This document shows positions 1 to 64,000 of a stretch of 64,000 bases of DNA, piece by piece (position 1 is the stretch's first letter; every line of letters starts with the position of its first letter). The notes beneath the pieces were generated by a model. The model did no database searches and had not been told where the DNA came from. It was given only the letters and a program-made list of their open reading frames with translations. Made by a program: the position numbers and the translations under genes. The stretch comes from a virus. The DNA is taken from the IMG/VR virus record IMGVR_UViG_3300020474_000007, positions 1-64,000 of that record, one strand, 5' to 3'.

Positions 1-2
1 CG

Positions 3-278
3 TTTAATATTAGTACCATTACTGACGCAGGTACTGGAACTTATATAGTAAACTTCGATACAGCTTTTGCAAATGATACGTGGTCTATGGCTGGTGCTGG
101 TAGATTTGCTCTATACACAGGCGACAGTAATTCTCCACAAATAAATTTAGACAGAAAAGTAAATCGTAGTTCAGCTATAACAACTACTTATGCTAAAGTT
201 TGCGCTACTTACCATTATGGAAGCAGTATTAATCTTGCTGATCCTGAAGAAATGATGTTAATATTTTTCGGAGAATAA
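3..278 (+). CDS. Tail fibre C-terminal fragment (5' truncated by window edge)
   Basis: The reading frame is open from base 3 and ends with TAA at 276-278, so only the last 91 residues are seen and the start lies upstream. The opening residues (FNISTITDAGTGTYIVNF) match the beta-rich fibre-tip module typical of phage tail fibres, with the pattern 'S-I-x-D-x-G-x-G-x-Y-x-V-N-F'. The same module recurs in the proteins at 1148-1804 and 4040-4993. The chain ends 'IFFGE', like the 'VFGELS' end of the second copy. It is inferred to be the distal, host-contacting end of a virion fibre. An internal ATG at 87 is probably not the start, because the module already begins before it. Confidence 0.7.
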   Translation, partial: FNISTITDAGTGTYIVNFDTAFANDTWSMAGAGRFALYTGDSNSPQINLDRKVNRSSAITTTYAKVCATYHYGSSINLADPEEMMLIFFGE

Positions 279-287
279 GGAGAAAAA

Positions 288-536
288 ATGAAATTAATAA
301 TTTATCCAAATGATGATGGTGGGGTGGCAGTCATTCACCCATCGCCCAACACAAAATATACAACAGAGGAGATTGCTCTTAAGGATGTTCCTAAAGGCAA
401 ACCTTACAGAATCATTGAAGATCATGAAATTCCAATAGACAGGACTTTTCGCAACGCTTGGGAATCTGATTTCACTGAGCCTGAAGGTTTTGGTATAGGA
501 GCCGACGAGTTCTTTAGATTAGGCTACGGAGGATAA
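288..536 (+). CDS. Small fibre-associated protein, unknown function
   Basis: This 82-residue acidic protein starts 9 bases after the preceding stop with a GGAG ribosome site. It opens 'MKLIIYPNDDGGVAVIHP' and has a central 'YRIIEDHEIPIDRTFRNAWE' stretch. Small proteins of this style, with an Asp-Arg-x-Phe-Arg-x-Ala-Trp core, sit beside tail fibre genes in many tailed phages; I recall them as uncharacterised or as fibre-assembly partners. No signal peptide or membrane segment is visible. Its place between a fibre fragment and a DUF4376-like gene suggests a fibre assembly or attachment role, but that is inference from position. Confidence 0.6.
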   Translation: MKLIIYPNDDGGVAVIHPSPNTKYTTEEIALKDVPKGKPYRIIEDHEIPIDRTFRNAWESDFTEPEGFGIGADEFFRLGYGG

Positions 537-537
537 T

Positions 538-1146
538 ATGAATATAAATATTAACATGATAAAAGCTAAAGATATATGGAGAGACAAAATTCGTGCAGAC
601 AGACAGCCTTATTTTGAATCCTTAGATGTAGATTATTTAAAAGCTACAGAAGCTCAGAATGTTACGCTTAAAAGTCATATAGAAACAAAGAAGCAACAGC
701 TTCGTGATGCTCCAGAAGATTCTAGGATTGACGAAGCTGATACGCCAGAGTCGCTAAAATCAATAGATCCTGTAAGTGAAATTATGTATATAACAGAATT
801 AGATCAAGCTAAGTTAGATAAACTTACAGAGATAGATGAAGATTGGAAGGTAATACTTAATGCTGGCTTTGAAACACCAGAAGGATGGAGTCTTGGTATT
901 ACTACAGATGATGTAGCATTATTAAATGGAGCATACTCTCTTGCAAAAGAAGCCGCTGCTCTTGGTTCTACAGACCCTGTAACTATCTTAGATACTAATG
1001 GTGAGCCTCACTCGTTGAGTGTGGCTGAAATGACACCAATTATGTTGGCGTATGGTGCTGCAAGAGCTTCGCTAAGTGGAGCAGATGCGGCTAGAAGAAA
1101 ACTGGTTAAAGACGCAACGACTGTAGAAGAACTAGCGGAGATATAA
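538..1146 (+). CDS. DUF4376-like fibre-assembly protein
   Basis: This 202-residue protein starts one base after the previous stop, preceded by a strong GGAGGA site. The first 60 residues are charged and helical ('KAKDIWRDKIRADRQPYF', then a Lys/Gln-rich stretch). The C-terminal 80 residues ('LDTNGEPHSLSVAEMTPIML' followed by 'AYGAARASLSGADAARRKLV') look like the DUF4376 domain found in or beside phage tail fibre genes. Such proteins are usually annotated as fibre or fibre-chaperone components. Here it is followed directly by a fibre gene (1148), consistent with an assembly factor for that fibre. The family assignment comes from motif recognition, and its role is inferred. Confidence 0.6.
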   Translation: MNININMIKAKDIWRDKIRADRQPYFESLDVDYLKATEAQNVTLKSHIETKKQQLRDAPEDSRIDEADTPESLKSIDPVSEIMYITELDQAKLDKLTEIDEDWKVILNAGFETPEGWSLGITTDDVALLNGAYSLAKEAAALGSTDPVTILDTNGEPHSLSVAEMTPIMLAYGAARASLSGADAARRKLVKDATTVEELAEI

Positions 1147-1147
1147 C

Positions 1148-1804
1148 ATGAGTGTAGCCAGAGACATAAGCAGACAAACATCGAGACAAACTGTAACTCT
1201 AACAGCAAGTCAAACAGCTGTCACTGTTACTGGTGGATTTACCAGCTCTACTGTTGAGGTTTACCTTAATGGAGTTAAACTTGTTCAAGGTCAAGACTAC
1301 TCACTAAATGGAACTAGTGGTATAACATTATCGCAGGGTGCTAGTGCTGGAGATATTATTGAGTTTGCAATTCGTAATAGCTCCAATTCTGGATTTAGCG
1401 CAGCTGATACTGGTCAGATTGTAGGCGGGGCTGTAACTTTCAATAAGCTATCGAACAGTGCAACTGAAGGTGATAACGCTAGATTAAGAGTAGCAAAAGT
1501 TTTTGGATCTGTTGATCTAAACGCAGGCGTTGGGGGAATTCCCGCTAAACTTGGAACAAATCTAAATGTTAGCAGTATTGATGATGCTAATCGTGGTACT
1601 TGTACCGTTAATTTTGAAACCCCTATGTCAGATGCTAATTATACAGTTGTGTGTTCACCTAGAGAAATTGATGGAGTAACTAACACATGGACAGCCGTTA
1701 CTAGGAACCATACAACTAGTTCCTTTTATTTAGTAGTAACAAAATACAACAATGCAGTATCTGACCTACAAGCAAGTTTTGTTGTCTTCGGAGAATTATC
1801 ATGA
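1148..1804 (+). CDS. Tail fibre protein with shared tip module
   Basis: This 218-residue protein has an N-terminal virion-attachment-like domain ('VEVYLNGVKLVQGQDYSL', 'ITLSQGASAGDIIEFAI') common in phage tail fibres. A short linker follows, then a C-terminal beta module ('GTCTVNFETPMSDANY', ending 'VVFGELS') shared with the proteins at 3-278 and 4040-4993. No enzymatic motif is visible. The ATG of the next gene (1801) overlaps its stop, so the two are translationally coupled. It is inferred to be one of several short fibres or fibre tips of the virion. Confidence 0.7.
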   Translation: MSVARDISRQTSRQTVTLTASQTAVTVTGGFTSSTVEVYLNGVKLVQGQDYSLNGTSGITLSQGASAGDIIEFAIRNSSNSGFSAADTGQIVGGAVTFNKLSNSATEGDNARLRVAKVFGSVDLNAGVGGIPAKLGTNLNVSSIDDANRGTCTVNFETPMSDANYTVVCSPREIDGVTNTWTAVTRNHTTSSFYLVVTKYNNAVSDLQASFVVFGELS

Positions 1805-2298
1805 CAAAAACACACAACAATGCAACGCTATCGTCTTCGCTTACTGGAGCTGTAGCATTTTTTCCTCTATCGAGTGCGCCTATTGGCTGGATCAAGGCTG
1901 ATGGTTCTGCTATATCTAGAACAACTTACTCAGAATTATTTACTGTAATTGGCACAGATCATGGCACTGGCGATGGTAGTACAACATTTAATGTTCCAGA
2001 CCTGCGTGGTGAATTCTTAAGGTGTTGGGATGATGGCAAGGTGGTAGATTCTGGCAGAGCAATCAATACATCTCAGTCAGAAGATTGGAAAGCTTTTTAC
2101 CAGACTAACACCGGAATAAATACACATTCCTATGATCACACACATGTATATATGGGTAAAACTTTATACCCAAATTATACTGGTAATATGTTCACGGGAG
2201 GCTGGGCGGCTCCAGCGGCAGCAGTTGGTACAGCGTGGGACGATGAAGGAGAAATTAGACCAAGAAACGTAGCTTTATTAGCTTGTATTAAAACATAA
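1801..2298 (+). CDS. Tail collar-domain short fibre protein
   Basis: This 165-residue protein carries a clear phage tail collar domain (residues about 14-75): 'APIGWIKADGSAISRTTYSE', then 'GTDHGTGDGSTTFNVPDLRG'. These match the Gly-Trp...Asp-Gly and 'F-x-V-P-D-L-R-G' hallmarks of T4 gp12-type collar domains. The C-terminal part has an HxH pair ('DHTHVY'), the spacing used for metal binding in trimeric gp12-like fibres; metal binding here is inferred. It ends with 'RPRNVALLACIKT', also typical of the family. It probably acts as a receptor-binding short fibre. Its start overlaps the preceding fibre gene by 4 bases. Confidence 0.85.
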   Translation: MTKTHNNATLSSSLTGAVAFFPLSSAPIGWIKADGSAISRTTYSELFTVIGTDHGTGDGSTTFNVPDLRGEFLRCWDDGKVVDSGRAINTSQSEDWKAFYQTNTGINTHSYDHTHVYMGKTLYPNYTGNMFTGGWAAPAAAVGTAWDDEGEIRPRNVALLACIKT

Positions 2299-2309
2299 AG
2301 GGGAACAAT

Positions 2310-2654
2310 ATGTCAGATTTTTTACCAGTATTAAATGCAGCAGACCCAACCGTGGTTCCTGCAAAAACTTATGACAGGGTTTGGATAGAATCAGTGATAA
2401 TTAAAGCTCCAGACCCTAACGGAGAAGTTCGCGGAGAAGTAAAAATGCATAAATATGGAATGTTTGATAAATTAGACGAGGTTGGAAATACAATTAGTGT
2501 AGCTGAGCTAGATCCAACCGGAGGTAAATGGTTGATGATAGATAATATGCTAGAAGAAGCCTCTGAAGATAATGATCTCCAAATGGCTTTTGGCGCTCTT
2601 TTGGGTTATGTAGCTAAACTAGGCGTAGAAAACAATGTTATCAGCGCAGGGTAA
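2310..2654 (+). CDS. Hypothetical structural-region protein
   Basis: This is a 114-residue acidic protein opening 'MSDFLPVLNAADPTVVPAKT', preceded by an AGGGGAA ribosome site. It has no membrane segment or catalytic motif. The middle ('VWIESVIIKAPDPNGEVRGE') looks like beta strands, and the C-terminal third is helical and acidic ('MIDNMLEEASEDNDLQMA'). It lies between the collar fibre and a small protein preceded by a late-promoter-like element. I do not recognise the family. A minor virion or assembly protein is possible from context only. Confidence 0.5.
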   Translation: MSDFLPVLNAADPTVVPAKTYDRVWIESVIIKAPDPNGEVRGEVKMHKYGMFDKLDEVGNTISVAELDPTGGKWLMIDNMLEEASEDNDLQMAFGALLGYVAKLGVENNVISAG

Positions 2655-2664
2655 TAGTTATTTA

Positions 2665-2675
2665 GTGTATAAATA
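2665..2675 (+). promoter_or_regulatory. Candidate T4-class late promoter (GTGTATAAATA)
   Basis: The sequence GTGTATAAATA sits in the 43-base gap before the gene at 2698. Its TATAAATA core (2668-2675) equals the T4 late-promoter consensus read by gp55-type sigma factors. The same 11-mer, in an intergenic position, precedes the tail-tube-like gene at 13107. No sigma factor gene was seen in the window, so assignment to a late promoter class is inference. Confidence 0.45.
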
Positions 2676-2697
2676 GTTAGATCGGAAAGAGGAAAAC

Positions 2698-2967
2698 ATG
2701 GCTATTTTTTCAATAGAAATCGCTGACCAAGATGTTGGTAGGGTCATAGAGGCATTATGCCAAAATTATGGATACCTTGAAAATATTCAAGACCCCCAAG
2801 ATTTGGCAAAGACAATAACAAACCCTGAAATACCTAGTGCTTTTGCTAATAGGATGGTGAGAAGATTCCTAACAGAACATGTTACAAAGTATGAGGTAGA
2901 CAAAGCAACAAAAGCTGCAATAGATAGTATTAATTCAAACCCTGAAATAAATGATCCACAGTTATAA
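2698..2967 (+). CDS. Small hypothetical protein
   Basis: This 89-residue, mostly helical protein ('MAIFSIEIADQDVGRVIEAL') has an AGAGGAAAAC ribosome site and a late-promoter-like element 22 bases before its ATG. It has no recognisable domain, signal peptide or membrane segment. The 'VIEALCQNYGY' and 'RMVRRFLTEHVTKYEV' stretches look like amphipathic helices. Its own promoter-like element suggests expression is set separately from the preceding fibre genes. The TAA stop overlaps the ATG of a tiny downstream frame (TAATG). Confidence 0.55.
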   Translation: MAIFSIEIADQDVGRVIEALCQNYGYLENIQDPQDLAKTITNPEIPSAFANRMVRRFLTEHVTKYEVDKATKAAIDSINSNPEINDPQL

Positions 2968-3137
2968 TGTTTGGAATTAGTCACTTACCATTTTCGACAT
3001 CGATAACAAAGTTCGTTAACGGCTTTGAGGAAGGTATTATATTATTCGTTAATAGGACTGATTCATTTTCATTATGTAACACAACTGTAATTACTATAAC
3101 TTTAACTATAGAGCAAGATAAAGTCTTAGAACTATGA
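2967..3137 (+). CDS. Possible 56-residue micro-protein
   Basis: The ATG at 2967 overlaps the preceding TAA (TAATG) and opens a 56-codon frame ending with TGA at 3135-3137. The product starts 'MFGISHLPFSTSITKFV' and is neutral with beta-prone 'TVITITLTI' near its end. Overlapping start/stop coupling on both sides, in a region otherwise without a plus-strand gene (2968-3197), supports it. No homologue is recognised, and the frame could be chance. Confidence 0.35.
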   Translation: MFGISHLPFSTSITKFVNGFEEGIILFVNRTDSFSLCNTTVITITLTIEQDKVLEL

Positions 3138-3196
3138 ACACCGTAGAAATAACACTTCACATCCTTAAGCATTTAGATATAGTACTAAAGAGGTAA
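3134..3196 (+). CDS. Possible 20-residue micro-ORF coupled to neighbours
   Basis: An ATGA overlap at 3134-3137 joins the previous micro-frame to a 20-codon frame (MNTVEITLHILKHLDIVLKR) ending one base before the ATG at 3198. It predicts one amphipathic helix. AAGAGG near its end (3188-3193) also forms the ribosome site of the next gene. It may be a real mini-protein or simply a device that delivers ribosomes to 3198. Support is positional only. Confidence 0.25.
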   Translation: MNTVEITLHILKHLDIVLKR

Positions 3197-3197
3197 T

Positions 3198-3503
3198 ATG
3201 GCAAGCGAAATTCATGTAAACGACGTAGGGACCAAGTTCCTTATTACAATCAAAGAGGATGCTACTATTGTAGACATCTCCTCTGCTACCACATTAAGTA
3301 TTTTTATTAAAAAGCCAAACGATACAGTCTTGGCTAGAACAGGCACTTTACACACAGATGGCACTGATGGCAAAATGTATTATGACATTGCCGCAGGAGA
3401 TCTAGACGAAGCGGGGCAGTATAAACTACAGGGACGGGTTTCTATAGGTACAAGCACTTATTACACAGATGTCTATCATTTTAGAGTTCACTGCAACATA
3501 TAG
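3198..3503 (+). CDS. BppU/Ig-like baseplate or fibre attachment protein
   Basis: This 101-residue protein consists of a single beta-sandwich-like domain. The pattern 'IHVNDVGTKFLITIKED', 'VDISSATTLSIFIKKP', 'GDLDEAGQYKLQGRV' matches the N-terminal domain of phage BppU-type receptor-binding or baseplate upper proteins, which connect fibres to the baseplate. No C-terminal receptor domain follows, so it is the attachment module alone. It lies upstream of a connector-like gene and another fibre. A stand-alone adaptor between tail tip and fibres is the likely role. Confidence 0.6.
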   Translation: MASEIHVNDVGTKFLITIKEDATIVDISSATTLSIFIKKPNDTVLARTGTLHTDGTDGKMYYDIAAGDLDEAGQYKLQGRVSIGTSTYYTDVYHFRVHCNI

Positions 3504-3512
3504 GAAAATATT

Positions 3513-4028
3513 ATGTCTTGGCAAGGTCAAATTTCAACTATGGTTCGTCACATGATAAATGACGTAGATTCTGCGACATATAAGTACGCAGATAAAAGAC
3601 TTGAAACAGCAATATTAGTGTCTGCGCAGCTAGTAACCTTAGATATTGATCTAAATAATAATTATGATATTAATGTAGAGCAATGTCATCTTTCACCAGA
3701 TCCTACTGACACAGAAACAAAAGACAATGCATTTATTAATCTTGTAGCGGTAAAAACATCGTGTATTATTATAGGAAGCGAAGTTCGTAGTGAAGCTTCT
3801 AATGCAATTTCAATCAAAGATGGTCCATCAGCTATAGATCTCAGAGGCGTGGCGGGAACGCTTTCTGTCTTATACTCTAGCCTGTGTGACAAATACGAAA
3901 AACTTGTTATGGATTACGCGGCTGGTGTTGCTGGTCATGCAATACTTGGCCCATATAGCCCCGGTAGCGACTTCATTCAAAGAAATTATAATGACCGTGA
4001 TTTCAGGGGTGGATATTTTAGACACTAA
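3513..4028 (+). CDS. Putative head-tail connector/adaptor protein
   Basis: This 171-residue, largely helical protein opens 'MSWQGQISTMVRHMINDVDS' and 'YKYADKRLETAILVSAQLVT', the sort of N-terminus seen in phage head-tail adaptor (connector) proteins. A central 'LSPDPTDTETKDNAFINLVA' leads into a helical C-terminal part. There is no catalytic motif. The label is a fold-style guess: adaptors usually bind the portal, and no portal lies in this window. It lies between the BppU-like protein and a fibre gene. Confidence 0.4.
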   Translation: MSWQGQISTMVRHMINDVDSATYKYADKRLETAILVSAQLVTLDIDLNNNYDINVEQCHLSPDPTDTETKDNAFINLVAVKTSCIIIGSEVRSEASNAISIKDGPSAIDLRGVAGTLSVLYSSLCDKYEKLVMDYAAGVAGHAILGPYSPGSDFIQRNYNDRDFRGGYFRH

Positions 4029-4039
4029 AGGAGAAAACA

Positions 4040-4993
4040 ATGACAGCAAGAGCAAGCTCTACTTTAAAAAGTAACATTAATACTGACATCGCGGATAATA
4101 ACGCTGGAGACATTACAGCTCAAGATGTTAGAACTAATTTGGTTGACATAGTAGATTCAGTAAAAAATATAATGACTACTGAGTTATTAAGCACTGAATA
4201 TTTTCAAACAGATGTATACATTGGTAATGTAGCTGCTCAGAACGAGTCCAAATTGCATGTTACATATGGCATTCAATTTTCTGGAGGCAGTATACAAACA
4301 GAAGCTTATCCCGGCCCCGGATCTATAGATCACGGTCAACTTGATGCAGGATCTTTAGGAGATGATGACCACCCACAATACTTCCCAGTTAATGCTTCTA
4401 GGGCTATCACTGGCGATGTTAATATTAACAATCAATGGATTAGCAGTAGTGGGACTACAAATAGAGGCATGAAGTTTGTACAAGACGCTTCTCAGAATGA
4501 AGAGATTACTCTAGGTAATAATACTAGTTTTAGATTCTCCAACGGTTCAGAGCTAAGCTCTGCGATGGGAGTTGCTAAAGCTTGGATTAATTTCTCAGCT
4601 TCTGGAGCTGCTGATCCCGTTACTGTAAACTCTGCTTATAACATCGCTTCAATCAGCAGAGATAGTTCTTCTGCTGGTAAGTTTACGATTGCCTTTAAAG
4701 ATGAAACTTTTAAAGACACTCATTACGTAGCAATAGCTAACAGTAATGGCAGAAACGATGGAGACACGGCTGACGACTTTAGTATTAACACTGTTGGGAT
4801 GGTTATCCGCAACGGTGCTGGAACTAGTCTTGATCCCCATAAAATTAGCTACAGGGTAATGTCTTCTGATTCTCTGGACACCTCTGGTAGCACTCCCGGT
4901 TTTGTAGACGCTCCTATAAATAATTTAGTTGTATTTGGTTTAGGGTCTGGAGTAACTGGAGATAATATAGCATCAGTTACAGTCAATAATTAA
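4040..4993 (+). CDS. Tail fibre protein with GDDDHPQY motif and tip module
   Basis: This 317-residue protein starts with an AGGAGAAAAC ribosome site. A helical N-terminus is followed by 'LGDDDHPQYFPVNASRAITG' (residues about 110-130), a hallmark of long tail fibre shafts. The C-terminal module begins 'AWINFSASGAADPVTVNSAY', continues 'GKFTIAFKDETFKDTHYVA' and ends near 'VVFGLGSGV'. It is homologous in pattern to the ends of the proteins at 3-278 and 1148-1804. The role is a virion fibre contacting the host surface. No chaperone-type autoproteolytic domain was recognised. Confidence 0.75.
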   Translation: MTARASSTLKSNINTDIADNNAGDITAQDVRTNLVDIVDSVKNIMTTELLSTEYFQTDVYIGNVAAQNESKLHVTYGIQFSGGSIQTEAYPGPGSIDHGQLDAGSLGDDDHPQYFPVNASRAITGDVNINNQWISSSGTTNRGMKFVQDASQNEEITLGNNTSFRFSNGSELSSAMGVAKAWINFSASGAADPVTVNSAYNIASISRDSSSAGKFTIAFKDETFKDTHYVAIANSNGRNDGDTADDFSINTVGMVIRNGAGTSLDPHKISYRVMSSDSLDTSGSTPGFVDAPINNLVVFGLGSGVTGDNIASVTVNN

Positions 4994-5023
4994 TATTACA
5001 ATTTCTCACGCTAAGGACAAGAC

Positions 5024-8000
5024 ATGTCTAATCATCCAAAGTTATTTGATAGAATCAAACAAATTAGTGATTCTACTGGTACTGGCTCATTAACCTTAAA
5101 TAGTGCGTCTGTGGGTTTTGGCACTTTTGCTAGTGCCTATGCAGATGGCGAAAAACTTTTCTACGCAATCACTGATGGGTCTAACTACGAGATTGGCTCA
5201 GGTATTTTTCATAGTGGCGTTAGTGCTATGTCTGCTACTCTAGAAAGAGGGGCAATAGTAAGTACTAATAATAATAGTAATGTTAATTTTCTATCTGGCA
5301 AAAAAGAAGTTTATGTAACTTATCCAGCTACACATTCAGTTTTTATGGGTTCTGGTCTTGCTGGTCACGAATTGCCAAAAGAAAGTGGCTTGGCTTTTTG
5401 GAAATCTTCTCATATTCTCAGCTATGATTCTAATATTATATGGAACGATGCTTTAAATACACTTGGTATTAGAACCAATAATCCCACACACGCTTTAGAT
5501 GTTGGAGGCAATGGCGGTCAACAGTCTATGATTCGTGCTTCTGGTTATGTGGTTGGTCCTACTGGAATACATTTCCCAGCAAACAACGGTGGAGACTCCA
5601 GCTATGTTGGTGGAATACAGTATAAACATTTTCTACCCAACAAGCTTGGTGATTCAAATATTAAATCCATCTTCAACATAAGTGGCGTTGTAGATGAAAT
5701 ATTAGGATTAAAAGATCAAAATAAAGGCACTTTTTTCTCTGGTCCACCTAGTGGCTGTACTGGCAGTTGCTCTCCTGCTTTGCCAAGCTTTAGACACATC
5801 ACTATGGAAGATCTTCCGCAATCTGTAATCGATTCTAGCGTTGGCGTGGATTCTCTTAAAAATACATTAAAAGTAAGTGTTCAGGATGGAAAATACAGTG
5901 TTAGTGGAGTAGGTCTAAGTGGTCAGTTAAATCCAGACATACAACTACAAAAAGGTCTCACCTATTACTTCGATGTTAATGCTATTGGGCATCCCTTTTG
6001 GATTAAAACTTCTGGTTCTATCGGAACTGAAGCTGCTTATAATAATGGCGTTTTATCAAACAATAACGGGCTGACTAATGGAACTTTAAAATTTGAAGTC
6101 CCCCATGACTCTCCTCCTATTTTGCATTATAATTGTCAGTATCATTCTGGAATGTCTGGAATTATATATACAACTTCTATAGACTCTCAGCTTCATCATC
6201 ACACCAGTGATGCTTCATTCCCACCAAAGCTAGAGAATAAACGTTTAGGTTCAGTATATTATACAGATGATAATATTTATGCTTATACAAGTGAAGGTTG
6301 GAAGTTTGCTGAATTAAATGTTATGGAATCTCAAACGCCAGCTCCACCCTCCGAACTAAGTCAAGGTGGAAGTTCTGTAGCCGATATTGCTCAATCTGTC
6401 TTTTTAGACAGCGCTGGCGCTAGCGTTAGATATAAGCCTTCTTTAATTAAAACTTTGTCCGCTTCTGGAACAGTTCTTGAGATAGATGTTTCTGGAATAT
6501 CTAACCCCTCCGGCATTACTATACAAGCTCAAAAAGCAGACACTAGTGGTAATTTTACAATCCCAGCAAGCTCTATTGGGACCATACCGAGTGGCTCTTC
6601 TTTAACAAAGTTCTCTACTACTCTTCCGCTTATAGCTGGAGTATTCGCAAGTGGTGATACTGTAAGATATAGAGCTGTACCTACACACCAAATAGCGCTA
6701 TCGTCAACAAATCATGCTTTTACAGTTCCTGCTAATAACAACCCAGATTTTTCAATCGGTATTTATCACGGAGGAAATCAAGCCTTCTCTGGGGTATACA
6801 CAGCTGACAATCTTGGCTTTGCTTATGGTTCTAATTTAAAAGACAACAGGTTGGTGGTAGAATATGAAGGCAACCTGCCTATGCTTAGTCCTGTTGACCG
6901 ACGTAATTTTCATAGCTTTCAAAGACTTGATGCTTCAACGAACATGAATGATGTTCATCAACTTGAATGCTCACAGAATGGTACTTTGTTTGCAATAAAT
7001 GCAGAAGGTGAGATGTATGCTTGGGGTAATAATCGCTACGGTCAATGCGCTAACGGAGCCACTAGCCAAGAATTTCAATCTTTCCCTAGACAAATAGTTA
7101 CTGTCTCAGACAACTCTGGAAATCCATATCGTTGGAAGAAAGTTCAGGCTGGCGATGATTATATCATAGCATTAACAACTGGTGGATTAGTTTTTCATTG
7201 GGGTAAATTGCCTGACGATACTAATAGCTTTTCTACCAGAACAGTTTTAACGCGACCAACACTATTGTCTAGTACGCAATTTGATCAGATTTCATTATTC
7301 AACAAAACGGCGGCGGCTGTGGATACTAATGGAAGTCTGTTTTTATGGGGACATACTCATCCCGCTTTTTGGCCCACACACCGAGTAGGTAATTTCTTCC
7401 GTGGTTTCCTAAATACTCAGTCAACAATGACACCGACGAATATACCTACAACGTTAACTAATGGTGGAAATGTTACCGTTGCTGATGTAAAGATTGGTAT
7501 GGATCATATATTAGTTAGAGATGGCAACAATTTGTATGGATGGGGATCTAACAGCGAGCTACAATTGCAAACGAGCCAAAATCTTGATGATGCAAATGAG
7601 ACAATCGATTTGCAAGAAATTGCTACAGATTGCGCTACTGGTCCCAACAGTTTCGTTGCTGGGGATTCAGCCACTATATATGCATCTACCGGAGGGGGTA
7701 TGTATGGTAGAGGAAAATATTTAGATTCTACACAAGATGCTACTGATTCTATGCAAAAAATTTATACTGTAAATGGTACTGTAGATCAGATATTCGCAAG
7801 TAAAGTAAGTGACAGTCAGTTTAACACCTTTGTTGCACTGCAAGGCAGACAGTGCTATGTTTGGGGTCATAATTGTGGATTCATGTCGTACAACAAAGAT
7901 TCAGTTAGGGGCAAAAAAGAAATACAAAATGCTCTGGATGGAGAAACTGAATCAGAATATTATCTATACGACTTAAGAATTTCTAACCCAATGTACGTGG

Positions 8001-8299
8001 GTGAGTTTTTGACAAATTTTGACAGCACGTATAAAGATAACGCAGTAGCCATGAATAGGTACAATTTTATGTTAGCTGCTAGAAAAATTCAATATTCGGT
8101 TTACCAAAATGGAAGTCGCGCAAACGAGTTGGAGAAAAATATGCGATCTCCACAAATTTATGCCAAAGATACCAATCTGATTACTGGTGACAACACATTC
8201 TCAAATCCTGCTTTCCTTAATTGGGGTCTGCTATTTTGTGCTACATCTGGCACTAATACGAGCAGCAGCATGGATTGGGGTAGGTTTAGACATATTTAA
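5024..8299 (+). CDS. Large tail fibre with cupredoxin-like domain and RCC1-like propeller
   Basis: This 1091-residue virion protein has a fibre attachment domain at residues 1-110 ('DRIKQISDSTGTGSLTL', 'YAITDGSNYEIGSGIFHSG'). Residues about 290-385 form a cupredoxin-like domain: H323 ('GHPFWIKT') and C371, H374, M377 in 'YNCQYHSGM', spaced like a type 1 copper site. Residues about 640-970 hold repeated units ending in Trp-Gly ('MYAWGNNRYGQC', 'VFHWGK', 'LFLWGH', 'LYGWGSNSEL', 'CYVWGHN'), the pattern of an RCC1-like beta-propeller. The order suggests a shaft ending in a recognition head. Copper binding and receptor binding are inferred. The protease gene follows 13 bases downstream. Confidence 0.75.
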   Translation: MSNHPKLFDRIKQISDSTGTGSLTLNSASVGFGTFASAYADGEKLFYAITDGSNYEIGSGIFHSGVSAMSATLERGAIVSTNNNSNVNFLSGKKEVYVTYPATHSVFMGSGLAGHELPKESGLAFWKSSHILSYDSNIIWNDALNTLGIRTNNPTHALDVGGNGGQQSMIRASGYVVGPTGIHFPANNGGDSSYVGGIQYKHFLPNKLGDSNIKSIFNISGVVDEILGLKDQNKGTFFSGPPSGCTGSCSPALPSFRHITMEDLPQSVIDSSVGVDSLKNTLKVSVQDGKYSVSGVGLSGQLNPDIQLQKGLTYYFDVNAIGHPFWIKTSGSIGTEAAYNNGVLSNNNGLTNGTLKFEVPHDSPPILHYNCQYHSGMSGIIYTTSIDSQLHHHTSDASFPPKLENKRLGSVYYTDDNIYAYTSEGWKFAELNVMESQTPAPPSELSQGGSSVADIAQSVFLDSAGASVRYKPSLIKTLSASGTVLEIDVSGISNPSGITIQAQKADTSGNFTIPASSIGTIPSGSSLTKFSTTLPLIAGVFASGDTVRYRAVPTHQIALSSTNHAFTVPANNNPDFSIGIYHGGNQAFSGVYTADNLGFAYGSNLKDNRLVVEYEGNLPMLSPVDRRNFHSFQRLDASTNMNDVHQLECSQNGTLFAINAEGEMYAWGNNRYGQCANGATSQEFQSFPRQIVTVSDNSGNPYRWKKVQAGDDYIIALTTGGLVFHWGKLPDDTNSFSTRTVLTRPTLLSSTQFDQISLFNKTAAAVDTNGSLFLWGHTHPAFWPTHRVGNFFRGFLNTQSTMTPTNIPTTLTNGGNVTVADVKIGMDHILVRDGNNLYGWGSNSELQLQTSQNLDDANETIDLQEIATDCATGPNSFVAGDSATIYASTGGGMYGRGKYLDSTQDATDSMQKIYTVNGTVDQIFASKVSDSQFNTFVALQGRQCYVWGHNCGFMSYNKDSVRGKKEIQNALDGETESEYYLYDLRISNPMYVGEFLTNFDSTYKDNAVAMNRYNFMLAARKIQYSVYQNGSRANELEKNMRSPQIYAKDTNLITGDNTFSNPAFLNWGLLFCATSGTNTSSSMDWGRFRHI

Positions 8300-8312
8300 T
8301 ATAGGAGAAAAG

Positions 8313-10646
8313 ATGCAAGACTACATACTTACAGTCAGAGATTATGAAGCAAAAAATAGAACATTGAGTTCTATTGAAAATTTTGCTGTAACTGATATTC
8401 TCAATATTGAGTCTACTCTTTCCTTTAGGTTTAAATGCAATGTAGAAACTCATAAATTAATACAAGATCAAATGAAAGAAGATATTGTTTGGTTAGAAAA
8501 ATTTAATAGACCTACATTATGTCTTTCTGCTTTTAAACAAGATGCAGGAGCTTTACAGTCACAGGTGGCACAAATTGAAAATTTACCTGATGGATCGAAT
8601 GTGGATATTGTTATTCTGGATGCTGGAGACGTTTTAAAAGATTTTGAAATATTTTCTGACAGAACACGCCCATGCGATCATTGCAGTGATGCATATGAAT
8701 CTAGAGTGAAATATACAGATTGGAATATACGTACAGATGTTCCAGACATATTTACATCATCTTATGGGCATCAAGTCTATTTTGATTTAGATTCATCGCA
8801 TGATCACCCTACTATGGTGGCTTGCATTGCGGCGGGTAACGACATGGGCTGGTCTAAAAAGTCGAGTATATATAGTTTAGATATAAACCAAACTTTGTAC
8901 AATGGATTGTATCTTGCCCCACAAATGATAAGGAATTGGCATCTAAGTAAGCCAGTAAATTCCTCTACTGGTTATCGCAATCCAACGGTAGTGATTATGT
9001 CCTTTTCTCTTGGACAAGCTAAGCCTGTCTTTGTTGGCACTGGTATGAATGCTAGTGGAATAGCTGCGTACGGTTTGCTTAATAAAGTTGGTGTCTCTGG
9101 AGTTTCTTATCGAGGAGTAGTATATCCTTTAGATAGTAGTGTTTCTGATATTCCTACTTACCTTCATTCTAAAAAAATAAATTTTACTTTATCGACAGAC
9201 AGAAATGGTACAAGTCCATTAAATAGAATTAATACGCAGGATACTTTTGGCGATATCACGCAGGCTCAAAAAACTCTTTTCAGAACTATGGCTGATACTG
9301 CTAATATCTTTTGTGTTTCATCAGCCGGTAATAATAGAGCTACAGTAGTAAATTCTGGTCATGCTGATTTTAGCAACAAGATTATTAGTTGGGACGGCAC
9401 TGAAGCATACTACAACCGCGCTAGAACCCCACAAGATATATCTAAAGTTTTTTCAATTGGGTCTATTGGCTCTGACAAAGAAAGAACCGTTGCTGAACAC
9501 TCAAATATCGGTCCAAATGTAGATCTGTACGCTCCCGGTGAAGACATAATTGTGTTTAAGGGAAAAAATCAATCTGGGGATGACTATACATCTAGCGACA
9601 CAATGGGGAAATCATTCGGAACTAGCTTTGCAACGCCACAGGTGGGCGGCATGATCGCTTGCTATCTTTCTAATAACAATCATAATGCTTCTTACGCTGC
9701 GGTTAGTGGTTGGTTGATGAGTCATGCTCAGCCTATGTTAAAACCATCTTATGATACCATCCCAGCAGAAAAACAAAACGATTCTATAAAGACTGATAGT
9801 TCGTCTTTTAACAGAGCTGCACATTACCCCGGATTAAAAGTAAGCTTGCCATCAAAAAATCCAGTTCTTCACAATCCTAGCCACTCCGATGTAATAGTTA
9901 ATCGCGGTGAGACTCAAGAGATAATTGCTGTTCCTGCTACTTACAGTTTCACCTCGCCGGATCAATCTTACATGATTGATGCTACTCAATCAGCATTAGT
10001 TGTGGCTTCTAGTGGAAGATTCTTCATGGGTTCAGCTAACTCAGATGTTGTAAGAAACGGTATGTTTACATCATATCCAAGTGGTCTTGGTTTAGGAAAA
10101 AGACATTACCTAATTTTTGATAAAGATAACAATCCCGATGTAGTTTATCAAGTAATGCAAGCTAGCCTAGAGGTAGATACTAAATTTTTAGGAGCTGGAT
10201 CTCCACACCCTTCTTCTGTCATGGGGATGTATTTTAAATATACAGACGATAACAATTTCTTAGCTTCACAAGTAACCACAAGCGGTATATTCTACAAGAC
10301 TAGGCTGTACGCATGTTCTGGTGGAGTCGAGTCAACATTGCATTCGACTCCGTATAGAAGCTATGCCCCTGCTACTCATAGAGGGGCTTTTGTTCAATCT
10401 ATGTATCACATAAATACAGGTACTAGTGAATATTATAGACACATTATTAACCGTTCTAATAAACTTGGTCAAACAAACAGTGTTTCGCCTCTCGTTGATT
10501 CTGCTTGGATCACTGTCTCTGCCGCAAACTCTCCACCCAATGGTAAGCCCGGACTATTTGTAGAGAGTCATGATCAAAATCAGCCTAATCCTTTAATTAG
10601 TTCATTTTCAAACGTGTTGTTGAATGATGACACTCAAAAACTATAA
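8313..10646 (+). CDS. Virion-associated subtilisin-like serine protease (S8)
   Basis: This 777-residue protein starts at the ATG at 8313, because a TATAGGAGAAAAG ribosome site precedes it; a longer frame back to 8187 would run into the upstream fibre gene. The subtilase core covers residues about 95-450. Asp103 is in 'VDIVILDAGD', His165 in 'HDHPTMVACIAAG', oxyanion Asn340 in 'SSAGNN' and the nucleophile Ser438 in 'GTSFATPQVGG', so the triad is intact. The N-terminal 90 residues may be an attachment or pro-domain. A beta-rich C-terminal region (about 560-777) looks fibre-like. The position between fibre genes suggests a tail-borne protease acting on host surface protein or on fibre maturation. 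No signal peptide is seen. Confidence 0.85.
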   Translation: MQDYILTVRDYEAKNRTLSSIENFAVTDILNIESTLSFRFKCNVETHKLIQDQMKEDIVWLEKFNRPTLCLSAFKQDAGALQSQVAQIENLPDGSNVDIVILDAGDVLKDFEIFSDRTRPCDHCSDAYESRVKYTDWNIRTDVPDIFTSSYGHQVYFDLDSSHDHPTMVACIAAGNDMGWSKKSSIYSLDINQTLYNGLYLAPQMIRNWHLSKPVNSSTGYRNPTVVIMSFSLGQAKPVFVGTGMNASGIAAYGLLNKVGVSGVSYRGVVYPLDSSVSDIPTYLHSKKINFTLSTDRNGTSPLNRINTQDTFGDITQAQKTLFRTMADTANIFCVSSAGNNRATVVNSGHADFSNKIISWDGTEAYYNRARTPQDISKVFSIGSIGSDKERTVAEHSNIGPNVDLYAPGEDIIVFKGKNQSGDDYTSSDTMGKSFGTSFATPQVGGMIACYLSNNNHNASYAAVSGWLMSHAQPMLKPSYDTIPAEKQNDSIKTDSSSFNRAAHYPGLKVSLPSKNPVLHNPSHSDVIVNRGETQEIIAVPATYSFTSPDQSYMIDATQSALVVASSGRFFMGSANSDVVRNGMFTSYPSGLGLGKRHYLIFDKDNNPDVVYQVMQASLEVDTKFLGAGSPHPSSVMGMYFKYTDDNNFLASQVTTSGIFYKTRLYACSGGVESTLHSTPYRSYAPATHRGAFVQSMYHINTGTSEYYRHIINRSNKLGQTNSVSPLVDSAWITVSAANSPPNGKPGLFVESHDQNQPNPLISSFSNVLLNDDTQKL

Positions 10647-10663
10647 TGTAGCAGGAGCATTTA

Positions 10664-10969
10664 ATGACTATAAAAATTAAATCTGAAGAACGCCACGTTA
10701 GTGATAATACCACTTTACAAAAAGGTGATATAGCGTATTCTTCTACTTTTCCACATAGCGTAAAGGTGGCATCTGAAAATAATCAAAGTTGGGCAACTAT
10801 AGAGCCTATTAGACCAGTAACTCAGTTTACTCCCAACAGTGATAATCAGGGTGGATTAGTTGGAACAATGTGTTTTGACAATAACTTCCTGTATATTAAA
10901 ACTGCATCTGGATGGAAAAGATTAGCTCTATCAGATATGCCATTCACATCCCCTGCGGTCCCAACATAA
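10664..10969 (+). CDS. Small structural-region protein
   Basis: This 101-residue protein follows the protease gene with an AGGAG ribosome site. The C-terminal part 'GTMCFDNNFLYIKTASGWKR' is a beta-hairpin-type motif that also occurs in the large fibre at 5024 ('GSVYYTDDNIYAYTSEGWKF'). The shared unit seems to be a common fibre or virion building block ending in 'GWK'. No enzymatic motif is visible. The TAA overlaps the ATG of the next gene. Probably a minor fibre component; this rests on the shared motif and location. Confidence 0.5.
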   Translation: MTIKIKSEERHVSDNTTLQKGDIAYSSTFPHSVKVASENNQSWATIEPIRPVTQFTPNSDNQGGLVGTMCFDNNFLYIKTASGWKRLALSDMPFTSPAVPT

Positions 10970-11454
10970 TGCCTATAAATGTACCACAATCTGTCTTTGA
11001 CAAATATTATGATGTAATAGATTCCACTTTTAATATATTTGGAGTCACCTGTCAACTTGTGTCTATAGAAAAGCGCGAAGTAATAGTGCATAATCCTGAC
11101 AACAATCTTCCAGACATCAATTCAATCAATGATCACAGGAGAGGCGGGGGTGATCGTAATCGTGGAACTAAAACCATTAAAGAAGTAGAAGTATTAACTG
11201 ACATAAAATTAAAAGTTTATTGGGATTCTAAACAGTGGGTTGGAGCTACTGACACAATTAAAACAGCTGATGGGGCCATACAAACAATTGGGCTTATGAC
11301 AGACTTGGCTACTGTATTAAATTCTAAACAATTAATAGTACACAAAGGCATAAAAGATAAAAAAGAGATGAGGTTTGAGAGAAGTGGAGAACATATTCCA
11401 GTAGGGTTAAAGCAAGATAGATATTTTGCATGTTTCTGGAAAAGAGTACAATGA
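10969..11454 (+). CDS. Putative neck/tail completion protein
   Basis: The start at 10969 (TAATG overlap with the preceding stop) gives 161 residues beginning 'MPINVPQSVFDKYYDVIDST'; a longer frame starting inside the previous gene is less likely. The protein has a conserved-looking 'SINDHRRGGGDRNRG' loop, a 'LKVYWDSKQWVG' strand and a C-terminal 'GLKQDRYFACFWKRV'. It lies in a run of three mid-sized genes directly before the tail-tube candidate, where siphoviruses carry head-tail joining and tail completion proteins. I do not recognise a named family. The role is inferred from gene order. Confidence 0.45.
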   Translation: MPINVPQSVFDKYYDVIDSTFNIFGVTCQLVSIEKREVIVHNPDNNLPDINSINDHRRGGGDRNRGTKTIKEVEVLTDIKLKVYWDSKQWVGATDTIKTADGAIQTIGLMTDLATVLNSKQLIVHKGIKDKKEMRFERSGEHIPVGLKQDRYFACFWKRVQ

Positions 11455-12086
11455 TAAGCATAGAGTTAAAGGAAAGCATTGGCGTAATAGGGAATAAAAT
11501 AAAACAAGCTTTTGCAGAGGAGATTAATACCTTAGTTAAAAAGCGAGAAAAAAATATATTAAGTCAATGCAAAGATTTGGTATCTGCTTGGATAATATCT
11601 CAACCAGAAGTACAATCTTTAAATGATCATTCTGTAGGGTCTTTAGCTGGACAGTTTGGTTTACACCCCGGTCAAGATTTAATAGCAACAAAAGAAATTG
11701 TTGACGCTGTAGAAAGTTCTGTGCAAGTTAAGTTCATTCCTTTCGACAAGAAATTAAATGGAGGATTTTTCGTATATTTTCAACCTAGTAATTTTCAAAA
11801 TTTATTATCACTCGGCTCAGGACATGTGGTAGATAGCTCGTCTGACTTACACTGGCTCGATTGGCTTTTAACTCAAGGGGATACTATTATTGTGGTTGGA
11901 TATTCATACAACCCTGAATCTGGGATAGGTAGATCTGGTTTAGGAAGTATGACTGATGGTGGATCTTTTAGAATACCTCCCCAGTTTTCTGGAAATGTAG
12001 ACAATAACTTTATTACTAGAGCCTTGATTGGCAGTATGCAAGAAGGTCAAATAGCAGATATTTTCAAGAAGGAATTAGGTATCTAA
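11451..12086 (+). CDS. Putative tail completion/neck protein
   Basis: This 211-residue protein starts at 11451 in an ATGA overlap with the previous stop. A helical N-terminus ('SIELKESIGVIGNKIKQAFA', then 'INTLVKKREKNILSQCKDLV') precedes a beta-rich part with 'LHWLDWLLTQGDTIIVVGYS' and 'GRSGLGSMTDGGSFRIPP'. The latter Gly-rich motif with 'F-R-I-P-P-x-F-x-G' recalls neck or tail terminator-type proteins of marine phages. Tight coupling to both neighbours indicates co-assembly. No catalytic residues are evident and the function is inferred. Confidence 0.45.
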   Translation: MISIELKESIGVIGNKIKQAFAEEINTLVKKREKNILSQCKDLVSAWIISQPEVQSLNDHSVGSLAGQFGLHPGQDLIATKEIVDAVESSVQVKFIPFDKKLNGGFFVYFQPSNFQNLLSLGSGHVVDSSSDLHWLDWLLTQGDTIIVVGYSYNPESGIGRSGLGSMTDGGSFRIPPQFSGNVDNNFITRALIGSMQEGQIADIFKKELGI

Positions 12087-12087
12087 A

Positions 12088-13053
12088 ATGGCTGATAGTT
12101 TTAATCTCAAAGGCTTTGATAGTGTCTTCAGCTCATCTCTAAATAATGAGCTACAGGACAATTTGATCGAATTCTTCGATTGGGGTTTGCTTAAAAAAGG
12201 TAACTATTTTAATGTAGATCTTAATGAACAGTCTATGGACGGAGAAGACTACAGTAAATTAACCATGTCTACCAATCCTAACTTTTCTGCTGGTAAAGCT
12301 TGGCAGGGGTTTAGAAAGAATTGGATATGGCAAAGCGGCATAACAAGCTCTGCTGGAGATCCTGCTCCTCTGGTTGGAACCGACCCCCTTGTTCCGGGGA
12401 TATCTGGAGTGTATGTGGACAGCACTTTTTATCCCTCAGATACCACTGGAGCCTATGCCCACAAAGTAGATTATTTTAACGGTAGAGTAGTGTTTGACAA
12501 CCCTATACCTACAGGAAGTCTAGTACAGGCAGAATTTAGTTATAAATATATAAATGTAGTATATGCTAATAATTTACCATTTATAAGAGAATTACAGTAC
12601 AGGTCTCTAGAAGACGCTCAGCCCAATGAGGATCTCGTACCAGCGGAGATGAGGGTACAACTACCAGCTATAGCCATAGAAATCGTCCCCCGCAGAACGT
12701 TCAAAGGATATGCTATCGGGGGTGGTCAATATGTGTATACAGATGTGTTGTTCCACTGTTTAGCAGAGAATGAGTTCACAAGGAACCAGCTGGTAGACAT
12801 AGTATCTTTTCAGAACGACAAGACAATATTCCTGTTTAATAGCAATAGTGTAGCCAAAAGTGGTGATTTTCCCCTAGATGGCTATGGATATCCAGTTCCT
12901 AGCGCTCTGAGATACCCTGATTTAGTGACAAAACATGCGGGGAACGTGGTGTTCCTCCAAAACAATATAGTAACTGGCATGAACACTATCAATAGCAATT
13001 TTTACGCTGCGACAGTGAGAACCACTGCGGAACTCATTAAAGCAACTATATGA
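12088..13053 (+). CDS. Structural protein of the neck/tail region
   Basis: This 321-residue, beta-rich protein starts two bases after the previous stop; AAGGA at 12069-12073 may serve as its ribosome site. Recognisable patches are 'SSLNNELQDNLIEFFDWGLL' near the N-terminus, 'YFNGRVVFDNPIPTGSLVQA' (a strand-turn motif common in virion proteins) and a C-terminal 'HAGNVVFLQNNIVTGMN'. Gene order (before the tube) would fit a tail terminator or neck protein, but the protein is longer than a typical terminator. I do not recognise the family. Confidence 0.5.
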   Translation: MADSFNLKGFDSVFSSSLNNELQDNLIEFFDWGLLKKGNYFNVDLNEQSMDGEDYSKLTMSTNPNFSAGKAWQGFRKNWIWQSGITSSAGDPAPLVGTDPLVPGISGVYVDSTFYPSDTTGAYAHKVDYFNGRVVFDNPIPTGSLVQAEFSYKYINVVYANNLPFIRELQYRSLEDAQPNEDLVPAEMRVQLPAIAIEIVPRRTFKGYAIGGGQYVYTDVLFHCLAENEFTRNQLVDIVSFQNDKTIFLFNSNSVAKSGDFPLDGYGYPVPSALRYPDLVTKHAGNVVFLQNNIVTGMNTINSNFYAATVRTTAELIKATI

Positions 13054-13061
13054 TAGTTTTT

Positions 13062-13072
13062 GTGTATAAATA
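13062..13072 (+). promoter_or_regulatory. Candidate T4-class late promoter before tail tube gene
   Basis: GTGTATAAATA lies in the 53-base intergenic gap before 13107, with the TATAAATA core at 13065-13072, 34 bases before the ATG. It is identical to the element at 2665-2675. A dedicated late promoter fits the high copy number needed for a tail tube protein. Promoter activity is inferred from sequence identity with the T4 late consensus. Confidence 0.5.
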
Positions 13073-13106
13073 AATAGATTTTCTTACCACTGAAGGAGAG
13101 TTTATA

Positions 13107-14231
13107 ATGCCCAATCAAAGAATTTTCTACGCCTGCCAAGCAGTTGCGATTGAAGCCCCGCAAGCAGGCGGGACTGTAGAAGTCGCTCATGGTGTGCAGA
13201 GCGTTGGAGTTACCACTAATTTTAGCCTTGAACAAGCTTTTGAATTAGGTCAGATTCAAATTTATGAAAATATTGAAGGTGTGCCTGATATTGAGGTGAC
13301 TTTAGAAAAAGTTCTCGATGGCTATCCACTGCTATTTTTCTTAGCCACAAGAGGCGCTGGCCTTTCTGCTACCCTTGTAGAACGATCAAAACTGCGATGT
13401 AATGTTGGTTTGGGCATTTTCGATGACGGTGTAGACGTTGTTGGTACTGATGGAGCTGGTGGCACTCAAAATGCAAACGCAGAAGTTATTGCTTCTGGTA
13501 TGTATATGAGTAGTGTTGCTTATAATATTAATACTGATGGCAATCACACTGAAAGTATCTCCTTGGTGGGAAATCAAAAAACTTGGAATTCCTCGCCTGT
13601 TCTTGTAACTCAAGCTAGAGTTCAAGCTGCCTTCCACGAAGGAGGCGGTCCTTCCAACGTTGGTGGTGATATACCTCATAATAATAAAGCTGGACAACTT
13701 CACGGTGGTATTCAACGTAGAGAAAATGTAAACTGGGCAGCTTCAATTCTTCCTGCTAGTATTATCAGGGCTATTGATCCCCTTCATAAAGCCGTCACGG
13801 ACGTTGCTTATAATCCTGTTGTTAATAATAACACTGACACCGATGGGAAACCTATCGCTCATGTTCAGAGCATCTCCATCAGTACTGATTTTAGTAGAGA
13901 AGATATCAATGAACTTGGTCGTAAAGCCCCTTACTATCGTTCACCTAACTTCCCGATTGAGGTTACTTGTGATATTGAGGTTCTTTCTACAGATGGCGAT
14001 TGGGTACAAGCTTTTGAAGAAGGTTATCTAACTGGCGTAAATGCTGGTAATAATACTCCAGAAGAAACAATTACAATTACTTTAGACGATGGAACCAAGT
14101 TTGAACTTGGAGCTAAGAACAGACTTTCTTCAGTTTCTTACGGCGGCGGCGATGCTGGTGGTGGAAATGCTACTATGACATTTAGTTATTCGACGTTTAA
14201 TGACTTGACGGTAACTTCGCCTACTCAATAG
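13107..14231 (+). CDS. Probable major tail tube protein
   Basis: This 374-residue protein has a very good GAAGGAGAG ribosome site and its own late-promoter-like element. The N-terminal half carries 'VGVTTNFSLEQAFELGQIQI' and 'GVPDIEVTLEKVLDGYPLLF', the strand pattern of tail tube-type subunits. A second half ('IQSISISTDFSR'-like strands at residues about 252-300) repeats the style, so it may be a two-lobed tube subunit. It precedes the tail-assembly-chaperone-like genes and tape measure, the expected gene order for siphophages. Its N-terminal residues have no signal. A sheath role is less likely, since no sheath hallmark is visible. Confidence 0.65.
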   Translation: MPNQRIFYACQAVAIEAPQAGGTVEVAHGVQSVGVTTNFSLEQAFELGQIQIYENIEGVPDIEVTLEKVLDGYPLLFFLATRGAGLSATLVERSKLRCNVGLGIFDDGVDVVGTDGAGGTQNANAEVIASGMYMSSVAYNINTDGNHTESISLVGNQKTWNSSPVLVTQARVQAAFHEGGGPSNVGGDIPHNNKAGQLHGGIQRRENVNWAASILPASIIRAIDPLHKAVTDVAYNPVVNNNTDTDGKPIAHVQSISISTDFSREDINELGRKAPYYRSPNFPIEVTCDIEVLSTDGDWVQAFEEGYLTGVNAGNNTPEETITITLDDGTKFELGAKNRLSSVSYGGGDAGGGNATMTFSYSTFNDLTVTSPTQ

Positions 14232-14268
14232 TTATAAAAACTTTAACAAATTTTACAGGAGAATTAAT

Positions 14269-14607
14269 ATGGCATGGGCAGGCAACAGCGGAATCGCTGA
14301 CAATTTGTTTACCGGAGCAACGATTAGCAACGGTGCAGTTACTATCCCCAGTGGCACAATTACTAGTTATATTCCTACAGACCTTGATGTAGCTAACGAC
14401 GCTGATGGTGGCGCATCTGAGTTTGTTTTTGGAATGTGCGAAACGCTAAGTACTAAGGTTGCAGCTGCTAGTCTAACTGATGTAACTGCTTCTACTACAT
14501 CGACGCTAGCTGGTAGCACACTTACTAAGACTTATTCATTTACTGTCAAACTAAACTTCAACGAGTCAGCTAATATTGGCAACTTGAACGTTCAAAGTAA
14601 TACGTAA
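14269..14607 (+). CDS. Small tail-associated structural protein
   Basis: This 112-residue, beta-rich, Ser/Thr/Ala-rich protein is preceded by a strong ACAGGAGAATTAAT ribosome site. Patches include 'NLFTGATISNGAVTIPSGTI', 'FVFGMCETLSTKVAAASL' and a final 'TYSFTVKLNFNESANIGNLN'. Only one Cys and no long helix are present. It is placed directly after the tube gene and is probably co-expressed with it at high level. It could be an accessory tail decoration or tube protein. I do not recognise a named family. Confidence 0.5.
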   Translation: MAWAGNSGIADNLFTGATISNGAVTIPSGTITSYIPTDLDVANDADGGASEFVFGMCETLSTKVAAASLTDVTASTTSTLAGSTLTKTYSFTVKLNFNESANIGNLNVQSNT

Positions 14608-14643
14608 GCAAATAAGTTTTTTGGATTCAAAAGGACTAAAACA

Positions 14644-14687
14644 ATGATTAACTCCCGCTAATGAGGTTTTGTAGTGAAACAGCATGA
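14644..14687 (+). promoter_or_regulatory. Two overlapping leader micro-ORFs before the chaperone genes
   Basis: AAGGA at 14631-14635 is placed 8 bases before an ATG that opens a 5-codon frame, MINSR (14644-14661). Its TAA overlaps a second ATG (TAATG) opening an 8-codon frame, MRFCSETA (14661-14687), which runs across the GTG start of the gene at 14674. The codons of the first leader lie on the 5' arm of the hairpin described at 14650-14700, so ribosomes on the leader would keep that hairpin open. The regulatory reading is inference. Confidence 0.4.
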
Positions 14688-14700
14688 ACGGGAGTTTTTT
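14650..14700 (+). terminator. Hairpin with T-tract overlapping the start of the next gene (attenuator candidate)
   Basis: AACTCCCG (14650-14657) pairs perfectly over 8 bp with CGGGAGTT (14689-14696), followed by TTTTATTT. The 31-base loop holds a second weak stem (GTTT 14666-14669 with AAAC 14677-14680). The 3' arm and T-tract are codons 6-10 of the gene at 14674. The form is that of an intrinsic terminator between the abundant tail tube transcripts and the low-level chaperone/tape-measure genes. The long loop lowers confidence. Confidence 0.45.
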
Positions 14701-15699
14701 ATTTCTAGTGTCAGATATGGTGTGGTAAGCGTAGAAGATCTAGAAATAATCCCATTGACGATAGATCAGTCATTTAAAGCTTCGCAAGTTTATGAGAAGG
14801 CTTACCATCAGGCTTTCTTGGATGAAGTTATGACTGAGGAAGAAATGTTGGACTTTATGATGGAAAAAGAAATATGGTCTTACGAAGATGATATAGCAAT
14901 CAAAGGTCTTGAAAAGGATATTTCTAAATTAAAAGAACAAATATATTTACAAAGACATGATTCTAAAAAAGTGAGACATGCTAGGGCTTTTTTGAGAGCG
15001 GGAGAAAAACAAATAGATAATAAGCTAGCTATTAAACATACTCACTTTGTTCACACGGCAGAGGGTGTAGCGTCTGCTGAAAAAATGGCTTGGACTATTA
15101 CCAATACTACATACAAGGATGGTAAACTTTATGATTTTGATGAATTCTCTATAGATTATATATTGTCTGAATGGCAAAAGACTTTGATTCCAGAATACAA
15201 CATCAGAGATCTTGCTAGAAATGAACCTTGGAAATCATTGTGGGTTGTTAGAGAAAAAGCGGGATGTGATTTGTTTTATAAAAGAGATGGTCAAGAGCTT
15301 ACAATCAATCAAAAAAATTTAATAATGTGGTCACAGATGTATGATAACATACAAGAGTCTGTAGATTGCCCATCAGATGATGTTATTGAAGATGACGATA
15401 TGTTAGACGGTTGGTTCATAGTGCAGAGGAAAAAGAGAGAAAAAGAAAAATTAGAACAAGAAGTGGATCAAATGAATCCCAAAATTGCAAATTCTGACGA
15501 AGTATTTTTAGTAAACAATAAAGAGCCGGATGCAAGAGTCGCCACTTTGAATGATCGAAGAGCAAATGCGCGTAAAAGAGCCAGAATGAACGTATTAAAA
15601 GAAAAGGGGGAAGTACAGACAGGAGCTTTTCCAGATGAAATCATGGACATGAAGAACAGACAGAGTGAATCTTTTAAGGATAAATTTACAAGGAGTTAA
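14674..15699 (+). CDS. Tail assembly chaperone-like protein (long paralogue)
   Basis: This 341-residue charged, helical protein starts at a GTG (14674) with TGAGG 8 bases upstream; no better upstream ATG exists. Residues about 35-140 ('VMTEEEMLDFMMEKEIW', 'KLKEQIYLQRHDSKKVRHAR', 'HTAEGVASAEKMAWTI') follow the same layout as the protein at 16078 ('VMTKKELEKFMKEHGIWDE', 'YEKQLYVRGKNGK', 'QNTAESLADNERFDFLV'), indicating distant paralogues. Both precede the tape measure, where tail assembly chaperones lie. The Lys/Glu-rich C-terminus (about 250-341) is unique to this copy. Its first codons lie inside a terminator-like hairpin, suggesting controlled expression. Chaperone function is inferred from position and coiled, charged composition. 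Confidence 0.55.
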   Translation: MKQHEREFFISSVRYGVVSVEDLEIIPLTIDQSFKASQVYEKAYHQAFLDEVMTEEEMLDFMMEKEIWSYEDDIAIKGLEKDISKLKEQIYLQRHDSKKVRHARAFLRAGEKQIDNKLAIKHTHFVHTAEGVASAEKMAWTITNTTYKDGKLYDFDEFSIDYILSEWQKTLIPEYNIRDLARNEPWKSLWVVREKAGCDLFYKRDGQELTINQKNLIMWSQMYDNIQESVDCPSDDVIEDDDMLDGWFIVQRKKREKEKLEQEVDQMNPKIANSDEVFLVNNKEPDARVATLNDRRANARKRARMNVLKEKGEVQTGAFPDEIMDMKNRQSESFKDKFTRS

Positions 15700-15701
15700 C
15701 G

Positions 15702-16100
15702 ATGGGTGATCTATCAGAGTTTGTAAATAATCGCGGTCAATACAAAAAAGCTAGAGAAGAAAAGTATAAATTGGACTCTAGAGACCGTCTTTCTAAAATA
15801 CTAAAAAAGAAAATTCAAACCACAATGATTGGTGCTTTGAGTAGTATAGAGCAACATCTCGGATTTTTGTGGACAAATCAGAATGGAGAATTGACAGAAG
15901 ATCAAAAGAAGTTATTAGAATTATACAACATGGTTCGTTCTGAGATATTAGACAGGGGAAACAATCAAGCTAGAAACATTGATGCAGAGCTGTCTCAATA
16001 TGAAGTAGAATGGTTAAGATACACTATGATCATGCCAGTAGTAACAAAAATTGAAACTAAAACAGAGGAGGATCAAAATGATTCAGGACAAGGAAACTAA
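15702..16100 (+). CDS. Tail assembly chaperone-like small protein
   Basis: This 132-residue, strongly helical protein starts two bases after the previous stop with an AAGGAG site. The N-terminus is basic ('NRGQYKKAREEKYKLDSRDR', then 'LSKILKKKIQTTMIGA') and the C-terminus is acidic ('ETKTEEDQNDSGQGN'). Its end overlaps the start of the next gene by 23 bases in another frame. Its place between two paralogous chaperone-like genes and before the tape measure suggests it belongs to the same tail-assembly complex. No catalytic motif is visible and the family is not recognised. Confidence 0.5.
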   Translation: MGDLSEFVNNRGQYKKAREEKYKLDSRDRLSKILKKKIQTTMIGALSSIEQHLGFLWTNQNGELTEDQKKLLELYNMVRSEILDRGNNQARNIDAELSQYEVEWLRYTMIMPVVTKIETKTEEDQNDSGQGN

Positions 16101-16935
16101 AGTAGACGTAAAAGTTGGTGACGAAACAGTTAAGATCGTCGTAAGAAAACCCACTGCGCCATTGATGTCAAAAGCTCAGGGCATAGCTGCTAAGGCTTGG
16201 TCTGTACACGCCAGAGAAGGAGTTATGACTAAAAAAGAACTAGAAAAGTTTATGAAAGAACATGGCATTTGGGATGAGACGAAGGATGAAGAAGAAGCAA
16301 AGAAGCAAAGAGAAATTGCAGATTATGAAAAACAATTGTACGTTAGAGGTAAAAATGGTAAACTAAAGACCTCTGAGGGGCGAGATATTGCAATTAAGAT
16401 GAGAATCGCTAGAAATGAGCTTAGAGATCTTATTGCCGAACGAATTGCTTTAGAGCAAAATACAGCTGAATCACTGGCTGATAATGAAAGATTTGACTTT
16501 TTAGTGGCAAATTGCACCTTTCGTGAAAGCGGAGAAAAGGTGTATAGTTCTTTAGAAGATTATACAAATGAGGCTGACGGAGAAGTTGCTTTTGCAGCTG
16601 CCAGCGCTTTGGCGCAATTACTGTACTCTGTAGATAAAAGCTTTGAATCTAATCTTCCAGAAAATAGATTTCTACAGATGTTTGACTTTGTAGATAAAGA
16701 TTTAACTTTAGTAGACCACGATGGAAATTTAGTGGATACTAAAAACAGAAGAATAGACGAAGAAGGATATCTCCTAAATAAAGACGGTAAACGTACAGAT
16801 TTAGAGGGCAATCTCTTAGACGATAATGGTCGTTATGTTCCTTCTGTTACATATACAGATGATAAAGGTCGTAAAATTAGCACTTCTAACGGACAGAAAA
16901 GCAAAGCTAAAGTACCAGCAGAGGATAGCGTGTAG
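16078..16935 (+). CDS. Tail assembly chaperone-like protein (short paralogue)
   Basis: The start is set at 16078 by a strong AGAGGAGG site; this gives 285 residues and a 23-base overlap with the preceding gene. Residues 30-160 contain 'VMTKKELEKFMKEHGIW', 'LYVRGKNGKLKTSEGRDIAI' and 'LEQNTAESLADNERFDFLVA', a layout shared distantly with the protein at 14674. The C-terminal 80 residues are Asp/Gly-rich with repeated 'D-x-x-G-x-L' units ('DHDGNLVDT', 'NKDGKRTDLEGNLLDDNGR'), resembling short beta-hairpin repeats. It is followed by the tape measure gene, so a tape-measure-binding assembly chaperone is the most likely role. That function is inferred. Confidence 0.6.
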   Translation: MIQDKETKVDVKVGDETVKIVVRKPTAPLMSKAQGIAAKAWSVHAREGVMTKKELEKFMKEHGIWDETKDEEEAKKQREIADYEKQLYVRGKNGKLKTSEGRDIAIKMRIARNELRDLIAERIALEQNTAESLADNERFDFLVANCTFRESGEKVYSSLEDYTNEADGEVAFAAASALAQLLYSVDKSFESNLPENRFLQMFDFVDKDLTLVDHDGNLVDTKNRRIDEEGYLLNKDGKRTDLEGNLLDDNGRYVPSVTYTDDKGRKISTSNGQKSKAKVPAEDSV

Positions 16936-16956
16936 TCTTTAAAATGGAAATAAAAG

Positions 16957-19900
16957 ATGGCAAAATTTGTCCTGACTGCACAATTACAATTACAAGCACC
17001 ACGTAATGTCAATCAAGTCGTTAATCAGATACAGAATCAGCTACGGGGCGTAGCTGTTGATATAGATGTACGCAATGCTGCAAAGACTCAGAGAGAAATC
17101 CAAAACTTAAGTCGGACTACCGATAAGGCTGCTGACTCTGCGAAACGGATGGGTAGCGCGTTTAATGTTTCTCTTAAGAGGTTTGCTGGATTAGCTCTTG
17201 CGACTAGGGCTGTATCTCTGTTTACTAATACCCTTGGCGGTGCTGTAAAAGAGGCTATATCTTTTGAGAGAGAGTTGATAAAGATTTCTCAGGTTACTGG
17301 AAAGTCTATATCACAATTAAGAGACCTTACTAAGACTATTACTTCATTATCTACTAGTCTAGGTTCTTCTTCATCTGCATTATTAAATGTATCTAGGTCG
17401 TTATCTCAGGCGGGTTTTAGTGCCAAAGAAACTGAGATCGCTCTTTCTACTCTTGCTAGGACAACCTTAGCTCCTACTTTTGATGACATTACTAAGACGG
17501 CTGAAGGTGCTATTGCTGTCTTTAATCAGTTTGGCAGAGGCGCAGAAGCCTTAGAGCAGCAGCTTGGTGCTATTAATGCTGTCGCTGGTAAGTTCGCTGT
17601 TGAAGCAGGCGACTTAATTTCTACTGTACGTAGAACGGGTGGTGTGTTTAAATCTGCTGGTGGTGATCTAAATGAACTTATTGCTTTGTTCACAAGTGTT
17701 AGATCAACTACGCGAGAAAGTGCGGAAAGTATTGCTACTGGTTTAAGAACTATTTTCACACGTATACAACGACCAAAAACTATTGACTTCATGAAACAGT
17801 TTGGTGTTCAACTTACAGATTTAGAGGGTAAGTTTGTAGGACCGTTTGAAGCTACAATGAGACTTAGTAAAGCCTTAGCTGGCTTGGAACAGGGTGATAT
17901 TACTTTTGTTCGTATAGCAGAAGAGTTGGGTGGGTTTAGACAAATTGGCAAAGTCATTCCTCTTATTCAACAGGCTAGAGTTGCACAAGAAGCTTTAAAT
18001 GTAGCCCAAAGGGGTGGTGACTCGTTAGCAGCAGATGCCGCTAAAGCACAACAAACATTAGCTGTACGTATCGTACAAACTCAAGAAAAATTCATTGCTT
18101 TAGTTAGAAGCATATCCGAAACTACAGCCTTCCAGTTGATGGCTAATAGTGTGCTTGCGCTGGCTGACGGTCTGGTAAAGGTTGGCGAAGCAATTAAACC
18201 CGTATTGCCATTGATAGCTGCTCTTGGCGCTTCCAGAGGTATTGCTGCTCTTGGAGGGTTTGGTGGTAAAGCTTCTAAAATGGTTGGCATGAATAAAGGA
18301 GGCTCAGTACCCGGAACTGGAAATAGAGATACTGTTCCCGCCATGCTCACGCCGGGAGAGTTCGTAATAAGAAAAGAAAGCGTCAAAAGTTTAGGTGCTG
18401 AAAATTTACATAAAATGAACAAGTATGCTTCTGGAGGTATTGTTACGGCTGATAGGCATGGTTATGGAAAGTTTGGTGCTAATTCACCAGCCATGAAAGC
18501 AGCTAAAAGAGCAACAGAGCAGTCAGATGGTGTTACTGCGTGGAGAAACAAAAGTCAAAATGAAAGACAAGCGGAGGCAGCTAGGATTGATGCCGCTGGA
18601 AGGAAGAAGGGTTCAGAAAGAGTTGATCCTAAAAAAATTAAGAGTGCTACGTTAAGTGGTGAGTTTGGTGTTTCATTTTTGAGAGGAAATGCTGGAAGTA
18701 AAGGTCTAAACGCTACGATAGGTCAAGTACTAAAAGAGTCAAATAAAACGGGGGCTGACAGACTTAAATCATCTCTGTTGAAGAGAGCTGGATCAAAATC
18801 ATTAAAAGATATAAATTATAACAATGCTAGAATTACAGCTACAGGAGCTGTTCCAACTTACTTGCAAGGAGACGGTGGTAAAATATTCAGAGATGAGATA
18901 GAAGCCGCAGTTCCGCAAATGTTTTCCAAGGCAACGGAATCTTTCACGGGAGAATTAAGACCTTCTGCCGCCTTGCCATTAAATAAATTAGTATCTAAAT
19001 CAGCTATAGGTTCTATAGAAGGTCAATTTTTTGAAGCATTCATTAGATCTGTTACTAACAACACAATTAAAGATCCTAAGAAAGATGAAATATTCGATTT
19101 CGCCGCACTAGCGGCCTCAAAGAGTGACCTTGAAAGATTATTTGGAGACAACCCTTTTGTTCTTCCTAATGAATTTAAGAATGATGCTAACAGTGCAGCT
19201 AATCGTGCTAGCGCGATTGGTAAGGCGATGTCTCTTCCCGGCACTCAATTGAGATTTTATAACAAGGGTGGTAATGTCAAAGACACAGTTCCTGCTATGC
19301 TAACTCCGGGTGAGTTTGTGGTTAACAAAGCATCTGCACAAAAGATTGGTTACAATAATCTTAAACAAATGAATAAAGTTAAGGGTTACAACGCAGGCGG
19401 TGTTGTTACTGGTAATAGACATAATTATGGAGTAGAGTCTGCTGGCAATCCCTTAACTGATCTTCTATATGGTAAAGGTAAAACTGACGCAGGCGGTGAC
19501 AAGAAACTTGCTGACGGTGCTGCAAAAGCTTCTAAGGGGATGGCTAAGTTGGCTGGCGCTGCCTTCGCCACAACAGCTGCTCTTTCTGCTATTATACCAG
19601 CCGCTAAAGAAAATGAGAATGTTTATATCACTGGCGCTCGTTCTTTAAATCAATCTCTAATGACAATCATAGGTGGTGCTAGTACCGCTGGTTTTGCTCT
19701 ACAGTCTTTTGGTAAAGACATAGACGTTGGCGCATTACTTAAGAATAAATTTGTTGGTCCCTTAGCTGCTGCTGGTACTGCTGCGTTTATAGTCTCTAAG
19801 ACATTCCATTCTTTGGAAAATTCATCAGCAAGATTAAAGAAATCTATTGAAGATGGAAACAAAGCTCAAGCAGTTGCGCTCTCTACTCAGGCCAGTACTT

Positions 19901-22900
19901 CTGGTGCTAGATCTGGCGTTTCTATGGGCGTTGGATTGGCTGCTGGCGCTGGCGTAGGACTTCTAACTGCTACCGCTGGTCTTCCAGTTGCTTTGACTGC
20001 CGCAGCTCTTGCTGCTGGAGCGTTTGCTCTGGGTACAGAACTCAGTCTTTCTAGCATGACAGATGGATTCCAAGATTTCCTTTCTATGTTTGGCGCTTCT
20101 ACTTCTGCGCAAATCAAGGCGCAAACAGCCCTGACTATTTCTAGTAATGATTTTGAAACAGCGTTGAAGAAATTAGGCACAGCTGCCAATACTGCTGCGG
20201 AAGCCATGAAACAAGGCAATGCTAACCTTGCAGGCAGTTTGGACATCCTAGCGGATACAATCCAAAAAGAAAGACAAGCTCTTATAACAGATACCAATAA
20301 TAAATTTAAAGTAGATCAAGATGAAAATGTAGGTAGCCTCCGTGGAAAAGTCTTAACTAATATGAGTAGCAATCTTGCTACCCAGCAAAAGCTTCGTAGT
20401 GGAGACCTTAAATCACAAAACATAACAAGAATGCCAGTAATGGGAGCAGATGTTTTTGAGGTTAATACAAAGGGTCTTATTAAAGAAATCACCGTTCTTT
20501 CTCAAACAATTGAACAGTTGAGGACTACGGGGGGAAGTCAGGAAGAAATAAATAAAAATGTTAGAAGAAGAGATTTGCTAGGCTCTGTAAATGTTCAGGG
20601 TGACTCTTTTTTCAGAAACTCAAAAACTGCTTCAGGCGTTCTTGGTAAGAATGAATCAATTTCACAAGAAGCAACAAAAGCTAGACAAGAAGCAAACAAA
20701 CGAATATTTGATCAATCTGCTCCAGTTCTCAATATAGAACGTAGACGTTTCTTAAGACAGCAGGCTGGCAATCAAGGCAGCACTGAGAATGTTAGTTTTG
20801 AAGATTTCCGCAAGAGTCTTAGCACAGCTGGTGAAAGCGGTAAACTTTTTGCAGAAATTTTGGGAGATCTTTCTGAAGCAGACTTAAAGGAAACAAGGCA
20901 GGCATTTGATAATGTTGCAAAAGAAGTTGATCGTGCCAGAAAAGCTTTCTTGGCTATCAACGTTGATCTGAGGTCTGTCACTTCATCTGCCACTGCTACT
21001 ACGGCTGGATTGAATTCTCTCATAACTGGGTTTACCACTGGTGCATCTCAACTTCAATCTGATTTTGCCACCATAACAGCTGCTATGGGTTCAGCTGGTG
21101 AAAATATGAGACCAGAAGATGTAGAAAAAGCTTTAGGTGGAGTCACACGTAAGCTTGCAGAGTTTGGAGCAGATGATGCAACTGTTAATAAAGTTAGCAC
21201 AAATGTAAAAGCTTTTGCAAAAGTTCAACAACAATTCCCAGCTTTAGTTAAAGACGTAAAATCGCAACTTTCAGATGTATCAGGAAATCTTACTACTGGA
21301 AATCCACAAGATGTTAAAGACGCATTTAAAAAGGCTATTGAAAACAGTTTAGATGATAGTGTTGGAGAAGAAGCTCGTAAAAGAATTATCAATGCTTTTG
21401 ATGCTGTTGAATTAAAACCAGACCAACAAGGTCGTTTATCACAACAACAATTTGATGTGTTCGGAGAAATAATACAAGGAATAAGCCAAGACCAATTGAA
21501 ACAATTTGAGTCTTCTGTAGCTGCTGTTGTTGAAGCAGAAAATAAGATGTTGGTGATACTTAATAAAAAGATTGCTACAGAAAATGATCTGATAAAAGCT
21601 CAGCAGTCAGCTATAGACATTTTCAAGGAAGCTAGACAAATAGAAGCTGAGTTTGGTGGTAAAAGATTTACGCCAGCAGACAGAAAAGCATCACTCTCTT
21701 CTCGGGCTAATGTTTTAGGCAGAGGCGCTGGGCTAACTGATATTGATTCTAATTTATCTGTGGATTCTCTTAGGCAAAGAAACGCAGAGATTAAAAACAG
21801 ATTCCAAGGTAATCGCTCTGCTTTAGATGCTGGTGGAGCTGATGCTTCTACTAAGGCTGACATTCAAGAATCACAGAATAGACTTAAAGCAGCTCAGAAA
21901 GAACAAATTCAAACTATTAGAGAGTTGGTTTCAATTCAAAGAGACGAATTGAAAATTATACAAGAAAAAAATCGTTTGGAAAAAGATTCCATTGACTCTC
22001 TCCTTGGTGGTAATATAGAGAAGTTCTTTGATCAGCAAGCAGCTCAGGGTGCTATATCGGCAGCTTCTGGTGGTGATCAAAGGTTGATGGATGCTTTTGG
22101 TCCTCAAGCGATGAACGATGCTAGAGTTGAACTAGCAAGAATGAGAGATGCTGGTGTTCAAGATGTTAATGGCGTTAATCTGGATGGTAGAGGAGGATTG
22201 CTAGAAACTGTTAGTATTGATGCAGCAAGGCAAAGAGGTCTTGGTTCCGCAGCATTGCAAGCTGGTAGGCTGGCGGCTGGAACAGACGACAAGAGTTTGG
22301 CAGCTAAACAAAATTTAAGAAATAGCGCTGGTCTTCTCGCAGAGACGGGAGATCTTGGAGCTGATATGGCTCAAATGGAAGTTGACTCTGTGAATGAAAT
22401 GATGGTCAAAGCTCAGACAGTAGTTCTTGAAGCCAAAACTATTGGCGATACTAATCAAAGAATAAGAGATAATAGAGATGCAGACAGAGTGGTTCCTGTT
22501 GAGATAAAGAAAGAAAACGTTGGCAACACTCAGATTTCTAGAAAAGCAGCTGGTGATATGCACATGTTAAGGCGAGGAGGCGTTGTTTATGCCAACCAAG
22601 GAATGTTTGTTCCTAGAGGAACTGATACGGTTCCTGCAATGCTTACACCCGGAGAGTTTGTAGTAAGAAGAGAAGCTGTTCAAAGAGGTAATAATCTTGC
22701 TATATTAAAATCTATGAATAGTGTGCCACAACAAGCGGCTCCAGCTCCAGCTGCTGGTTATGCTAACGGTGGTGTCGTCTACAGGAGTCAAGGCTCTAAT
22801 GGTCCAGAGGGCGGGATGGGAATTAGCATGGAAGCTATCAATAAACTATCTGAATCATTTAGAACATTCAATGAAGCTTTTGGTAAGAATATTAAACAAC

Positions 22901-23094
22901 TCGCTGACACCAAATTTAGTGTCTCACTTGATAATAATAATATAAATGTAAATCTAAATGGTGGCTCATTCTTGCAGTCGCTATCAGAGTCGCTCAAGAA
23001 GTCGTTGCTACAAGAAGTTGGCAACCAATTGGCTGGATTCAAACCGTCATCAACCGGACTAAAGGAAGGCAGATCAGTTCTGCCGGTCGCGTAA
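16957..23094 (+). CDS. Tail tape measure protein
   Basis: This 2045-residue protein contains a TP901-type tape-measure core at residues about 100-320 ('ISQVTGKSISQLRDLTKTIT', 'TAEGAIAVFNQFGRGAEALE', 'RTGGVFKSAGGDLNELIALF'). Hydrophobic Ala/Gly-rich segments lie around 860-890 and 985-1030 and may interact with the host membrane during DNA entry. The motif TVPAMLTPGEFV occurs three times (near residues 459, 777 and 1891), each followed by a basic helix, and 'GG-x-V-T-x-x-R-H-x-Y-G' occurs twice. The rest is helical, with long Lys/Glu/Gln-rich stretches. By the usual relation between tape length and tail length, the tail should be long (roughly 300 nm); that is inference. It is preceded by the chaperone-like genes. 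Confidence 0.93.
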   Translation: MAKFVLTAQLQLQAPRNVNQVVNQIQNQLRGVAVDIDVRNAAKTQREIQNLSRTTDKAADSAKRMGSAFNVSLKRFAGLALATRAVSLFTNTLGGAVKEAISFERELIKISQVTGKSISQLRDLTKTITSLSTSLGSSSSALLNVSRSLSQAGFSAKETEIALSTLARTTLAPTFDDITKTAEGAIAVFNQFGRGAEALEQQLGAINAVAGKFAVEAGDLISTVRRTGGVFKSAGGDLNELIALFTSVRSTTRESAESIATGLRTIFTRIQRPKTIDFMKQFGVQLTDLEGKFVGPFEATMRLSKALAGLEQGDITFVRIAEELGGFRQIGKVIPLIQQARVAQEALNVAQRGGDSLAADAAKAQQTLAVRIVQTQEKFIALVRSISETTAFQLMANSVLALADGLVKVGEAIKPVLPLIAALGASRGIAALGGFGGKASKMVGMNKGGSVPGTGNRDTVPAMLTPGEFVIRKESVKSLGAENLHKMNKYASGGIVTADRHGYGKFGANSPAMKAAKRATEQSDGVTAWRNKSQNERQAEAARIDAAGRKKGSERVDPKKIKSATLSGEFGVSFLRGNAGSKGLNATIGQVLKESNKTGADRLKSSLLKRAGSKSLKDINYNNARITATGAVPTYLQGDGGKIFRDEIEAAVPQMFSKATESFTGELRPSAALPLNKLVSKSAIGSIEGQFFEAFIRSVTNNTIKDPKKDEIFDFAALAASKSDLERLFGDNPFVLPNEFKNDANSAANRASAIGKAMSLPGTQLRFYNKGGNVKDTVPAMLTPGEFVVNKASAQKIGYNNLKQMNKVKGYNAGGVVTGNRHNYGVESAGNPLTDLLYGKGKTDAGGDKKLADGAAKASKGMAKLAGAAFATTAALSAIIPAAKENENVYITGARSLNQSLMTIIGGASTAGFALQSFGKDIDVGALLKNKFVGPLAAAGTAAFIVSKTFHSLENSSARLKKSIEDGNKAQAVALSTQASTSGARSGVSMGVGLAAGAGVGLLTATAGLPVALTAAALAAGAFALGTELSLSSMTDGFQDFLSMFGASTSAQIKAQTALTISSNDFETALKKLGTAANTAAEAMKQGNANLAGSLDILADTIQKERQALITDTNNKFKVDQDENVGSLRGKVLTNMSSNLATQQKLRSGDLKSQNITRMPVMGADVFEVNTKGLIKEITVLSQTIEQLRTTGGSQEEINKNVRRRDLLGSVNVQGDSFFRNSKTASGVLGKNESISQEATKARQEANKRIFDQSAPVLNIERRRFLRQQAGNQGSTENVSFEDFRKSLSTAGESGKLFAEILGDLSEADLKETRQAFDNVAKEVDRARKAFLAINVDLRSVTSSATATTAGLNSLITGFTTGASQLQSDFATITAAMGSAGENMRPEDVEKALGGVTRKLAEFGADDATVNKVSTNVKAFAKVQQQFPALVKDVKSQLSDVSGNLTTGNPQDVKDAFKKAIENSLDDSVGEEARKRIINAFDAVELKPDQQGRLSQQQFDVFGEIIQGISQDQLKQFESSVAAVVEAENKMLVILNKKIATENDLIKAQQSAIDIFKEARQIEAEFGGKRFTPADRKASLSSRANVLGRGAGLTDIDSNLSVDSLRQRNAEIKNRFQGNRSALDAGGADASTKADIQESQNRLKAAQKEQIQTIRELVSIQRDELKIIQEKNRLEKDSIDSLLGGNIEKFFDQQAAQGAISAASGGDQRLMDAFGPQAMNDARVELARMRDAGVQDVNGVNLDGRGGLLETVSIDAARQRGLGSAALQAGRLAAGTDDKSLAAKQNLRNSAGLLAETGDLGADMAQMEVDSVNEMMVKAQTVVLEAKTIGDTNQRIRDNRDADRVVPVEIKKENVGNTQISRKAAGDMHMLRRGGVVYANQGMFVPRGTDTVPAMLTPGEFVVRREAVQRGNNLAILKSMNSVPQQAAPAPAAGYANGGVVYRSQGSNGPEGGMGISMEAINKLSESFRTFNEAFGKNIKQLADTKFSVSLDNNNINVNLNGGSFLQSLSESLKKSLLQEVGNQLAGFKPSSTGLKEGRSVLPVA

Positions 23095-23108
23095 AATAGG
23101 ATTCATAA

Positions 23109-26100
23109 ATGGCTACATTTAATATAACAGTATTAAGTACTAGTAGTACCTCTAATGGTTATCGCTTCTCTGGAGTTGATAGAAACGGGGCTATAAGTGG
23201 TACTAATAATGAAACCATAAATGTAAATGCCAATGATGCTATTAATTTTACTTTCTACAATAGCAGTTCTCATCCCTTCTCTTTGGCTGGTACAAGTATT
23301 TCTGGAAAGTCTGCTACTGGTGGATACTATAGCTATCCATCTTATGCTTCGCATACTTTTACGACGGGTGGCACTTATATCTACGATTGTGATGTTCATG
23401 GGTCTTCCATGCAGGGAAACATAGTAGTAGCTGCTGGGACTACGACTACAACTACAACAACAACTAGCACCACGACAACAACCACCACCACGGCAGCGCC
23501 AACTACTACTACTACTACTACTACAACTACCACAGCAGCACCAACCACTACCACCACGACGACGACAGCAGCACCAACCACTACCACCACTACGACGGCA
23601 GCACCAACCACTACCACTACAACCGCTGCCCCAACGACCACAAGCACAACCACGACCGCTGCGCCAACCACGACCGCTGCGCCAACCACGACCGCTGCGC
23701 CAACCACCACAGCAGCGCCTTTCGATGACGGTACTTACAATATTACAAGTACTTTTCCTGATATGAATATGCTTCCGAGTCCATCGGTTCCGGCATCGGC
23801 TACATACGCAACAACTACGACGACAGCAGCTCCATCCGATCAATGCACACTATGTACTAAAGAGCATACTTTAGAATTGTCTGGTGACAGCGCATTAAAA
23901 GCTTCTGTTTTTGGAATGAGAACTCTGCGTTTAAAGATAAAAGGAACGAGTGCCATAAAAATAAATCCACAAGTAAGTGTTATTCGTAACACTCCCGTGG
24001 TGTTAAAATCTAATGGCAAAATAAGAGCTTCCGCTAATTCTATAATGAATCCTAGAAAGTTCATCAAAGTAAACAATGGTAACATTAAAGCCAATTTAGA
24101 ATTTGCAGGCCCGCTGTCTGTGCGCACTAAGATTAAATTAGGAAGTATTTTCTCTAATACTCATGTTGATAAAGTGGTGGGACACTTCGCAACTCTTGGC
24201 AGCTTCTTACCTCAACAAAAGTTGTACCCGTCTGGTGACATTTCTTCTTCTTCTATGATTAACCAAGATGGAAGCACTGCTAACCTATACCAAAGTATTG
24301 ATGAAGGTGTGGCGATTGGTCAGTACATTAAACCTGACAGTCAAAGCTCTTTAGTCTCTGACGACTCTGGCACATTCATTCATCCATCTGCTATAAGATC
24401 TGATGGAAGTTTTAGTTATAAATGCGCTGTCAGTCCAGCTATTATCAATACAGACCACAGCTTCTTGTTCATGCGGGCAGCTGCTCCACTTAGAAACTAT
24501 GGCTCTGACAATGCTCCTCAATATACTTTACAAAACATTAAATTAGAAGATCCATCTGGCAACCTTATAGTCCATTATAAAGATGTGGTTGTTAGGGGCG
24601 ATGCTGACTATGACTCAGACGGGCCTTTAAGTAAAAACTATTTTACAATTATATCTGAACCTGCAATTAATTATGGTGGATTGGGAGCTTGGGAGAAAAA
24701 TTATCCCTTCTTTGGCGCTCATCATGTTCGTGGATCTAACTCTTTTAGTCTTAGCCTAGATATAACCGCTAAGTGCTTAGATGATCCTTTTAGTCAAGGC
24801 TTTGACATTGGCTACGAAGAGAATGTTTGTGACATTCCTGAACTATCTGTGATTAATGATGAAGATGATTTTCAATCTATAGCAGGCTCTCCAATATCTA
24901 CTCAGGGTCAAGACATTTTTCTAAACCCCACAGACAGCTTTAGAATATCAGCTATTGAAATATGTAATAGTGGTGGTCCAAGATCAGATCTCGCCCTTGC
25001 TCCAGCTCATGATAACTATGTTACAGCTTTTGTGCAAGCCCAAGCCAAGGGTAAGTTAATCACAAAGCATATCTTTCCTTCTCAAGTTTTGACTCATAAT
25101 TTTGATACTAGCATTTGGCCCGATGTCAACTCTACGTGGTATCACTCTGGAGAGGCCGGTGTCTTAACTAATAATAATGTTCTTGTTTCTAGTGGAAAAC
25201 TTTTGGCTGAACAAATTTCTGATAGGCAAGCTTCTACTCACATTAAATTAATTAATTCTTCTATTCAAGACTCTGGCAAATTGCTGCTTAAATTTGAGGA
25301 TACAAAACAACTATTCACCACATTTACTAGTGATAACGACGTTGCTGGCGGTGACTTTAATGCTAACTTCAATATTAGACAAAGAAAAACTTTGCCTCTT
25401 CAAGATACTTTTTATGCTGACATTGAAAGTATAAATATTAAAGTTGTAGCGAGAAAAAGAACAAATTCGTCACCAGACTACGCCCTCGACGTTGTGGGAT
25501 ACAGTGACGATAAACTTCTTTTCGTAACTGAGCCATCTGGTGGATTTTTACAGAACATAGCTGGTGGAACTATTATCAACCAAAACGTCATGTCTTCTTC
25601 AATTGTTCCTCCGCAAGAACTGGCAATTGCTAAACATGCAATATCCGATAAGGATAATTCTACTGTATATAGCAATTCTATAGCAAACAGTGGTGGAGAT
25701 CATCATGTTCTTACACAATCTCCACTCATTAACTCTATAGATTTTAAACAATATACTATACCTTTAAAAATTTACGATAAAGAGAATTTACTAGGCGCTC
25801 CAACCAAACATGACTCAAGCCCATATTTAGAGCATTTGTTCGTAGACATCTATCCCATACCTTCAGGGGCTGAAATTGCAGACATATTGCTCGAAGTAAA
25901 ATACAGCCCGCAGAATGCGTTAAATCTTCGTACCATTGGAACACATAACAGTGACGATCCATTAGTGACAACCACAGTATCTCTGTCTCCAAACGGAAAA
26001 GTTACTAATATATCTAGTGCTAAATCTCTCCCTAGTGGTGAAAATATTCCTTACGCCTATGACCTTACGGCTTACGACAATAAACATGTTTATGATAATT

Positions 26101-29100
26101 TTGCAAGACGGTGGAGGGGTGTCTCTGGCAAGGATGTTAACGAAGCTTTTGATGCATCATTTGATTTCTCGTTCGACAGAAGGGCAACCGCCCACCCATT
26201 TAATTCTGGATATTTTGACTTTACAAAGTATAGATCTGATTGTGTTTTAGATTCAGAAGGCAGATCTTTCTCAGGTGTTTTCACGGGAGTCACCACAAGC
26301 GATATCTACAAACAGTTAGGCTGGAGATTCTCTAATGATTTAATTTATACTGGACTGTTAGATCCTGACGGTAACGCCATTGACAGAAGAACAATTAATT
26401 GGTCTTGGAGTAATAGCACTTTCCCCAATCTTACAGACGCATTTGATAGTGCGGCTAGACTTAATGACTCTTCTAAATATATCAGTTTTGATTCAACTTC
26501 TAGCAATGAGTTTTCTTTCTTGGTTAGATTCAGTCCAGACTACATAAGTAGTTCTGATGTTGCTAGCAATTTAGATATGTTTCATCATGGTTTAATAGCA
26601 GCCAAATATGCTGTTAATGATATTGGTGATAAAATTGTTGAGTTCGCATTGGCTTATGAGCAAGATAAGCTGTGCGCATTTTCTAGAGATACAACTGGAA
26701 ATATAATTAGAATAGAAGACGACTTGCCTTATACAAGTTATGTATTCCCACTTACCGCTATGGTCACATATAACGCCTCCGATAATAAATTACGATTATA
26801 CGCAGATTCGGAAGCCAGCGGTACTTTTAACATTCTCAGAGCTGAGTCTTCCGCATTCACAAAAGTTAATACTGATCAAAAAGTTACCTTGGGTTACTCA
26901 GCAGGGTCTGGTCTTGGATCAGAAGTGTTCATCACCGAATTTGGAATGTCTAGTAAATGTATAGATTTAGTTGGTAGTGGATATGTAGAACAAAGAACTT
27001 CTCAGTCAGTTGGCTCTAGTGTAGATCATAAATTAACTGCTGGTGGAGTTACTGATATATTTGATTCAATAAGAAATCCTAATCACGTTTCTTCTAGAAA
27101 CAAAATGTATTCTTACATTGACGATAAAATAAACAACGTCTGGAAGTTAAACGACTTTAGGCATTGTCAGTTCAATCAAAGTTTTAATAGACTTTCCTAT
27201 CGTGGAGATAAAGACTTTGTAGAACACCATCTAGTCCATGATGGATTGCCCTACTCTTCAAGAACAAATTTGTCCCTGCCTTCTACATTACAGGCTAGTG
27301 GCTTGGCCTATCACACCCAGATAGAAAACGATTTCCTACGTTTTAATATCGGAAACGCCTCTAGTGTTCCTTCTTCTGGTAAATTTTACGCAGCTGCTCC
27401 CAGAATTACTAAATCTTTACCAAGAGGCTACCACTTTGCAGAAGAAGCAATTGCTGTAGACACTGTAATTGATTTTCATTCTGACAACACAATTGCTTGG
27501 GATGATGGCAAACTCGGTCCTAAATTAGTTGTTAGTCTTTACAGTCCATCCTTAATTCCTGACTACGATGGGGCAGACAAGTCTTTAGGTTTAGTCAATC
27601 GTCGAATTCATTACTTAGAACCAAGCGGTTGTATTAGAAAAATTACTAGTGGCTTCAATAAAAATGATCTTTTTGATTCTTCAGAATCTTGGTCTGTATT
27701 TAATACAGAATACGAACACGTTATTAAAGAGTTTGATCATCGACATTATGCAACCAATATAAATGATATGTTCTTGCAGTATGATGTCATATATCCTTCA
27801 GGTTCTTCGTTTGACTCAAAAGTTAAAATACACTCAGCTATGATCAGAATGGATCAAGCTTTAACTACTAAGCCAAAAGTCAACGATGATATGAATCTGT
27901 ATACTAGTGGTGAATTTATATCTATAGTTGATTTGTCATTGTTCGTAGATGGTAAAAAATCTTTAGACAATTTGTTTGGCGCTCCATCTGGAATGTCTCT
28001 GTATGTGAGTGGCGTTGCTGTTTTTCCTTCTTCTGGAGATATGAATCTTTATTGCAGCGGAATTCCAACTGCAATAGACGAGGTAAACTTATACACAGCT
28101 GGTCATAGATCTGTCTCTAGCGATTTGGTTCATGGGTCTGATATGTTTGGAAGTCATAACGTGGGTGTTAATATCTATGTTAGCGGTCAAACAAGGTTGC
28201 TAGAAGAGATGAGTTTGTTCTCTTATAATAATCAAACTGTTCCTGCCGCTAGCGGATCTCTAAATCTTGTATTCCCAAGCCCAACATTAGTTGCATACAA
28301 TCAAAATACTTCAGTCAACCTCTTCGTGAAATCTCCAAAGTTTGCTGAAGTATCTAGAATTTTAAACGTCTCAATGCCTCTGTATTCATATGACAGAGAC
28401 TTGTTTGATTTTAGCTCGTCAATGAATTTGGTTAATTACAATGAACCAATAATAAATTCTTCTAATGACTCTGTAAATTTATTCACAATTAATTACGCCG
28501 CTTATGATTCAAATCTTGTTGGTCAAGAGACTATATTGTGGAATGGTAGAAATGTAGGATCTACTGTTGTATCTTTAGACGAGCCTTACATTTCCGTAAG
28601 CCCAACGGATTCGCTTAGAACTCAATCAACCATATGCTATGGAGATTGTGGATATGGTGGCAATTGTAACTACGTAGACATTAATACTCATGGTGTAGAT
28701 TGGTTTAAGTCTTACTGCACTGATGGCGGTATAGCTAGAGGGTTAGATATAGACTCAAATAATCAGTATTATGGTATCAGAAAATATACTGGTTTGATTC
28801 CTCTGTATCCTTATACTATCTCCATGAGAGGTTTTTCAGGCAGCACAGAATATATAAATCTTCCAAAAGAAATAGAAACGGTTGAATATGGAAGTAATAG
28901 TGAAGTTAATTTCTCTGGCATTAAATTATTCACTAATGATCCTTATGGACTTCACGCTAAATACGGTAAGAGTATTGTTGTTAAAGGTAATAGACTTTTA
29001 ATTGGAGCGCCAGAATATGATCTCTATGAAGGATCTAAAAAATTAGATAAGTCTGGGGCTGTGTTTTTATATAAAAGGCTCGCAGCTCCTTCTGGAACTG

Positions 29101-32100
29101 ATTGGTCTAGCCAACCAGATAAAGGTGGTTGGCAGTTGGATAATATCCTAACCCTGCCTTCTGGATTCCAGAGAGATTATTACAAAGTAACAATGAAAGA
29201 CGTTGATCCTACAAGCAACTCTTTTGTTGCTCCTCTTAGAAAGTGGGAGGTTGGACAGTATGGAAGCCAATTTGGACACTCTGTAGATATTGCTATAGAC
29301 GAATCAGACCCAAGCAAAGATGTTATTGTTGTGGGCGCTCCAACTAGTAAATTTGATAGAGTGTTCACAGACCCAGATCCTACACCTGTAAGATCCTGTG
29401 TAATGGTATTTACTGATGAATTCACGGGTTTTGAATCGCGTGGAGGAGTTACCAACGTTGCAGGCTTAGTTCAACAAGTAAATGCAAGAAACCAATATTA
29501 CAATTTGTATGCTAGTCCTCAATTTAAATTAGAAGTTGATATATTAATCTTTGAGTGTACTAAAAATACAAATAGACCATTTAAAATTGATCAAGGCAGA
29601 TTTAGAGAATCACTTAGTGTGGCTCATAGGTTCCAAATAAATAAGATAGTAAGAGGAGATGGAGTCCCTGAATATAATATAATAGCAGATCAAATTAGTC
29701 AAGCTTTCAGAGAAGTTTTTAATTATGATGTATCCAAAACAAATAATGGCTTGCCTGTTTCTTTGGGTTACTTTGTAGATAATAGTGCAAGTTTTGCGGA
29801 GACAGCCATACTCTCTGGCATCAAACCTTTCTTAAATTACTATGAGGAGTATACTTTTGCAAGTGGAGTTCAAACTTGGGATAATATTCCTGCTAGTGGC
29901 GCAATTATAAAAACTCCTTATACTGATCTTGTTGGCGAACAATGGGAAATGTTTGCGATGAGCGGATTAAACGATCTTTTAAGTGACTCAACAATTTCTA
30001 CTAATCGTGAATTATTTACTTCTGGCTATGGAATACTTTATAATGAAGACAATATAAGATTCAATCAAATTCCTCCAAGTGGTGGTAGGGTTTATGTGTT
30101 TAAACAAGAAACAGCAAAATCTGGATTATTCTATAATCAAGATACTCCTATTTGGTCCGTGTCAGATATATTAAAGTTAGATGTTAATGATTTTGAAGAT
30201 GAGGATGAAGATGTAATTAGTGACAAAAAATATGATAGTTTTGGTTACTCTGTTTCTATAAGTAATAATAAAGAAAATATTGCTGTAGGCTCTCCATTTA
30301 ATCGTAGCCGTGGCGTTACTGTGTTTGAACAAAAAGAAGGGTTTAGAGAAACTGAAACTCACAATCAAGTTGCACAATGGCTTGCCACCAAGGATGCTGA
30401 AGCAGTTCAGTTTGGAGACAACGCTTCTGTTTATAAAACTATGTATCAAAAATATCTAGAGTACGCCACTAGTTTTGGTTCTAATGGTGCTGGTGCAAAA
30501 TTATTTGAGACATTAGATCCTAGTGGTAGATTTGATGCCAGAATACATGCTGATTCTTTTGTTGCTGGTAAAAAGACACACGAATATACCAAAGTGTTTG
30601 ATTATCATAATACTTATAATTTCACGGGAAGTAAAACAGAAATTCCAACAGAATTTGCGGCCCATCCAAGAGTTGGTTTTTCTGTCTCTTTAAATGAAGA
30701 TGCAACTATGTTAGCAGTGGGCTGTCCGACTGACAGCATGAATCAGTGGGACGATAGTAACGTTTGGTTTGATAGTAATAAAGAGTGCGATGAAGAAAGA
30801 AATTGGAGAGGTGAGGCTGGGCAAGATGGATATTTATCTACACCTCATGCTAGCGAAAATTATCTTAAAGGCTTTATACCAGCAACTTGGCCTTCTTATG
30901 TAAATGCTGGAGCTGTACAAATATTTCAAACAAGAAAATATTATCCACACGATAAGTTTGTAGAGTATGGGATATATGGCAACAAACATGAATCTTTACT
31001 AGAACCAGAAGCCGTAAAGTCTGGAATAAGATTGCCAGAATATAGCTATGTGTCAGGTATATATGACAATTTGAGTATACCATTTGTCAAGACTCCTTAT
31101 CTTGAAAATACTGAAATTCCAGATGACGCAGGGGTTCTGATGATTGTTTGTCCCGAAGTTGATGCTTCTAGTCCAGCTGTTATACAAAATATTAAAGATT
31201 TCCTTGCAAAAGGCGATAGGAACTTAGTGTTGGTTGGCAATGATCCAGAATTTGAAGCTGAAGGTGCTTATAGAGATTCCAACAGGATCATCAATACCAT
31301 TCTTGAAGAAGTCGGTTCTAGGGTCAGATTACATGCAGCTTCTACTGCAAGTAGAGCTTTAAATGATGACATACCACTCAACGCAGATACCAATGTTATA
31401 GCGGCTAGTGTGCCAATTGGCAGTATAGATACTTATTTGGACGCTGGAAGTATGTTTGCTTCTGGCGTGGCAGACATTAGGTTACACGACCCAACTATCA
31501 GCACTGTAAATCATCCGTGCGATGGCGCTCAGTGGGACGAGTACATTGCTGCTTTAAGACTCATATTGAACCCAAGCGAACAACATCTCGCGGATAATCT
31601 GGCTAGACTAACATACGCAACTGCTAACATAGGGTGTAGCCCTTCAATTGCTCACAATGGGGACTTACGCGCACAGTGGTATGATTGGTGCAAAGATTCC
31701 GCGAACAAAGATATTAGATTCCCTAAAAACATACCATCTGCTTACGGCAAAATACCCGGAATGACTGCTCCATTCTGTAATCCGGGTCTGGGATGTTATG
31801 TAGATCCAGCTGATGACTGTGCGTGGAGAGCCACCAATGTTGATATGCCACCAAGACCAATTCTGGCAGCTGCTGAGACACCGCCTGCGTTCATCGTTAC
31901 CAAGCCGGGAGTTCCAGCCTCAAGCGGACTTGTCCACAGTCACTATGTAGACATTTTGGTTGGTCAAGAAAGCACGACTTTGCTTGGTGCGCCGACTTTA
32001 CCCGTTATGGATTGGTCTTCTGTGCTACCCTCGGCTGACGCTACAGTTACTCAATACAGTGGTAATTATACTGCGCTAGATTTAAATGTAGATAATTCAG

Positions 32101-35100
32101 CTGAACAACAACCATTCTTTAAGCCTCAAGATGTAGGGTCTAAAGGTTATCTTTTACAATCTAGAGCGCTTACTTTTGAAGAACCACTTTATGATCATGA
32201 AAAAATAGAAGATTTTGCACATATATCAGCAGAAGAAGAGTATCCAAACAACACTACATCTTCTATAGTCTTAATTGCTACGTTAGCCTCTGAAGCTAGG
32301 GACAAATTAGAATCAGGAAATGATGAAGCTATTTATTTTTATAGAAATATGTTTTGCAGAAATGATCAAAAATTTACTGATGAAGATATGTATGATGACA
32401 ACCCAAACATATTCGACAACAAAAACTATAGAGTCAATGTTGCTCAATTAGGTGGTTGGACGCAGAGAACTTCATTTGTTGATGGGTATAAAGACTCGTA
32501 CCTTTACACAGAAGACAATTTTACTGACAGCAACGGTGACATTCAAGTTAAGAAAGCTGGCCTAATACATGAAAACAGTAGATTGTATTATGACTCAGCA
32601 ACTCCCGATCAAGGATTTATAGACAGAATAGACTTAAATGTGACTATGGATGAACTACTTAACGGTAAAGATGGTGAACAATATAATAAATACGATGGGC
32701 ATCATTACCAAGTGTGCTGGATTGCAAATACTAAGTCTCTACCAAGCGATGATGATTTAAATAAACTTAAACTATGGTTACAGTCTGGTAATAAAAAGCT
32801 CGTCATAACCTACGGTCACGATAATGATCTTGAGGTAAACAGTTTCGGCACACGACACTTCCCAAGACTCGACGGTGTTGGAACGATAGGTGTAAATAAC
32901 GTAGAAGTTCCTTCTCAAGAAATAGCAGAAAACACTACTAAGTTATGTCAGAAGCTTGGCATAACAATGAAACCCCTCAAAACTAATGCAATAGATTATT
33001 CTGCCCCCAACGAAAGACGAAATGAAAGCCTCTTACCTATAATAGAAAGATATGCTGAATGGGGCAGAGATGTTGCAAAGTTTAATTCTCTCACCCAGAG
33101 GGATGAAGCTTTGCCAGAATTTCCTCCTACTAGCAAGTACGCATTTGTTAGTGACAATAAGAGACTTAAAAGATTTGTATTTACAGACTTCTCTTCTGCT
33201 CCTAATTATGACTTATCTAAACAAGGTCAAAGCAAGACTAATGTAAATAGTCTCTTCATTCCTATTGATCTTAACGGTGGAAAACCAATAGCCAGAATTA
33301 TCTCTACTAATCATAACAGAAGATATTTACATTATAATCAAATTAGAAATACTAAATACAAAACAAATTTATCTTATTTTAATAATTCTGGTTTTACCAA
33401 GGTTAGCTTTGCTACTCCTGCATATCAAACCTCTGGTTATTATTTAGATCTTAAATTTGAATCATTTTCAAACGAAAGCTTAAAATACGAAATAGGCGTG
33501 ACCAATGCGGTTCATCAAGATCCTATAAAGGGTGGCCCCGGCGAATCAAGAAAACATACTCTTACACTATACAATGATAATAGGCAACAAGTTGGACAAA
33601 TTGAATACAATGGATTAAGAACTCATGCTAGTGGTCCAAACAAAACCCTTGGTCCTTTTTATGCTACTAGTTCTGGTATAGACATTTATTTTGGTGTTAA
33701 CGAACGAAAATTGACAAATTTAGGGGATACTGATGCTCTCCCACTGTCAATGCGACTTGTTCACGTTTCGGGATACGCTGTCCCTACTTATGTAAACACA
33801 ACCCCTGTTACCGTGCCATCCTCCGTGCAAGTCATGGAAGTGCGTCCCGCAGTTCCTCCCATAGATATAAACTATGCACCAGAATATAGACAAATTAGCT
33901 CTATTCACGAAATTTATTGCGATTCAGCCACATGCTCTAGCGAGTTTGATAAACCATTTAATTCTAGAGGCGGTCCTGTAACTGTAAACGACCCTACCCA
34001 TGATCACTTATCTGGTCAGAATATATATGCTGTAGATGGACCTGTTATAGCATCTCAAGAAATAGAAACTTTTAGTCCTTTTATAGCTGGAGTTAACAGG
34101 TCTAGAATAACTGTTATCAGTGATCCAAGTATATTCCAAGGTCCAACAGTTTTAACAGATCAACAAACTATTAGAGAAGAGTTAGTTGAATTTATTCAAA
34201 GTCTATATCCCAACACTGTGTTCCCCGTGCAAACAAAGGGGAAACAATTTATTAATAGGACCAAGCTCGTAGCTCCCGAACGTGGAAGTCCTGCTAAATG
34301 GTATGGCGCTCACGGCGGGTCTGGATTGATTATGAGGTTCTTACCAAGTGGAACCACCAGCGTAACTAGATCTAACATGAGTGCATTTACTGGTCATGAG
34401 TCAAGTTATGATCCTACTTATGTACATCGCCCTAAATATTCTTTTGAATGCGAAGATGCTCCACCAGTAAAAGACAGAGAAAAAGCAATGCGTCTACAAA
34501 AACGAGCATTCCTTTCTAGCGCCATTGCTCTTGGAATATTGCCACAATTTAGTGGAGAGTATAAAGGCAAAGTATATGCTGATAATTGCTCCATGTATGC
34601 GGAAACTACTAAGGACTTCTTGGATCTTGAAGAGTTTCCATCTGGGTATCCCGGTGACTTATTTGGGTACACAGTCAAGGCGCTTGGAGATAAAGTTTAT
34701 GTTGGATGTCCATTTGGAGCTTATTCTCAGGAGGATAAAATTGTAAGTTGGTCTGGAATTGCTGGTACTCCAAGTCAAACAATTCCGTCTGGAGTTGCTG
34801 TAAGTAATTATGGTGGGGCGGGTGCTGTCTATTCATTTGAAAGAAATCTGAAGGGGAAAAGCCCCATAAGAAACAAAGACTTTGCTTGGGAAATGGTTCG
34901 TAAATTCAGACCCAACTCAATTAATCCGGGCTTAGATTTGTCTAATACTCTGGAAGCTCAGTCAAGCCATATCTTGGGTACGCATACCTACACTCAAACT
35001 TACCTAGAAAATAATAGCCAGTTTACCGATAAGTTTGGAATGGCTCTTGATTCTATGTCTGGTGTTCTTGTTATTGGTGCGCCGGGACATGACTTCCAAA

Positions 35101-36122
35101 ATTTTGTTGAGTTAGACCCAAGAACTGGACTGTTTATCAATAAAGCTTTTGGACATTCCTTTGACATACGAACAAGAACTGTGCATGACTTAGGCACTTC
35201 TGGTAATAGACATTTATATCCAAACAGCGGATTGGCAATACTAAATAATGGAGCAGCCTACTTATACAGTGAAGAATTTGATTTTTCTAAGAAACAAAAT
35301 GGGTGGAAGTTTGTTGAGAAAATTTCCCCACAGGGGTACGGATCTCATGAACAATATCGTATAATTCCTCCGGGGTATCCAACTGAAGTTGCTGATTCTG
35401 GATCAGAGAATTCTAATTTTGGCAACGCTGTTTCTGTTGTTAGAAGACAAAGAACAGATGCCGACTACACCATAGCCATTGGAAGCAAGGGACACCCCTT
35501 CTCTGGCGTTGGTGGTCACAGCTTGAATCATGGGGCAGCGTATACTTATGATTTAATGTTAAGAAACAATGCGGCTGTAACTCAAAATTCAAGCACCAAT
35601 ATTAAGGCTAGACTATTCTCTCAGACAAGCGGAGAGCAGCCTGACTACCCAATAGTAAATATGAATATTACTAATAATAATCAAAATTACAAAGAGTATT
35701 ATGCTACTGGTATAATTAATAGCAATTCTTTTGGAGAAATATTCTTAGAGGTTTCTGGAGACGATCCTTCGCAATATGGATTCCCGGCACACAGACCATA
35801 TATAGAATCCGTCAATGGCAAAATGCTTGTTGGCACGAATATATGGAATGGAGCCTTAATGTTTGTTGAGGGTCAACCCAACTTAACCTCGGGTGTATTA
35901 AACCTTTCTACTATAGTGCCTAGTTCTGAATTCGTGTATAATGATATAGGATTGTATTCTTTTGGTGTAGGTGGCCTTGTAAACGTTGGTGATTCGGGCT
36001 TATCTCTGTACAATCAATCTGAGACTCCAATAACCCTTGCGGAGTCTGGACTAACATTTTTTACGAGTGGTGTAAGGACTGACGCTGAGACGTTAAACTT
36101 CCGTATCAGAGGATATAAATAA
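23109..36122 (+). CDS. Giant multidomain virion adhesin-like protein (4337 aa)
   Basis: Residues 1-110 form a cupredoxin-like domain with H55, C94, H97 and M101 placed like type 1 copper ligands. Residues 111-204 are a Thr/Ala/Pro mucin-like tract. Beta-rich domains follow to about 1590. Residues 1590-1800 repeat 'x-L-Y-x-S-G' units ('MNLYTSG', 'MSLYVSG', 'MNLYCSG'), which return in variant form near the C-terminus. FG-GAP-like blades ('YGKSIVVKGNRLLIGAPE', 'FGHSV...VVGAP', 'FGYSVSISNNKENIAVGSP', 'VGFSVSLNEDATMLAVGCP') fill about 1950-2610, and three more ('FGYTVKALGDKVYVGCP', 'FGMALDSMSGVLVIGAP', 'FGNAVSV') fill about 3840-4150. Between them lie repeated alpha/beta segments. Its place after the tape measure suggests a tail-tip or central fibre. 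No signal peptide or catalytic site is recognised. Confidence 0.8.
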   Translation: MATFNITVLSTSSTSNGYRFSGVDRNGAISGTNNETINVNANDAINFTFYNSSSHPFSLAGTSISGKSATGGYYSYPSYASHTFTTGGTYIYDCDVHGSSMQGNIVVAAGTTTTTTTTTSTTTTTTTTAAPTTTTTTTTTTTAAPTTTTTTTTAAPTTTTTTTAAPTTTTTTAAPTTTSTTTTAAPTTTAAPTTTAAPTTTAAPFDDGTYNITSTFPDMNMLPSPSVPASATYATTTTTAAPSDQCTLCTKEHTLELSGDSALKASVFGMRTLRLKIKGTSAIKINPQVSVIRNTPVVLKSNGKIRASANSIMNPRKFIKVNNGNIKANLEFAGPLSVRTKIKLGSIFSNTHVDKVVGHFATLGSFLPQQKLYPSGDISSSSMINQDGSTANLYQSIDEGVAIGQYIKPDSQSSLVSDDSGTFIHPSAIRSDGSFSYKCAVSPAIINTDHSFLFMRAAAPLRNYGSDNAPQYTLQNIKLEDPSGNLIVHYKDVVVRGDADYDSDGPLSKNYFTIISEPAINYGGLGAWEKNYPFFGAHHVRGSNSFSLSLDITAKCLDDPFSQGFDIGYEENVCDIPELSVINDEDDFQSIAGSPISTQGQDIFLNPTDSFRISAIEICNSGGPRSDLALAPAHDNYVTAFVQAQAKGKLITKHIFPSQVLTHNFDTSIWPDVNSTWYHSGEAGVLTNNNVLVSSGKLLAEQISDRQASTHIKLINSSIQDSGKLLLKFEDTKQLFTTFTSDNDVAGGDFNANFNIRQRKTLPLQDTFYADIESINIKVVARKRTNSSPDYALDVVGYSDDKLLFVTEPSGGFLQNIAGGTIINQNVMSSSIVPPQELAIAKHAISDKDNSTVYSNSIANSGGDHHVLTQSPLINSIDFKQYTIPLKIYDKENLLGAPTKHDSSPYLEHLFVDIYPIPSGAEIADILLEVKYSPQNALNLRTIGTHNSDDPLVTTTVSLSPNGKVTNISSAKSLPSGENIPYAYDLTAYDNKHVYDNFARRWRGVSGKDVNEAFDASFDFSFDRRATAHPFNSGYFDFTKYRSDCVLDSEGRSFSGVFTGVTTSDIYKQLGWRFSNDLIYTGLLDPDGNAIDRRTINWSWSNSTFPNLTDAFDSAARLNDSSKYISFDSTSSNEFSFLVRFSPDYISSSDVASNLDMFHHGLIAAKYAVNDIGDKIVEFALAYEQDKLCAFSRDTTGNIIRIEDDLPYTSYVFPLTAMVTYNASDNKLRLYADSEASGTFNILRAESSAFTKVNTDQKVTLGYSAGSGLGSEVFITEFGMSSKCIDLVGSGYVEQRTSQSVGSSVDHKLTAGGVTDIFDSIRNPNHVSSRNKMYSYIDDKINNVWKLNDFRHCQFNQSFNRLSYRGDKDFVEHHLVHDGLPYSSRTNLSLPSTLQASGLAYHTQIENDFLRFNIGNASSVPSSGKFYAAAPRITKSLPRGYHFAEEAIAVDTVIDFHSDNTIAWDDGKLGPKLVVSLYSPSLIPDYDGADKSLGLVNRRIHYLEPSGCIRKITSGFNKNDLFDSSESWSVFNTEYEHVIKEFDHRHYATNINDMFLQYDVIYPSGSSFDSKVKIHSAMIRMDQALTTKPKVNDDMNLYTSGEFISIVDLSLFVDGKKSLDNLFGAPSGMSLYVSGVAVFPSSGDMNLYCSGIPTAIDEVNLYTAGHRSVSSDLVHGSDMFGSHNVGVNIYVSGQTRLLEEMSLFSYNNQTVPAASGSLNLVFPSPTLVAYNQNTSVNLFVKSPKFAEVSRILNVSMPLYSYDRDLFDFSSSMNLVNYNEPIINSSNDSVNLFTINYAAYDSNLVGQETILWNGRNVGSTVVSLDEPYISVSPTDSLRTQSTICYGDCGYGGNCNYVDINTHGVDWFKSYCTDGGIARGLDIDSNNQYYGIRKYTGLIPLYPYTISMRGFSGSTEYINLPKEIETVEYGSNSEVNFSGIKLFTNDPYGLHAKYGKSIVVKGNRLLIGAPEYDLYEGSKKLDKSGAVFLYKRLAAPSGTDWSSQPDKGGWQLDNILTLPSGFQRDYYKVTMKDVDPTSNSFVAPLRKWEVGQYGSQFGHSVDIAIDESDPSKDVIVVGAPTSKFDRVFTDPDPTPVRSCVMVFTDEFTGFESRGGVTNVAGLVQQVNARNQYYNLYASPQFKLEVDILIFECTKNTNRPFKIDQGRFRESLSVAHRFQINKIVRGDGVPEYNIIADQISQAFREVFNYDVSKTNNGLPVSLGYFVDNSASFAETAILSGIKPFLNYYEEYTFASGVQTWDNIPASGAIIKTPYTDLVGEQWEMFAMSGLNDLLSDSTISTNRELFTSGYGILYNEDNIRFNQIPPSGGRVYVFKQETAKSGLFYNQDTPIWSVSDILKLDVNDFEDEDEDVISDKKYDSFGYSVSISNNKENIAVGSPFNRSRGVTVFEQKEGFRETETHNQVAQWLATKDAEAVQFGDNASVYKTMYQKYLEYATSFGSNGAGAKLFETLDPSGRFDARIHADSFVAGKKTHEYTKVFDYHNTYNFTGSKTEIPTEFAAHPRVGFSVSLNEDATMLAVGCPTDSMNQWDDSNVWFDSNKECDEERNWRGEAGQDGYLSTPHASENYLKGFIPATWPSYVNAGAVQIFQTRKYYPHDKFVEYGIYGNKHESLLEPEAVKSGIRLPEYSYVSGIYDNLSIPFVKTPYLENTEIPDDAGVLMIVCPEVDASSPAVIQNIKDFLAKGDRNLVLVGNDPEFEAEGAYRDSNRIINTILEEVGSRVRLHAASTASRALNDDIPLNADTNVIAASVPIGSIDTYLDAGSMFASGVADIRLHDPTISTVNHPCDGAQWDEYIAALRLILNPSEQHLADNLARLTYATANIGCSPSIAHNGDLRAQWYDWCKDSANKDIRFPKNIPSAYGKIPGMTAPFCNPGLGCYVDPADDCAWRATNVDMPPRPILAAAETPPAFIVTKPGVPASSGLVHSHYVDILVGQESTTLLGAPTLPVMDWSSVLPSADATVTQYSGNYTALDLNVDNSAEQQPFFKPQDVGSKGYLLQSRALTFEEPLYDHEKIEDFAHISAEEEYPNNTTSSIVLIATLASEARDKLESGNDEAIYFYRNMFCRNDQKFTDEDMYDDNPNIFDNKNYRVNVAQLGGWTQRTSFVDGYKDSYLYTEDNFTDSNGDIQVKKAGLIHENSRLYYDSATPDQGFIDRIDLNVTMDELLNGKDGEQYNKYDGHHYQVCWIANTKSLPSDDDLNKLKLWLQSGNKKLVITYGHDNDLEVNSFGTRHFPRLDGVGTIGVNNVEVPSQEIAENTTKLCQKLGITMKPLKTNAIDYSAPNERRNESLLPIIERYAEWGRDVAKFNSLTQRDEALPEFPPTSKYAFVSDNKRLKRFVFTDFSSAPNYDLSKQGQSKTNVNSLFIPIDLNGGKPIARIISTNHNRRYLHYNQIRNTKYKTNLSYFNNSGFTKVSFATPAYQTSGYYLDLKFESFSNESLKYEIGVTNAVHQDPIKGGPGESRKHTLTLYNDNRQQVGQIEYNGLRTHASGPNKTLGPFYATSSGIDIYFGVNERKLTNLGDTDALPLSMRLVHVSGYAVPTYVNTTPVTVPSSVQVMEVRPAVPPIDINYAPEYRQISSIHEIYCDSATCSSEFDKPFNSRGGPVTVNDPTHDHLSGQNIYAVDGPVIASQEIETFSPFIAGVNRSRITVISDPSIFQGPTVLTDQQTIREELVEFIQSLYPNTVFPVQTKGKQFINRTKLVAPERGSPAKWYGAHGGSGLIMRFLPSGTTSVTRSNMSAFTGHESSYDPTYVHRPKYSFECEDAPPVKDREKAMRLQKRAFLSSAIALGILPQFSGEYKGKVYADNCSMYAETTKDFLDLEEFPSGYPGDLFGYTVKALGDKVYVGCPFGAYSQEDKIVSWSGIAGTPSQTIPSGVAVSNYGGAGAVYSFERNLKGKSPIRNKDFAWEMVRKFRPNSINPGLDLSNTLEAQSSHILGTHTYTQTYLENNSQFTDKFGMALDSMSGVLVIGAPGHDFQNFVELDPRTGLFINKAFGHSFDIRTRTVHDLGTSGNRHLYPNSGLAILNNGAAYLYSEEFDFSKKQNGWKFVEKISPQGYGSHEQYRIIPPGYPTEVADSGSENSNFGNAVSVVRRQRTDADYTIAIGSKGHPFSGVGGHSLNHGAAYTYDLMLRNNAAVTQNSSTNIKARLFSQTSGEQPDYPIVNMNITNNNQNYKEYYATGIINSNSFGEIFLEVSGDDPSQYGFPAHRPYIESVNGKMLVGTNIWNGALMFVEGQPNLTSGVLNLSTIVPSSEFVYNDIGLYSFGVGGLVNVGDSGLSLYNQSETPITLAESGLTFFTSGVRTDAETLNFRIRGYK
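23439..23720 (+). repeat. Thr/Ala/Pro-coding low-complexity tract with 18-bp tandem repeats
   Basis: The tract encodes runs of 3-11 Thr separated by Ala-Ala-Pro (residues 111-204 of the giant protein). Thr codons ACA, ACC, ACG and ACT are mixed irregularly in the first two thirds. The last third contains three perfect copies of the 18-mer CACGACCGCTGCGCCAAC (23651-23668, 23669-23686, 23687-23704), followed by a degenerate one. The 3' part looks like recent slippage or unequal exchange, whereas the 5' part looks older and scrambled. Confidence 0.85.
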
Positions 36123-37856
36123 ATGATTAATATATATTCACCCACAGTGAAGAATGGGACTCAACCCGTTGTTATTAGACCAACCCCATTTGTGTCTATA
36201 GGTTCAACCCCCATACGTAATAGCATTGGAACTCTGGGTTCAACTTATAATATTACTTTAACTGGCACTATACTTCCGGGTCAAGGCTCACCTTTTATAG
36301 ACGGAACATTTCACGACACCGCCTCTAGTAGACCGGCTGATGAAGTTAATGTGTCTGGAGAATTACACCAACAGGTTTTTCGCAAACAAAACGCATTACG
36401 AGAATTATTTGCAACTGATGGCGTTAAGATAGAAATTGTGAATCTAGAAGGCAGTGATGCTCCTAACGTAGTTTTCTACGCAAAGATGCAGTCTATTAAC
36501 TTTGAGCCGGGAACATACATTGATTTATGTAGATATACTATAAATTTAACAACCAATTATATTCAAGATATAGACGGCGATGGTGTCATATGGGCAGACG
36601 GGAGAATGCTCAACATAGAAGAAGATGAAAATAAAACTGGCGCAGATAGATTTTATGATACAACTGCTTATACTCCTGACGCACTGAGGGCAAAGTTCGG
36701 GGGTTTTGTTTCTAATTTTACTGAAAACTGGTCTTTAGAAGTTGACGAATCGTTAGGTGAGACCAGTGGTGTTCACGGTATTACTCCAAGGGCTTATATA
36801 GTAACAAGGAACACAAGCGCTACTGGTAGAACCGATTTTAGATTTGACTCTGGAACTGACTCAGAAAAACACGAAGCGTGGGATGAGGCTAAAAGATTTT
36901 TAAGCACAAGTGTTTTAACCGATTTGCCGACAAAGTACCCCGGATATGCTGGCAGCACTGGTCAGGGTACTGGCGGGTTTGGAGCTATGACGCTCGGGCT
37001 AGTATCTCAGTTTAACGGGTGCAATCATTCAAGAACGGAAAATATTGATAAAACAGCAGGCGTTGTTAGTATTACTGACAGATGGTTAATGTGTAGAGAC
37101 ATTGCTTTTGAAAGTTATGATGCGTCAATTAGTTCGGAAACTACTGGTCCTTTTGTTTCTGTTAATATTAATGGAACTATTGCAGGCGTTAGCACCAAGC
37201 CTGCTGGTGCAGTAAGATATGGTGGTCAAACTAGTTCTTCTACTGCCAACAAGGTAGAGAACGCTTTAGCCAAATGGAACCTTGTTAGCGGTAGTGGTAC
37301 TTATGATATGAGTTCTCATATATTTAAACGGGCAAATGCATTAGTTGCGCCCCACTTAAACCCACAGCCATTATCTGTGTCTCTAAGTAGAAATGATTTT
37401 ACAGGAGAATTAAGCTATGCAATTACTTATGATAATAGACCTTTGAATATTGTAACTGAAGCTATGTCAGAGACCATATCTATTAATGATACATATCCCG
37501 GCGATTTATATGCTATGATCCCCGTTATAGGCAGGGTTACTGGGCCAGTTTTACAGTATATAGGAGGTAGGACAGAATACCAAAGAAATGTTTCGTTAGA
37601 ATTAATTTTTGATTATACAGATATAGATTATTCTGTTACAAGTACCAATGATGCAAAAAGAACATCTTTGTTACTTTCCAAGCCATCAGTACAAGAACCC
37701 GCTAGAACTCAGATAGCAAATTTATTAAAATCCGTAAGCCCTTTAAAAGAGCCGGGAATCAGGAAATGTTTCTTACAAGCGCCTCAAGAAAGTTGGTCTC
37801 CAAGAGATGGTCGATACAGTTTAAATGTTTCATGGGTATATGAATTGGATCAATAA
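36123..37856 (+). CDS. Tail tip/baseplate-like structural protein
   Basis: This 577-residue, beta-rich protein begins immediately after the giant gene's stop, with AGAGGA about 9 bases upstream. Early residues ('YNITLTGTILPGQGSP') and 'VNVSGELHQQVFRKQNALRE' suggest a beta-sandwich domain followed by a helix. The C-terminal 180 residues ('LSVSLSRNDFTGELSYAITY', then 'QYIGGRTEYQRNVSLELIFD') form another strand-rich domain. No lytic or peptidase motif is visible. The adjacent genes (37859, 38410, 43113) are similarly tail-like, so a distal-tail or baseplate ring component is the best guess. The family is not recognised. Confidence 0.55.
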   Translation: MINIYSPTVKNGTQPVVIRPTPFVSIGSTPIRNSIGTLGSTYNITLTGTILPGQGSPFIDGTFHDTASSRPADEVNVSGELHQQVFRKQNALRELFATDGVKIEIVNLEGSDAPNVVFYAKMQSINFEPGTYIDLCRYTINLTTNYIQDIDGDGVIWADGRMLNIEEDENKTGADRFYDTTAYTPDALRAKFGGFVSNFTENWSLEVDESLGETSGVHGITPRAYIVTRNTSATGRTDFRFDSGTDSEKHEAWDEAKRFLSTSVLTDLPTKYPGYAGSTGQGTGGFGAMTLGLVSQFNGCNHSRTENIDKTAGVVSITDRWLMCRDIAFESYDASISSETTGPFVSVNINGTIAGVSTKPAGAVRYGGQTSSSTANKVENALAKWNLVSGSGTYDMSSHIFKRANALVAPHLNPQPLSVSLSRNDFTGELSYAITYDNRPLNIVTEAMSETISINDTYPGDLYAMIPVIGRVTGPVLQYIGGRTEYQRNVSLELIFDYTDIDYSVTSTNDAKRTSLLLSKPSVQEPARTQIANLLKSVSPLKEPGIRKCFLQAPQESWSPRDGRYSLNVSWVYELDQ

Positions 37857-37858
37857 TC

Positions 37859-38413
37859 ATGTATGATCGTGTTAATAAAAATTTAACTACTACATCAGCC
37901 CCGTCTTTTGACAGGTCTGCCTTTCCTATTGTAGACTCTGGTGGTTTTTTACACGTAAACAAACAAGCTCCTATCACTGAGGGAACTTCTTTATTTCCTC
38001 CCACTTCTGGGGCCATGTGGCCTTCTGGTGAGGCCAATTTTCAAACATTTGATGAAAGTAAGACTCCTCTTGCGTATCCTGCATCCCTTAGCGGTTTAAT
38101 GTCTTCAGGAACTTTAGTAAATGCTCCTAGTGGTAATTTATTACTAAATAGCGGAATTAGAGATGGGTTGAGCAATGCTGCGGCTACAAAAGTTGAAGCT
38201 GATAAAAGAAATATTGTAGATGTTTTTAATCCGTATATTCACTATATTGCAAAAGATGGAGCTAGTGCTACTCAAGGTGCTATTGGTAGATCATCCCCTA
38301 CGTCGCTTCCTTTTTATGTAAGGTATAATGACAAGTATGAATCTCCACGTTTATTATTTGATAAATATAAAAACATATATGTAGAGCTAGATGCTAGCGG
38401 GGTGCAGTCATGA
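37859..38413 (+). CDS. Hypothetical tail protein
   Basis: This is a 184-residue protein with few charged clusters and many Ser/Pro/Gly residues ('FPPTSGAMWPSGEANFQTFD', 'LAYPASLSGLMSSGTLVNAP'). A C-terminal patch reads 'SLPFYVRYNDKYESPRLLFD' and 'KNIYVELDASGVQS'. It sits two bases after the previous stop, and its own stop overlaps the next ATG by 4 bases, so the three genes are translationally linked. No domain is recognised. It is probably a small linker or accessory protein of the tail tip; this is inferred from context only. Confidence 0.5.
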   Translation: MYDRVNKNLTTTSAPSFDRSAFPIVDSGGFLHVNKQAPITEGTSLFPPTSGAMWPSGEANFQTFDESKTPLAYPASLSGLMSSGTLVNAPSGNLLLNSGIRDGLSNAAATKVEADKRNIVDVFNPYIHYIAKDGASATQGAIGRSSPTSLPFYVRYNDKYESPRLLFDKYKNIYVELDASGVQS

Positions 38414-41400
38414 CAAATAGTATAGCAAGATCTTCCCACTACTACGGAGATGGCTGGCCCTCGTCTGGACTTGTCATACCTCAAGGTTTATCTACTGGTG
38501 GCTGGACGAGACAATCCAGAGGTTATCCGCAACAAACATTTCTTGGCGCTAGTATACGTAGTTTCAATATGCAGGCGGGTTTTGGAGATACCAGTTCAAC
38601 TCTTACCGTAGATATGGTTGTTGACGAGTTTAATAAATCTGACGGAACTAAACTTGGACTTGGTGATGATGTATACCATAGCGGTGAGCATGATTCTTTT
38701 ATGGCTCCTTTTGTCGGATCTCCAGTATTCTTTAAATTTGGTCGTGATTTTGCGACCGTAACAGATGCTTTTCAAACCGCTTATGATGTTGCGTTTAGTG
38801 TGTCTGGGATAACTAACTCTGGAATTACTTGGACAGAAGGAGGCAATGCTTACGACTCTATTGACCAAATTACTTCTTTGTCAAGCGGTGAATTTTTTAA
38901 TTTAGAAACTAGCGGAATAGACACAGTAGTAATAGATGAAAATATAGGAAGACTTCATACTACTTTTGGAGGCATATTGCAATCTTACATTCAAAATAAA
39001 AGCCCCAATGGTGAACCTGTTTATACTGTTCAAGTGGTTGACCCCAGAGAAATACTTTCTAATGTAAAACTTATTTTAAATAACTATGCTGGCACTACTT
39101 TTGAATCTGATAATATCTACAATGTTTTTGGATTTCTTGAACATAATCTAACTAGAACACAGACTTCGGAAATGGTTTCAACTTTCGGCCCAGCATCAAA
39201 ACTGGAAAGACTCGTTGATACTAGTGGAAATGTATCTTTTTCTGGCACAGATACTTTTACTGGTGATGGAGAAAATGGACTTATTTCTACGAATCCAGAT
39301 CCTAGTGGTAGTCAACAAAGTGATTTTTTTGGACCAGATAAATTTCCAATGACGGGTACGGGATTTTCTAGAAGGTCAGATCAAGGTATGCCATATTACA
39401 GAATAAATCAAGCGATAAGAGCTTTGATGGAAAGAGATGTGGACTTACCCAAGGTTTTCAAAACTACAAAATACGGCGATAAAATAAACTTTAGGGGATT
39501 TAAATATGTAGTTGATTTAGAAGGTTTGCCTAAATTGCCAGCATTTTATTATATTGATTACGATGAAATGAATCTGATGGATCTCTGTTTGGAGATATGT
39601 GAGGCTACTAATCATGATCTTTTTGTTAACTTGCTTCCTATAATTGATAGGCCAGAGGTTCAAAAGACATACGATGACAACATTCAAGCTATGAATGATA
39701 CAGTGACAGTTGTTGGCGACGATGAAGAAGAGGAGAAAGAATTAGTTGCGGGACTTATCAAAGTTACTGCTATAGACAGAAGTAAGCCGCCTGATATTGG
39801 TGCTGTGCAAAAATATTTAAATGATTTAGATGTTCAAGGAATTGTTGTAGAACAAAAAGACTTGGGATATGAACTGTCTAATGTTACTACTGAAAAATTT
39901 ATACTTGGTGGTCAAGAAACAAATATGCATTTATTTAGCACTCAGGCTGATCGCGGAATGTATGCGAGAAATCAAAGGGGAGAGGGTGATGGAGCTGAAC
40001 CACTTGGAACACAGTGGGATTTATTAAACTCTTTAAAACAGCAATTAGTACCATACTATGGCACTCTTAGCGATGGAGTGGTATCAATTCCAAAGGGATA
40101 TGGCTCATACCAGCAAATACTTTTAGATACAACGTCTTTGTTTGCTAATGGCGTTGGGGATTACTACGTTGCTACAGAGATGGAGCTAAGATGCGCTTTG
40201 ATATCTTACGAAAAATGGGTTCAGTTTTTAATGGAGTACAACGATAAATATCTAGAGTCCGTGGAGGAAGATGATCTGATAGAGGGCAACGCCGTAGAAG
40301 GAACAGCTCCTAGCGATTTGCCTGATGGTCTAGGGGACAAAGATTTGGTTATCTCCAATAATTATGCGGTTACTGTTCCTAGATGTGTTTGGCCTACATA
40401 TAGCTCTTCTGGAGTTAGTAAATTTGGAGAAGATGACCTTCCAACTAGCGCTTGTCATCCTCCATATGGATATCCTCTTTATTATAAAAGAGCAACCAAG
40501 CTAGGCATACCTCAAGCTGGTTTAGCGAAATTGTCATACACTTGGAATTCCCAGATTCTTCCGAAGATAACTAAGTTAAAAGCTAATAAAGACGGAGAAA
40601 ATTACCAGACATTACTTTCAGATGGCTGGACAGATTTCAAGAAAGATATTTTCCAAGATTCTAATGGAAATACTGATCCATTGCTTTCTTCCTTCCTTGG
40701 TTATGTTGAAAACGCCGTTTCTGGATATGCTACGGATGTTGCGATAAATATTATAGAAGACAGAGTTTCAGATATCAATAAAGCCGCAGCTTCTTTCCCC
40801 TCAATGTCTAGAAAAGCTACTGCTAATGCAAAAAAAGTTCATTCGCATTTAAAAAATATAGCTTCGGAATGTTTGGGTAAAAAGTTTCTTGTTAAGCTAC
40901 CTCACAAAACATCTAAATATTTTAATTACAATATTGAAAATGACGGCGGTATGCATATGAGCGGGCCTTATGGATTTAACAGAGTTACGCCTTCTGGAAG
41001 AGATTATCAAAACAATCAACAAGACGCAGGAGCTGGTAAAAAAAACTCCGCTTGGATGCAAGACTTTTTAGAACCAGTTCGCGCTGCTGGTAATTCTGGG
41101 GTAGATGTTAATCACAAGTCTAATTATAATGGAGCTGCTAATTCTAATTATGATTCTATAGACGACACTATACGATTCAACTACCTCCCATCTGCTCAGG
41201 GTGGATTTTTTAATCACAATCTGATGGAAGAAATCATGCCTCTGACTTTAGTTAATTCTGGACTACCATCTGGAATGAAACAATTACTGATACCCAATGA
41301 TCTAAAACATTTTGTTAACGACAACGGAAGAATTTCCTGCTATGTCAGATTTGATAATAGTCAGGATTTGTCTTTTGCAGGAATTAATCCTAGTCATTTT

Positions 41401-43110
41401 AGTCAACAGGTTATATCTGATTTGCCAGAAGGATCTGAGATTGTAGATGTCACACCAGATATTGCTGAGCAACTAGACAACCTAGAAGAAAGTAGCACAA
41501 ATTTTACTCGTTTAGAATCTAGTCTTCCTGAACAATATAAAAACGAATCTGCCGCCAAAGATAATACAAAAAAATCTGTAGCATTTGTTAGGGCTAATAT
41601 AGATGAAAAACTGTATTTGGTTCCACGGGCTGTTAATGCGCCGACCGTTGTATTTGCACAACAGGTTATAGAAGAAGATGCGTGGACAAAACCCAAGCCT
41701 GTGTTAAACTCTGCTGGAGAAGTAGAGCTGACTTTGCCTTTAAAGCATTCAATTTTTATACCTGCTTCCGGTGAGGGGGAAACCATTAGTATTTTCGATT
41801 GGAAGAGGAATTACAATTACATCACATCTTCTTGGCTGATAGACACGGACAAGTCCGCATTAGATTATACGTCTATCTACGCTTTAATTACCTTGCCGGG
41901 AAGAATACAGCCTACAAAAGATTCTAGATTTAGAGATGGTCCTTATCAACTTTTTAAACCAGACACATTTAAACATTTCTTAACTATGGACGTTGTTAAA
42001 GGAGTTCAAGGTTTTGATAAACCAGCGTATCAAAATGGTCCCCCTACTAACTTAATTAATTGCTTTAGTGAAAACAGACAAAAGGCAGCTAAAAGCCTTC
42101 ACGAAAAAGCTTTGTCTCAACTTTCATACGCTTTTCCACAGCGTATAGACTTGATGAGTCCCTCTCCTGTTTTTCCAGATTTTATTAGTCTACCATTAAT
42201 GTCTAAAGAAAGATGCTACGGACCTTGGGTGGCTACTCAATTGTATGAGACAAGTAGCGGAACTACTGTAAGCAGGAAATATAAAGATCTTGGCGGTTCC
42301 GTAGAAGTCATTAAGGATGAATTTTTGGCTCCTTGGAATTTTGCTGGATATCCCAACATGAATGAGATGGGCAAGCAAAAGGCTAAGTTCTCAAATAGTT
42401 TATTATTATTGTCTGAGCGCGGAGGATTCGTTGTTCCTTCGGCTCCCAGTGGAGTTACCTTAGCCAATGAGTTGAGAAGTACAGGACCATTAGTTACTAA
42501 TATAGGAGTTGATATATCTACTAATGGAATAAAAACAACTTATCAGTTAGATTTGTACACCAATAGTTTTGGGAAATTACAAAAACAAAAAGAACAACAG
42601 CTATCAAGAGCTAGTAGAGATAGACAAAAATCTTTAGATGAAAAGAACGGTTTAATTAGAAGAAGTGCTGGAAAAAATCAAGTAGATTTAAATTATGAAA
42701 TATTAAGACAAGAAATAGACACTAAGATGAAAGAGCTGTCACAACTTATTGGAGCTACAGATCACACTATGACATCTAGGACAGATCTTGTTGCCAGTGT
42801 AAAGTCTACCACGGTGGAGATGTTTAACGCTTCTACAAACCAAAAAGAGCAAGTTAAAAGAACTGGTGTTGACATTTCTACACAAGCTCCAGACACGGCT
42901 CAAAAAGTAGGATCTATGTTTCCAACTCAACAAGCAAACCAAAAAGCTTACTACAATGCTGCCGGGGGATCTATGTCAGAGATGTATACTCCAGTTTCTA
43001 TGGAGCCATATCATCCTAATATGCCTTCAAAACCAGCAACAAAAGCTACAGACGCAGAGAGATTTCATGAAAGAACAGCAGAAAAAACTATAACTATTTA
43101 CGAGGACTAA
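38410..43110 (+). CDS. Large tail hub-like structural protein (1566 aa)
   Basis: The protein starts at an ATGA overlap with the previous gene. The N-terminal 250 residues contain 'FLGASIRSFNMQAGFGDTSS' and 'PVYTVQVVDPREILSNVKLI', the type of wording seen in phage hub or gpD-like proteins ('V-x-D-P-R-E-x-L-x-N'). The central part is mixed alpha/beta. Residues about 1380-1450 ('LQKQKEQQLSRASRDRQKSL', 'YEILRQEIDTKMKELSQLIG') form a coiled coil, and a Pro-rich tail follows. It is likely a tail-tip or hub protein that holds the tube end and the giant adhesin. No murein hydrolase motif was found. The functional call is inferred. Confidence 0.55.
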   Translation: MTNSIARSSHYYGDGWPSSGLVIPQGLSTGGWTRQSRGYPQQTFLGASIRSFNMQAGFGDTSSTLTVDMVVDEFNKSDGTKLGLGDDVYHSGEHDSFMAPFVGSPVFFKFGRDFATVTDAFQTAYDVAFSVSGITNSGITWTEGGNAYDSIDQITSLSSGEFFNLETSGIDTVVIDENIGRLHTTFGGILQSYIQNKSPNGEPVYTVQVVDPREILSNVKLILNNYAGTTFESDNIYNVFGFLEHNLTRTQTSEMVSTFGPASKLERLVDTSGNVSFSGTDTFTGDGENGLISTNPDPSGSQQSDFFGPDKFPMTGTGFSRRSDQGMPYYRINQAIRALMERDVDLPKVFKTTKYGDKINFRGFKYVVDLEGLPKLPAFYYIDYDEMNLMDLCLEICEATNHDLFVNLLPIIDRPEVQKTYDDNIQAMNDTVTVVGDDEEEEKELVAGLIKVTAIDRSKPPDIGAVQKYLNDLDVQGIVVEQKDLGYELSNVTTEKFILGGQETNMHLFSTQADRGMYARNQRGEGDGAEPLGTQWDLLNSLKQQLVPYYGTLSDGVVSIPKGYGSYQQILLDTTSLFANGVGDYYVATEMELRCALISYEKWVQFLMEYNDKYLESVEEDDLIEGNAVEGTAPSDLPDGLGDKDLVISNNYAVTVPRCVWPTYSSSGVSKFGEDDLPTSACHPPYGYPLYYKRATKLGIPQAGLAKLSYTWNSQILPKITKLKANKDGENYQTLLSDGWTDFKKDIFQDSNGNTDPLLSSFLGYVENAVSGYATDVAINIIEDRVSDINKAAASFPSMSRKATANAKKVHSHLKNIASECLGKKFLVKLPHKTSKYFNYNIENDGGMHMSGPYGFNRVTPSGRDYQNNQQDAGAGKKNSAWMQDFLEPVRAAGNSGVDVNHKSNYNGAANSNYDSIDDTIRFNYLPSAQGGFFNHNLMEEIMPLTLVNSGLPSGMKQLLIPNDLKHFVNDNGRISCYVRFDNSQDLSFAGINPSHFSQQVISDLPEGSEIVDVTPDIAEQLDNLEESSTNFTRLESSLPEQYKNESAAKDNTKKSVAFVRANIDEKLYLVPRAVNAPTVVFAQQVIEEDAWTKPKPVLNSAGEVELTLPLKHSIFIPASGEGETISIFDWKRNYNYITSSWLIDTDKSALDYTSIYALITLPGRIQPTKDSRFRDGPYQLFKPDTFKHFLTMDVVKGVQGFDKPAYQNGPPTNLINCFSENRQKAAKSLHEKALSQLSYAFPQRIDLMSPSPVFPDFISLPLMSKERCYGPWVATQLYETSSGTTVSRKYKDLGGSVEVIKDEFLAPWNFAGYPNMNEMGKQKAKFSNSLLLLSERGGFVVPSAPSGVTLANELRSTGPLVTNIGVDISTNGIKTTYQLDLYTNSFGKLQKQKEQQLSRASRDRQKSLDEKNGLIRRSAGKNQVDLNYEILRQEIDTKMKELSQLIGATDHTMTSRTDLVASVKSTTVEMFNASTNQKEQVKRTGVDISTQAPDTAQKVGSMFPTQQANQKAYYNAAGGSMSEMYTPVSMEPYHPNMPSKPATKATDAERFHERTAEKTITIYED

Positions 43111-43112
43111 GC

Positions 43113-46100
43113 ATGGCTTATAAAGGAAATTTAAATATACCAATTGAAGAAAATCATTTAATTGTTATAGATGATCCAGATTTAATAGAATTAGGCATAC
43201 CCGCGTTTTCTAAAAAGGGTTTAGATCAACTAGTAAATGATCCGTCTACATATAAAGGTCTTGAACAGTTTCTTTTAAAAAAGAAGGGTAATGATGCTTG
43301 CGCTAGTGGAGAACTAGATCCACAAGAAATAAAAGATCTATTTTTAGGTAAATCTTTTCAGCCTATTTATGGAAAATTTAATTTAGGAGATAAAAAATAC
43401 GAAGCTTCTCCAATTCCTGTTAGTGTTGCCGATGGAGATAGTACAATATCAGACTTGATTGATCAACACGAAAGTGTTATCAATAATATTGGTAATTTCG
43501 CCGCTGTTTCAGATAGCGATTTTGCCCAAGTCATTCAAGATATAAATAACAGTCCATCTGGATGTTTAAATTTTACAACAGACTATGGAATTGCTGGGAG
43601 GGTTTATTTCCAAAGCCCTAAAAACAAAGATTCACGAAGGCTGGTGGTTTCTGCTGGAGATCCAATTTTAGCCACTTCTCCGAGACGAGCCACAGGGGGT
43701 AAATACACATTTTCTAGCACAGAGAAAAAACAATTGAATGATAGTGCAGAAGATGGTTTTGGACAAATCGGCTGTTTTGATCCATACAATGATAAACTTC
43801 CTAAAGCTGACACGGATGTAGTTGGGAGGATGCGACTAAATTACAACAAAGCTCTTGGGTATTTTGAGTCTGGTTCTCAAACTATTTTGGCTAGACTAAC
43901 AGACGATCTTGATCCTGTGGACGCTAGAGAATTAGATATGGATGCTGTAGATGTATTAAAACCCAAAGATTTATATGATAAAGAGTCACCAAGTTTTATA
44001 TCTGCATTCACTTCTTCTTTTGCTATGCCTTTATCTGCACATAATGGTAATCCTCACACTCATGGTCCTAATATTGTTAATTCGACTACGTATGAAAAAG
44101 AATATATTAGAGTTGTTAATAGGGCTGGAAGAGGCTGGAAGAAGGGCGAATTGGTGTTATGCACACTGATTGACAATGAGTGGATTGTTCATGATTTTGG
44201 ACCCGCACAATTAAGTCAAGGAAAAGTACAATTAGGCAAGTGGCAATTTGTTAAAATGCTTGCAGATACTGACGCTTATTTTGCAGACGATAGACGATTT
44301 TGGCTAAACGCAATCTTTTATGAAAATGGAGCAAACCCATACGATAGGGCTATTAAGGGTACAGAATATCCCATACGTATGAGAGCTAGATTTTATGAAT
44401 CAATAAACAGTTACGATAGCGCCACTTTGAAATTAGATGGTCTAAACAACACATTTGCTATATGCTCAGAAAACGTAAGTGTTATCAATTCTCTTGATAA
44501 AATGTCAAAAACAGCACAGATGCCCGATAATGTTGCCGATTTGACAGATTTCCAGCCTAGTACTAGATATGTTCAAACTAGTGCATTTGACTTACTAGGC
44601 AAACACATGGGCGGTAATAATGATTTAGGAAATATCATCGGAAGGACAAATAATCAAGTTAGTCCAGACCCCTTGGCTCAAGATCAAAGAGCAGAGTTCG
44701 CCCAAGATGTTCCATTCTGGTTTGGGCCGATACTTCCAGACGGTTACGCATCAGCCACAACATTACGCTTATTGTCTAGCGGTATTAACGCAATTGCTAT
44801 GGGTTCAGGAATTGTTACTGGCGGGCTATTAGATGTTACTAACAATAGTTGTGATAATAATATGTTATCAAGAATGTCTGCTGATGCGCCTCCTGACGAC
44901 GACGATGATGACGGCGATGATGACGGCGATGATGACGATGGCAGTGATGATGATGACAACGATAATGCCACAGAAATTCCTCCCGTCTTTGGTGCAGACG
45001 ATGACGATACTGTTTGTCTTGAGGAATTATTCATGTTTGCCAATCGATTCGATTACTCGTTAGCCCAACTACCAGCAGAGTACGCTCTTAATGCTTCACC
45101 AAGCGGCTTGTTTGGTTATCCTGTAGAACACATATCTCAACTTGTGTACCACGAAAGATCGTCAACAAACGCAGGATCTCCTATAGCCAAAGCCTATAAT
45201 ACTTTTTTGCGTTCTGATTCAAATAGATTTCATTATCTTGCAACACCAGACGGAGCTAGTGAATTTTTAGATCTACAGCCAATTAATAAAACCAATATAC
45301 AATTCTCTCCATTGCAATATGTTTTTGCAGGACACGCTGATAAGAGTCTTTCAAAAGAGATTTTAGAAATGGGCGATACTCATGCGGGGCAAAGAATAAT
45401 TCAAGATTATGGTAATACTTGGGATATGGCTAGAGAGTTATTAGCCAAGGTGAGGAGTCAAAGCAGTTTTTGGGGAAATATGCTTACAAGAGAAGAGGCT
45501 CTTACTAGTCATAGTTTTTCGGCTGATAGTACTGGCTTTATACCTAAAGGACATACTAATATAGTTTGGGATAAATATATTTTTAGAAAACCTAGAAATC
45601 ACGTTATATCACCTTATGCCTTTTATCAAACTGATCCAAGAGGAGATCAATATGATGGAGCGAATTTAATGCATATAACATACGCCAAAAATACTGCTAG
45701 AATTGGCTCAGCGGGTGTTGTTCAATTAAATTGCACTTTTGATTATGGACTTCCTTACAGGTCTAGGAGTATGGGGGGCCAAGTAACACCTATTAGCGCC
45801 TTGCCAATTATGGGTATGCCTGTATTTGGTGGAGGTACAAATCCAATCAGATCTTATACTAATCCTCAGTGGGGTAACGAAGGTTCTACTTTACAAGAAT
45901 ATTCTGGAGGATTGACTTTATACGCATCGCTGTTTGACCACTGGCCTGAAGAAGACACAATATGTGATCCGCGATATGATTGTCCTTTGCATTTTCTTCC
46001 GGGCAAATTGCATGTAGATGACGTTGTTATGAAAACTCAAACGGAAGACGTTGGTAAAGTCTACGAAGGGGATTGGGTTCCAGCTCATCCATCAGGATTA

Positions 46101-46934
46101 TATACTACAGCAAAGTTGGCTCAGGCAGACTATGAAAGAACTATAGATGTTCCAGAAACTACTGTTGATTTTAGAGTTCCCACGTATGGACACCCATTTG
46201 AACCTGATGTAGACAACACTATTGTCCCAGAGGGGCAACTTATTAATAGAGTTGGCGTTGCAACAGGGTCAGAATACACAGAGACCGTTGGGATACTTAG
46301 GCCCAAAGGAGAATGGAGAATTAATCCAATTTGTAGGGGCATGATGGTTACTAGTTCTCACGGCTTTAGGTACTGGCAAAGAGTCATTGGTCTAAATCCT
46401 GATGACTATACTGTAGTTACTAGGGGAGCAGGAATGTTGCCTTTGCAAAAAGTGGAAGACAGTACTAATAATTTTGTATTAGAGGTTAATAGTGACGACA
46501 CAGGGGATGGAACTAGTTTTACATTTACTGATAAAGGAGAAGGATTCTCGCCTTCTAGCTTTGATAGGATGCATACTAGGGCTGACGAGAATGGCGATGA
46601 ACAGATATATCATGGCGTTTTGGTAACAATACCGGGAGTTGGTGAAGACACTGAAATCGTATTTCACACTGGTCTTGTGTGGGACAAACCGCGAGAAACT
46701 ATCTACCCAAAATTCCACGGAAAAGTTCTCTGTACAGAGCCAGATGCAGCAGAGGAAGAAGGGTACAAAACAGGGTCAAAAAGCACCAGTATAGGCATAT
46801 TGGAGAGGAGTCCTGACGGGTTATATGACATTTTCTTACATTTTGCCCACGATGTAACGTTTGTGGATTGGTCTCGCGGAGCTGACACTATAGGGCTTTT
46901 GCAGCAAGTAAATTTAAATATAGGCGCTGCTTAA
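43113..46934 (+). CDS. Large tail tip protein with Asp-rich linker (1273 aa)
   Basis: This 1273-residue protein has a GAGG ribosome site. N-terminal residues are helical and charged. The centre holds 'EYIRVVNRAGRGWKKGELVL', 'HDFGPAQLSQGKVQLGKWQF' and other beta-domain patches. Residues 595-618 are almost entirely Asp, Gly and Asn, and split the protein into two parts. The C-terminal half includes beta-rich segments such as 'EYSGGLTLYASLFDHWPEED' and ends with 'ILERSPDGLYDIFLHFAHDV'. It lies before the last gene of the block. A distal tail or fibre-network protein is likely; the family is not recognised. Confidence 0.55.
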   Translation: MAYKGNLNIPIEENHLIVIDDPDLIELGIPAFSKKGLDQLVNDPSTYKGLEQFLLKKKGNDACASGELDPQEIKDLFLGKSFQPIYGKFNLGDKKYEASPIPVSVADGDSTISDLIDQHESVINNIGNFAAVSDSDFAQVIQDINNSPSGCLNFTTDYGIAGRVYFQSPKNKDSRRLVVSAGDPILATSPRRATGGKYTFSSTEKKQLNDSAEDGFGQIGCFDPYNDKLPKADTDVVGRMRLNYNKALGYFESGSQTILARLTDDLDPVDARELDMDAVDVLKPKDLYDKESPSFISAFTSSFAMPLSAHNGNPHTHGPNIVNSTTYEKEYIRVVNRAGRGWKKGELVLCTLIDNEWIVHDFGPAQLSQGKVQLGKWQFVKMLADTDAYFADDRRFWLNAIFYENGANPYDRAIKGTEYPIRMRARFYESINSYDSATLKLDGLNNTFAICSENVSVINSLDKMSKTAQMPDNVADLTDFQPSTRYVQTSAFDLLGKHMGGNNDLGNIIGRTNNQVSPDPLAQDQRAEFAQDVPFWFGPILPDGYASATTLRLLSSGINAIAMGSGIVTGGLLDVTNNSCDNNMLSRMSADAPPDDDDDDGDDDGDDDDGSDDDDNDNATEIPPVFGADDDDTVCLEELFMFANRFDYSLAQLPAEYALNASPSGLFGYPVEHISQLVYHERSSTNAGSPIAKAYNTFLRSDSNRFHYLATPDGASEFLDLQPINKTNIQFSPLQYVFAGHADKSLSKEILEMGDTHAGQRIIQDYGNTWDMARELLAKVRSQSSFWGNMLTREEALTSHSFSADSTGFIPKGHTNIVWDKYIFRKPRNHVISPYAFYQTDPRGDQYDGANLMHITYAKNTARIGSAGVVQLNCTFDYGLPYRSRSMGGQVTPISALPIMGMPVFGGGTNPIRSYTNPQWGNEGSTLQEYSGGLTLYASLFDHWPEEDTICDPRYDCPLHFLPGKLHVDDVVMKTQTEDVGKVYEGDWVPAHPSGLYTTAKLAQADYERTIDVPETTVDFRVPTYGHPFEPDVDNTIVPEGQLINRVGVATGSEYTETVGILRPKGEWRINPICRGMMVTSSHGFRYWQRVIGLNPDDYTVVTRGAGMLPLQKVEDSTNNFVLEVNSDDTGDGTSFTFTDKGEGFSPSSFDRMHTRADENGDEQIYHGVLVTIPGVGEDTEIVFHTGLVWDKPRETIYPKFHGKVLCTEPDAAEEEGYKTGSKSTSIGILERSPDGLYDIFLHFAHDVTFVDWSRGADTIGLLQQVNLNIGAA
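44895..44966 (+). repeat. Asp/Gly/Asn-rich coding tract (GAC/GAT/GGC repeats)
   Basis: Codons GAC, GAT, GGC and AGT repeat in a near-triplet microsatellite encoding residues 595-618 of the protein at 43113. The unit GATGATGACGGC appears twice, with variants. It forms a flexible, strongly acidic linker that could bind divalent cations. The tract also makes long chance frames on the other strand and in another plus frame, which are not genes. Confidence 0.8.
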
Positions 46935-46938
46935 TTTC

Positions 46939-46947
46939 GTGTATAAT
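46939..46947 (+). promoter_or_regulatory. Candidate promoter before the last structural gene
   Basis: CGTGTATAATATT lies in the 48-base gap before 46983. It keeps the GTGTATAA core of the two late-promoter-like elements (2665, 13062) but has TATAAT, a canonical minus-10 box, at 46942-46947. A dedicated promoter would allow separate high expression of the 260-residue gene downstream. No clear minus-35 box is seen. Confidence 0.4.
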
Positions 46948-46982
46948 ATTCTAGACAATTGTTCTATTTCAAGGAGAATCCA

Positions 46983-47765
46983 ATGGCAGCAGAGATTAAA
47001 TTTTACGGAAATATTTTGAATCTAGCAGATAATTCGGCTCCAGATGGCAGGCTGATTGCTCATGGAGCAGGATCTGGTCTAGGCTTTTATGGGCCGGGAT
47101 TTCAGGTTTCTGTGCCAGTAGGAAGCTACCAAGACAAAACATATATTACAGACGAAAACGGAGCAGCTGAAGGTTCAGAGCTTTCAAACACAATGCCCGG
47201 AGTTGTTGGCGCGGTTTCTGAAGGCGTTGTAACACAAGGTGGTACAGTCAAAACTGGTGGTGGTGGATCTGCTGCAACTGCTATTGCTTTAGATCAACTG
47301 CCTAACTATCAATGTCCTCTTAATATTAGATTTACAAACGATGTGGCTGTAAAAACACAAAATTGTAAATTAAGAGTATTTAATAGAGCTAATAAAGATT
47401 ACAAAGCAAAAGAAGTTACCACATACGTTTATGAAGCTCGTCACCCTTCAGTCACTCCTGCTGATGGTCAATTAGCCCATCGAGCGAACGCCCATAATGT
47501 TTGGACTACTTTTCAAGGGCGAGCTGCTAGCGATCCGCTTTTAGGCAATGTGCCTACAGATATGAATTTGACCCCTTCTCCCGGTCAGTATGGCAAGAAC
47601 GGAAATTCCAGCGACACTGTTGCAGCTAAAGGCTGGAGTTCTCAGGAGGGTGCGCCTCACTTAGCGACAAGGCACGATTGGTATTTAGCCATTGCTTCTT
47701 CGCCTGATACAATTGGTAGCAAAAAAGACTATGGACTATATTATACTCTAGAATATTTAGAGTAA
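46983..47765 (+). CDS. Structural protein, last gene of the plus-strand block
   Basis: The ATG at 46983 is chosen because an AAGGAGAAT site precedes it (46972-46980); this gives 260 residues. The product starts 'MAAEIKFYGNILNLADNSAP' and is beta-rich, with 'DGRLIAHGAGSGLGFYGPGF', a Gly-rich turn (residues about 90-96) and a C-terminal 'DYGLYYTLEYLE'. It has its own promoter-like element and lies directly before the strong terminator, so it is a candidate for an abundant virion protein such as a decoration or tail accessory subunit. The family is not recognised. Confidence 0.5.
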   Translation: MAAEIKFYGNILNLADNSAPDGRLIAHGAGSGLGFYGPGFQVSVPVGSYQDKTYITDENGAAEGSELSNTMPGVVGAVSEGVVTQGGTVKTGGGGSAATAIALDQLPNYQCPLNIRFTNDVAVKTQNCKLRVFNRANKDYKAKEVTTYVYEARHPSVTPADGQLAHRANAHNVWTTFQGRAASDPLLGNVPTDMNLTPSPGQYGKNGNSSDTVAAKGWSSQEGAPHLATRHDWYLAIASSPDTIGSKKDYGLYYTLEYLE

Positions 47766-47800
47766 ATAAAAAGGGGGCATTTCTGCCCCCCTCATATTTT
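47766..47800. terminator. Bidirectional intrinsic terminator at the strand switch
   Basis: A perfect 7-bp stem, GGGGGCA (47773-47779) and TGCCCCC (47784-47790), closes a four-base loop. Read leftwards, it is followed at once by TTTTTATTTA, a classic intrinsic terminator for the minus-strand operon. Read rightwards, a T-run (TTTTTT, 47797-47802) follows after CTCATA. It lies between the convergent stops at 47765 and 47801, so it can end both operons. Confidence 0.9.
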
Positions 47801-48133
47801 TTATTCTGCCTGTTTAGTCTTTGGATTCCATTTAGTCCAACCGCCGTCTGGTAGCCAATTGTCACCATCCTTGCGCTTGGGGAATAGACCTCCACCCTTT
47901 TTCATTGATCCAAACGCTAGCTTGGCTCCACAGTCTAAACATCGTAGCTCGAAATATTCATTCTCATCTACAGTTCTAACAACGAATCTGAGATTTTCAG
48001 ATCCACATTTGCCACACTTTGTTTCCTCAAACACCTCTTGAAATCTTGAGATTTGAGTAAATAATTCTCTATGCGTATCCGCATCAAATTCTGCTGTAAT
48101 TCTATTGTTTGCTGTCGTATATGAAAGCTTCAT
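47801..48133 (-). CDS. Zinc-ribbon protein next to recombinase gene
   Basis: This is a 110-residue protein. C40 and C43 in 'CGKCGSENLRF' plus C65 and C68 in 'RCLDCGAKLAFG' form a four-Cys zinc ribbon. A conserved-looking 'KKGGGLFPKRK' tail follows, ending with Lys/Trp-rich residues. Proteins with this ribbon and tail are commonly found adjacent to Rad52-like single-strand annealing genes in phages, as here, and may help load or bind ssDNA. It is the last gene before the bidirectional terminator and follows the recombinase candidate with no gap. The DNA-binding role is inferred. Confidence 0.65.
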   Translation of the reverse strand: MKLSYTTANNRITAEFDADTHRELFTQISRFQEVFEETKCGKCGSENLRFVVRTVDENEYFELRCLDCGAKLAFGSMKKGGGLFPKRKDGDNWLPDGGWTKWNPKTKQAE

Positions 48134-48910
48134 TTAGTTTCTCCATTCTTCGTTATATCCTACGAACTCTGTAGGAATTGTACTTTTGTCCCGCTGATAA
48201 TCATTTAATACATCAATAATATCACTAGCTACTTTCTTAGAAATCTTGCGATTATTATCTACTTTGAACTTATTCTTGAATAACTTACCTCCATTTACAT
48301 TTAGTTGCTTACACTTAATATCAATAAAATTGTATTGAGCATCGCTCATCCGTGCGGAGTCATTATAGTCTCCACCACTACTATTATTCTGCTTTGAAAG
48401 ATCACGAACAATCTTTGCTGTGTCTTTCTTTGTCAGTTCTTCTGCCGCAACGCCCTTGATCTTTAGAACCTTTCGTAAAGCTCTGGCCTCTGCGCGAGTG
48501 CTAGCAATCGCTACGGCAAAAGCGCAGAACATGTCGTCAGTATTTCCCTCCCAAGAGTCTGCCACCTCTGAGCATCGCAGGCCACTAGCAAATTCTATAG
48601 TGAATATGACTGTTGCTCTGCCGTGGTGATCATCACGATCTGTTGGTTTAACCCAAGTTGGTCCACTAAAAGACATTGGGCCTAATACTATTTCAGAGAC
48701 TCTTCTAAGCCCAGTTACAAGTGGATGACCGTTCATCAACTCATCTTCTTGAAACAGCGTCATAGCGTAATCATGCCACTCTGGAGATAGCATAGATGGA
48801 GCATCTGACGGCGTTATATCTTTTACTGACGTATCAGTGTTTGACGGTGTACTCAATTCTTCTACTCCTTCAAATAGGTTTTCTTCTAGTTGCATTTCTT
48901 TACCTTTCAT
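48134..48910 (-). CDS. Rad52/Sak-type single-strand annealing protein candidate
   Basis: This 258-residue protein opens with an acidic region. A conserved-style core then holds 'GRATVIFTIEFASGLRCSEV' and a helix 'FAVAIASTRAEARALRKVLK' (residues about 132-152), which matches the 'A-x-T-x-A-x-x-R-A-L-R' helix of Rad52/22-type annealing proteins. The C-terminal part is basic and Asn/Lys-rich. The zinc-ribbon neighbour and upstream homing endonuclease fit a recombination module. Assignment is by motif only; other phage recombinase families are possible. It overlaps the homing endonuclease gene by 4 bases. Confidence 0.5.
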   Translation of the reverse strand: MKGKEMQLEENLFEGVEELSTPSNTDTSVKDITPSDAPSMLSPEWHDYAMTLFQEDELMNGHPLVTGLRRVSEIVLGPMSFSGPTWVKPTDRDDHHGRATVIFTIEFASGLRCSEVADSWEGNTDDMFCAFAVAIASTRAEARALRKVLKIKGVAAEELTKKDTAKIVRDLSKQNNSSGGDYNDSARMSDAQYNFIDIKCKQLNVNGGKLFKNKFKVDNNRKISKKVASDIIDVLNDYQRDKSTIPTEFVGYNEEWRN

Positions 48911-49680
48911 AATTCAATTTCAATGTATCTGTCTTTCTTCTTCATTTTACCATAATCGGCTACATTATTCAAGATCTTTACAAGTAATTTTTCTAACTCA
49001 TTTTTCAAGAACTCTCTTCTAGCTAAAGACAGGTGATCAGACAAATGCTTGATTCTAATCATAGTAAATCCTTTGGCAAGTATTATACCAGATTTTTTAG
49101 TATCACTAGCTATTTGCTGCTTTAGCTTTGTTTCTCCCCAGATAGGCGCAAAATGAGAAAGACCATCTACTTCTATTATAGTCTTTAGTTCTGGTAAAAA
49201 CAAGTCTACTTCTAACTCTGTGCTAGGCAATTTATAATGATATTGTACATCATAATCTGAGATTAAAAATTCTCTGATAAATTTCTCAAGTTTTGACCCC
49301 TCTACGCTAGCTATTCTAATTTGTTTAATAGCAAGCTCTTTCATCTTTTCTTTGTCTTCTAGGCTTTTATTTTTCCAATTTTCCTTGCCTCTTGTTACAT
49401 ATTCCTGATACTCTTCTTCGCTTATGTTCTTCCATCTCTCCGTTAGTCCGTTACTTATTTTTAGTTTTTCTTGCATTGTTCTTTTCTTGCCCAGTGTTGG
49501 TATCTTGGCCTTACCCTGTTTCAATGCATTTTTTTGAGCATCACTCTTGTTTTTCATCTCTACGTTATTACGTATTAAAACACGCCTTATCTTATTAGGA
49601 TAAGTTTTAAAAATTTGCGCTATTTCATACGTGCTTTTGCACTCATTCACGTATAGATCAACTATTTGTTCTTCATTCAT
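48907..49680 (-). CDS. Free-standing homing endonuclease (Vsr/EDxHD-like nuclease)
   Basis: This is a 257-residue protein. An N-terminal helix-turn-helix (residues about 5-40) is followed by a NUMOD3-like DNA-binding motif ('TLGKKRTMQEKLKISNG', about 62-78) and a basic helical linker. The C-terminal nuclease core runs from about 150, with 'ELEVDLFLPELKTIIEVDG' containing D159, E170 and D172, then H176. That layout matches the Vsr-related EDxHD homing endonucleases seen in phages. Its start overlaps the preceding gene by 4 bases and its stop overlaps the recombinase start by 4 bases, so it is inserted seamlessly into the operon. It presumably spreads by cleaving phages lacking it. Confidence 0.82.
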   Translation of the reverse strand: MNEEQIVDLYVNECKSTYEIAQIFKTYPNKIRRVLIRNNVEMKNKSDAQKNALKQGKAKIPTLGKKRTMQEKLKISNGLTERWKNISEEEYQEYVTRGKENWKNKSLEDKEKMKELAIKQIRIASVEGSKLEKFIREFLISDYDVQYHYKLPSTELEVDLFLPELKTIIEVDGLSHFAPIWGETKLKQQIASDTKKSGIILAKGFTMIRIKHLSDHLSLARREFLKNELEKLLVKILNNVADYGKMKKKDRYIEIEL

Positions 49681-50114
49681 GATATTATATCTATAATCTC
49701 TTTATAATTATTAGATACTCCCAGAGGTTTTTTACCACTAATACGATATACTTCATTAGCAGTTTGATCATCGTCACATATGATTCCATTTATTTTATCG
49801 CAGTTCTTCAAAAACAATAGTATATTATCTTTAAATTTGATATCACAATACTCATATATCTTAAATTTATTTACTATTTCTATTGCTGAAGATGTATTGT
49901 CCATCCCTCTCGTGACTAAATTTCCTTCAAAAGCCCATAAATCTACAGAATTATAAGCTCCACATAAAAAAGGTTTTGGATACGGTCCAACATCATTATA
50001 AAAGATACTTGCATCTTCTAAGTTTTTAGAACTGGAATATCTAGCCACTTCTGTAAATATACAATCTAAGTCTCTACCCTGAGATAGTGAAGAAATATAA
50101 AATCCTACATTCAT
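49677..50114 (-). CDS. Hypothetical protein of the glycan cluster
   Basis: This 145-residue mixed alpha/beta protein starts one base after the preceding stop. It contains 'NDVGPYPKPFLCGAYNSVDL' and ends with helical 'YKEIIDIIS'. A Rossmann-like beginning ('MNVGFYISSLSQGRDLD') suggests a relative of a sugar-processing enzyme domain, but no catalytic motif is clear. It lies between a glycosyltransferase-like gene and the homing endonuclease and is coupled by a 4-base overlap. The function is unknown, with the glycan cluster as context. Confidence 0.5.
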   Translation of the reverse strand: MNVGFYISSLSQGRDLDCIFTEVARYSSSKNLEDASIFYNDVGPYPKPFLCGAYNSVDLWAFEGNLVTRGMDNTSSAIEIVNKFKIYEYCDIKFKDNILLFLKNCDKINGIICDDDQTANEVYRISGKKPLGVSNNYKEIIDIIS

Positions 50115-50115
50115 T

Positions 50116-51003
50116 TTAGTTCACTTTGTTAAAGGTTTGTTGATTTATCGAAAGTTGAGAGAGCAGCGTTTTAATCCTATTTGCAGGAAGATGCTTCTCG
50201 TTGATTTTAGCTCTTACAGCATTGAAATCTATATTGTCTTTATTATCGTAGCTAAGAACTTGACCAAATACAGTTTTTGATAATTTGTCTATAGATTCAT
50301 TAGATTTTTTATAGAATACTTTATTGCCAAAATACAAGGCATCAAAGAAAGACTGATTAAAACTATCTATTTTGTTTAGAAAAACTATTTGTTCATAGTT
50401 ATTATACAATGACATTAAATCTTTTTCATGCAAACTTATTTCTGCTGATTTTGCATCGTAATTGGATATAAAATGATGCGGCTCTGAATCTTCTATTCTT
50501 TTTGTTTCTGCATCTACAAAATATGCTGTAGGTATTTTAAAGTTGACATCGAATGATTTTTTAAGAAAACTATCTGCACAATGATTCAGCTTAATATACT
50601 TGATACTTTTCCTTTTTATCAAAGATTTTGGAATGTTAGAGTTGACTATATACACATGACCCTTGTTGTACATTTCTCCCGATTCATTCAAAGCTTTAAA
50701 CATTTCTGCTACAGATTCTACATCCCACATCTCTGAATCTAAAACAAAATGAAAATTTTCATCTCGTAGTTGACTAAGATAATACATAATATCATAACAC
50801 AATTTACCATTAGTCCTGCTAAGAACAGAACTTGCGTGTGTATAAAATATATTTGGTCGCACAGTATCTAGTATGTCAAATAAACTTTGATTTTTATCCT
50901 GCCACTGAAAACATTCTATACCATCTACTTCTTGAAGACCTCTGTGGAGATACCATAATCTAGTATCCCCAGATGTACTTTGAGTGTCAACTAATACTCT
51001 CAT
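50116..51003 (-). CDS. Glycosyltransferase-like (GT-B type) protein
   Basis: This 295-residue protein opens 'MRVLVDTQSTSGDTRLWYLH' and has 'LFDILDTVRPNIFYTHASS', a pattern like the N-terminal Rossmann domain of GT-B or CgeB-like glycosyltransferases. 'SLHEKDLMSLYNNYEQIVFL' and 'FDALYFGNKVFYKK' in the second half resemble the sugar-nucleotide side, though the usual acidic 'E-x-x-x-x-G-x-P' signature is weak. The length is short for the family. Neighbours are a nucleotidyltransferase-like protein and unknowns of the same cluster. It is assigned tentatively. Confidence 0.45.
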   Translation of the reverse strand: MRVLVDTQSTSGDTRLWYLHRGLQEVDGIECFQWQDKNQSLFDILDTVRPNIFYTHASSVLSRTNGKLCYDIMYYLSQLRDENFHFVLDSEMWDVESVAEMFKALNESGEMYNKGHVYIVNSNIPKSLIKRKSIKYIKLNHCADSFLKKSFDVNFKIPTAYFVDAETKRIEDSEPHHFISNYDAKSAEISLHEKDLMSLYNNYEQIVFLNKIDSFNQSFFDALYFGNKVFYKKSNESIDKLSKTVFGQVLSYDNKDNIDFNAVRAKINEKHLPANRIKTLLSQLSINQQTFNKVN

Positions 51004-51752
51004 TTGTTGTTCCTTATTTCATGATATATTTTAATGTTATTAATTTTTTTTACTGCGTATTTGTTATTGATGCCTTTTATGTCAAATTTTAATTTTATTA
51101 GTTCGTTCAACGCTTCAAATATAAACTTCTTTTTGTAACTTTCTCCTGATACTATATTCCAAAGGCTCTGTATTATTTCTTCATTGTGCAAAAAAATTAT
51201 TTCAGACCAACATTTAGAAGCTCCAAAAGAAAAGTATTCCACGCATATGTCTTCATTTACATTTGCTCCTATGTCTAACTGCTCGTTTTGATCTTCTATG
51301 AAAATGCACGAATGTTGCATATTATCATTTCTTAAAGTTTTATAGTCAAATAATAAATTTCCATTCATTAAGAATAATTTTTTGTTATTGATGTTGTTCA
51401 AACAAAGTCTTAAAGCTTCACACGAATTTGTTTCTGAGAATAATTGATTTTCTACAATTCTAATATCTAAATTTTTATATTTTGATTTAATATATCTTGT
51501 TATTTTATCTGCTTCAAATCCCACACACAAAACTATTTCTGCCTGTGAAAATACTTTGTTTATAGACGATATCTGTACATCTATTAATCTGTACCTTGCT
51601 GTTATGGGAAGTAATGCTGCTGGACCATAAGATTTCATTCTATAGCCCGGAGTGTCAGATATCAAGGCTATAGAAACTGGATCTTCTATTATTTTAGTTT
51701 TGGTTTTTGATTTTTGCTTGTTTCTTGCTGTAGTTACACAACGAGTCTTCAT
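51000..51752 (-). CDS. Nucleotidyltransferase-like protein with altered signature
   Basis: The start is put at the ATG at 51752, preceded by AGGAATAAATCT; a longer TTG frame overlaps the upstream gene. This gives 250 residues. After a basic N-terminus (1-22), 'SDTPGYRMKSYGPAALLPIT' aligns with the 'G-x-G-T-R-M-x-x-x-x-P-K-x-L-x-P' signature of sugar-phosphate nucleotidyltransferases, followed by 'RYRLIDVQISSINK'. But Thr is Tyr, the Pro-Lys is Pro-Ala and the Gly-x-Gly loop is changed. It may have lost catalysis or use another substrate. Downstream 'ENQLFSETNSCEALRLCLNN' still fits the family fold. It lies among glycosyltransferase genes. Confidence 0.6.
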   Translation of the reverse strand: MKTRCVTTARNKQKSKTKTKIIEDPVSIALISDTPGYRMKSYGPAALLPITARYRLIDVQISSINKVFSQAEIVLCVGFEADKITRYIKSKYKNLDIRIVENQLFSETNSCEALRLCLNNINNKKLFLMNGNLLFDYKTLRNDNMQHSCIFIEDQNEQLDIGANVNEDICVEYFSFGASKCWSEIIFLHNEEIIQSLWNIVSGESYKKKFIFEALNELIKLKFDIKGINNKYAVKKINNIKIYHEIRNNK

Positions 51753-51762
51753 AGATTTATTC

Positions 51763-52482
51763 CTAAAGTTCCACAATAGTGTTTTTTTCTTTGAAATAAC
51801 TCAGTACATCTTCAACATTATGTTCATGACTGATACATCCGTTCCTATTACCTATGGTGGTATAAGCAAGGTTAGAAACATACCATGTGTTCTTGTATTT
51901 AAAACATCCTGATTGTATACAGTCTGTATTGTAAGCATCGTTGATTTTTTGCATGTCTAATTCTTGATCAGAGTTTTCTATCTCTGCTATAAAAGAGTAT
52001 TTGCCCTTTACTGCTTTCTTGAATTTTTCTATACTCTTTATATCACTAACAGTTACAAGTGGGTTTTTATCCTTCATTGTTGGTGATTCATAAACTTTTT
52101 TTGCGTAATTTAAATTTTTTGGAGATGCAAAAATATGAGTTGTAACTTTCTCTGGAAAATCATATTCCCAATTAATTTTCTCTACGTCTTCCTTCGTCAT
52201 TTTATCTAAGTCTACAATAACGTAAAAAGATAAAGCAACTTCTTGTTGGATATTAGATGGATCGTATTCAACCCCGTCTGCGTTTTTTTTATGCCTGATA
52301 TAATTACATAAACCATTAATTACAAAAAAAGATTTATCATCGTCATATGCGTCAAAATGGTCAAGTTTTTCTAACCTGTCAAACTTGCAACCAATTTGCA
52401 CATCTTCTTGGTAAACTGCAAATATACATTCCTTGCAGCTTGTTTTAATAGGGTTATTATTGTCTGACTGCTGAGATTTCAT
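51763..52482 (-). CDS. Four-cysteine protein of the glycan cluster
   Basis: This 239-residue protein has C16, C19 ('CKECIF'), C32 and C59 in its first 60 residues, a possible metal or Fe-S site. The remainder is mixed alpha/beta and acidic, with 'YVIVDLDKMTKEDVEKINWE' and 'YTTIGNRNGCISHEHNVEDV'. It overlaps the upstream gene by 26 bases and has AAAGGTATCCAGT before its ATG. It sits between a methyltransferase-like fragment and the nucleotidyltransferase-like gene. The family is not recognised, and a sugar-modifying or regulatory role would be a guess. Confidence 0.5.
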   Translation of the reverse strand: MKSQQSDNNNPIKTSCKECIFAVYQEDVQIGCKFDRLEKLDHFDAYDDDKSFFVINGLCNYIRHKKNADGVEYDPSNIQQEVALSFYVIVDLDKMTKEDVEKINWEYDFPEKVTTHIFASPKNLNYAKKVYESPTMKDKNPLVTVSDIKSIEKFKKAVKGKYSFIAEIENSDQELDMQKINDAYNTDCIQSGCFKYKNTWYVSNLAYTTIGNRNGCISHEHNVEDVLSYFKEKNTIVEL

Positions 52483-52870
52483 ACTGGATACCTTTAACCT
52501 GTACTGATGTAATGATCATTCCTTTATTAGACAATTTTTTTCTTACAGAAGAGAGAGATCTTGTGTTCTTAAATTTAGTGACAAAATCTGAAAATTCTTC
52601 ATCATTTACTTGTTTGGATAAATAGTGTTGACACAAAGCATCTAAATCTACACCTATTAGGTTGATCTGTCCTCCTTTTCGGATGAGGTTGCTAACGTCT
52701 TCTACAACGTCTACATCTGGATTGCAACTTTCAATAGCGTGGTCACAAACAAGGTGCGAGCATGAATTATTGGGGAGTTCTGCTAGCCTGTATGTTCCCT
52801 GTATAATAGGGATGGCAGTGTATCCTTCGATTCCTTTTTCTAAATTTGAAGTCATTATCGCCTTAATCAT
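52457..52870 (-). CDS. Small SAM-methyltransferase-fold-like protein
   Basis: This 137-residue protein has a central 'NLIRKGGQINLIGVDLDALC' that looks like strand 4 or 5 of a class I methyltransferase fold (a Gly-Gly turn, then a hydrophobic strand). 'CSHLVCDHAIESCNPDVDVV' may supply the preceding strand. The typical glycine-rich SAM-binding loop is not visible, so it may be partial or a non-catalytic relative. Two neighbouring overlaps (4 bases upstream, 26 downstream) tie it to the glycan cluster. Function uncertain. Confidence 0.4.
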   Translation of the reverse strand: MIKAIMTSNLEKGIEGYTAIPIIQGTYRLAELPNNSCSHLVCDHAIESCNPDVDVVEDVSNLIRKGGQINLIGVDLDALCQHYLSKQVNDEEFSDFVTKFKNTRSLSSVRKKLSNKGMIITSVQVKGIQYEISAVRQ

Positions 52871-53307
52871 CTGTTCACCTCATAAGTAGTTTCTATAATT
52901 CCACGCCAGTAAGCCACAAAGTCTTCATCGAAACTCTTTAGATCGTCAGCTAAGACTATATACTGATTACCTTGATCTGATATTTCATTGTTTGTGTTTA
53001 GTTGTATAATTGGGGTGTCTACTGCTTTATGTACATCCTGAACAATATCTTGAGGAAAGGCTGTACTTCCGACAATCATCAAGTCATAATCGACTTCTGG
53101 AGACACATAGTGTAGAGGTAGAATGTATAAATTTTCTGGCCTGTTTTCGTACACTCCCGATTCTTCAAGTTTAAACTTGTAAAAATTGTGTTCAGTTTTA
53201 CAAAGAGCTAGATCTAATTCTTTATCTACAGAAAGTAAAAGCACGTTAAGAGTTTGCTTTCTCTCAGAATTAGCTTGTTTTATATATTTACAAACCACAT
53301 TATTCAT
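52867..53307 (-). CDS. Hypothetical alpha/beta protein of the glycan cluster
   Basis: This 146-residue protein has alternating strands and helices ('TLNVLLLSVDKELDLALCKT', 'NLYILPLHYVSPEVDYDLMI', 'VGSTAFPQDIVQDVHKAVDT'). That resembles the N-terminal Rossmann half of a GT-B glycosyltransferase, but the C-terminal nucleotide-binding half is absent. The start overlaps the upstream glycosyltransferase gene by 8 bases. It may be a degenerate or partner protein of the neighbouring glycosyltransferases. No catalytic residue can be assigned. Confidence 0.4.
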   Translation of the reverse strand: MNNVVCKYIKQANSERKQTLNVLLLSVDKELDLALCKTEHNFYKFKLEESGVYENRPENLYILPLHYVSPEVDYDLMIVGSTAFPQDIVQDVHKAVDTPIIQLNTNNEISDQGNQYIVLADDLKSFDEDFVAYWRGIIETTYEVNR

Positions 53308-54427
53308 TGATATACCTCGCCATCAAGTTTCCAATTTCTTTAAAATCGTTTATTTTTGCTCTTTCGTATCCTTTTTTCTTGTCTACTTTTCCTCTTGCGT
53401 TGTAATATTGTCTCATAGCTTTTTTAATTTCAGATTCGCTTGGGTGAAACCATTCTTCTCTACCAGTAGATAGCTCTGCAAACGCTGGATCTGAATGATT
53501 ACACACATCATACACCCCATTTATTAATGTCCCAGTGTTGTTATCTTCAGGATCTATAAAATCTCTTGGACCGCCCTCATTGCTACATATTGGAGTATTT
53601 CCATAAATCATTGCTTCAAAAGATGGTATCGAGAATCCCTCTCCGTGAGAAGGTAATACAAAGCAATCTAGAGAAATGTGCAGTTTTTGTATGTCTTCAG
53701 ATGGTATGAAATCTGATATAATAATTTCTTTTCTATAATCACTTAAACTAGGATACATCCTCATAGCTTTTTTGATTTCATTGCACTTGTGTTCTACTAT
53801 GTGTCCACAGGATTGAGGATTGATACCTGTTTTATGAACTTTTAAAACCAGTTCTACGTCCTCACCATTTTTAAACTCGCTGTGAAAACATCTTACAACA
53901 GCGTCGAGATTTTTTCTATCGTTTAAATCTCCTATATAATAGAATTTAAAACTGCTAGGAGAACCCATACTCAATGATAACTGTGAATCTACATCGTATG
54001 AAGAAATATCAAATGGGTGCGGTACTACTTTTACTGCCGGATCAGGTGCATTAAAACCATCGTTTAGCAGGCTGTCTTGATTACATCTAGATGGAACCCA
54101 AACTTCATCGACAAGTTTCAGGTTGTTATACCAGCTCAAATGTTTAATTGTATTTGACTCAGTTGCAAAGTATGCTATATTCTTTTTAAATTTATCTGTG
54201 CCAACTATAAAGTGTGGCAAAACATGCTGTATGCAAACGTCTACATTATTAGATTTATGCATAGACATATCTACAATTTTTTGCGGAACTTCATGATTAG
54301 TATCTGTTAATTTAACATTCCTACAGACAACATCAATACCTACACTGTTGAGTGCTAATACGTTATTTATTGCAGCTGTAGACCATCCAGAACCTTCTAT
54401 AAAATGAGCTATATAGAGTACTTTCAT
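53300..54427 (-). CDS. Glycosyltransferase family 4-type enzyme
   Basis: This 375-residue protein has a Rossmann start 'MKVLYIAHFIEGSGWSTAAI' and an acceptor/donor core with 'EVWVPSRCNQDSLLNDGFN'. The GT4 signature is 'SHGEGFSIPSFEAMIYGNTP' (residues about 258-277, with the conserved Glu and Gly-Pro style loop). It transfers a sugar from a nucleotide sugar to an acceptor in the usual family scheme; both are unknown here. It is coupled by 4-base overlap to a second GT4 upstream. A role in glycosylating a virion or DNA component is inferred. Confidence 0.82.
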   Translation of the reverse strand: MKVLYIAHFIEGSGWSTAAINNVLALNSVGIDVVCRNVKLTDTNHEVPQKIVDMSMHKSNNVDVCIQHVLPHFIVGTDKFKKNIAYFATESNTIKHLSWYNNLKLVDEVWVPSRCNQDSLLNDGFNAPDPAVKVVPHPFDISSYDVDSQLSLSMGSPSSFKFYYIGDLNDRKNLDAVVRCFHSEFKNGEDVELVLKVHKTGINPQSCGHIVEHKCNEIKKAMRMYPSLSDYRKEIIISDFIPSEDIQKLHISLDCFVLPSHGEGFSIPSFEAMIYGNTPICSNEGGPRDFIDPEDNNTGTLINGVYDVCNHSDPAFAELSTGREEWFHPSESEIKKAMRQYYNARGKVDKKKGYERAKINDFKEIGNLMARYINE

Positions 54428-56085
54428 TTTAGATTTTTCTCCACTCTTATGTTTTCCCAGTGATTGTGCCTATTGCATAACTGTACGAAATGATTATAAG
54501 CAGAATTAAAATCAAAATTGTTTCTTATATTTGCTCCATCGTATGCAGCAGAACTTTCATTAAAGTACATTCCAGCAACAGAAGATGTTGTTGTTCTGTA
54601 TAATAAATCTCTTGTTAATCTTGCTTCCATGTGAGTGTTCAGTTGTGATGGATCGCATAAAACTTCAGATATCAAAAATTTAGCTAATTGGCTATGACTA
54701 ACATTTTTAATTTTTTCTAAATCTGGCTTTGGTTGTGGCTTTCTAAATCTTGGAGGGGATCTCCACGTTGACTCCAAAGGTCTTACCTCTACGCTATCGA
54801 AATAGTCTTCCCATTTTTTTCCCGACTTATCCCACTGAAAATGTTCTAAAAACTTTTGCCTAGTGTTAAATCCCATCTGCATTCTAATTGCCTGTGGTTT
54901 ATCAAAGAATTCTTTGAGTTTTTCAGCTGTTAAATCATTATCTGGAACTGCTCTCATGCAACCCGTTTCCAATTCTTTATATAGAGCTTTTGGTTTTAAA
55001 GGTATCCCTTCTAATTTTCGTATAACAGTTTCCATAGCAGAATAATCAGTTCCCATCACAGGAACTCCGCAAGCAGCGGCTTCTACTTGTGGAAGACCAA
55101 AACCTTCTGAGTTTGCATATTGAATATATATGTCGAATAGATTTATGATTCTTGATAGTTCTTCATACTTTGCGCCCTTTTTTACGTTACTCAGCGTGGC
55201 AGAAAACTTACCACTAAATGGAGACTCTGCTATAGCGCCTTTAAACAATGACGGGAAAGGTCTACCTGTATCATTGCACATATAGGTAAACAATATGTTG
55301 GATGAAAGTTTGTTTTGATGTATTAATTCTGGTATGTCCCAGCCCATATCTGGATAACTAGTGTGGCAGTACAGAAAATAATTTCTAGGATCTTCTACAG
55401 AATCTAATAATTTTCTAAACGATTGAAATAAGTCTGGATAAAGTTTTCTTCTTTGATTTCTCATTACTGTGCCAATAATTTTAGCATCAACTGGTATACC
55501 ACAAGCTTTTCTTAATTCGTCCCTGCTATCTATTGGCTGATACGCTGAGTGTGCAGACGGAGGCGAACTTCCCAGATAATTTATTTTATCCCCAGCCTGA
55601 TTTTTCAAGACTTGCCCAGCCCAATCAGAATATGTTAAACACGCATCAGCAGAACTATATGTAGCTATCCACTGTCTAGCTTGAGGCATTGCGTCTACGG
55701 TTGGCATGATACACCATTTAAAGAAATCTCTGAAAGGAGATCTTTGTTGATACTCTAGCATCCAAAAATCTCTAATGTCACAGACAATATCTGGCTCAAA
55801 ATCTAGACAAGTTTCTTCAAATCTAAATTCTCCAAACTGATTTTGTGGAGTCTGATTATATTGGTCTTGAATATTTTTTGGATCTGATTCGTGGGGCATG
55901 ACTCCATAAAATTTCCAAGGAATGTCTTTAGCTCTGGGATCATTAGGCACTCCATAGCTCCCAAGTTCAGCTATTTCATATTTGCCAGTAGAATGCAAGT
56001 AATTCAATATCTCTCGCGTGTAGGTGGCATACCCAGTGTTAAGAAACGTAGACTCACTGCAAAATAAAATTCTTTTCTTTCGCAT
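54424..56085 (-). CDS. Glycosyltransferase family 4-type enzyme (long)
   Basis: This 553-residue protein starts 'MRKKRILFCSESTFLNTGYA', a GT-B type N-terminus. The donor-side signature is 'SEGFGLPQVEAAACGVPVMG' (residues about 330-350). 'GTVMRNQRRKLYPDLFQSFR' provides the Arg/Lys region of the phosphate-binding site. The C-terminal extension of about 130 residues ('HSQLAKFLISEVLCDPSQLN') is unusual for the family and may bind the acceptor. It lies directly after SSB in the operon, and its stop overlaps the next glycosyltransferase start by 4 bases. No membrane segment is seen. Confidence 0.85.
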   Translation of the reverse strand: MRKKRILFCSESTFLNTGYATYTREILNYLHSTGKYEIAELGSYGVPNDPRAKDIPWKFYGVMPHESDPKNIQDQYNQTPQNQFGEFRFEETCLDFEPDIVCDIRDFWMLEYQQRSPFRDFFKWCIMPTVDAMPQARQWIATYSSADACLTYSDWAGQVLKNQAGDKINYLGSSPPSAHSAYQPIDSRDELRKACGIPVDAKIIGTVMRNQRRKLYPDLFQSFRKLLDSVEDPRNYFLYCHTSYPDMGWDIPELIHQNKLSSNILFTYMCNDTGRPFPSLFKGAIAESPFSGKFSATLSNVKKGAKYEELSRIINLFDIYIQYANSEGFGLPQVEAAACGVPVMGTDYSAMETVIRKLEGIPLKPKALYKELETGCMRAVPDNDLTAEKLKEFFDKPQAIRMQMGFNTRQKFLEHFQWDKSGKKWEDYFDSVEVRPLESTWRSPPRFRKPQPKPDLEKIKNVSHSQLAKFLISEVLCDPSQLNTHMEARLTRDLLYRTTTSSVAGMYFNESSAAYDGANIRNNFDFNSAYNHFVQLCNRHNHWENIRVEKNLK

Positions 56086-56087
56086 CT

Positions 56088-56402
56088 TTAATCCTCAAAT
56101 TCTGGATGACATAGATCAAACTCATTTATTCTAAATATCATCTGTGTATTTTCTTTTGACACATTCTTAGCTGTAGCTTGAAAAGTAATTTTAGTTCCCT
56201 CTACTGCGAACCTCTCTATAATTTCTGCTCCAGTGTGCCAAGCTTCGCACTTTAAATATACTGGTGTCCTGCTTTTATCCTTGCTATTTCTTACTTTTCT
56301 ATAGTTGTAAATTACCACCACCAAATCTGCTTTCAGGACTTTATCAACCATGTATACATCTGGATTATTGACTAAATATCCAGTGAAGCAACAATTATTC
56401 AT
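56088..56402 (-). CDS. Single-stranded DNA-binding protein (OB fold)
   Basis: This 104-residue protein is preceded by an AGGAGAG site in the 48-base gap after the polymerase C-half. Residues 3-90 follow the SSB pattern: 'CCFTGYLVNNPDVYM' at the start, 'TPVYLKCEAWHTGAEIIERF' and 'EGTKITFQATAKNVS' in the core. The C-terminus is short and acidic (final 'HPEFED') but lacks the classical Asp-Asp-Ile-Pro-Phe tail. Its position beside the polymerase III-type genes supports a replication role. It is shorter than bacterial SSB, and phage-type oligomerisation is unknown. Confidence 0.78.
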   Translation of the reverse strand: MNNCCFTGYLVNNPDVYMVDKVLKADLVVVIYNYRKVRNSKDKSRTPVYLKCEAWHTGAEIIERFAVEGTKITFQATAKNVSKENTQMIFRINEFDLCHPEFED

Positions 56403-56450
56403 ATTCTCTCCTATCTTAGTATATTAGCTTGTACAAAACAAAAAAACAAT
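56403..56450 (-). promoter_or_regulatory. Intergenic region before ssb, possible weak promoter
   Basis: This is the longest untranslated gap in the left part of the minus-strand operon. On the minus strand TTGTTT is followed after 17 bases by TAATAT, a weak sigma70-like pair, and then by an AGGAGAG ribosome site 3 bases before the ATG. An internal promoter would boost SSB and the glycan genes separately from the polymerase. The boxes match the consensus only partly. Confidence 0.25.
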
Positions 56451-58016
56451 TTATATCTCATAAATTTTATCTATAATAAACGCATTATCTTTACCAGATA
56501 TTACTCCGCAGAATATAAGGTTATTACCTTCGTATAATATATACTTATATTTCTGTCTGACACTAGGAAACGCTATGACGCTATCTAGTACGCAAGTTTC
56601 ATCTTCTATTGTAAGAAATGCCATAATTTTACCTTTAGAATCGCCCTTGGCTATAGTATAATCCGAGAGTCTTTGAAGGTTAGCAGCTACGCAAAGACTT
56701 TTCCCCTTCTTTCCATTCACTATTTCCTTACATGTTGTGTTGGCGGCAGATTTATCGGATGTGTCAATTTTGTTCAGACTTATAGGACATCCAAGGCATC
56801 TTGCCTCTTGATCTACTATCCAGTTAGGATCATCCTCAAGGTCGTATGGAGGGTCAACCAAAAGCTGTATTTCGTTTTCTACAGCTTGCTGTCTAGCAAC
56901 TTTGCTAGTGCCTCCACCATTCTTCTTTGTAGGAGCTAGATCTTTAAGACATTCTGTAAAACTATTCCATCCTTTTAATTTATAGTTTGTTTGTATCCAT
57001 TTTTGCTCTGCTTTAGTTAAAGTTCTAAATATGTCATATTCATATATAGCTCTATTTCTTGAAATACGTCCAACAAAATCCCTGAAAAAGCCAACAGATG
57101 CTAAAGCTTTAAAAGCTGTAGAGCTAATTTTTGGAGCAAAGAATAATAATATTTCTAGCCAAGTAAATTTAACCATTGGTTTAGAAAGTTCTGACTCTGC
57201 CTCTTTTATTCCTTCCAATACCTTGTCACCTGTTTTTCCCGTGAGAGACTTAATATCCTTAATCCCAAAGTATATTTTCCCATCCTTTGTGTTAAATTTT
57301 ATATCAAAATTAGCCAAACTAGGAGTCCTTGCCTCAATATCAAATAGTTTAGCCTCAGAAATTAATTCGTATATTTCTTGGTGTGGGTCTTGTTTTTCAT
57401 TAGCATAGTACAAGTAAGATAAAAAGAATTCTTCAGGATTATGCGCCTTTTGATAAGCGCTCCAGTAAGAACACACGGCGTATGAAATACTGTGAGATTT
57501 GTTAAATGCATATCGGGAAGATGCTTGAATCCAGCCAAAGATTTCCTCTGCTTCTTCTTTGTTTACTGTGCCAATTTTCTTTGCGCCAGTAATGAATTTT
57601 TTCTTAACCTTTGCCATAAGGTCTGCTTTTTTCTTGCCAATTGCTTTACGTAGCTCGTCCGCTTCTTCAAGATTAAATCCAGCAATCTTTTGAGCAATAC
57701 GCATAGATTGCTCTTGATAGACCAACACTCCATATGTAGGTAGTAGAATTTCTTCTAGCGCTTCGTGTAAGTACGTAACCTCTTCACGACCGTGTTTGCG
57801 ATCAATAAAGTGTTGCGTCATAGATTTACCATCTACGAACGCTTTCAAACATCCGGGGCGAATAATAGCAATTAGTGCAGAAAGTTCTTCAATATTATTT
57901 GGCGCTAGTTTTTTAGACCAAGATTTTCCAAGATTGCTTTCTAACTGAAAGACACCCTTGGTTTTTCCTTCTGAAAACAATCTCCAAGTTGCCTTATCTC
58001 CATACTCATTTGACAT
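56451..58016 (-). CDS. dnaE-C: DNA polymerase III alpha subunit, C-terminal half
   Basis: The start is set at the ATG at 58016, 5-6 bases after GGGA; a TTG 36 bases further up lies inside the exonuclease gene. The resulting 521 residues begin 'MSNEYGDKATWRLFSEGKTK' and continue with 'GVFQLES', 'IIRPGCLKAF', 'YGVLVYQEQS', 'ELRKAIGKKKADLM' and 'AFNKSHSISYAV', the fingers and adjoining regions of bacterial DnaE. A helix-hairpin-helix-like part and a C-terminal OB-like fold (about 430-521) follow. The three catalytic Asp residues are not here; they are in the other half (58676-60250). The two products must associate to make an active polymerase. Confidence 0.92.
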   Translation of the reverse strand: MSNEYGDKATWRLFSEGKTKGVFQLESNLGKSWSKKLAPNNIEELSALIAIIRPGCLKAFVDGKSMTQHFIDRKHGREEVTYLHEALEEILLPTYGVLVYQEQSMRIAQKIAGFNLEEADELRKAIGKKKADLMAKVKKKFITGAKKIGTVNKEEAEEIFGWIQASSRYAFNKSHSISYAVCSYWSAYQKAHNPEEFFLSYLYYANEKQDPHQEIYELISEAKLFDIEARTPSLANFDIKFNTKDGKIYFGIKDIKSLTGKTGDKVLEGIKEAESELSKPMVKFTWLEILLFFAPKISSTAFKALASVGFFRDFVGRISRNRAIYEYDIFRTLTKAEQKWIQTNYKLKGWNSFTECLKDLAPTKKNGGGTSKVARQQAVENEIQLLVDPPYDLEDDPNWIVDQEARCLGCPISLNKIDTSDKSAANTTCKEIVNGKKGKSLCVAANLQRLSDYTIAKGDSKGKIMAFLTIEDETCVLDSVIAFPSVRQKYKYILYEGNNLIFCGVISGKDNAFIIDKIYEI

Positions 58017-58686
58017 ACAGGTTCCCATCGGCAAATGCTTTGTCAAGTTCAATGTTTTGATAGACTGCTCTATGAGTCTTCAATAATTTTATAAATATAT
58101 TAGCAGTATCTTTAACGTCTTGTAGTGCATCGTGGGCATTCTCTGTGCTTAATCCCATTCTTTCCCTGAGAGTGTCCATGCTGATTGATCTAATGCTAGG
58201 ATCTCCCTCAGTCCACATATGCATATTATCCATAACGTCACATTTATGAATCTTGCTAAAGATTTTTTGTTGCTGTCTCGCATCGTCAAATGGTCCGTAT
58301 TCTTTGCACAGCCTATTAATAATAACCATGTCAAAACCTATGATGTTAAATCCCACTGGAATTGGGTTAAAGAAAGGATCTTTTTTCCAGTTGTATTGGT
58401 CTACGAATGAGCAAAACTTTTTCCATACTGATTTTAAAGCTGGAGCCTTGGATAAAGCTTCTCTCGTTTTATTTGTAACCTTTAGAGCGCCATCCTCGAT
58501 TGGGTCAAGACCAGCAGCAATAGCTTTGTCATCGTCGAGAATGGGTTTAATCTCGCTGTTAAAAGAACCTTTCATAGCTAGATTGCGACCATCTAGTGCA
58601 ATTGCAGCAATTTGTGTAGGTTGTGTCGTAAGTGGATTTCGACTTCCTGTTTCAAAGTCAAATACAATAAAGTCTCTATTTGCCAT
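58006..58686 (-). CDS. DEDDh 3'-5' exonuclease (DnaQ-like proofreading candidate)
   Basis: This 226-residue protein has all DEDDh motifs: D10 and E12 in 'VFDFETGS', D119 in 'GFNIIGFD', and H185 and D190 in 'HDALQDVKDTA'. It is therefore expected to remove mispaired 3' ends, as the epsilon subunit does for polymerase III. The gene lies between the two halves of the polymerase alpha gene. Its start overlaps the N-half stop by 11 bases (with AAGGAA 8 bases before the ATG), and its end overlaps the C-half start by 11 bases. The arrangement strongly suggests it works with the split polymerase. Confidence 0.92.
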   Translation of the reverse strand: MANRDFIVFDFETGSRNPLTTQPTQIAAIALDGRNLAMKGSFNSEIKPILDDDKAIAAGLDPIEDGALKVTNKTREALSKAPALKSVWKKFCSFVDQYNWKKDPFFNPIPVGFNIIGFDMVIINRLCKEYGPFDDARQQQKIFSKIHKCDVMDNMHMWTEGDPSIRSISMDTLRERMGLSTENAHDALQDVKDTANIFIKLLKTHRAVYQNIELDKAFADGNLYVK

Positions 58687-60250
58687 TAGTTAATTCCTTA
58701 ATTTTCATTAGTTTGTCTAGAAGATTAATTCCTAGAACGTCAAATTTTACATGACCTAGTGCCTCTAGATCAGACATTTCTAATCCTGCTATTTTTTCTG
58801 TAGAACCTTTCTGTACTACCATTGGGCATACGTTTTTCAGTTTGTCTTTGGAAATGACAACTCCGGCAGCGTGTTTTCCCTGAGTTTTAAATGTGCCTTC
58901 AATTTCAATTGCTTGTTGAAAATACTCTGCATAATCACCATCGAGTTTACCATCATCAGTAATGTGGCAGAAGTCTCGCAGCTCATCTGCACGGTTTAGC
59001 AAAGACCATCTTATGATTGACCTGTCTTCACCGTCCATCTCTGCAAGTTGATCTGATATGTCTGCTTCATTTGGAACACTCTTAGTTATAGCATTCATTT
59101 CACTAAAAGAACAAGCCTCATTAATCCGAAGAACTTCTTTTATTGCGCTTCGCCCTTGTAGTCTTCCAAAAGTAATCATCTGGCTGACATGTTCGTTTCC
59201 ATATGTTTTTTTTAGATAGTCTATAACATCGTCGCGCTTTTTGCCCGGAACGTCCATGTCAATATCTGGTAGTGACACATGACCTCCAGTATTTCTACCA
59301 GCGTTATAAAATCTTTCAAACAAAAGATCATGTTCTACTGGGTCAATCTTTGTTATACCAACTAAGTAGGAAATTAAGCAACCTGCGGCAGACCCTCTTC
59401 CCGGCCCAGCCAGCCAACCCATATCTTGTTCTACGTGGCGTATGATGTCTTGTACAATCAAGAAGTATCCAAACAAATCAGCGTCTTTGATGACCTGAAG
59501 TTCTTTTCTAAATCTGTCTCCATAAACTTGTTGTTTATCTTTGTCTTTTCCCACCTTTTGTTTTAAAAGTTTAGTATAGCCCTCTCTTGCCATGTTTGTT
59601 AAATAATCTTCTTGCGATAGATTGTTGGGACATACAAATTTTGGAAGCATGGGTGGATTAAGTATCTCGTATTCCTCACAAGAGTCGTATATGTATTCTA
59701 ATTCTTTAGTTGTTTTCCCTTTGGTAATACACTTATCATCTTTAGAAAAATACTCTAGAATTTCTGTAGGCAAATCATTTTTTCTGATTTTAGTTTGTAT
59801 TTTAGGCAAAGTGGTTTTAAGAGCAGAACATAATAACACCCTATGCAATACAGCTTGCTCTTTTTTGACATAATACGAAGGCTTAATATTGTCCTTTGAT
59901 TGCTGTAGTGCTATTAAGTTGTTCCTGCTAATTATGTCTTTAGCTATATCTTTCGGTATATTGCCATTTTCACCTGTCATAGAAACCATTTGAATTAGGT
60001 CATGCCATCCATCTTTATTCTTAGCATACACAGTAGTGCTATCAAACGAGCAACCAATAATCGGCTTGATGCCAACATCTTTACAGGCTTGATGAAAAGA
60101 TACTGCGCCAGATATAGATTTGTAATCTGTAATTCCACAGGCAGGATAATCGTTATCAGCGCACATCTTTGCAAGCTCGTTTGGCTTTGAGAATCCTCTA
60201 AGCAAACTGTAATGTGTAAAATTCTTCAATGGAAACCAATTCAAAATCAA
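58676..60250 (-). CDS. dnaE-N: DNA polymerase III alpha subunit, N-terminal half (PHP and palm)
   Basis: This is a 524-residue protein. Residues 1-75 are a degenerate PHP domain: 'KNFTHYSLLRG' keeps one His of the usual H-x-H, and 'CGITDYKSISG' has Tyr where active PHP domains have His. The palm contains 'GPGRGSAAGCLISYLVGI' (282-299), catalytic D329 and D331 in 'LPDIDMDV', and D504 in 'GHVKFDVLGI' near the end. The protein stops about 20 residues later, in the linker before the fingers, and the fingers continue in the gene at 56451-58016. No intein sequence is visible. It overlaps the upstream methyltransferase by 4 bases. Confidence 0.93.
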   Translation of the reverse strand: MILNWFPLKNFTHYSLLRGFSKPNELAKMCADNDYPACGITDYKSISGAVSFHQACKDVGIKPIIGCSFDSTTVYAKNKDGWHDLIQMVSMTGENGNIPKDIAKDIISRNNLIALQQSKDNIKPSYYVKKEQAVLHRVLLCSALKTTLPKIQTKIRKNDLPTEILEYFSKDDKCITKGKTTKELEYIYDSCEEYEILNPPMLPKFVCPNNLSQEDYLTNMAREGYTKLLKQKVGKDKDKQQVYGDRFRKELQVIKDADLFGYFLIVQDIIRHVEQDMGWLAGPGRGSAAGCLISYLVGITKIDPVEHDLLFERFYNAGRNTGGHVSLPDIDMDVPGKKRDDVIDYLKKTYGNEHVSQMITFGRLQGRSAIKEVLRINEACSFSEMNAITKSVPNEADISDQLAEMDGEDRSIIRWSLLNRADELRDFCHITDDGKLDGDYAEYFQQAIEIEGTFKTQGKHAAGVVISKDKLKNVCPMVVQKGSTEKIAGLEMSDLEALGHVKFDVLGINLLDKLMKIKELTNGK

Positions 60251-60780
60251 ATCCTCTTTCTAAAAACTGCTAAGCCTTGTCCTTCTACAACCTTATCTAT
60301 TACTTGATAGTGTTCTTCGACAACTCTGTAAGCACTTCTACATTCAGGCCAGTAATCGTGCATAAACATATAGCCATCGTCCGTGATATAATCTTTTATA
60401 AACTTAGCACACTCAGGTCTAGCTCTTCCGTCAATTAAAACAGCATTAAATTTGGTCTTAAAAAATTGTGGATATTCAATGTAAGTTTTAAAATCTTTTG
60501 CTCTAGATGATGTATCTAATTCTTGCCAAGTGGTAGCTTTTATTCTATTTATATCAGGAGTCGCGTAATCCCTAGATACATGAGTTATATTTACATTCTG
60601 ACCACAATTATTCTTAACCTTATTAAACCATTTCTCATCATGCTCTAATGAGTAATATTCGTTAACGTAGTTTGGAAAAAGTAACGTACTTCCTCCACTT
60701 CCGTATTCTAACATAGAATAATAGGATTTCAAATATTTTAATATAGTCTGTATTTCTGTACTACTCATCCACGGTTGCAT
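60247..60780 (-). CDS. Class I SAM-dependent methyltransferase-like protein
   Basis: The start at 60780 is preferred because GGAG lies 6 bases upstream; the frame continues further up inside the FkbM gene. The 177-residue product has 'MLEYGSGGST' (residues 23-32) as a SAM-binding Gly loop, 'YYSLEHDEKWFNKVKN' as motif II with an acidic residue, and 'FNAVLIDGRARPECAKFI' as a motif IV-like strand. The relatives I recall with 'E-Y-G-S-G-G-S-T' loops act in glycan contexts. It sits between the FkbM methyltransferase and the polymerase N-half, linked by overlaps. The substrate is unknown. Confidence 0.65.
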   Translation of the reverse strand: MQPWMSSTEIQTILKYLKSYYSMLEYGSGGSTLLFPNYVNEYYSLEHDEKWFNKVKNNCGQNVNITHVSRDYATPDINRIKATTWQELDTSSRAKDFKTYIEYPQFFKTKFNAVLIDGRARPECAKFIKDYITDDGYMFMHDYWPECRSAYRVVEEHYQVIDKVVEGQGLAVFRKRI

Positions 60781-61387
60781 AGCTGTCTCCATCATACCTG
60801 AACTTACTGTCATGCGCACCGTCAGCTGGTATTCTTACCCACTTGTTTTTATGTAAGACCTCAAATGTGTATGCCAGTTGATCTTTGTCCGCTAAAGAGT
60901 TTGTTTCAAAATTTACAGTATTTATTTTTATCTTTTTATTTCTAACTAATTCTACCACCTGCAAAACTATATCACAGTCATACCCCTCTGTATCAATCTT
61001 TAAACTTACAATCTCGTTAATTCCAAATTTATCTACCAAGTCTTTCATGGTGATACATTCAACGTCTTCTGATTTTACTAACTCTTCATAGTTTAGATTT
61101 AGTCTGTCGCATTCCCTTTTAATTGTTGGGTGTATTCCATACATTTGATTGCATCCTCGTAACCAATCTGGAAGTCTTTTGCTCGATATGGTCTCAAGCG
61201 GGAGGTAGTATATTTTTTCTGTTCCAGATCTTTTACATACCGCTGCATGAACTTTATGCGTGTTGGGATATTCTGGTATAGAATCAATGTATCTTTTAAC
61301 TGGTTCTACATATACGCCCCTTTGATTGTTTGTAGGAACTGTGTACCTGAAGTCTGAAGTTCCTATGTCAATAAAGTCAACCTTCAT
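60761..61387 (-). CDS. FkbM-family methyltransferase
   Basis: This 208-residue protein opens 'MKVDFIDIGTSDFRYTVPTN' (SAM-binding start) and has 'YVEPVKRYIDSIPEYPNTHK', the 'E-P' motif of FkbM proteins. 'SLKIDTEGYDCDIVLQVV' (about 127-144) is the family's signature strand and helix. FkbM enzymes typically O-methylate sugars or small molecules. The gene overlaps the next methyltransferase by 20 bases and follows a GT-A-like gene, which points to a decorated sugar as target. Methylation of phage DNA bases is a less likely alternative. Confidence 0.78.
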   Translation of the reverse strand: MKVDFIDIGTSDFRYTVPTNNQRGVYVEPVKRYIDSIPEYPNTHKVHAAVCKRSGTEKIYYLPLETISSKRLPDWLRGCNQMYGIHPTIKRECDRLNLNYEELVKSEDVECITMKDLVDKFGINEIVSLKIDTEGYDCDIVLQVVELVRNKKIKINTVNFETNSLADKDQLAYTFEVLHKNKWVRIPADGAHDSKFRYDGDSYATVDE

Positions 61388-61389
61388 AA

Positions 61390-62064
61390 TTATATTCCTT
61401 CGTAATTTTTGTCAAAATAGAGATATTCTTCAATCTCTGGATATAGTTCAATGTATTCCTTTGTTTTGCCAAGTGGAACATTAACAGGTTGTGGCTCTAC
61501 ATAGATAGGTATCTTTTTTTGATGCTTTAAAACTTCTGGCACAAAATGTTTTCCTAGAAACCATTCGTCAGCACCAAACACTGTCTTATCGTCTTTATAT
61601 TCTTTCATCAATTCTTCCATCTTGAATGGTAGTTGTTTTGCACCTACGCACCCAGCCATGTAATATCTAGCTGTTTTACTTGTTTTTCGCGCATGAGCAA
61701 CCCAAATAAAGTGAGCAATTGACGGTGTGCTAGCGAAGTGCTGCATAGATAAAATATCGTTTCCTTGCATTTTCCAATCTAAGTCCCTACATATCGCTAT
61801 GTCACAATCATCGAAAGCTAGAAATCTCCAGAAGCAACCTTCTCTTCCATTGCTAGGTGGCATTTCTATCAGTTCAACATTACTCATAGTAGATAAAGTA
61901 ATTAATATTTGTTTGTTTACAGTGTTGTCATGATATACTCTAAATTTCCAATTAGGTAAATATTGCTGACAAAATCTGGCAGACACAGGAGCATTCATAG
62001 CATACAACCTGTAGGATCTAGGAGAAGATCCAAATAGACATGTAGACACAGCTGCTTTTATCAC
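61390..62064 (-). CDS. GT-A type glycosyltransferase-like protein
   Basis: This 224-residue protein uses GTG at 62064, with an upstream in-frame stop excluding a longer start. 'GCFWRFLAFDDCDIAICRDL' (about 74-93) followed by 'DWKM' gives a D-x-D-like 'DLD' motif. This is the donor-metal site of a GT-A family in which 'W-R-F-x-A-F-D' precedes 'R-D-x-D'. 'FGADEWFLGKHFVPEVLKHQ' near the C-terminus is likewise typical. It transfers an unknown sugar. It lies just ahead of the FkbM methyltransferase, and the pair could build a methylated sugar. Confidence 0.6.
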   Translation of the reverse strand: MIKAAVSTCLFGSSPRSYRLYAMNAPVSARFCQQYLPNWKFRVYHDNTVNKQILITLSTMSNVELIEMPPSNGREGCFWRFLAFDDCDIAICRDLDWKMQGNDILSMQHFASTPSIAHFIWVAHARKTSKTARYYMAGCVGAKQLPFKMEELMKEYKDDKTVFGADEWFLGKHFVPEVLKHQKKIPIYVEPQPVNVPLGKTKEYIELYPEIEEYLYFDKNYEGI

Positions 62065-62103
62065 AATTATTTATCTTCTTTCAAGGGAGGCAATGGCCTT
62101 TTC

Positions 62104-62820
62104 TCAGGCTCTTTTGTCGTAGGGCTGTCTGTCAAGGGTATTTTTGTTGGCTCTTTCGTCATTTTCAAAACCTTTCTTCATCGCAATATAGAGAGATTTA
62201 CAAGCTAATTTACTAGCGTCGTTGTCTGATGGATAATGAACGCCTTGTAGTATTCTAGCAAGACCACAGTATTCTGACAACCTAAAAAAGTCTTTAGTAT
62301 AATGTGGGTACAAGTCAGATAGAGTATGAGCAGCCAATTCCGAATACATTACATGACCGCTAGGGTATGATGGTGTGTGGTGAGTATCTGTTGCCAGAAC
62401 TTTTATTTCTATGTCATGGTGTGGAGCAATTTGAGCTGGCCTAGCTCTATTAAAATAATATTTTAAAACATAAGTGTAATGTTCAAGAATATTATAATTT
62501 CTGTGGAAAACATCTGTTGGAAATTTCAAGTCTCTCTCAAGCAAAAACTGGTAATATAGCTCTAGCGGATCTTGGTCTACCACATGGATGAGATTAAGTT
62601 CTGCATTGCTTCTATTTTGAGTAAGTTTACTTACTTGCTTAAGCTCACTGATTGTTTTTGAACTGCTATTTTTAGAGGGGTTGTTTAAAAGTTTTTTCCA
62701 ATCCACTCCTTTTATAGTATTCAAATCAGACTCATATTCAATAGGATTTTTAAAATACCCTATATCATCTAAGTCAATATTATTGCTAATGATAGCGTCT
62801 ACTTTATTTATCAGTGACAT
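62104..62820 (-). CDS. Soluble PAP2-family acid phosphatase
   Basis: This is a 238-residue protein with the full PAP2 signature: K120...R127-P128 ('KYYFNRARP'), P153-S154-G155-H156 ('YPSGHVM') and R189...H195...D199 ('ARILQGVHYPSD'). It has no signal peptide or membrane helix, unlike most lipid-phosphate PAP2 enzymes, so a cytoplasmic phosphatase acting on sugar phosphates or nucleotides is more likely. The N-terminal 100 residues carry 'IGYFKNPIEYESDLN' and other regions without a clear match. It overlaps the preceding gene by 17 bases. A metabolic role in sugar supply is inferred. Confidence 0.85.
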   Translation of the reverse strand: MSLINKVDAIISNNIDLDDIGYFKNPIEYESDLNTIKGVDWKKLLNNPSKNSSSKTISELKQVSKLTQNRSNAELNLIHVVDQDPLELYYQFLLERDLKFPTDVFHRNYNILEHYTYVLKYYFNRARPAQIAPHHDIEIKVLATDTHHTPSYPSGHVMYSELAAHTLSDLYPHYTKDFFRLSEYCGLARILQGVHYPSDNDASKLACKSLYIAMKKGFENDERANKNTLDRQPYDKRA

Positions 62821-63052
62821 TGTTTTTATGCTCTATAAAGTCTTTGTCTAATCTATGAACTAATCTTTCTCCAGCCCTACGTCTAAAACATGGCAAAACA
62901 CCATGTATACACAAATATACACCAGCTTTGATGCAACACAATCCATGACCTACGGCAAACTTTAAATGCTGCCAATAGGTCATGTTATTGTGATTTAAAT
63001 GATCTTTCCACTTTTTTACCAAGCCTTGCATGACCAGTATCTGGCTTTCCAT
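62804..63052 (-). CDS. Small conserved hypothetical protein (DUF6356-like)
   Basis: This protein has 82 residues if the ATG at 63052 is used; the ATG at 63031 is an alternative giving 75. A central 'YWQHLKFAVGHGLCCIKAG' and 'VYLCIHGVLPCFRRRAGERL' form a short hydrophobic helix pair flanked by basic residues, resembling small DUF6356-like proteins of aquatic bacteria and phages. Four Cys and no clear catalytic motif are present. It overlaps the stop of the upstream gene by 37 or 16 bases depending on start, and its stop overlaps the PAP2 start. Function unknown. Confidence 0.55.
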   Translation of the reverse strand: MESQILVMQGLVKKWKDHLNHNNMTYWQHLKFAVGHGLCCIKAGVYLCIHGVLPCFRRRAGERLVHRLDKDFIEHKNNVTDK

Positions 63053-63651
63053 CTAGGACCGGGATTTGCGCAGTTGTGTCTAGCTCTGAAGCTTTTGCGT
63101 CTATCGGGATCGTTTTTCTTAATCTTCATATTAGGATCGCCAAAGTTGACCTTAACTACGTTACCCTTATCGTTCTTTACATAAACACTTCTTTTCTTTG
63201 GTCCGTCTGGAGTTAGAAATGGCTTTCCAAGCTTTACTTTCCTGCCTTGATATTCAGCAGCTTTTCCTTTATACACAAGGGTGGTATTGTCTTTTCTGTA
63301 GACTCCCTTTCTCCTGTATATAAACTCTTCTCCAGTTTTTGGATTCTCATATTTGTATGAACTTTTACCCTTGCTCGGAGTTGATTGAGCTTTTTTCCAA
63401 GCCTCTGGATCTGGCCTGTCTTTATCGCCTTTTTTAGCTGGTTTATAATCCTTGCCTTCTCGCTCTTTTTTCTTGCGAATATTTTCCCACAACCCCGGCT
63501 TTGCCTCCGAAATATCCCATTCTTCTACCTCTTCGCCAAAGTCTTCATATTCTGCTTCGGCAGGTACATAAAAATTGTCCTCTGTAATTTCTTCAGTAAA
63601 TCCATATGCTTGTTTATTATATTCGTCGTCTAAAGAGTCCATGAAAGACAT
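63016..63651 (-). CDS. Conserved basic phage protein with WSC motif
   Basis: This 211-residue protein has an acidic N-terminus (1-60), a Lys-rich centre with 'GLWENIRKKKEREGKDYKPA', and a highly conserved-looking C-terminus that reads 'NFGDPNMKIKKNDPDRRKSF', then 'RARHNC...PGP..KARYWSC'. I recall this ending in many large marine phages and some giant viruses (DUF5872-like proteins), mostly uncharacterised. The basic C-terminus suggests nucleic-acid or virion-core binding. A GGAG ribosome site precedes the ATG. Confidence 0.6.
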   Translation of the reverse strand: MSFMDSLDDEYNKQAYGFTEEITEDNFYVPAEAEYEDFGEEVEEWDISEAKPGLWENIRKKKEREGKDYKPAKKGDKDRPDPEAWKKAQSTPSKGKSSYKYENPKTGEEFIYRRKGVYRKDNTTLVYKGKAAEYQGRKVKLGKPFLTPDGPKKRSVYVKNDKGNVVKVNFGDPNMKIKKNDPDRRKSFRARHNCANPGPRWKARYWSCKAW

Positions 63652-63652
63652 A

Positions 63653-64000
63653 TCATTCTCCTTTTTTAAATGTGATTTTCTTAGCTTTTGCTAGCAATGC
63701 ATCTAAACTATATACTGGCACTCGCTCCTTAAAATGATTATATATATCTTGTATCATTTGGTGGTCTGGATCTTGCGTTATTTCCATCCATCCAATGAAA
63801 TAGTTCCAAATTCTGTCCTCTAATATTAGCCTATATTTAACACCGTTTGGTCTTCCAAATCTATGATTCCATCCTACGGTTGGTACGCAAATATTCTTGC
63901 CACCATTTCTCCTAAACTTTTCTGAAATGTACCCTTCTTCCCCTCCAAAACCAATAAAGTGACTACTTATTCCGGGCCAATGTTTTTTTTCAAAAGAACA
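63653..64000 (-). CDS. Glycosyltransferase fragment (continues past window edge)
   Basis: The frame is open from the window end leftwards to TGA at 63655-63653, so at least 115 C-terminal residues are visible. 'FIGFGGEEGYISEKFRRNGG' and 'VPTVGWNHRFGRPNGVKYRL' match the C-terminal signature of phage GT2/GREB1-like or GT60-like glycosyltransferases ('F-G-G-E-E-G-Y-I-S-E-K', then 'W-x-H-R-F-G-R-P'). The donor-binding N-terminus lies outside the window. It is the most upstream of the glycan-type genes seen on the minus strand. Confidence 0.7.
   Translation of the reverse strand, partial: CSFEKKHWPGISSHFIGFGGEEGYISEKFRRNGGKNICVPTVGWNHRFGRPNGVKYRLILEDRIWNYFIGWMEITQDPDHQMIQDIYNHFKERVPVYSLDALLAKAKKITFKKGE

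What the first reader, a model, noticed from the sequence alone, without database searches (positions are those of the whole stretch)
56451..60250. DNA polymerase III alpha split into two genes with the proofreading exonuclease gene between them
The N-half (58676-60250) carries PHP, palm and all three catalytic Asp residues (D329, D331, D504) and ends about 20 residues after D504. The C-half (56451-58016) resumes at the fingers with 'GVFQLES'. A complete DEDDh exonuclease lies exactly between them, overlapping each by 11 bases. Neither end shows intein sequence, and there is no room for an intron, so this is not the cyanobacterial split-intein arrangement. It looks like a natural two-polypeptide alpha subunit co-translated with its exonuclease. 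Active assembly is inferred.
Basis: partly seen in the sequence, partly recalled or inferred. Interest (0 to 1): 0.85.

Follow-up and report, generated by a model that had tools for sequence, protein, structure and literature searches.

The report
Two-piece phage polymerase around its proofreader
A large, uncultured group of phages builds its only DNA-copying enzyme from two separate proteins, with the gene for the error-correcting nuclease sitting between the two halves; this arrangement is old, never reverts, and shows that the catalytic heart of a bacterial-type replicase can be cut in two without an intein.

Summary
Three genes in three frames overlap by 11 bases each: the N-half of DNA polymerase III alpha (PHP plus palm, all three catalytic Asp), a complete DEDDh exonuclease, and the C-half (fingers to OB fold). 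The cut falls in the loop after the first fingers helix: 17 + 22 residues flank it, against 39-55 in unsplit alphas, so no core element is missing. There is no intein, intron or frameshift. In 196 distinct viral loci (C-half identity down to 43%) the order N-exo-C never fails. In a tree of 107 alphas the split forms one clade (support 100) without reversion. In 15 records (74-210 kb) this is the only alpha palm and the nested gene the only DnaQ-type exonuclease; PolA and PolB are absent. Both halves are under strong purifying selection and give confident, complete AlphaFold folds. So it is most likely a two-chain alpha with its proofreader. Split phage polymerases are known (T4-like gp43A/B). 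A split C-family alpha with a nested exonuclease appears to be a new variant. Assembly remains inferred.

The parts
58676..60250 (-). alpha N-half: PHP + palm/thumb of DNA polymerase III alpha, catalytic D327/D329/D502 (numbered from TTG 60244)
   Evidence: Pfam PHP 8e-16 and DNA_pol3_alpha 1.7e-67; aligns to E. coli alpha 9-567; AF2 pLDDT 91.7, pTM 0.88; Foldseek 4jom/2hnh E~1e-31
58006..58686 (-). DEDDh (DnaQ/RNase T-like) 3'-5' exonuclease gene nested between the halves
   Evidence: Pfam RNase_T 3.3e-11; PHROG 192 'DNA polymerase exonuclease subunit' 2e-27; D10/E12/D119/H185/D190 invariant; only RNase_T-family hit in 15 records
56451..58016 (-). alpha C-half: fingers, helix-hairpin-helix region and OB fold
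   Evidence: Pfam DNA_pol3_finger 4.7e-48; E. coli alpha 591-848 plus weak OB match; AF2 pLDDT 91.5, pTM 0.83; Foldseek 7pu7, 4iqj, 2hpi E~1e-21
58676..58686 (-). 11-nt overlap of N-half stop and exonuclease start, likely translational coupling
   Evidence: sequence
58006..58016 (-). 11-nt overlap of exonuclease stop and C-half start
   Evidence: sequence
58694..58699 (-). AAGGAA Shine-Dalgarno-like site before the exonuclease ATG, kept in several close relatives
   Evidence: sequence comparison
56088..56402 (-). small gene just downstream of the C-half; resembles an SSB/OB protein by eye only
   Evidence: ORF; no library hit, so unconfirmed

Best explanation
This is a functional C-family (DnaE-type) replicative polymerase whose alpha subunit consists of two polypeptides, translated with the proofreading exonuclease from one overlapping three-gene unit. 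The N-half brings the PHP domain and the palm with all catalytic Asp; the C-half brings the fingers, HhH region and OB fold. The chain is interrupted only in the loop after the first fingers helix, so the halves can dock non-covalently as in intact alpha. Because the PHP domain has lost a canonical metal ligand, the DEDDh exonuclease most likely supplies proofreading. The split happened once, in the ancestor of a large phage clade. Both ends of the exonuclease gene have since served as landing sites for mobile nucleases and other cassettes. Shown: anatomy, completeness, conservation, single clade, absence of other detected polymerases, selection, no intein or known intron. Inferred: non-covalent assembly, activity, exonuclease-alpha binding, translational coupling, cause of the split.
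For: Order N-exo-C in all 196 distinct split loci; one clade with SH-aLRT 100, 62 cluster representatives in the tree, no reversion. Catalytic residues invariant. pN far below pS in N, exo and C, with omega about 0.02-0.08 where dS is computable. Exactly one alpha palm, one RNase_T exonuclease, no PolA and no PolB in 15 records. Linker accounting 17+22=39 residues in the window, median 40.5 over 60 split representatives, against 39-55 (median 46) in 50 contiguous alphas. Both halves fold with high confidence and match alpha structures. Distances of N and C co-vary (r 0.93). No Hint/intein domain, while the same search finds Hint in L126. No Rfam intron.
Against: No biochemical evidence and no complex prediction (single-chain jobs only). 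The mirror correlation is almost as high for the exonuclease (0.91, 0.90) and may only reflect shared ancestry. All records are metagenomic, several may be incomplete, and no isolate exists. The DnaN-type clamp family is not detected in them, so the rest of the replicase is unknown.
Confidence: 0.86

Rival explanations
1. The halves are joined after transcription or translation by an unrecognised intron, bypass or trans-splicing element, with the exonuclease as its passenger gene.
For: Phage genes are often interrupted by introns and inteins; relatives L126/L231 carry a split intein within the N-half and L436 a LAGLIDADG gene between two N-half pieces.
Against: The N-half stops 17 residues after KFDVLG and the C-half starts 22 before FQLES, leaving no room for intein halves (about 100 + 35 aa, from memory); overlaps leave no non-coding space; exonuclease codons are conserved throughout; no Rfam intron; intergenic content at the same junction varies freely between relatives.
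Confidence: 0.04
2. The split gene is a decayed relic and the phages replicate with the host polymerase.
For: Single uncultured record for the window; no activity data.
Against: Catalytic residues invariant in about 196 loci, pN far below pS, persistence across a clade down to 43% identity, association with DnaB helicase, DnaG-type primase and RecA genes.
Confidence: 0.03
3. Same two-chain enzyme, but the split was created by a homing-endonuclease insertion and the exonuclease gene moved in or remained later. The rival origin is tandem duplication of an exonuclease-alpha pair followed by complementary loss.
For: Both junctions repeatedly carry EndoVII, HNH and PD-(D/E)XK-like genes with about one change per one to two occurrences on the tree; T4-like precedents (PMC2988022). 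For duplication: isolated phage JG024 has epsilon directly upstream of an intact alpha.
Against: No extant contiguous sister or endonuclease-only intermediate was found; the deepest branches carry small ORFs, mostly not endonucleases, at the N-exo junction.
Confidence: 0.4
4. Metagenome assembly artefact.
For: All sequences come from assemblies.
Against: The same order in 196 distinct loci of different samples, with conserved overlaps and varied inserts.
Confidence: 0.01

Closest known systems
T4-related phages 25 and 44RR, split PolB gp43A/gp43B (Petrov 2010, as reviewed in PMC2988022)
   Same: Phage replicative polymerase in two chains without intein; a homing endonuclease gene at the junction in phage 25; there the two chains co-purify and have polymerase activity
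   Different: B-family, unrelated fold; inserted item is a seg endonuclease or untranslated spacer, not the proofreading exonuclease (which in gp43 is a domain); few phages rather than a whole clade
Cyanobacterial split DnaE (Ssp/Npu split intein)
   Same: DnaE alpha encoded by two genes
   Different: Separate loci, trans-spliced by a split intein at a different site (from memory); here no intein and adjacent genes
Fractured genes with split inteins and an endonuclease between the halves (Dassa 2009, from memory; MIJ3 PolB, PMC6892783)
   Same: Gene order half - nuclease - half
   Different: Here the middle gene is a DEDDh exonuclease and there is no intein; a true fractured gene of that type occurs inside the N-half of L126/L231
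Contiguous phage DnaE-like alpha, e.g. Pseudomonas phage Y1, JG024, Mycobacterium phage Phrappuccino
   Same: Homologous domains in the same order; JG024 has epsilon directly upstream of alpha
   Different: Single uninterrupted polypeptide
PolC
   Same: Exonuclease inserted into the alpha polymerase coding region
   Different: In PolC the exonuclease is an in-frame domain within PHP (from memory); here it is a separate gene between palm and fingers
Jumbo-phage DnaE split before SLPDID (PHROG 13169/12219 type; L339, L343, L354, L356, L357)
   Same: C-family phage alpha in two genes
   Different: Different cut site, upstream of the catalytic Asp; other genes in the gap; separate origins in the tree

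Membership tests
C-family DNA polymerase alpha (DnaE type) | PHP, alpha palm/thumb and fingers domains in order | tested here: met
C-family DNA polymerase alpha (DnaE type) | three catalytic Asp of the palm | tested here: met
C-family DNA polymerase alpha (DnaE type) | single polypeptide chain (usual, not strictly defining) | tested here: not met
   two ORFs in different frames separated by a gene in every member of the clade
C-family DNA polymerase alpha (DnaE type) | polymerase activity | not testable with these tools
   no experiment
Cyanobacterial split-intein DnaE | intein halves at the junction ends | tested here: not met
   no Hint match in N or C, no room; Hint is detected in L126 by the same search
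Split-intein fractured gene | Hint halves plus an endonuclease gene between | tested here: not met
   not at this junction; Hint match and TnsA-like nuclease match found within the N-half of L126
Split phage replication genes (gp43A/B, Aeh1 nrdA) | gene cut into two complete halves without splicing elements | tested here: met
Split phage replication genes (gp43A/B, Aeh1 nrdA) | homing-type endonuclease at the junction | tested here: inconclusive
   absent in the window; EndoVII, HNH and PD-(D/E)XK-like genes in many relatives; homing itself not tested
Split phage replication genes (gp43A/B, Aeh1 nrdA) | halves reassemble into an active enzyme | not testable with these tools
   inference only
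DnaQ-like DEDDh proofreading exonuclease | D, E, D, D and H active-site residues | tested here: met
   invariant in 195-196 rows
DnaQ-like DEDDh proofreading exonuclease | binding to alpha (PHP) and clamp | not tested
   no complex prediction possible
PolC | exonuclease as an in-frame domain within PHP | tested here: not met
   separate ORF, located between palm and fingers

The most novel reading that the evidence does not exclude
A clade of phages has an obligate heterotrimeric replicase core (alpha-N, exonuclease, alpha-C) in which the nested, co-translated exonuclease acts as assembly partner of the two alpha halves, and whose two gene junctions act as a standing landing platform for mobile nucleases that benefit from sitting inside an essential gene.
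Probability: 0.3. Interest if true: 0.8.

Novelty: new variant of a known kind. Interest (0 to 1): 0.66.

Why it matters
It indicates that a C-family replicase can be cut between the catalytic palm and the fingers and remain in use across a whole phage clade without protein splicing. That gives a natural two-piece alpha for reconstitution, for testing how palm and fingers assemble, and for asking why the proofreading gene stays locked between them. The junctions are a natural experiment on how mobile endonucleases exploit essential genes, with gains and losses around a fixed core. Annotation pipelines that expect full-length alpha may list these phages as carrying fragments.

Tried and rejected
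Recent gene conversion of the exonuclease (suggested by 93-95% protein identity against 80% in the halves): rejected, since its synonymous sites are as saturated as those of N and C. Intron: no Rfam hit of note in the window, nor in L436, L126, L067, L020. Intein at the junction: none. Contiguous member inside the clade: none in six viral-contig scans. Host or prophage copy: genome contigs gave one split locus, L440, on a 152-kb contig of a SAR202 MAG, possibly a binned phage contig; the others are contiguous bacterial DnaE apart from two cut off by contig ends. The A3 profile found no nearby exonuclease in the contiguous outgroup loci, although JG024 has an annotated epsilon gene there. SSB identity of 56088-56402 could not be confirmed. 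Literature: 9 searches found no description of a split phage DnaE of this kind; subscription journals are mostly missing and Dassa 2009 was not readable.

Full report
OBSERVATION. On the minus strand, ORFs 58676-60250, 58006-58686 and 56451-58016 encode the N-half of a DnaE-type alpha subunit, a DEDDh exonuclease and the C-half. Neighbours overlap by 11 nt and lie in three different frames. Pfam gives PHP and DNA_pol3_alpha for the first, RNase_T for the second, DNA_pol3_finger for the third. Profiles of the halves align to E. coli alpha 9-567 and 591-848, with a weak OB match at 1009-1058.

NOTHING IS MISSING. Between the KFDxLG motif that carries the third Asp and FQLES, 50 contiguous alphas have 39-55 residues (median 46); the window has 17 + 22 = 39, and 60 split representatives have a median of 40.5. 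AlphaFold models of the two halves are confident (pLDDT 91.7, pTM 0.88 and 91.5, 0.83). The N-half ends with the palm strand and one helix. Both match intact alpha structures in the PDB.

HOW GENERAL. Six scans of IMG/VR contigs and annotated phage records gave 438 loci. A profile-based classification gave 334 split, 84 contiguous and 20 incomplete loci; two of the 334 (L202, L331) look like broken genes and were set aside. The 'contiguous' class here includes jumbo-phage records cut elsewhere. After removing duplicates, 196 split loci remain, all with the exonuclease between the halves. In a tree of 107 representatives the split group is one side of one branch with support 100 and needs one change; contiguous alphas of isolated phages lie outside. 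A few jumbo-phage records have a different cut, upstream of SLPDID, with separate origins. The tree is a quick one, and its root is not inferred.

IS IT FUNCTIONAL. Catalytic Asp and DEDDh residues are invariant apart from gaps and one misaligned row. Synonymous sites are saturated while non-synonymous change is low in all three genes. In 15 records of 74-210 kb there is exactly one alpha palm, exactly one RNase_T-family exonuclease, and no PolA or PolB. The window's record also carries DnaB helicase, a DnaG-type primase, RecA and PhoH. The split enzyme is therefore very likely the phage's replicase. In the PHP domain the position aligned with E. coli H12 is not conserved, in line with proofreading by the separate exonuclease (inference).

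NOT AN INTEIN OR INTRON. No Hint domain is found in the window's halves and no Rfam intron in the region. The tools do see such elements: in L126 (and its near copy L231) the N-half itself is interrupted at GPGRGS by an N-terminal Hint match (weak, below Pfam's cut-off), a TnsA-like nuclease ORF and a C-terminal piece ending in HN before SAAG, and L436 has a LAGLIDADG protein between two pieces of its N-half.

JUNCTION HOTSPOTS. Between N and exonuclease, and between exonuclease and C, relatives carry extra genes: endonuclease VII (30 loci), HNH-type, a PD-(D/E)XK-like protein (identified by motif only), uracil-DNA glycosylase, FkbM methyltransferases, glycosyltransferases, and in deep branches small conserved ORFs. 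On a tree the nuclease families need nearly as many changes as occurrences (12 rows/11 changes, 11/10, 23/16), while the exonuclease is never lost. So nucleases visit and the exonuclease resides.

MECHANISM. Most likely the three genes are translated in sequence from one mRNA (overlaps, Shine-Dalgarno-like AAGGAA before the exonuclease) and the halves dock non-covalently. The precedent is T4-like gp43A/gp43B, which co-purify and are active (PMC2988022). Origin by homing insertion or by duplication and complementary loss of an exo-alpha pair (JG024 has that order) cannot be decided.

NOVELTY. Split phage DNA polymerases are on record (PMC10580990, PMC2988022, PMC6892783). I found no description of a split C-family alpha with nested proofreader, within the limits of the open-access library. 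I call it a new variant of a known kind.

Noticed in passing
L126 2573-5337 (also L231): Split intein with a TnsA-like nuclease ORF interrupts the N-half at GPGRGS: a fractured-gene arrangement inside an already split polymerase.
   Followed up: partly
L339, L343, L347, L351, L354, L356, L357, L293: Jumbo-phage alphas are cut at a second site just before SLPDID, with other genes (e.g. a DNA methylase-like ORF, read by eye) in the gap.
   Followed up: partly
G000 70131-71108 (L439 7131-8108): DUF1559 protein with pseudopilin N-methylation motif, a family typical of Planctomycetes (from memory); also in the record of L010. A host hint.
   Followed up: partly
window 5024-8299: 1091-aa phage protein with RCC1-like repeats.
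   Followed up: no
window 23109-36122: 4337-aa open reading frame; its first 500 residues have no Pfam match.
   Followed up: no
window 53300-56085 and 60761-62064: Glycosyltransferase-like genes and an FkbM methyltransferase flank the polymerase genes; similar genes occur as inserts at the junctions of relatives.
   Followed up: partly
L415, L411, L433, L193 and others (deep branch): C-halves carry an N-terminal extension with a conserved CGC motif, possibly a metal-binding knuckle.
   Followed up: no
L192 5489-5728 and about 60 other loci: A 60-aa ORF of unknown function is fixed between N-half and exonuclease in the deep branch (2 changes on the tree).
   Followed up: no
L440 (VFHP01000007.1): A SAR202 MAG contains a 152-kb contig with the same N-exo-C order, possibly a binned phage.
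   Followed up: partly
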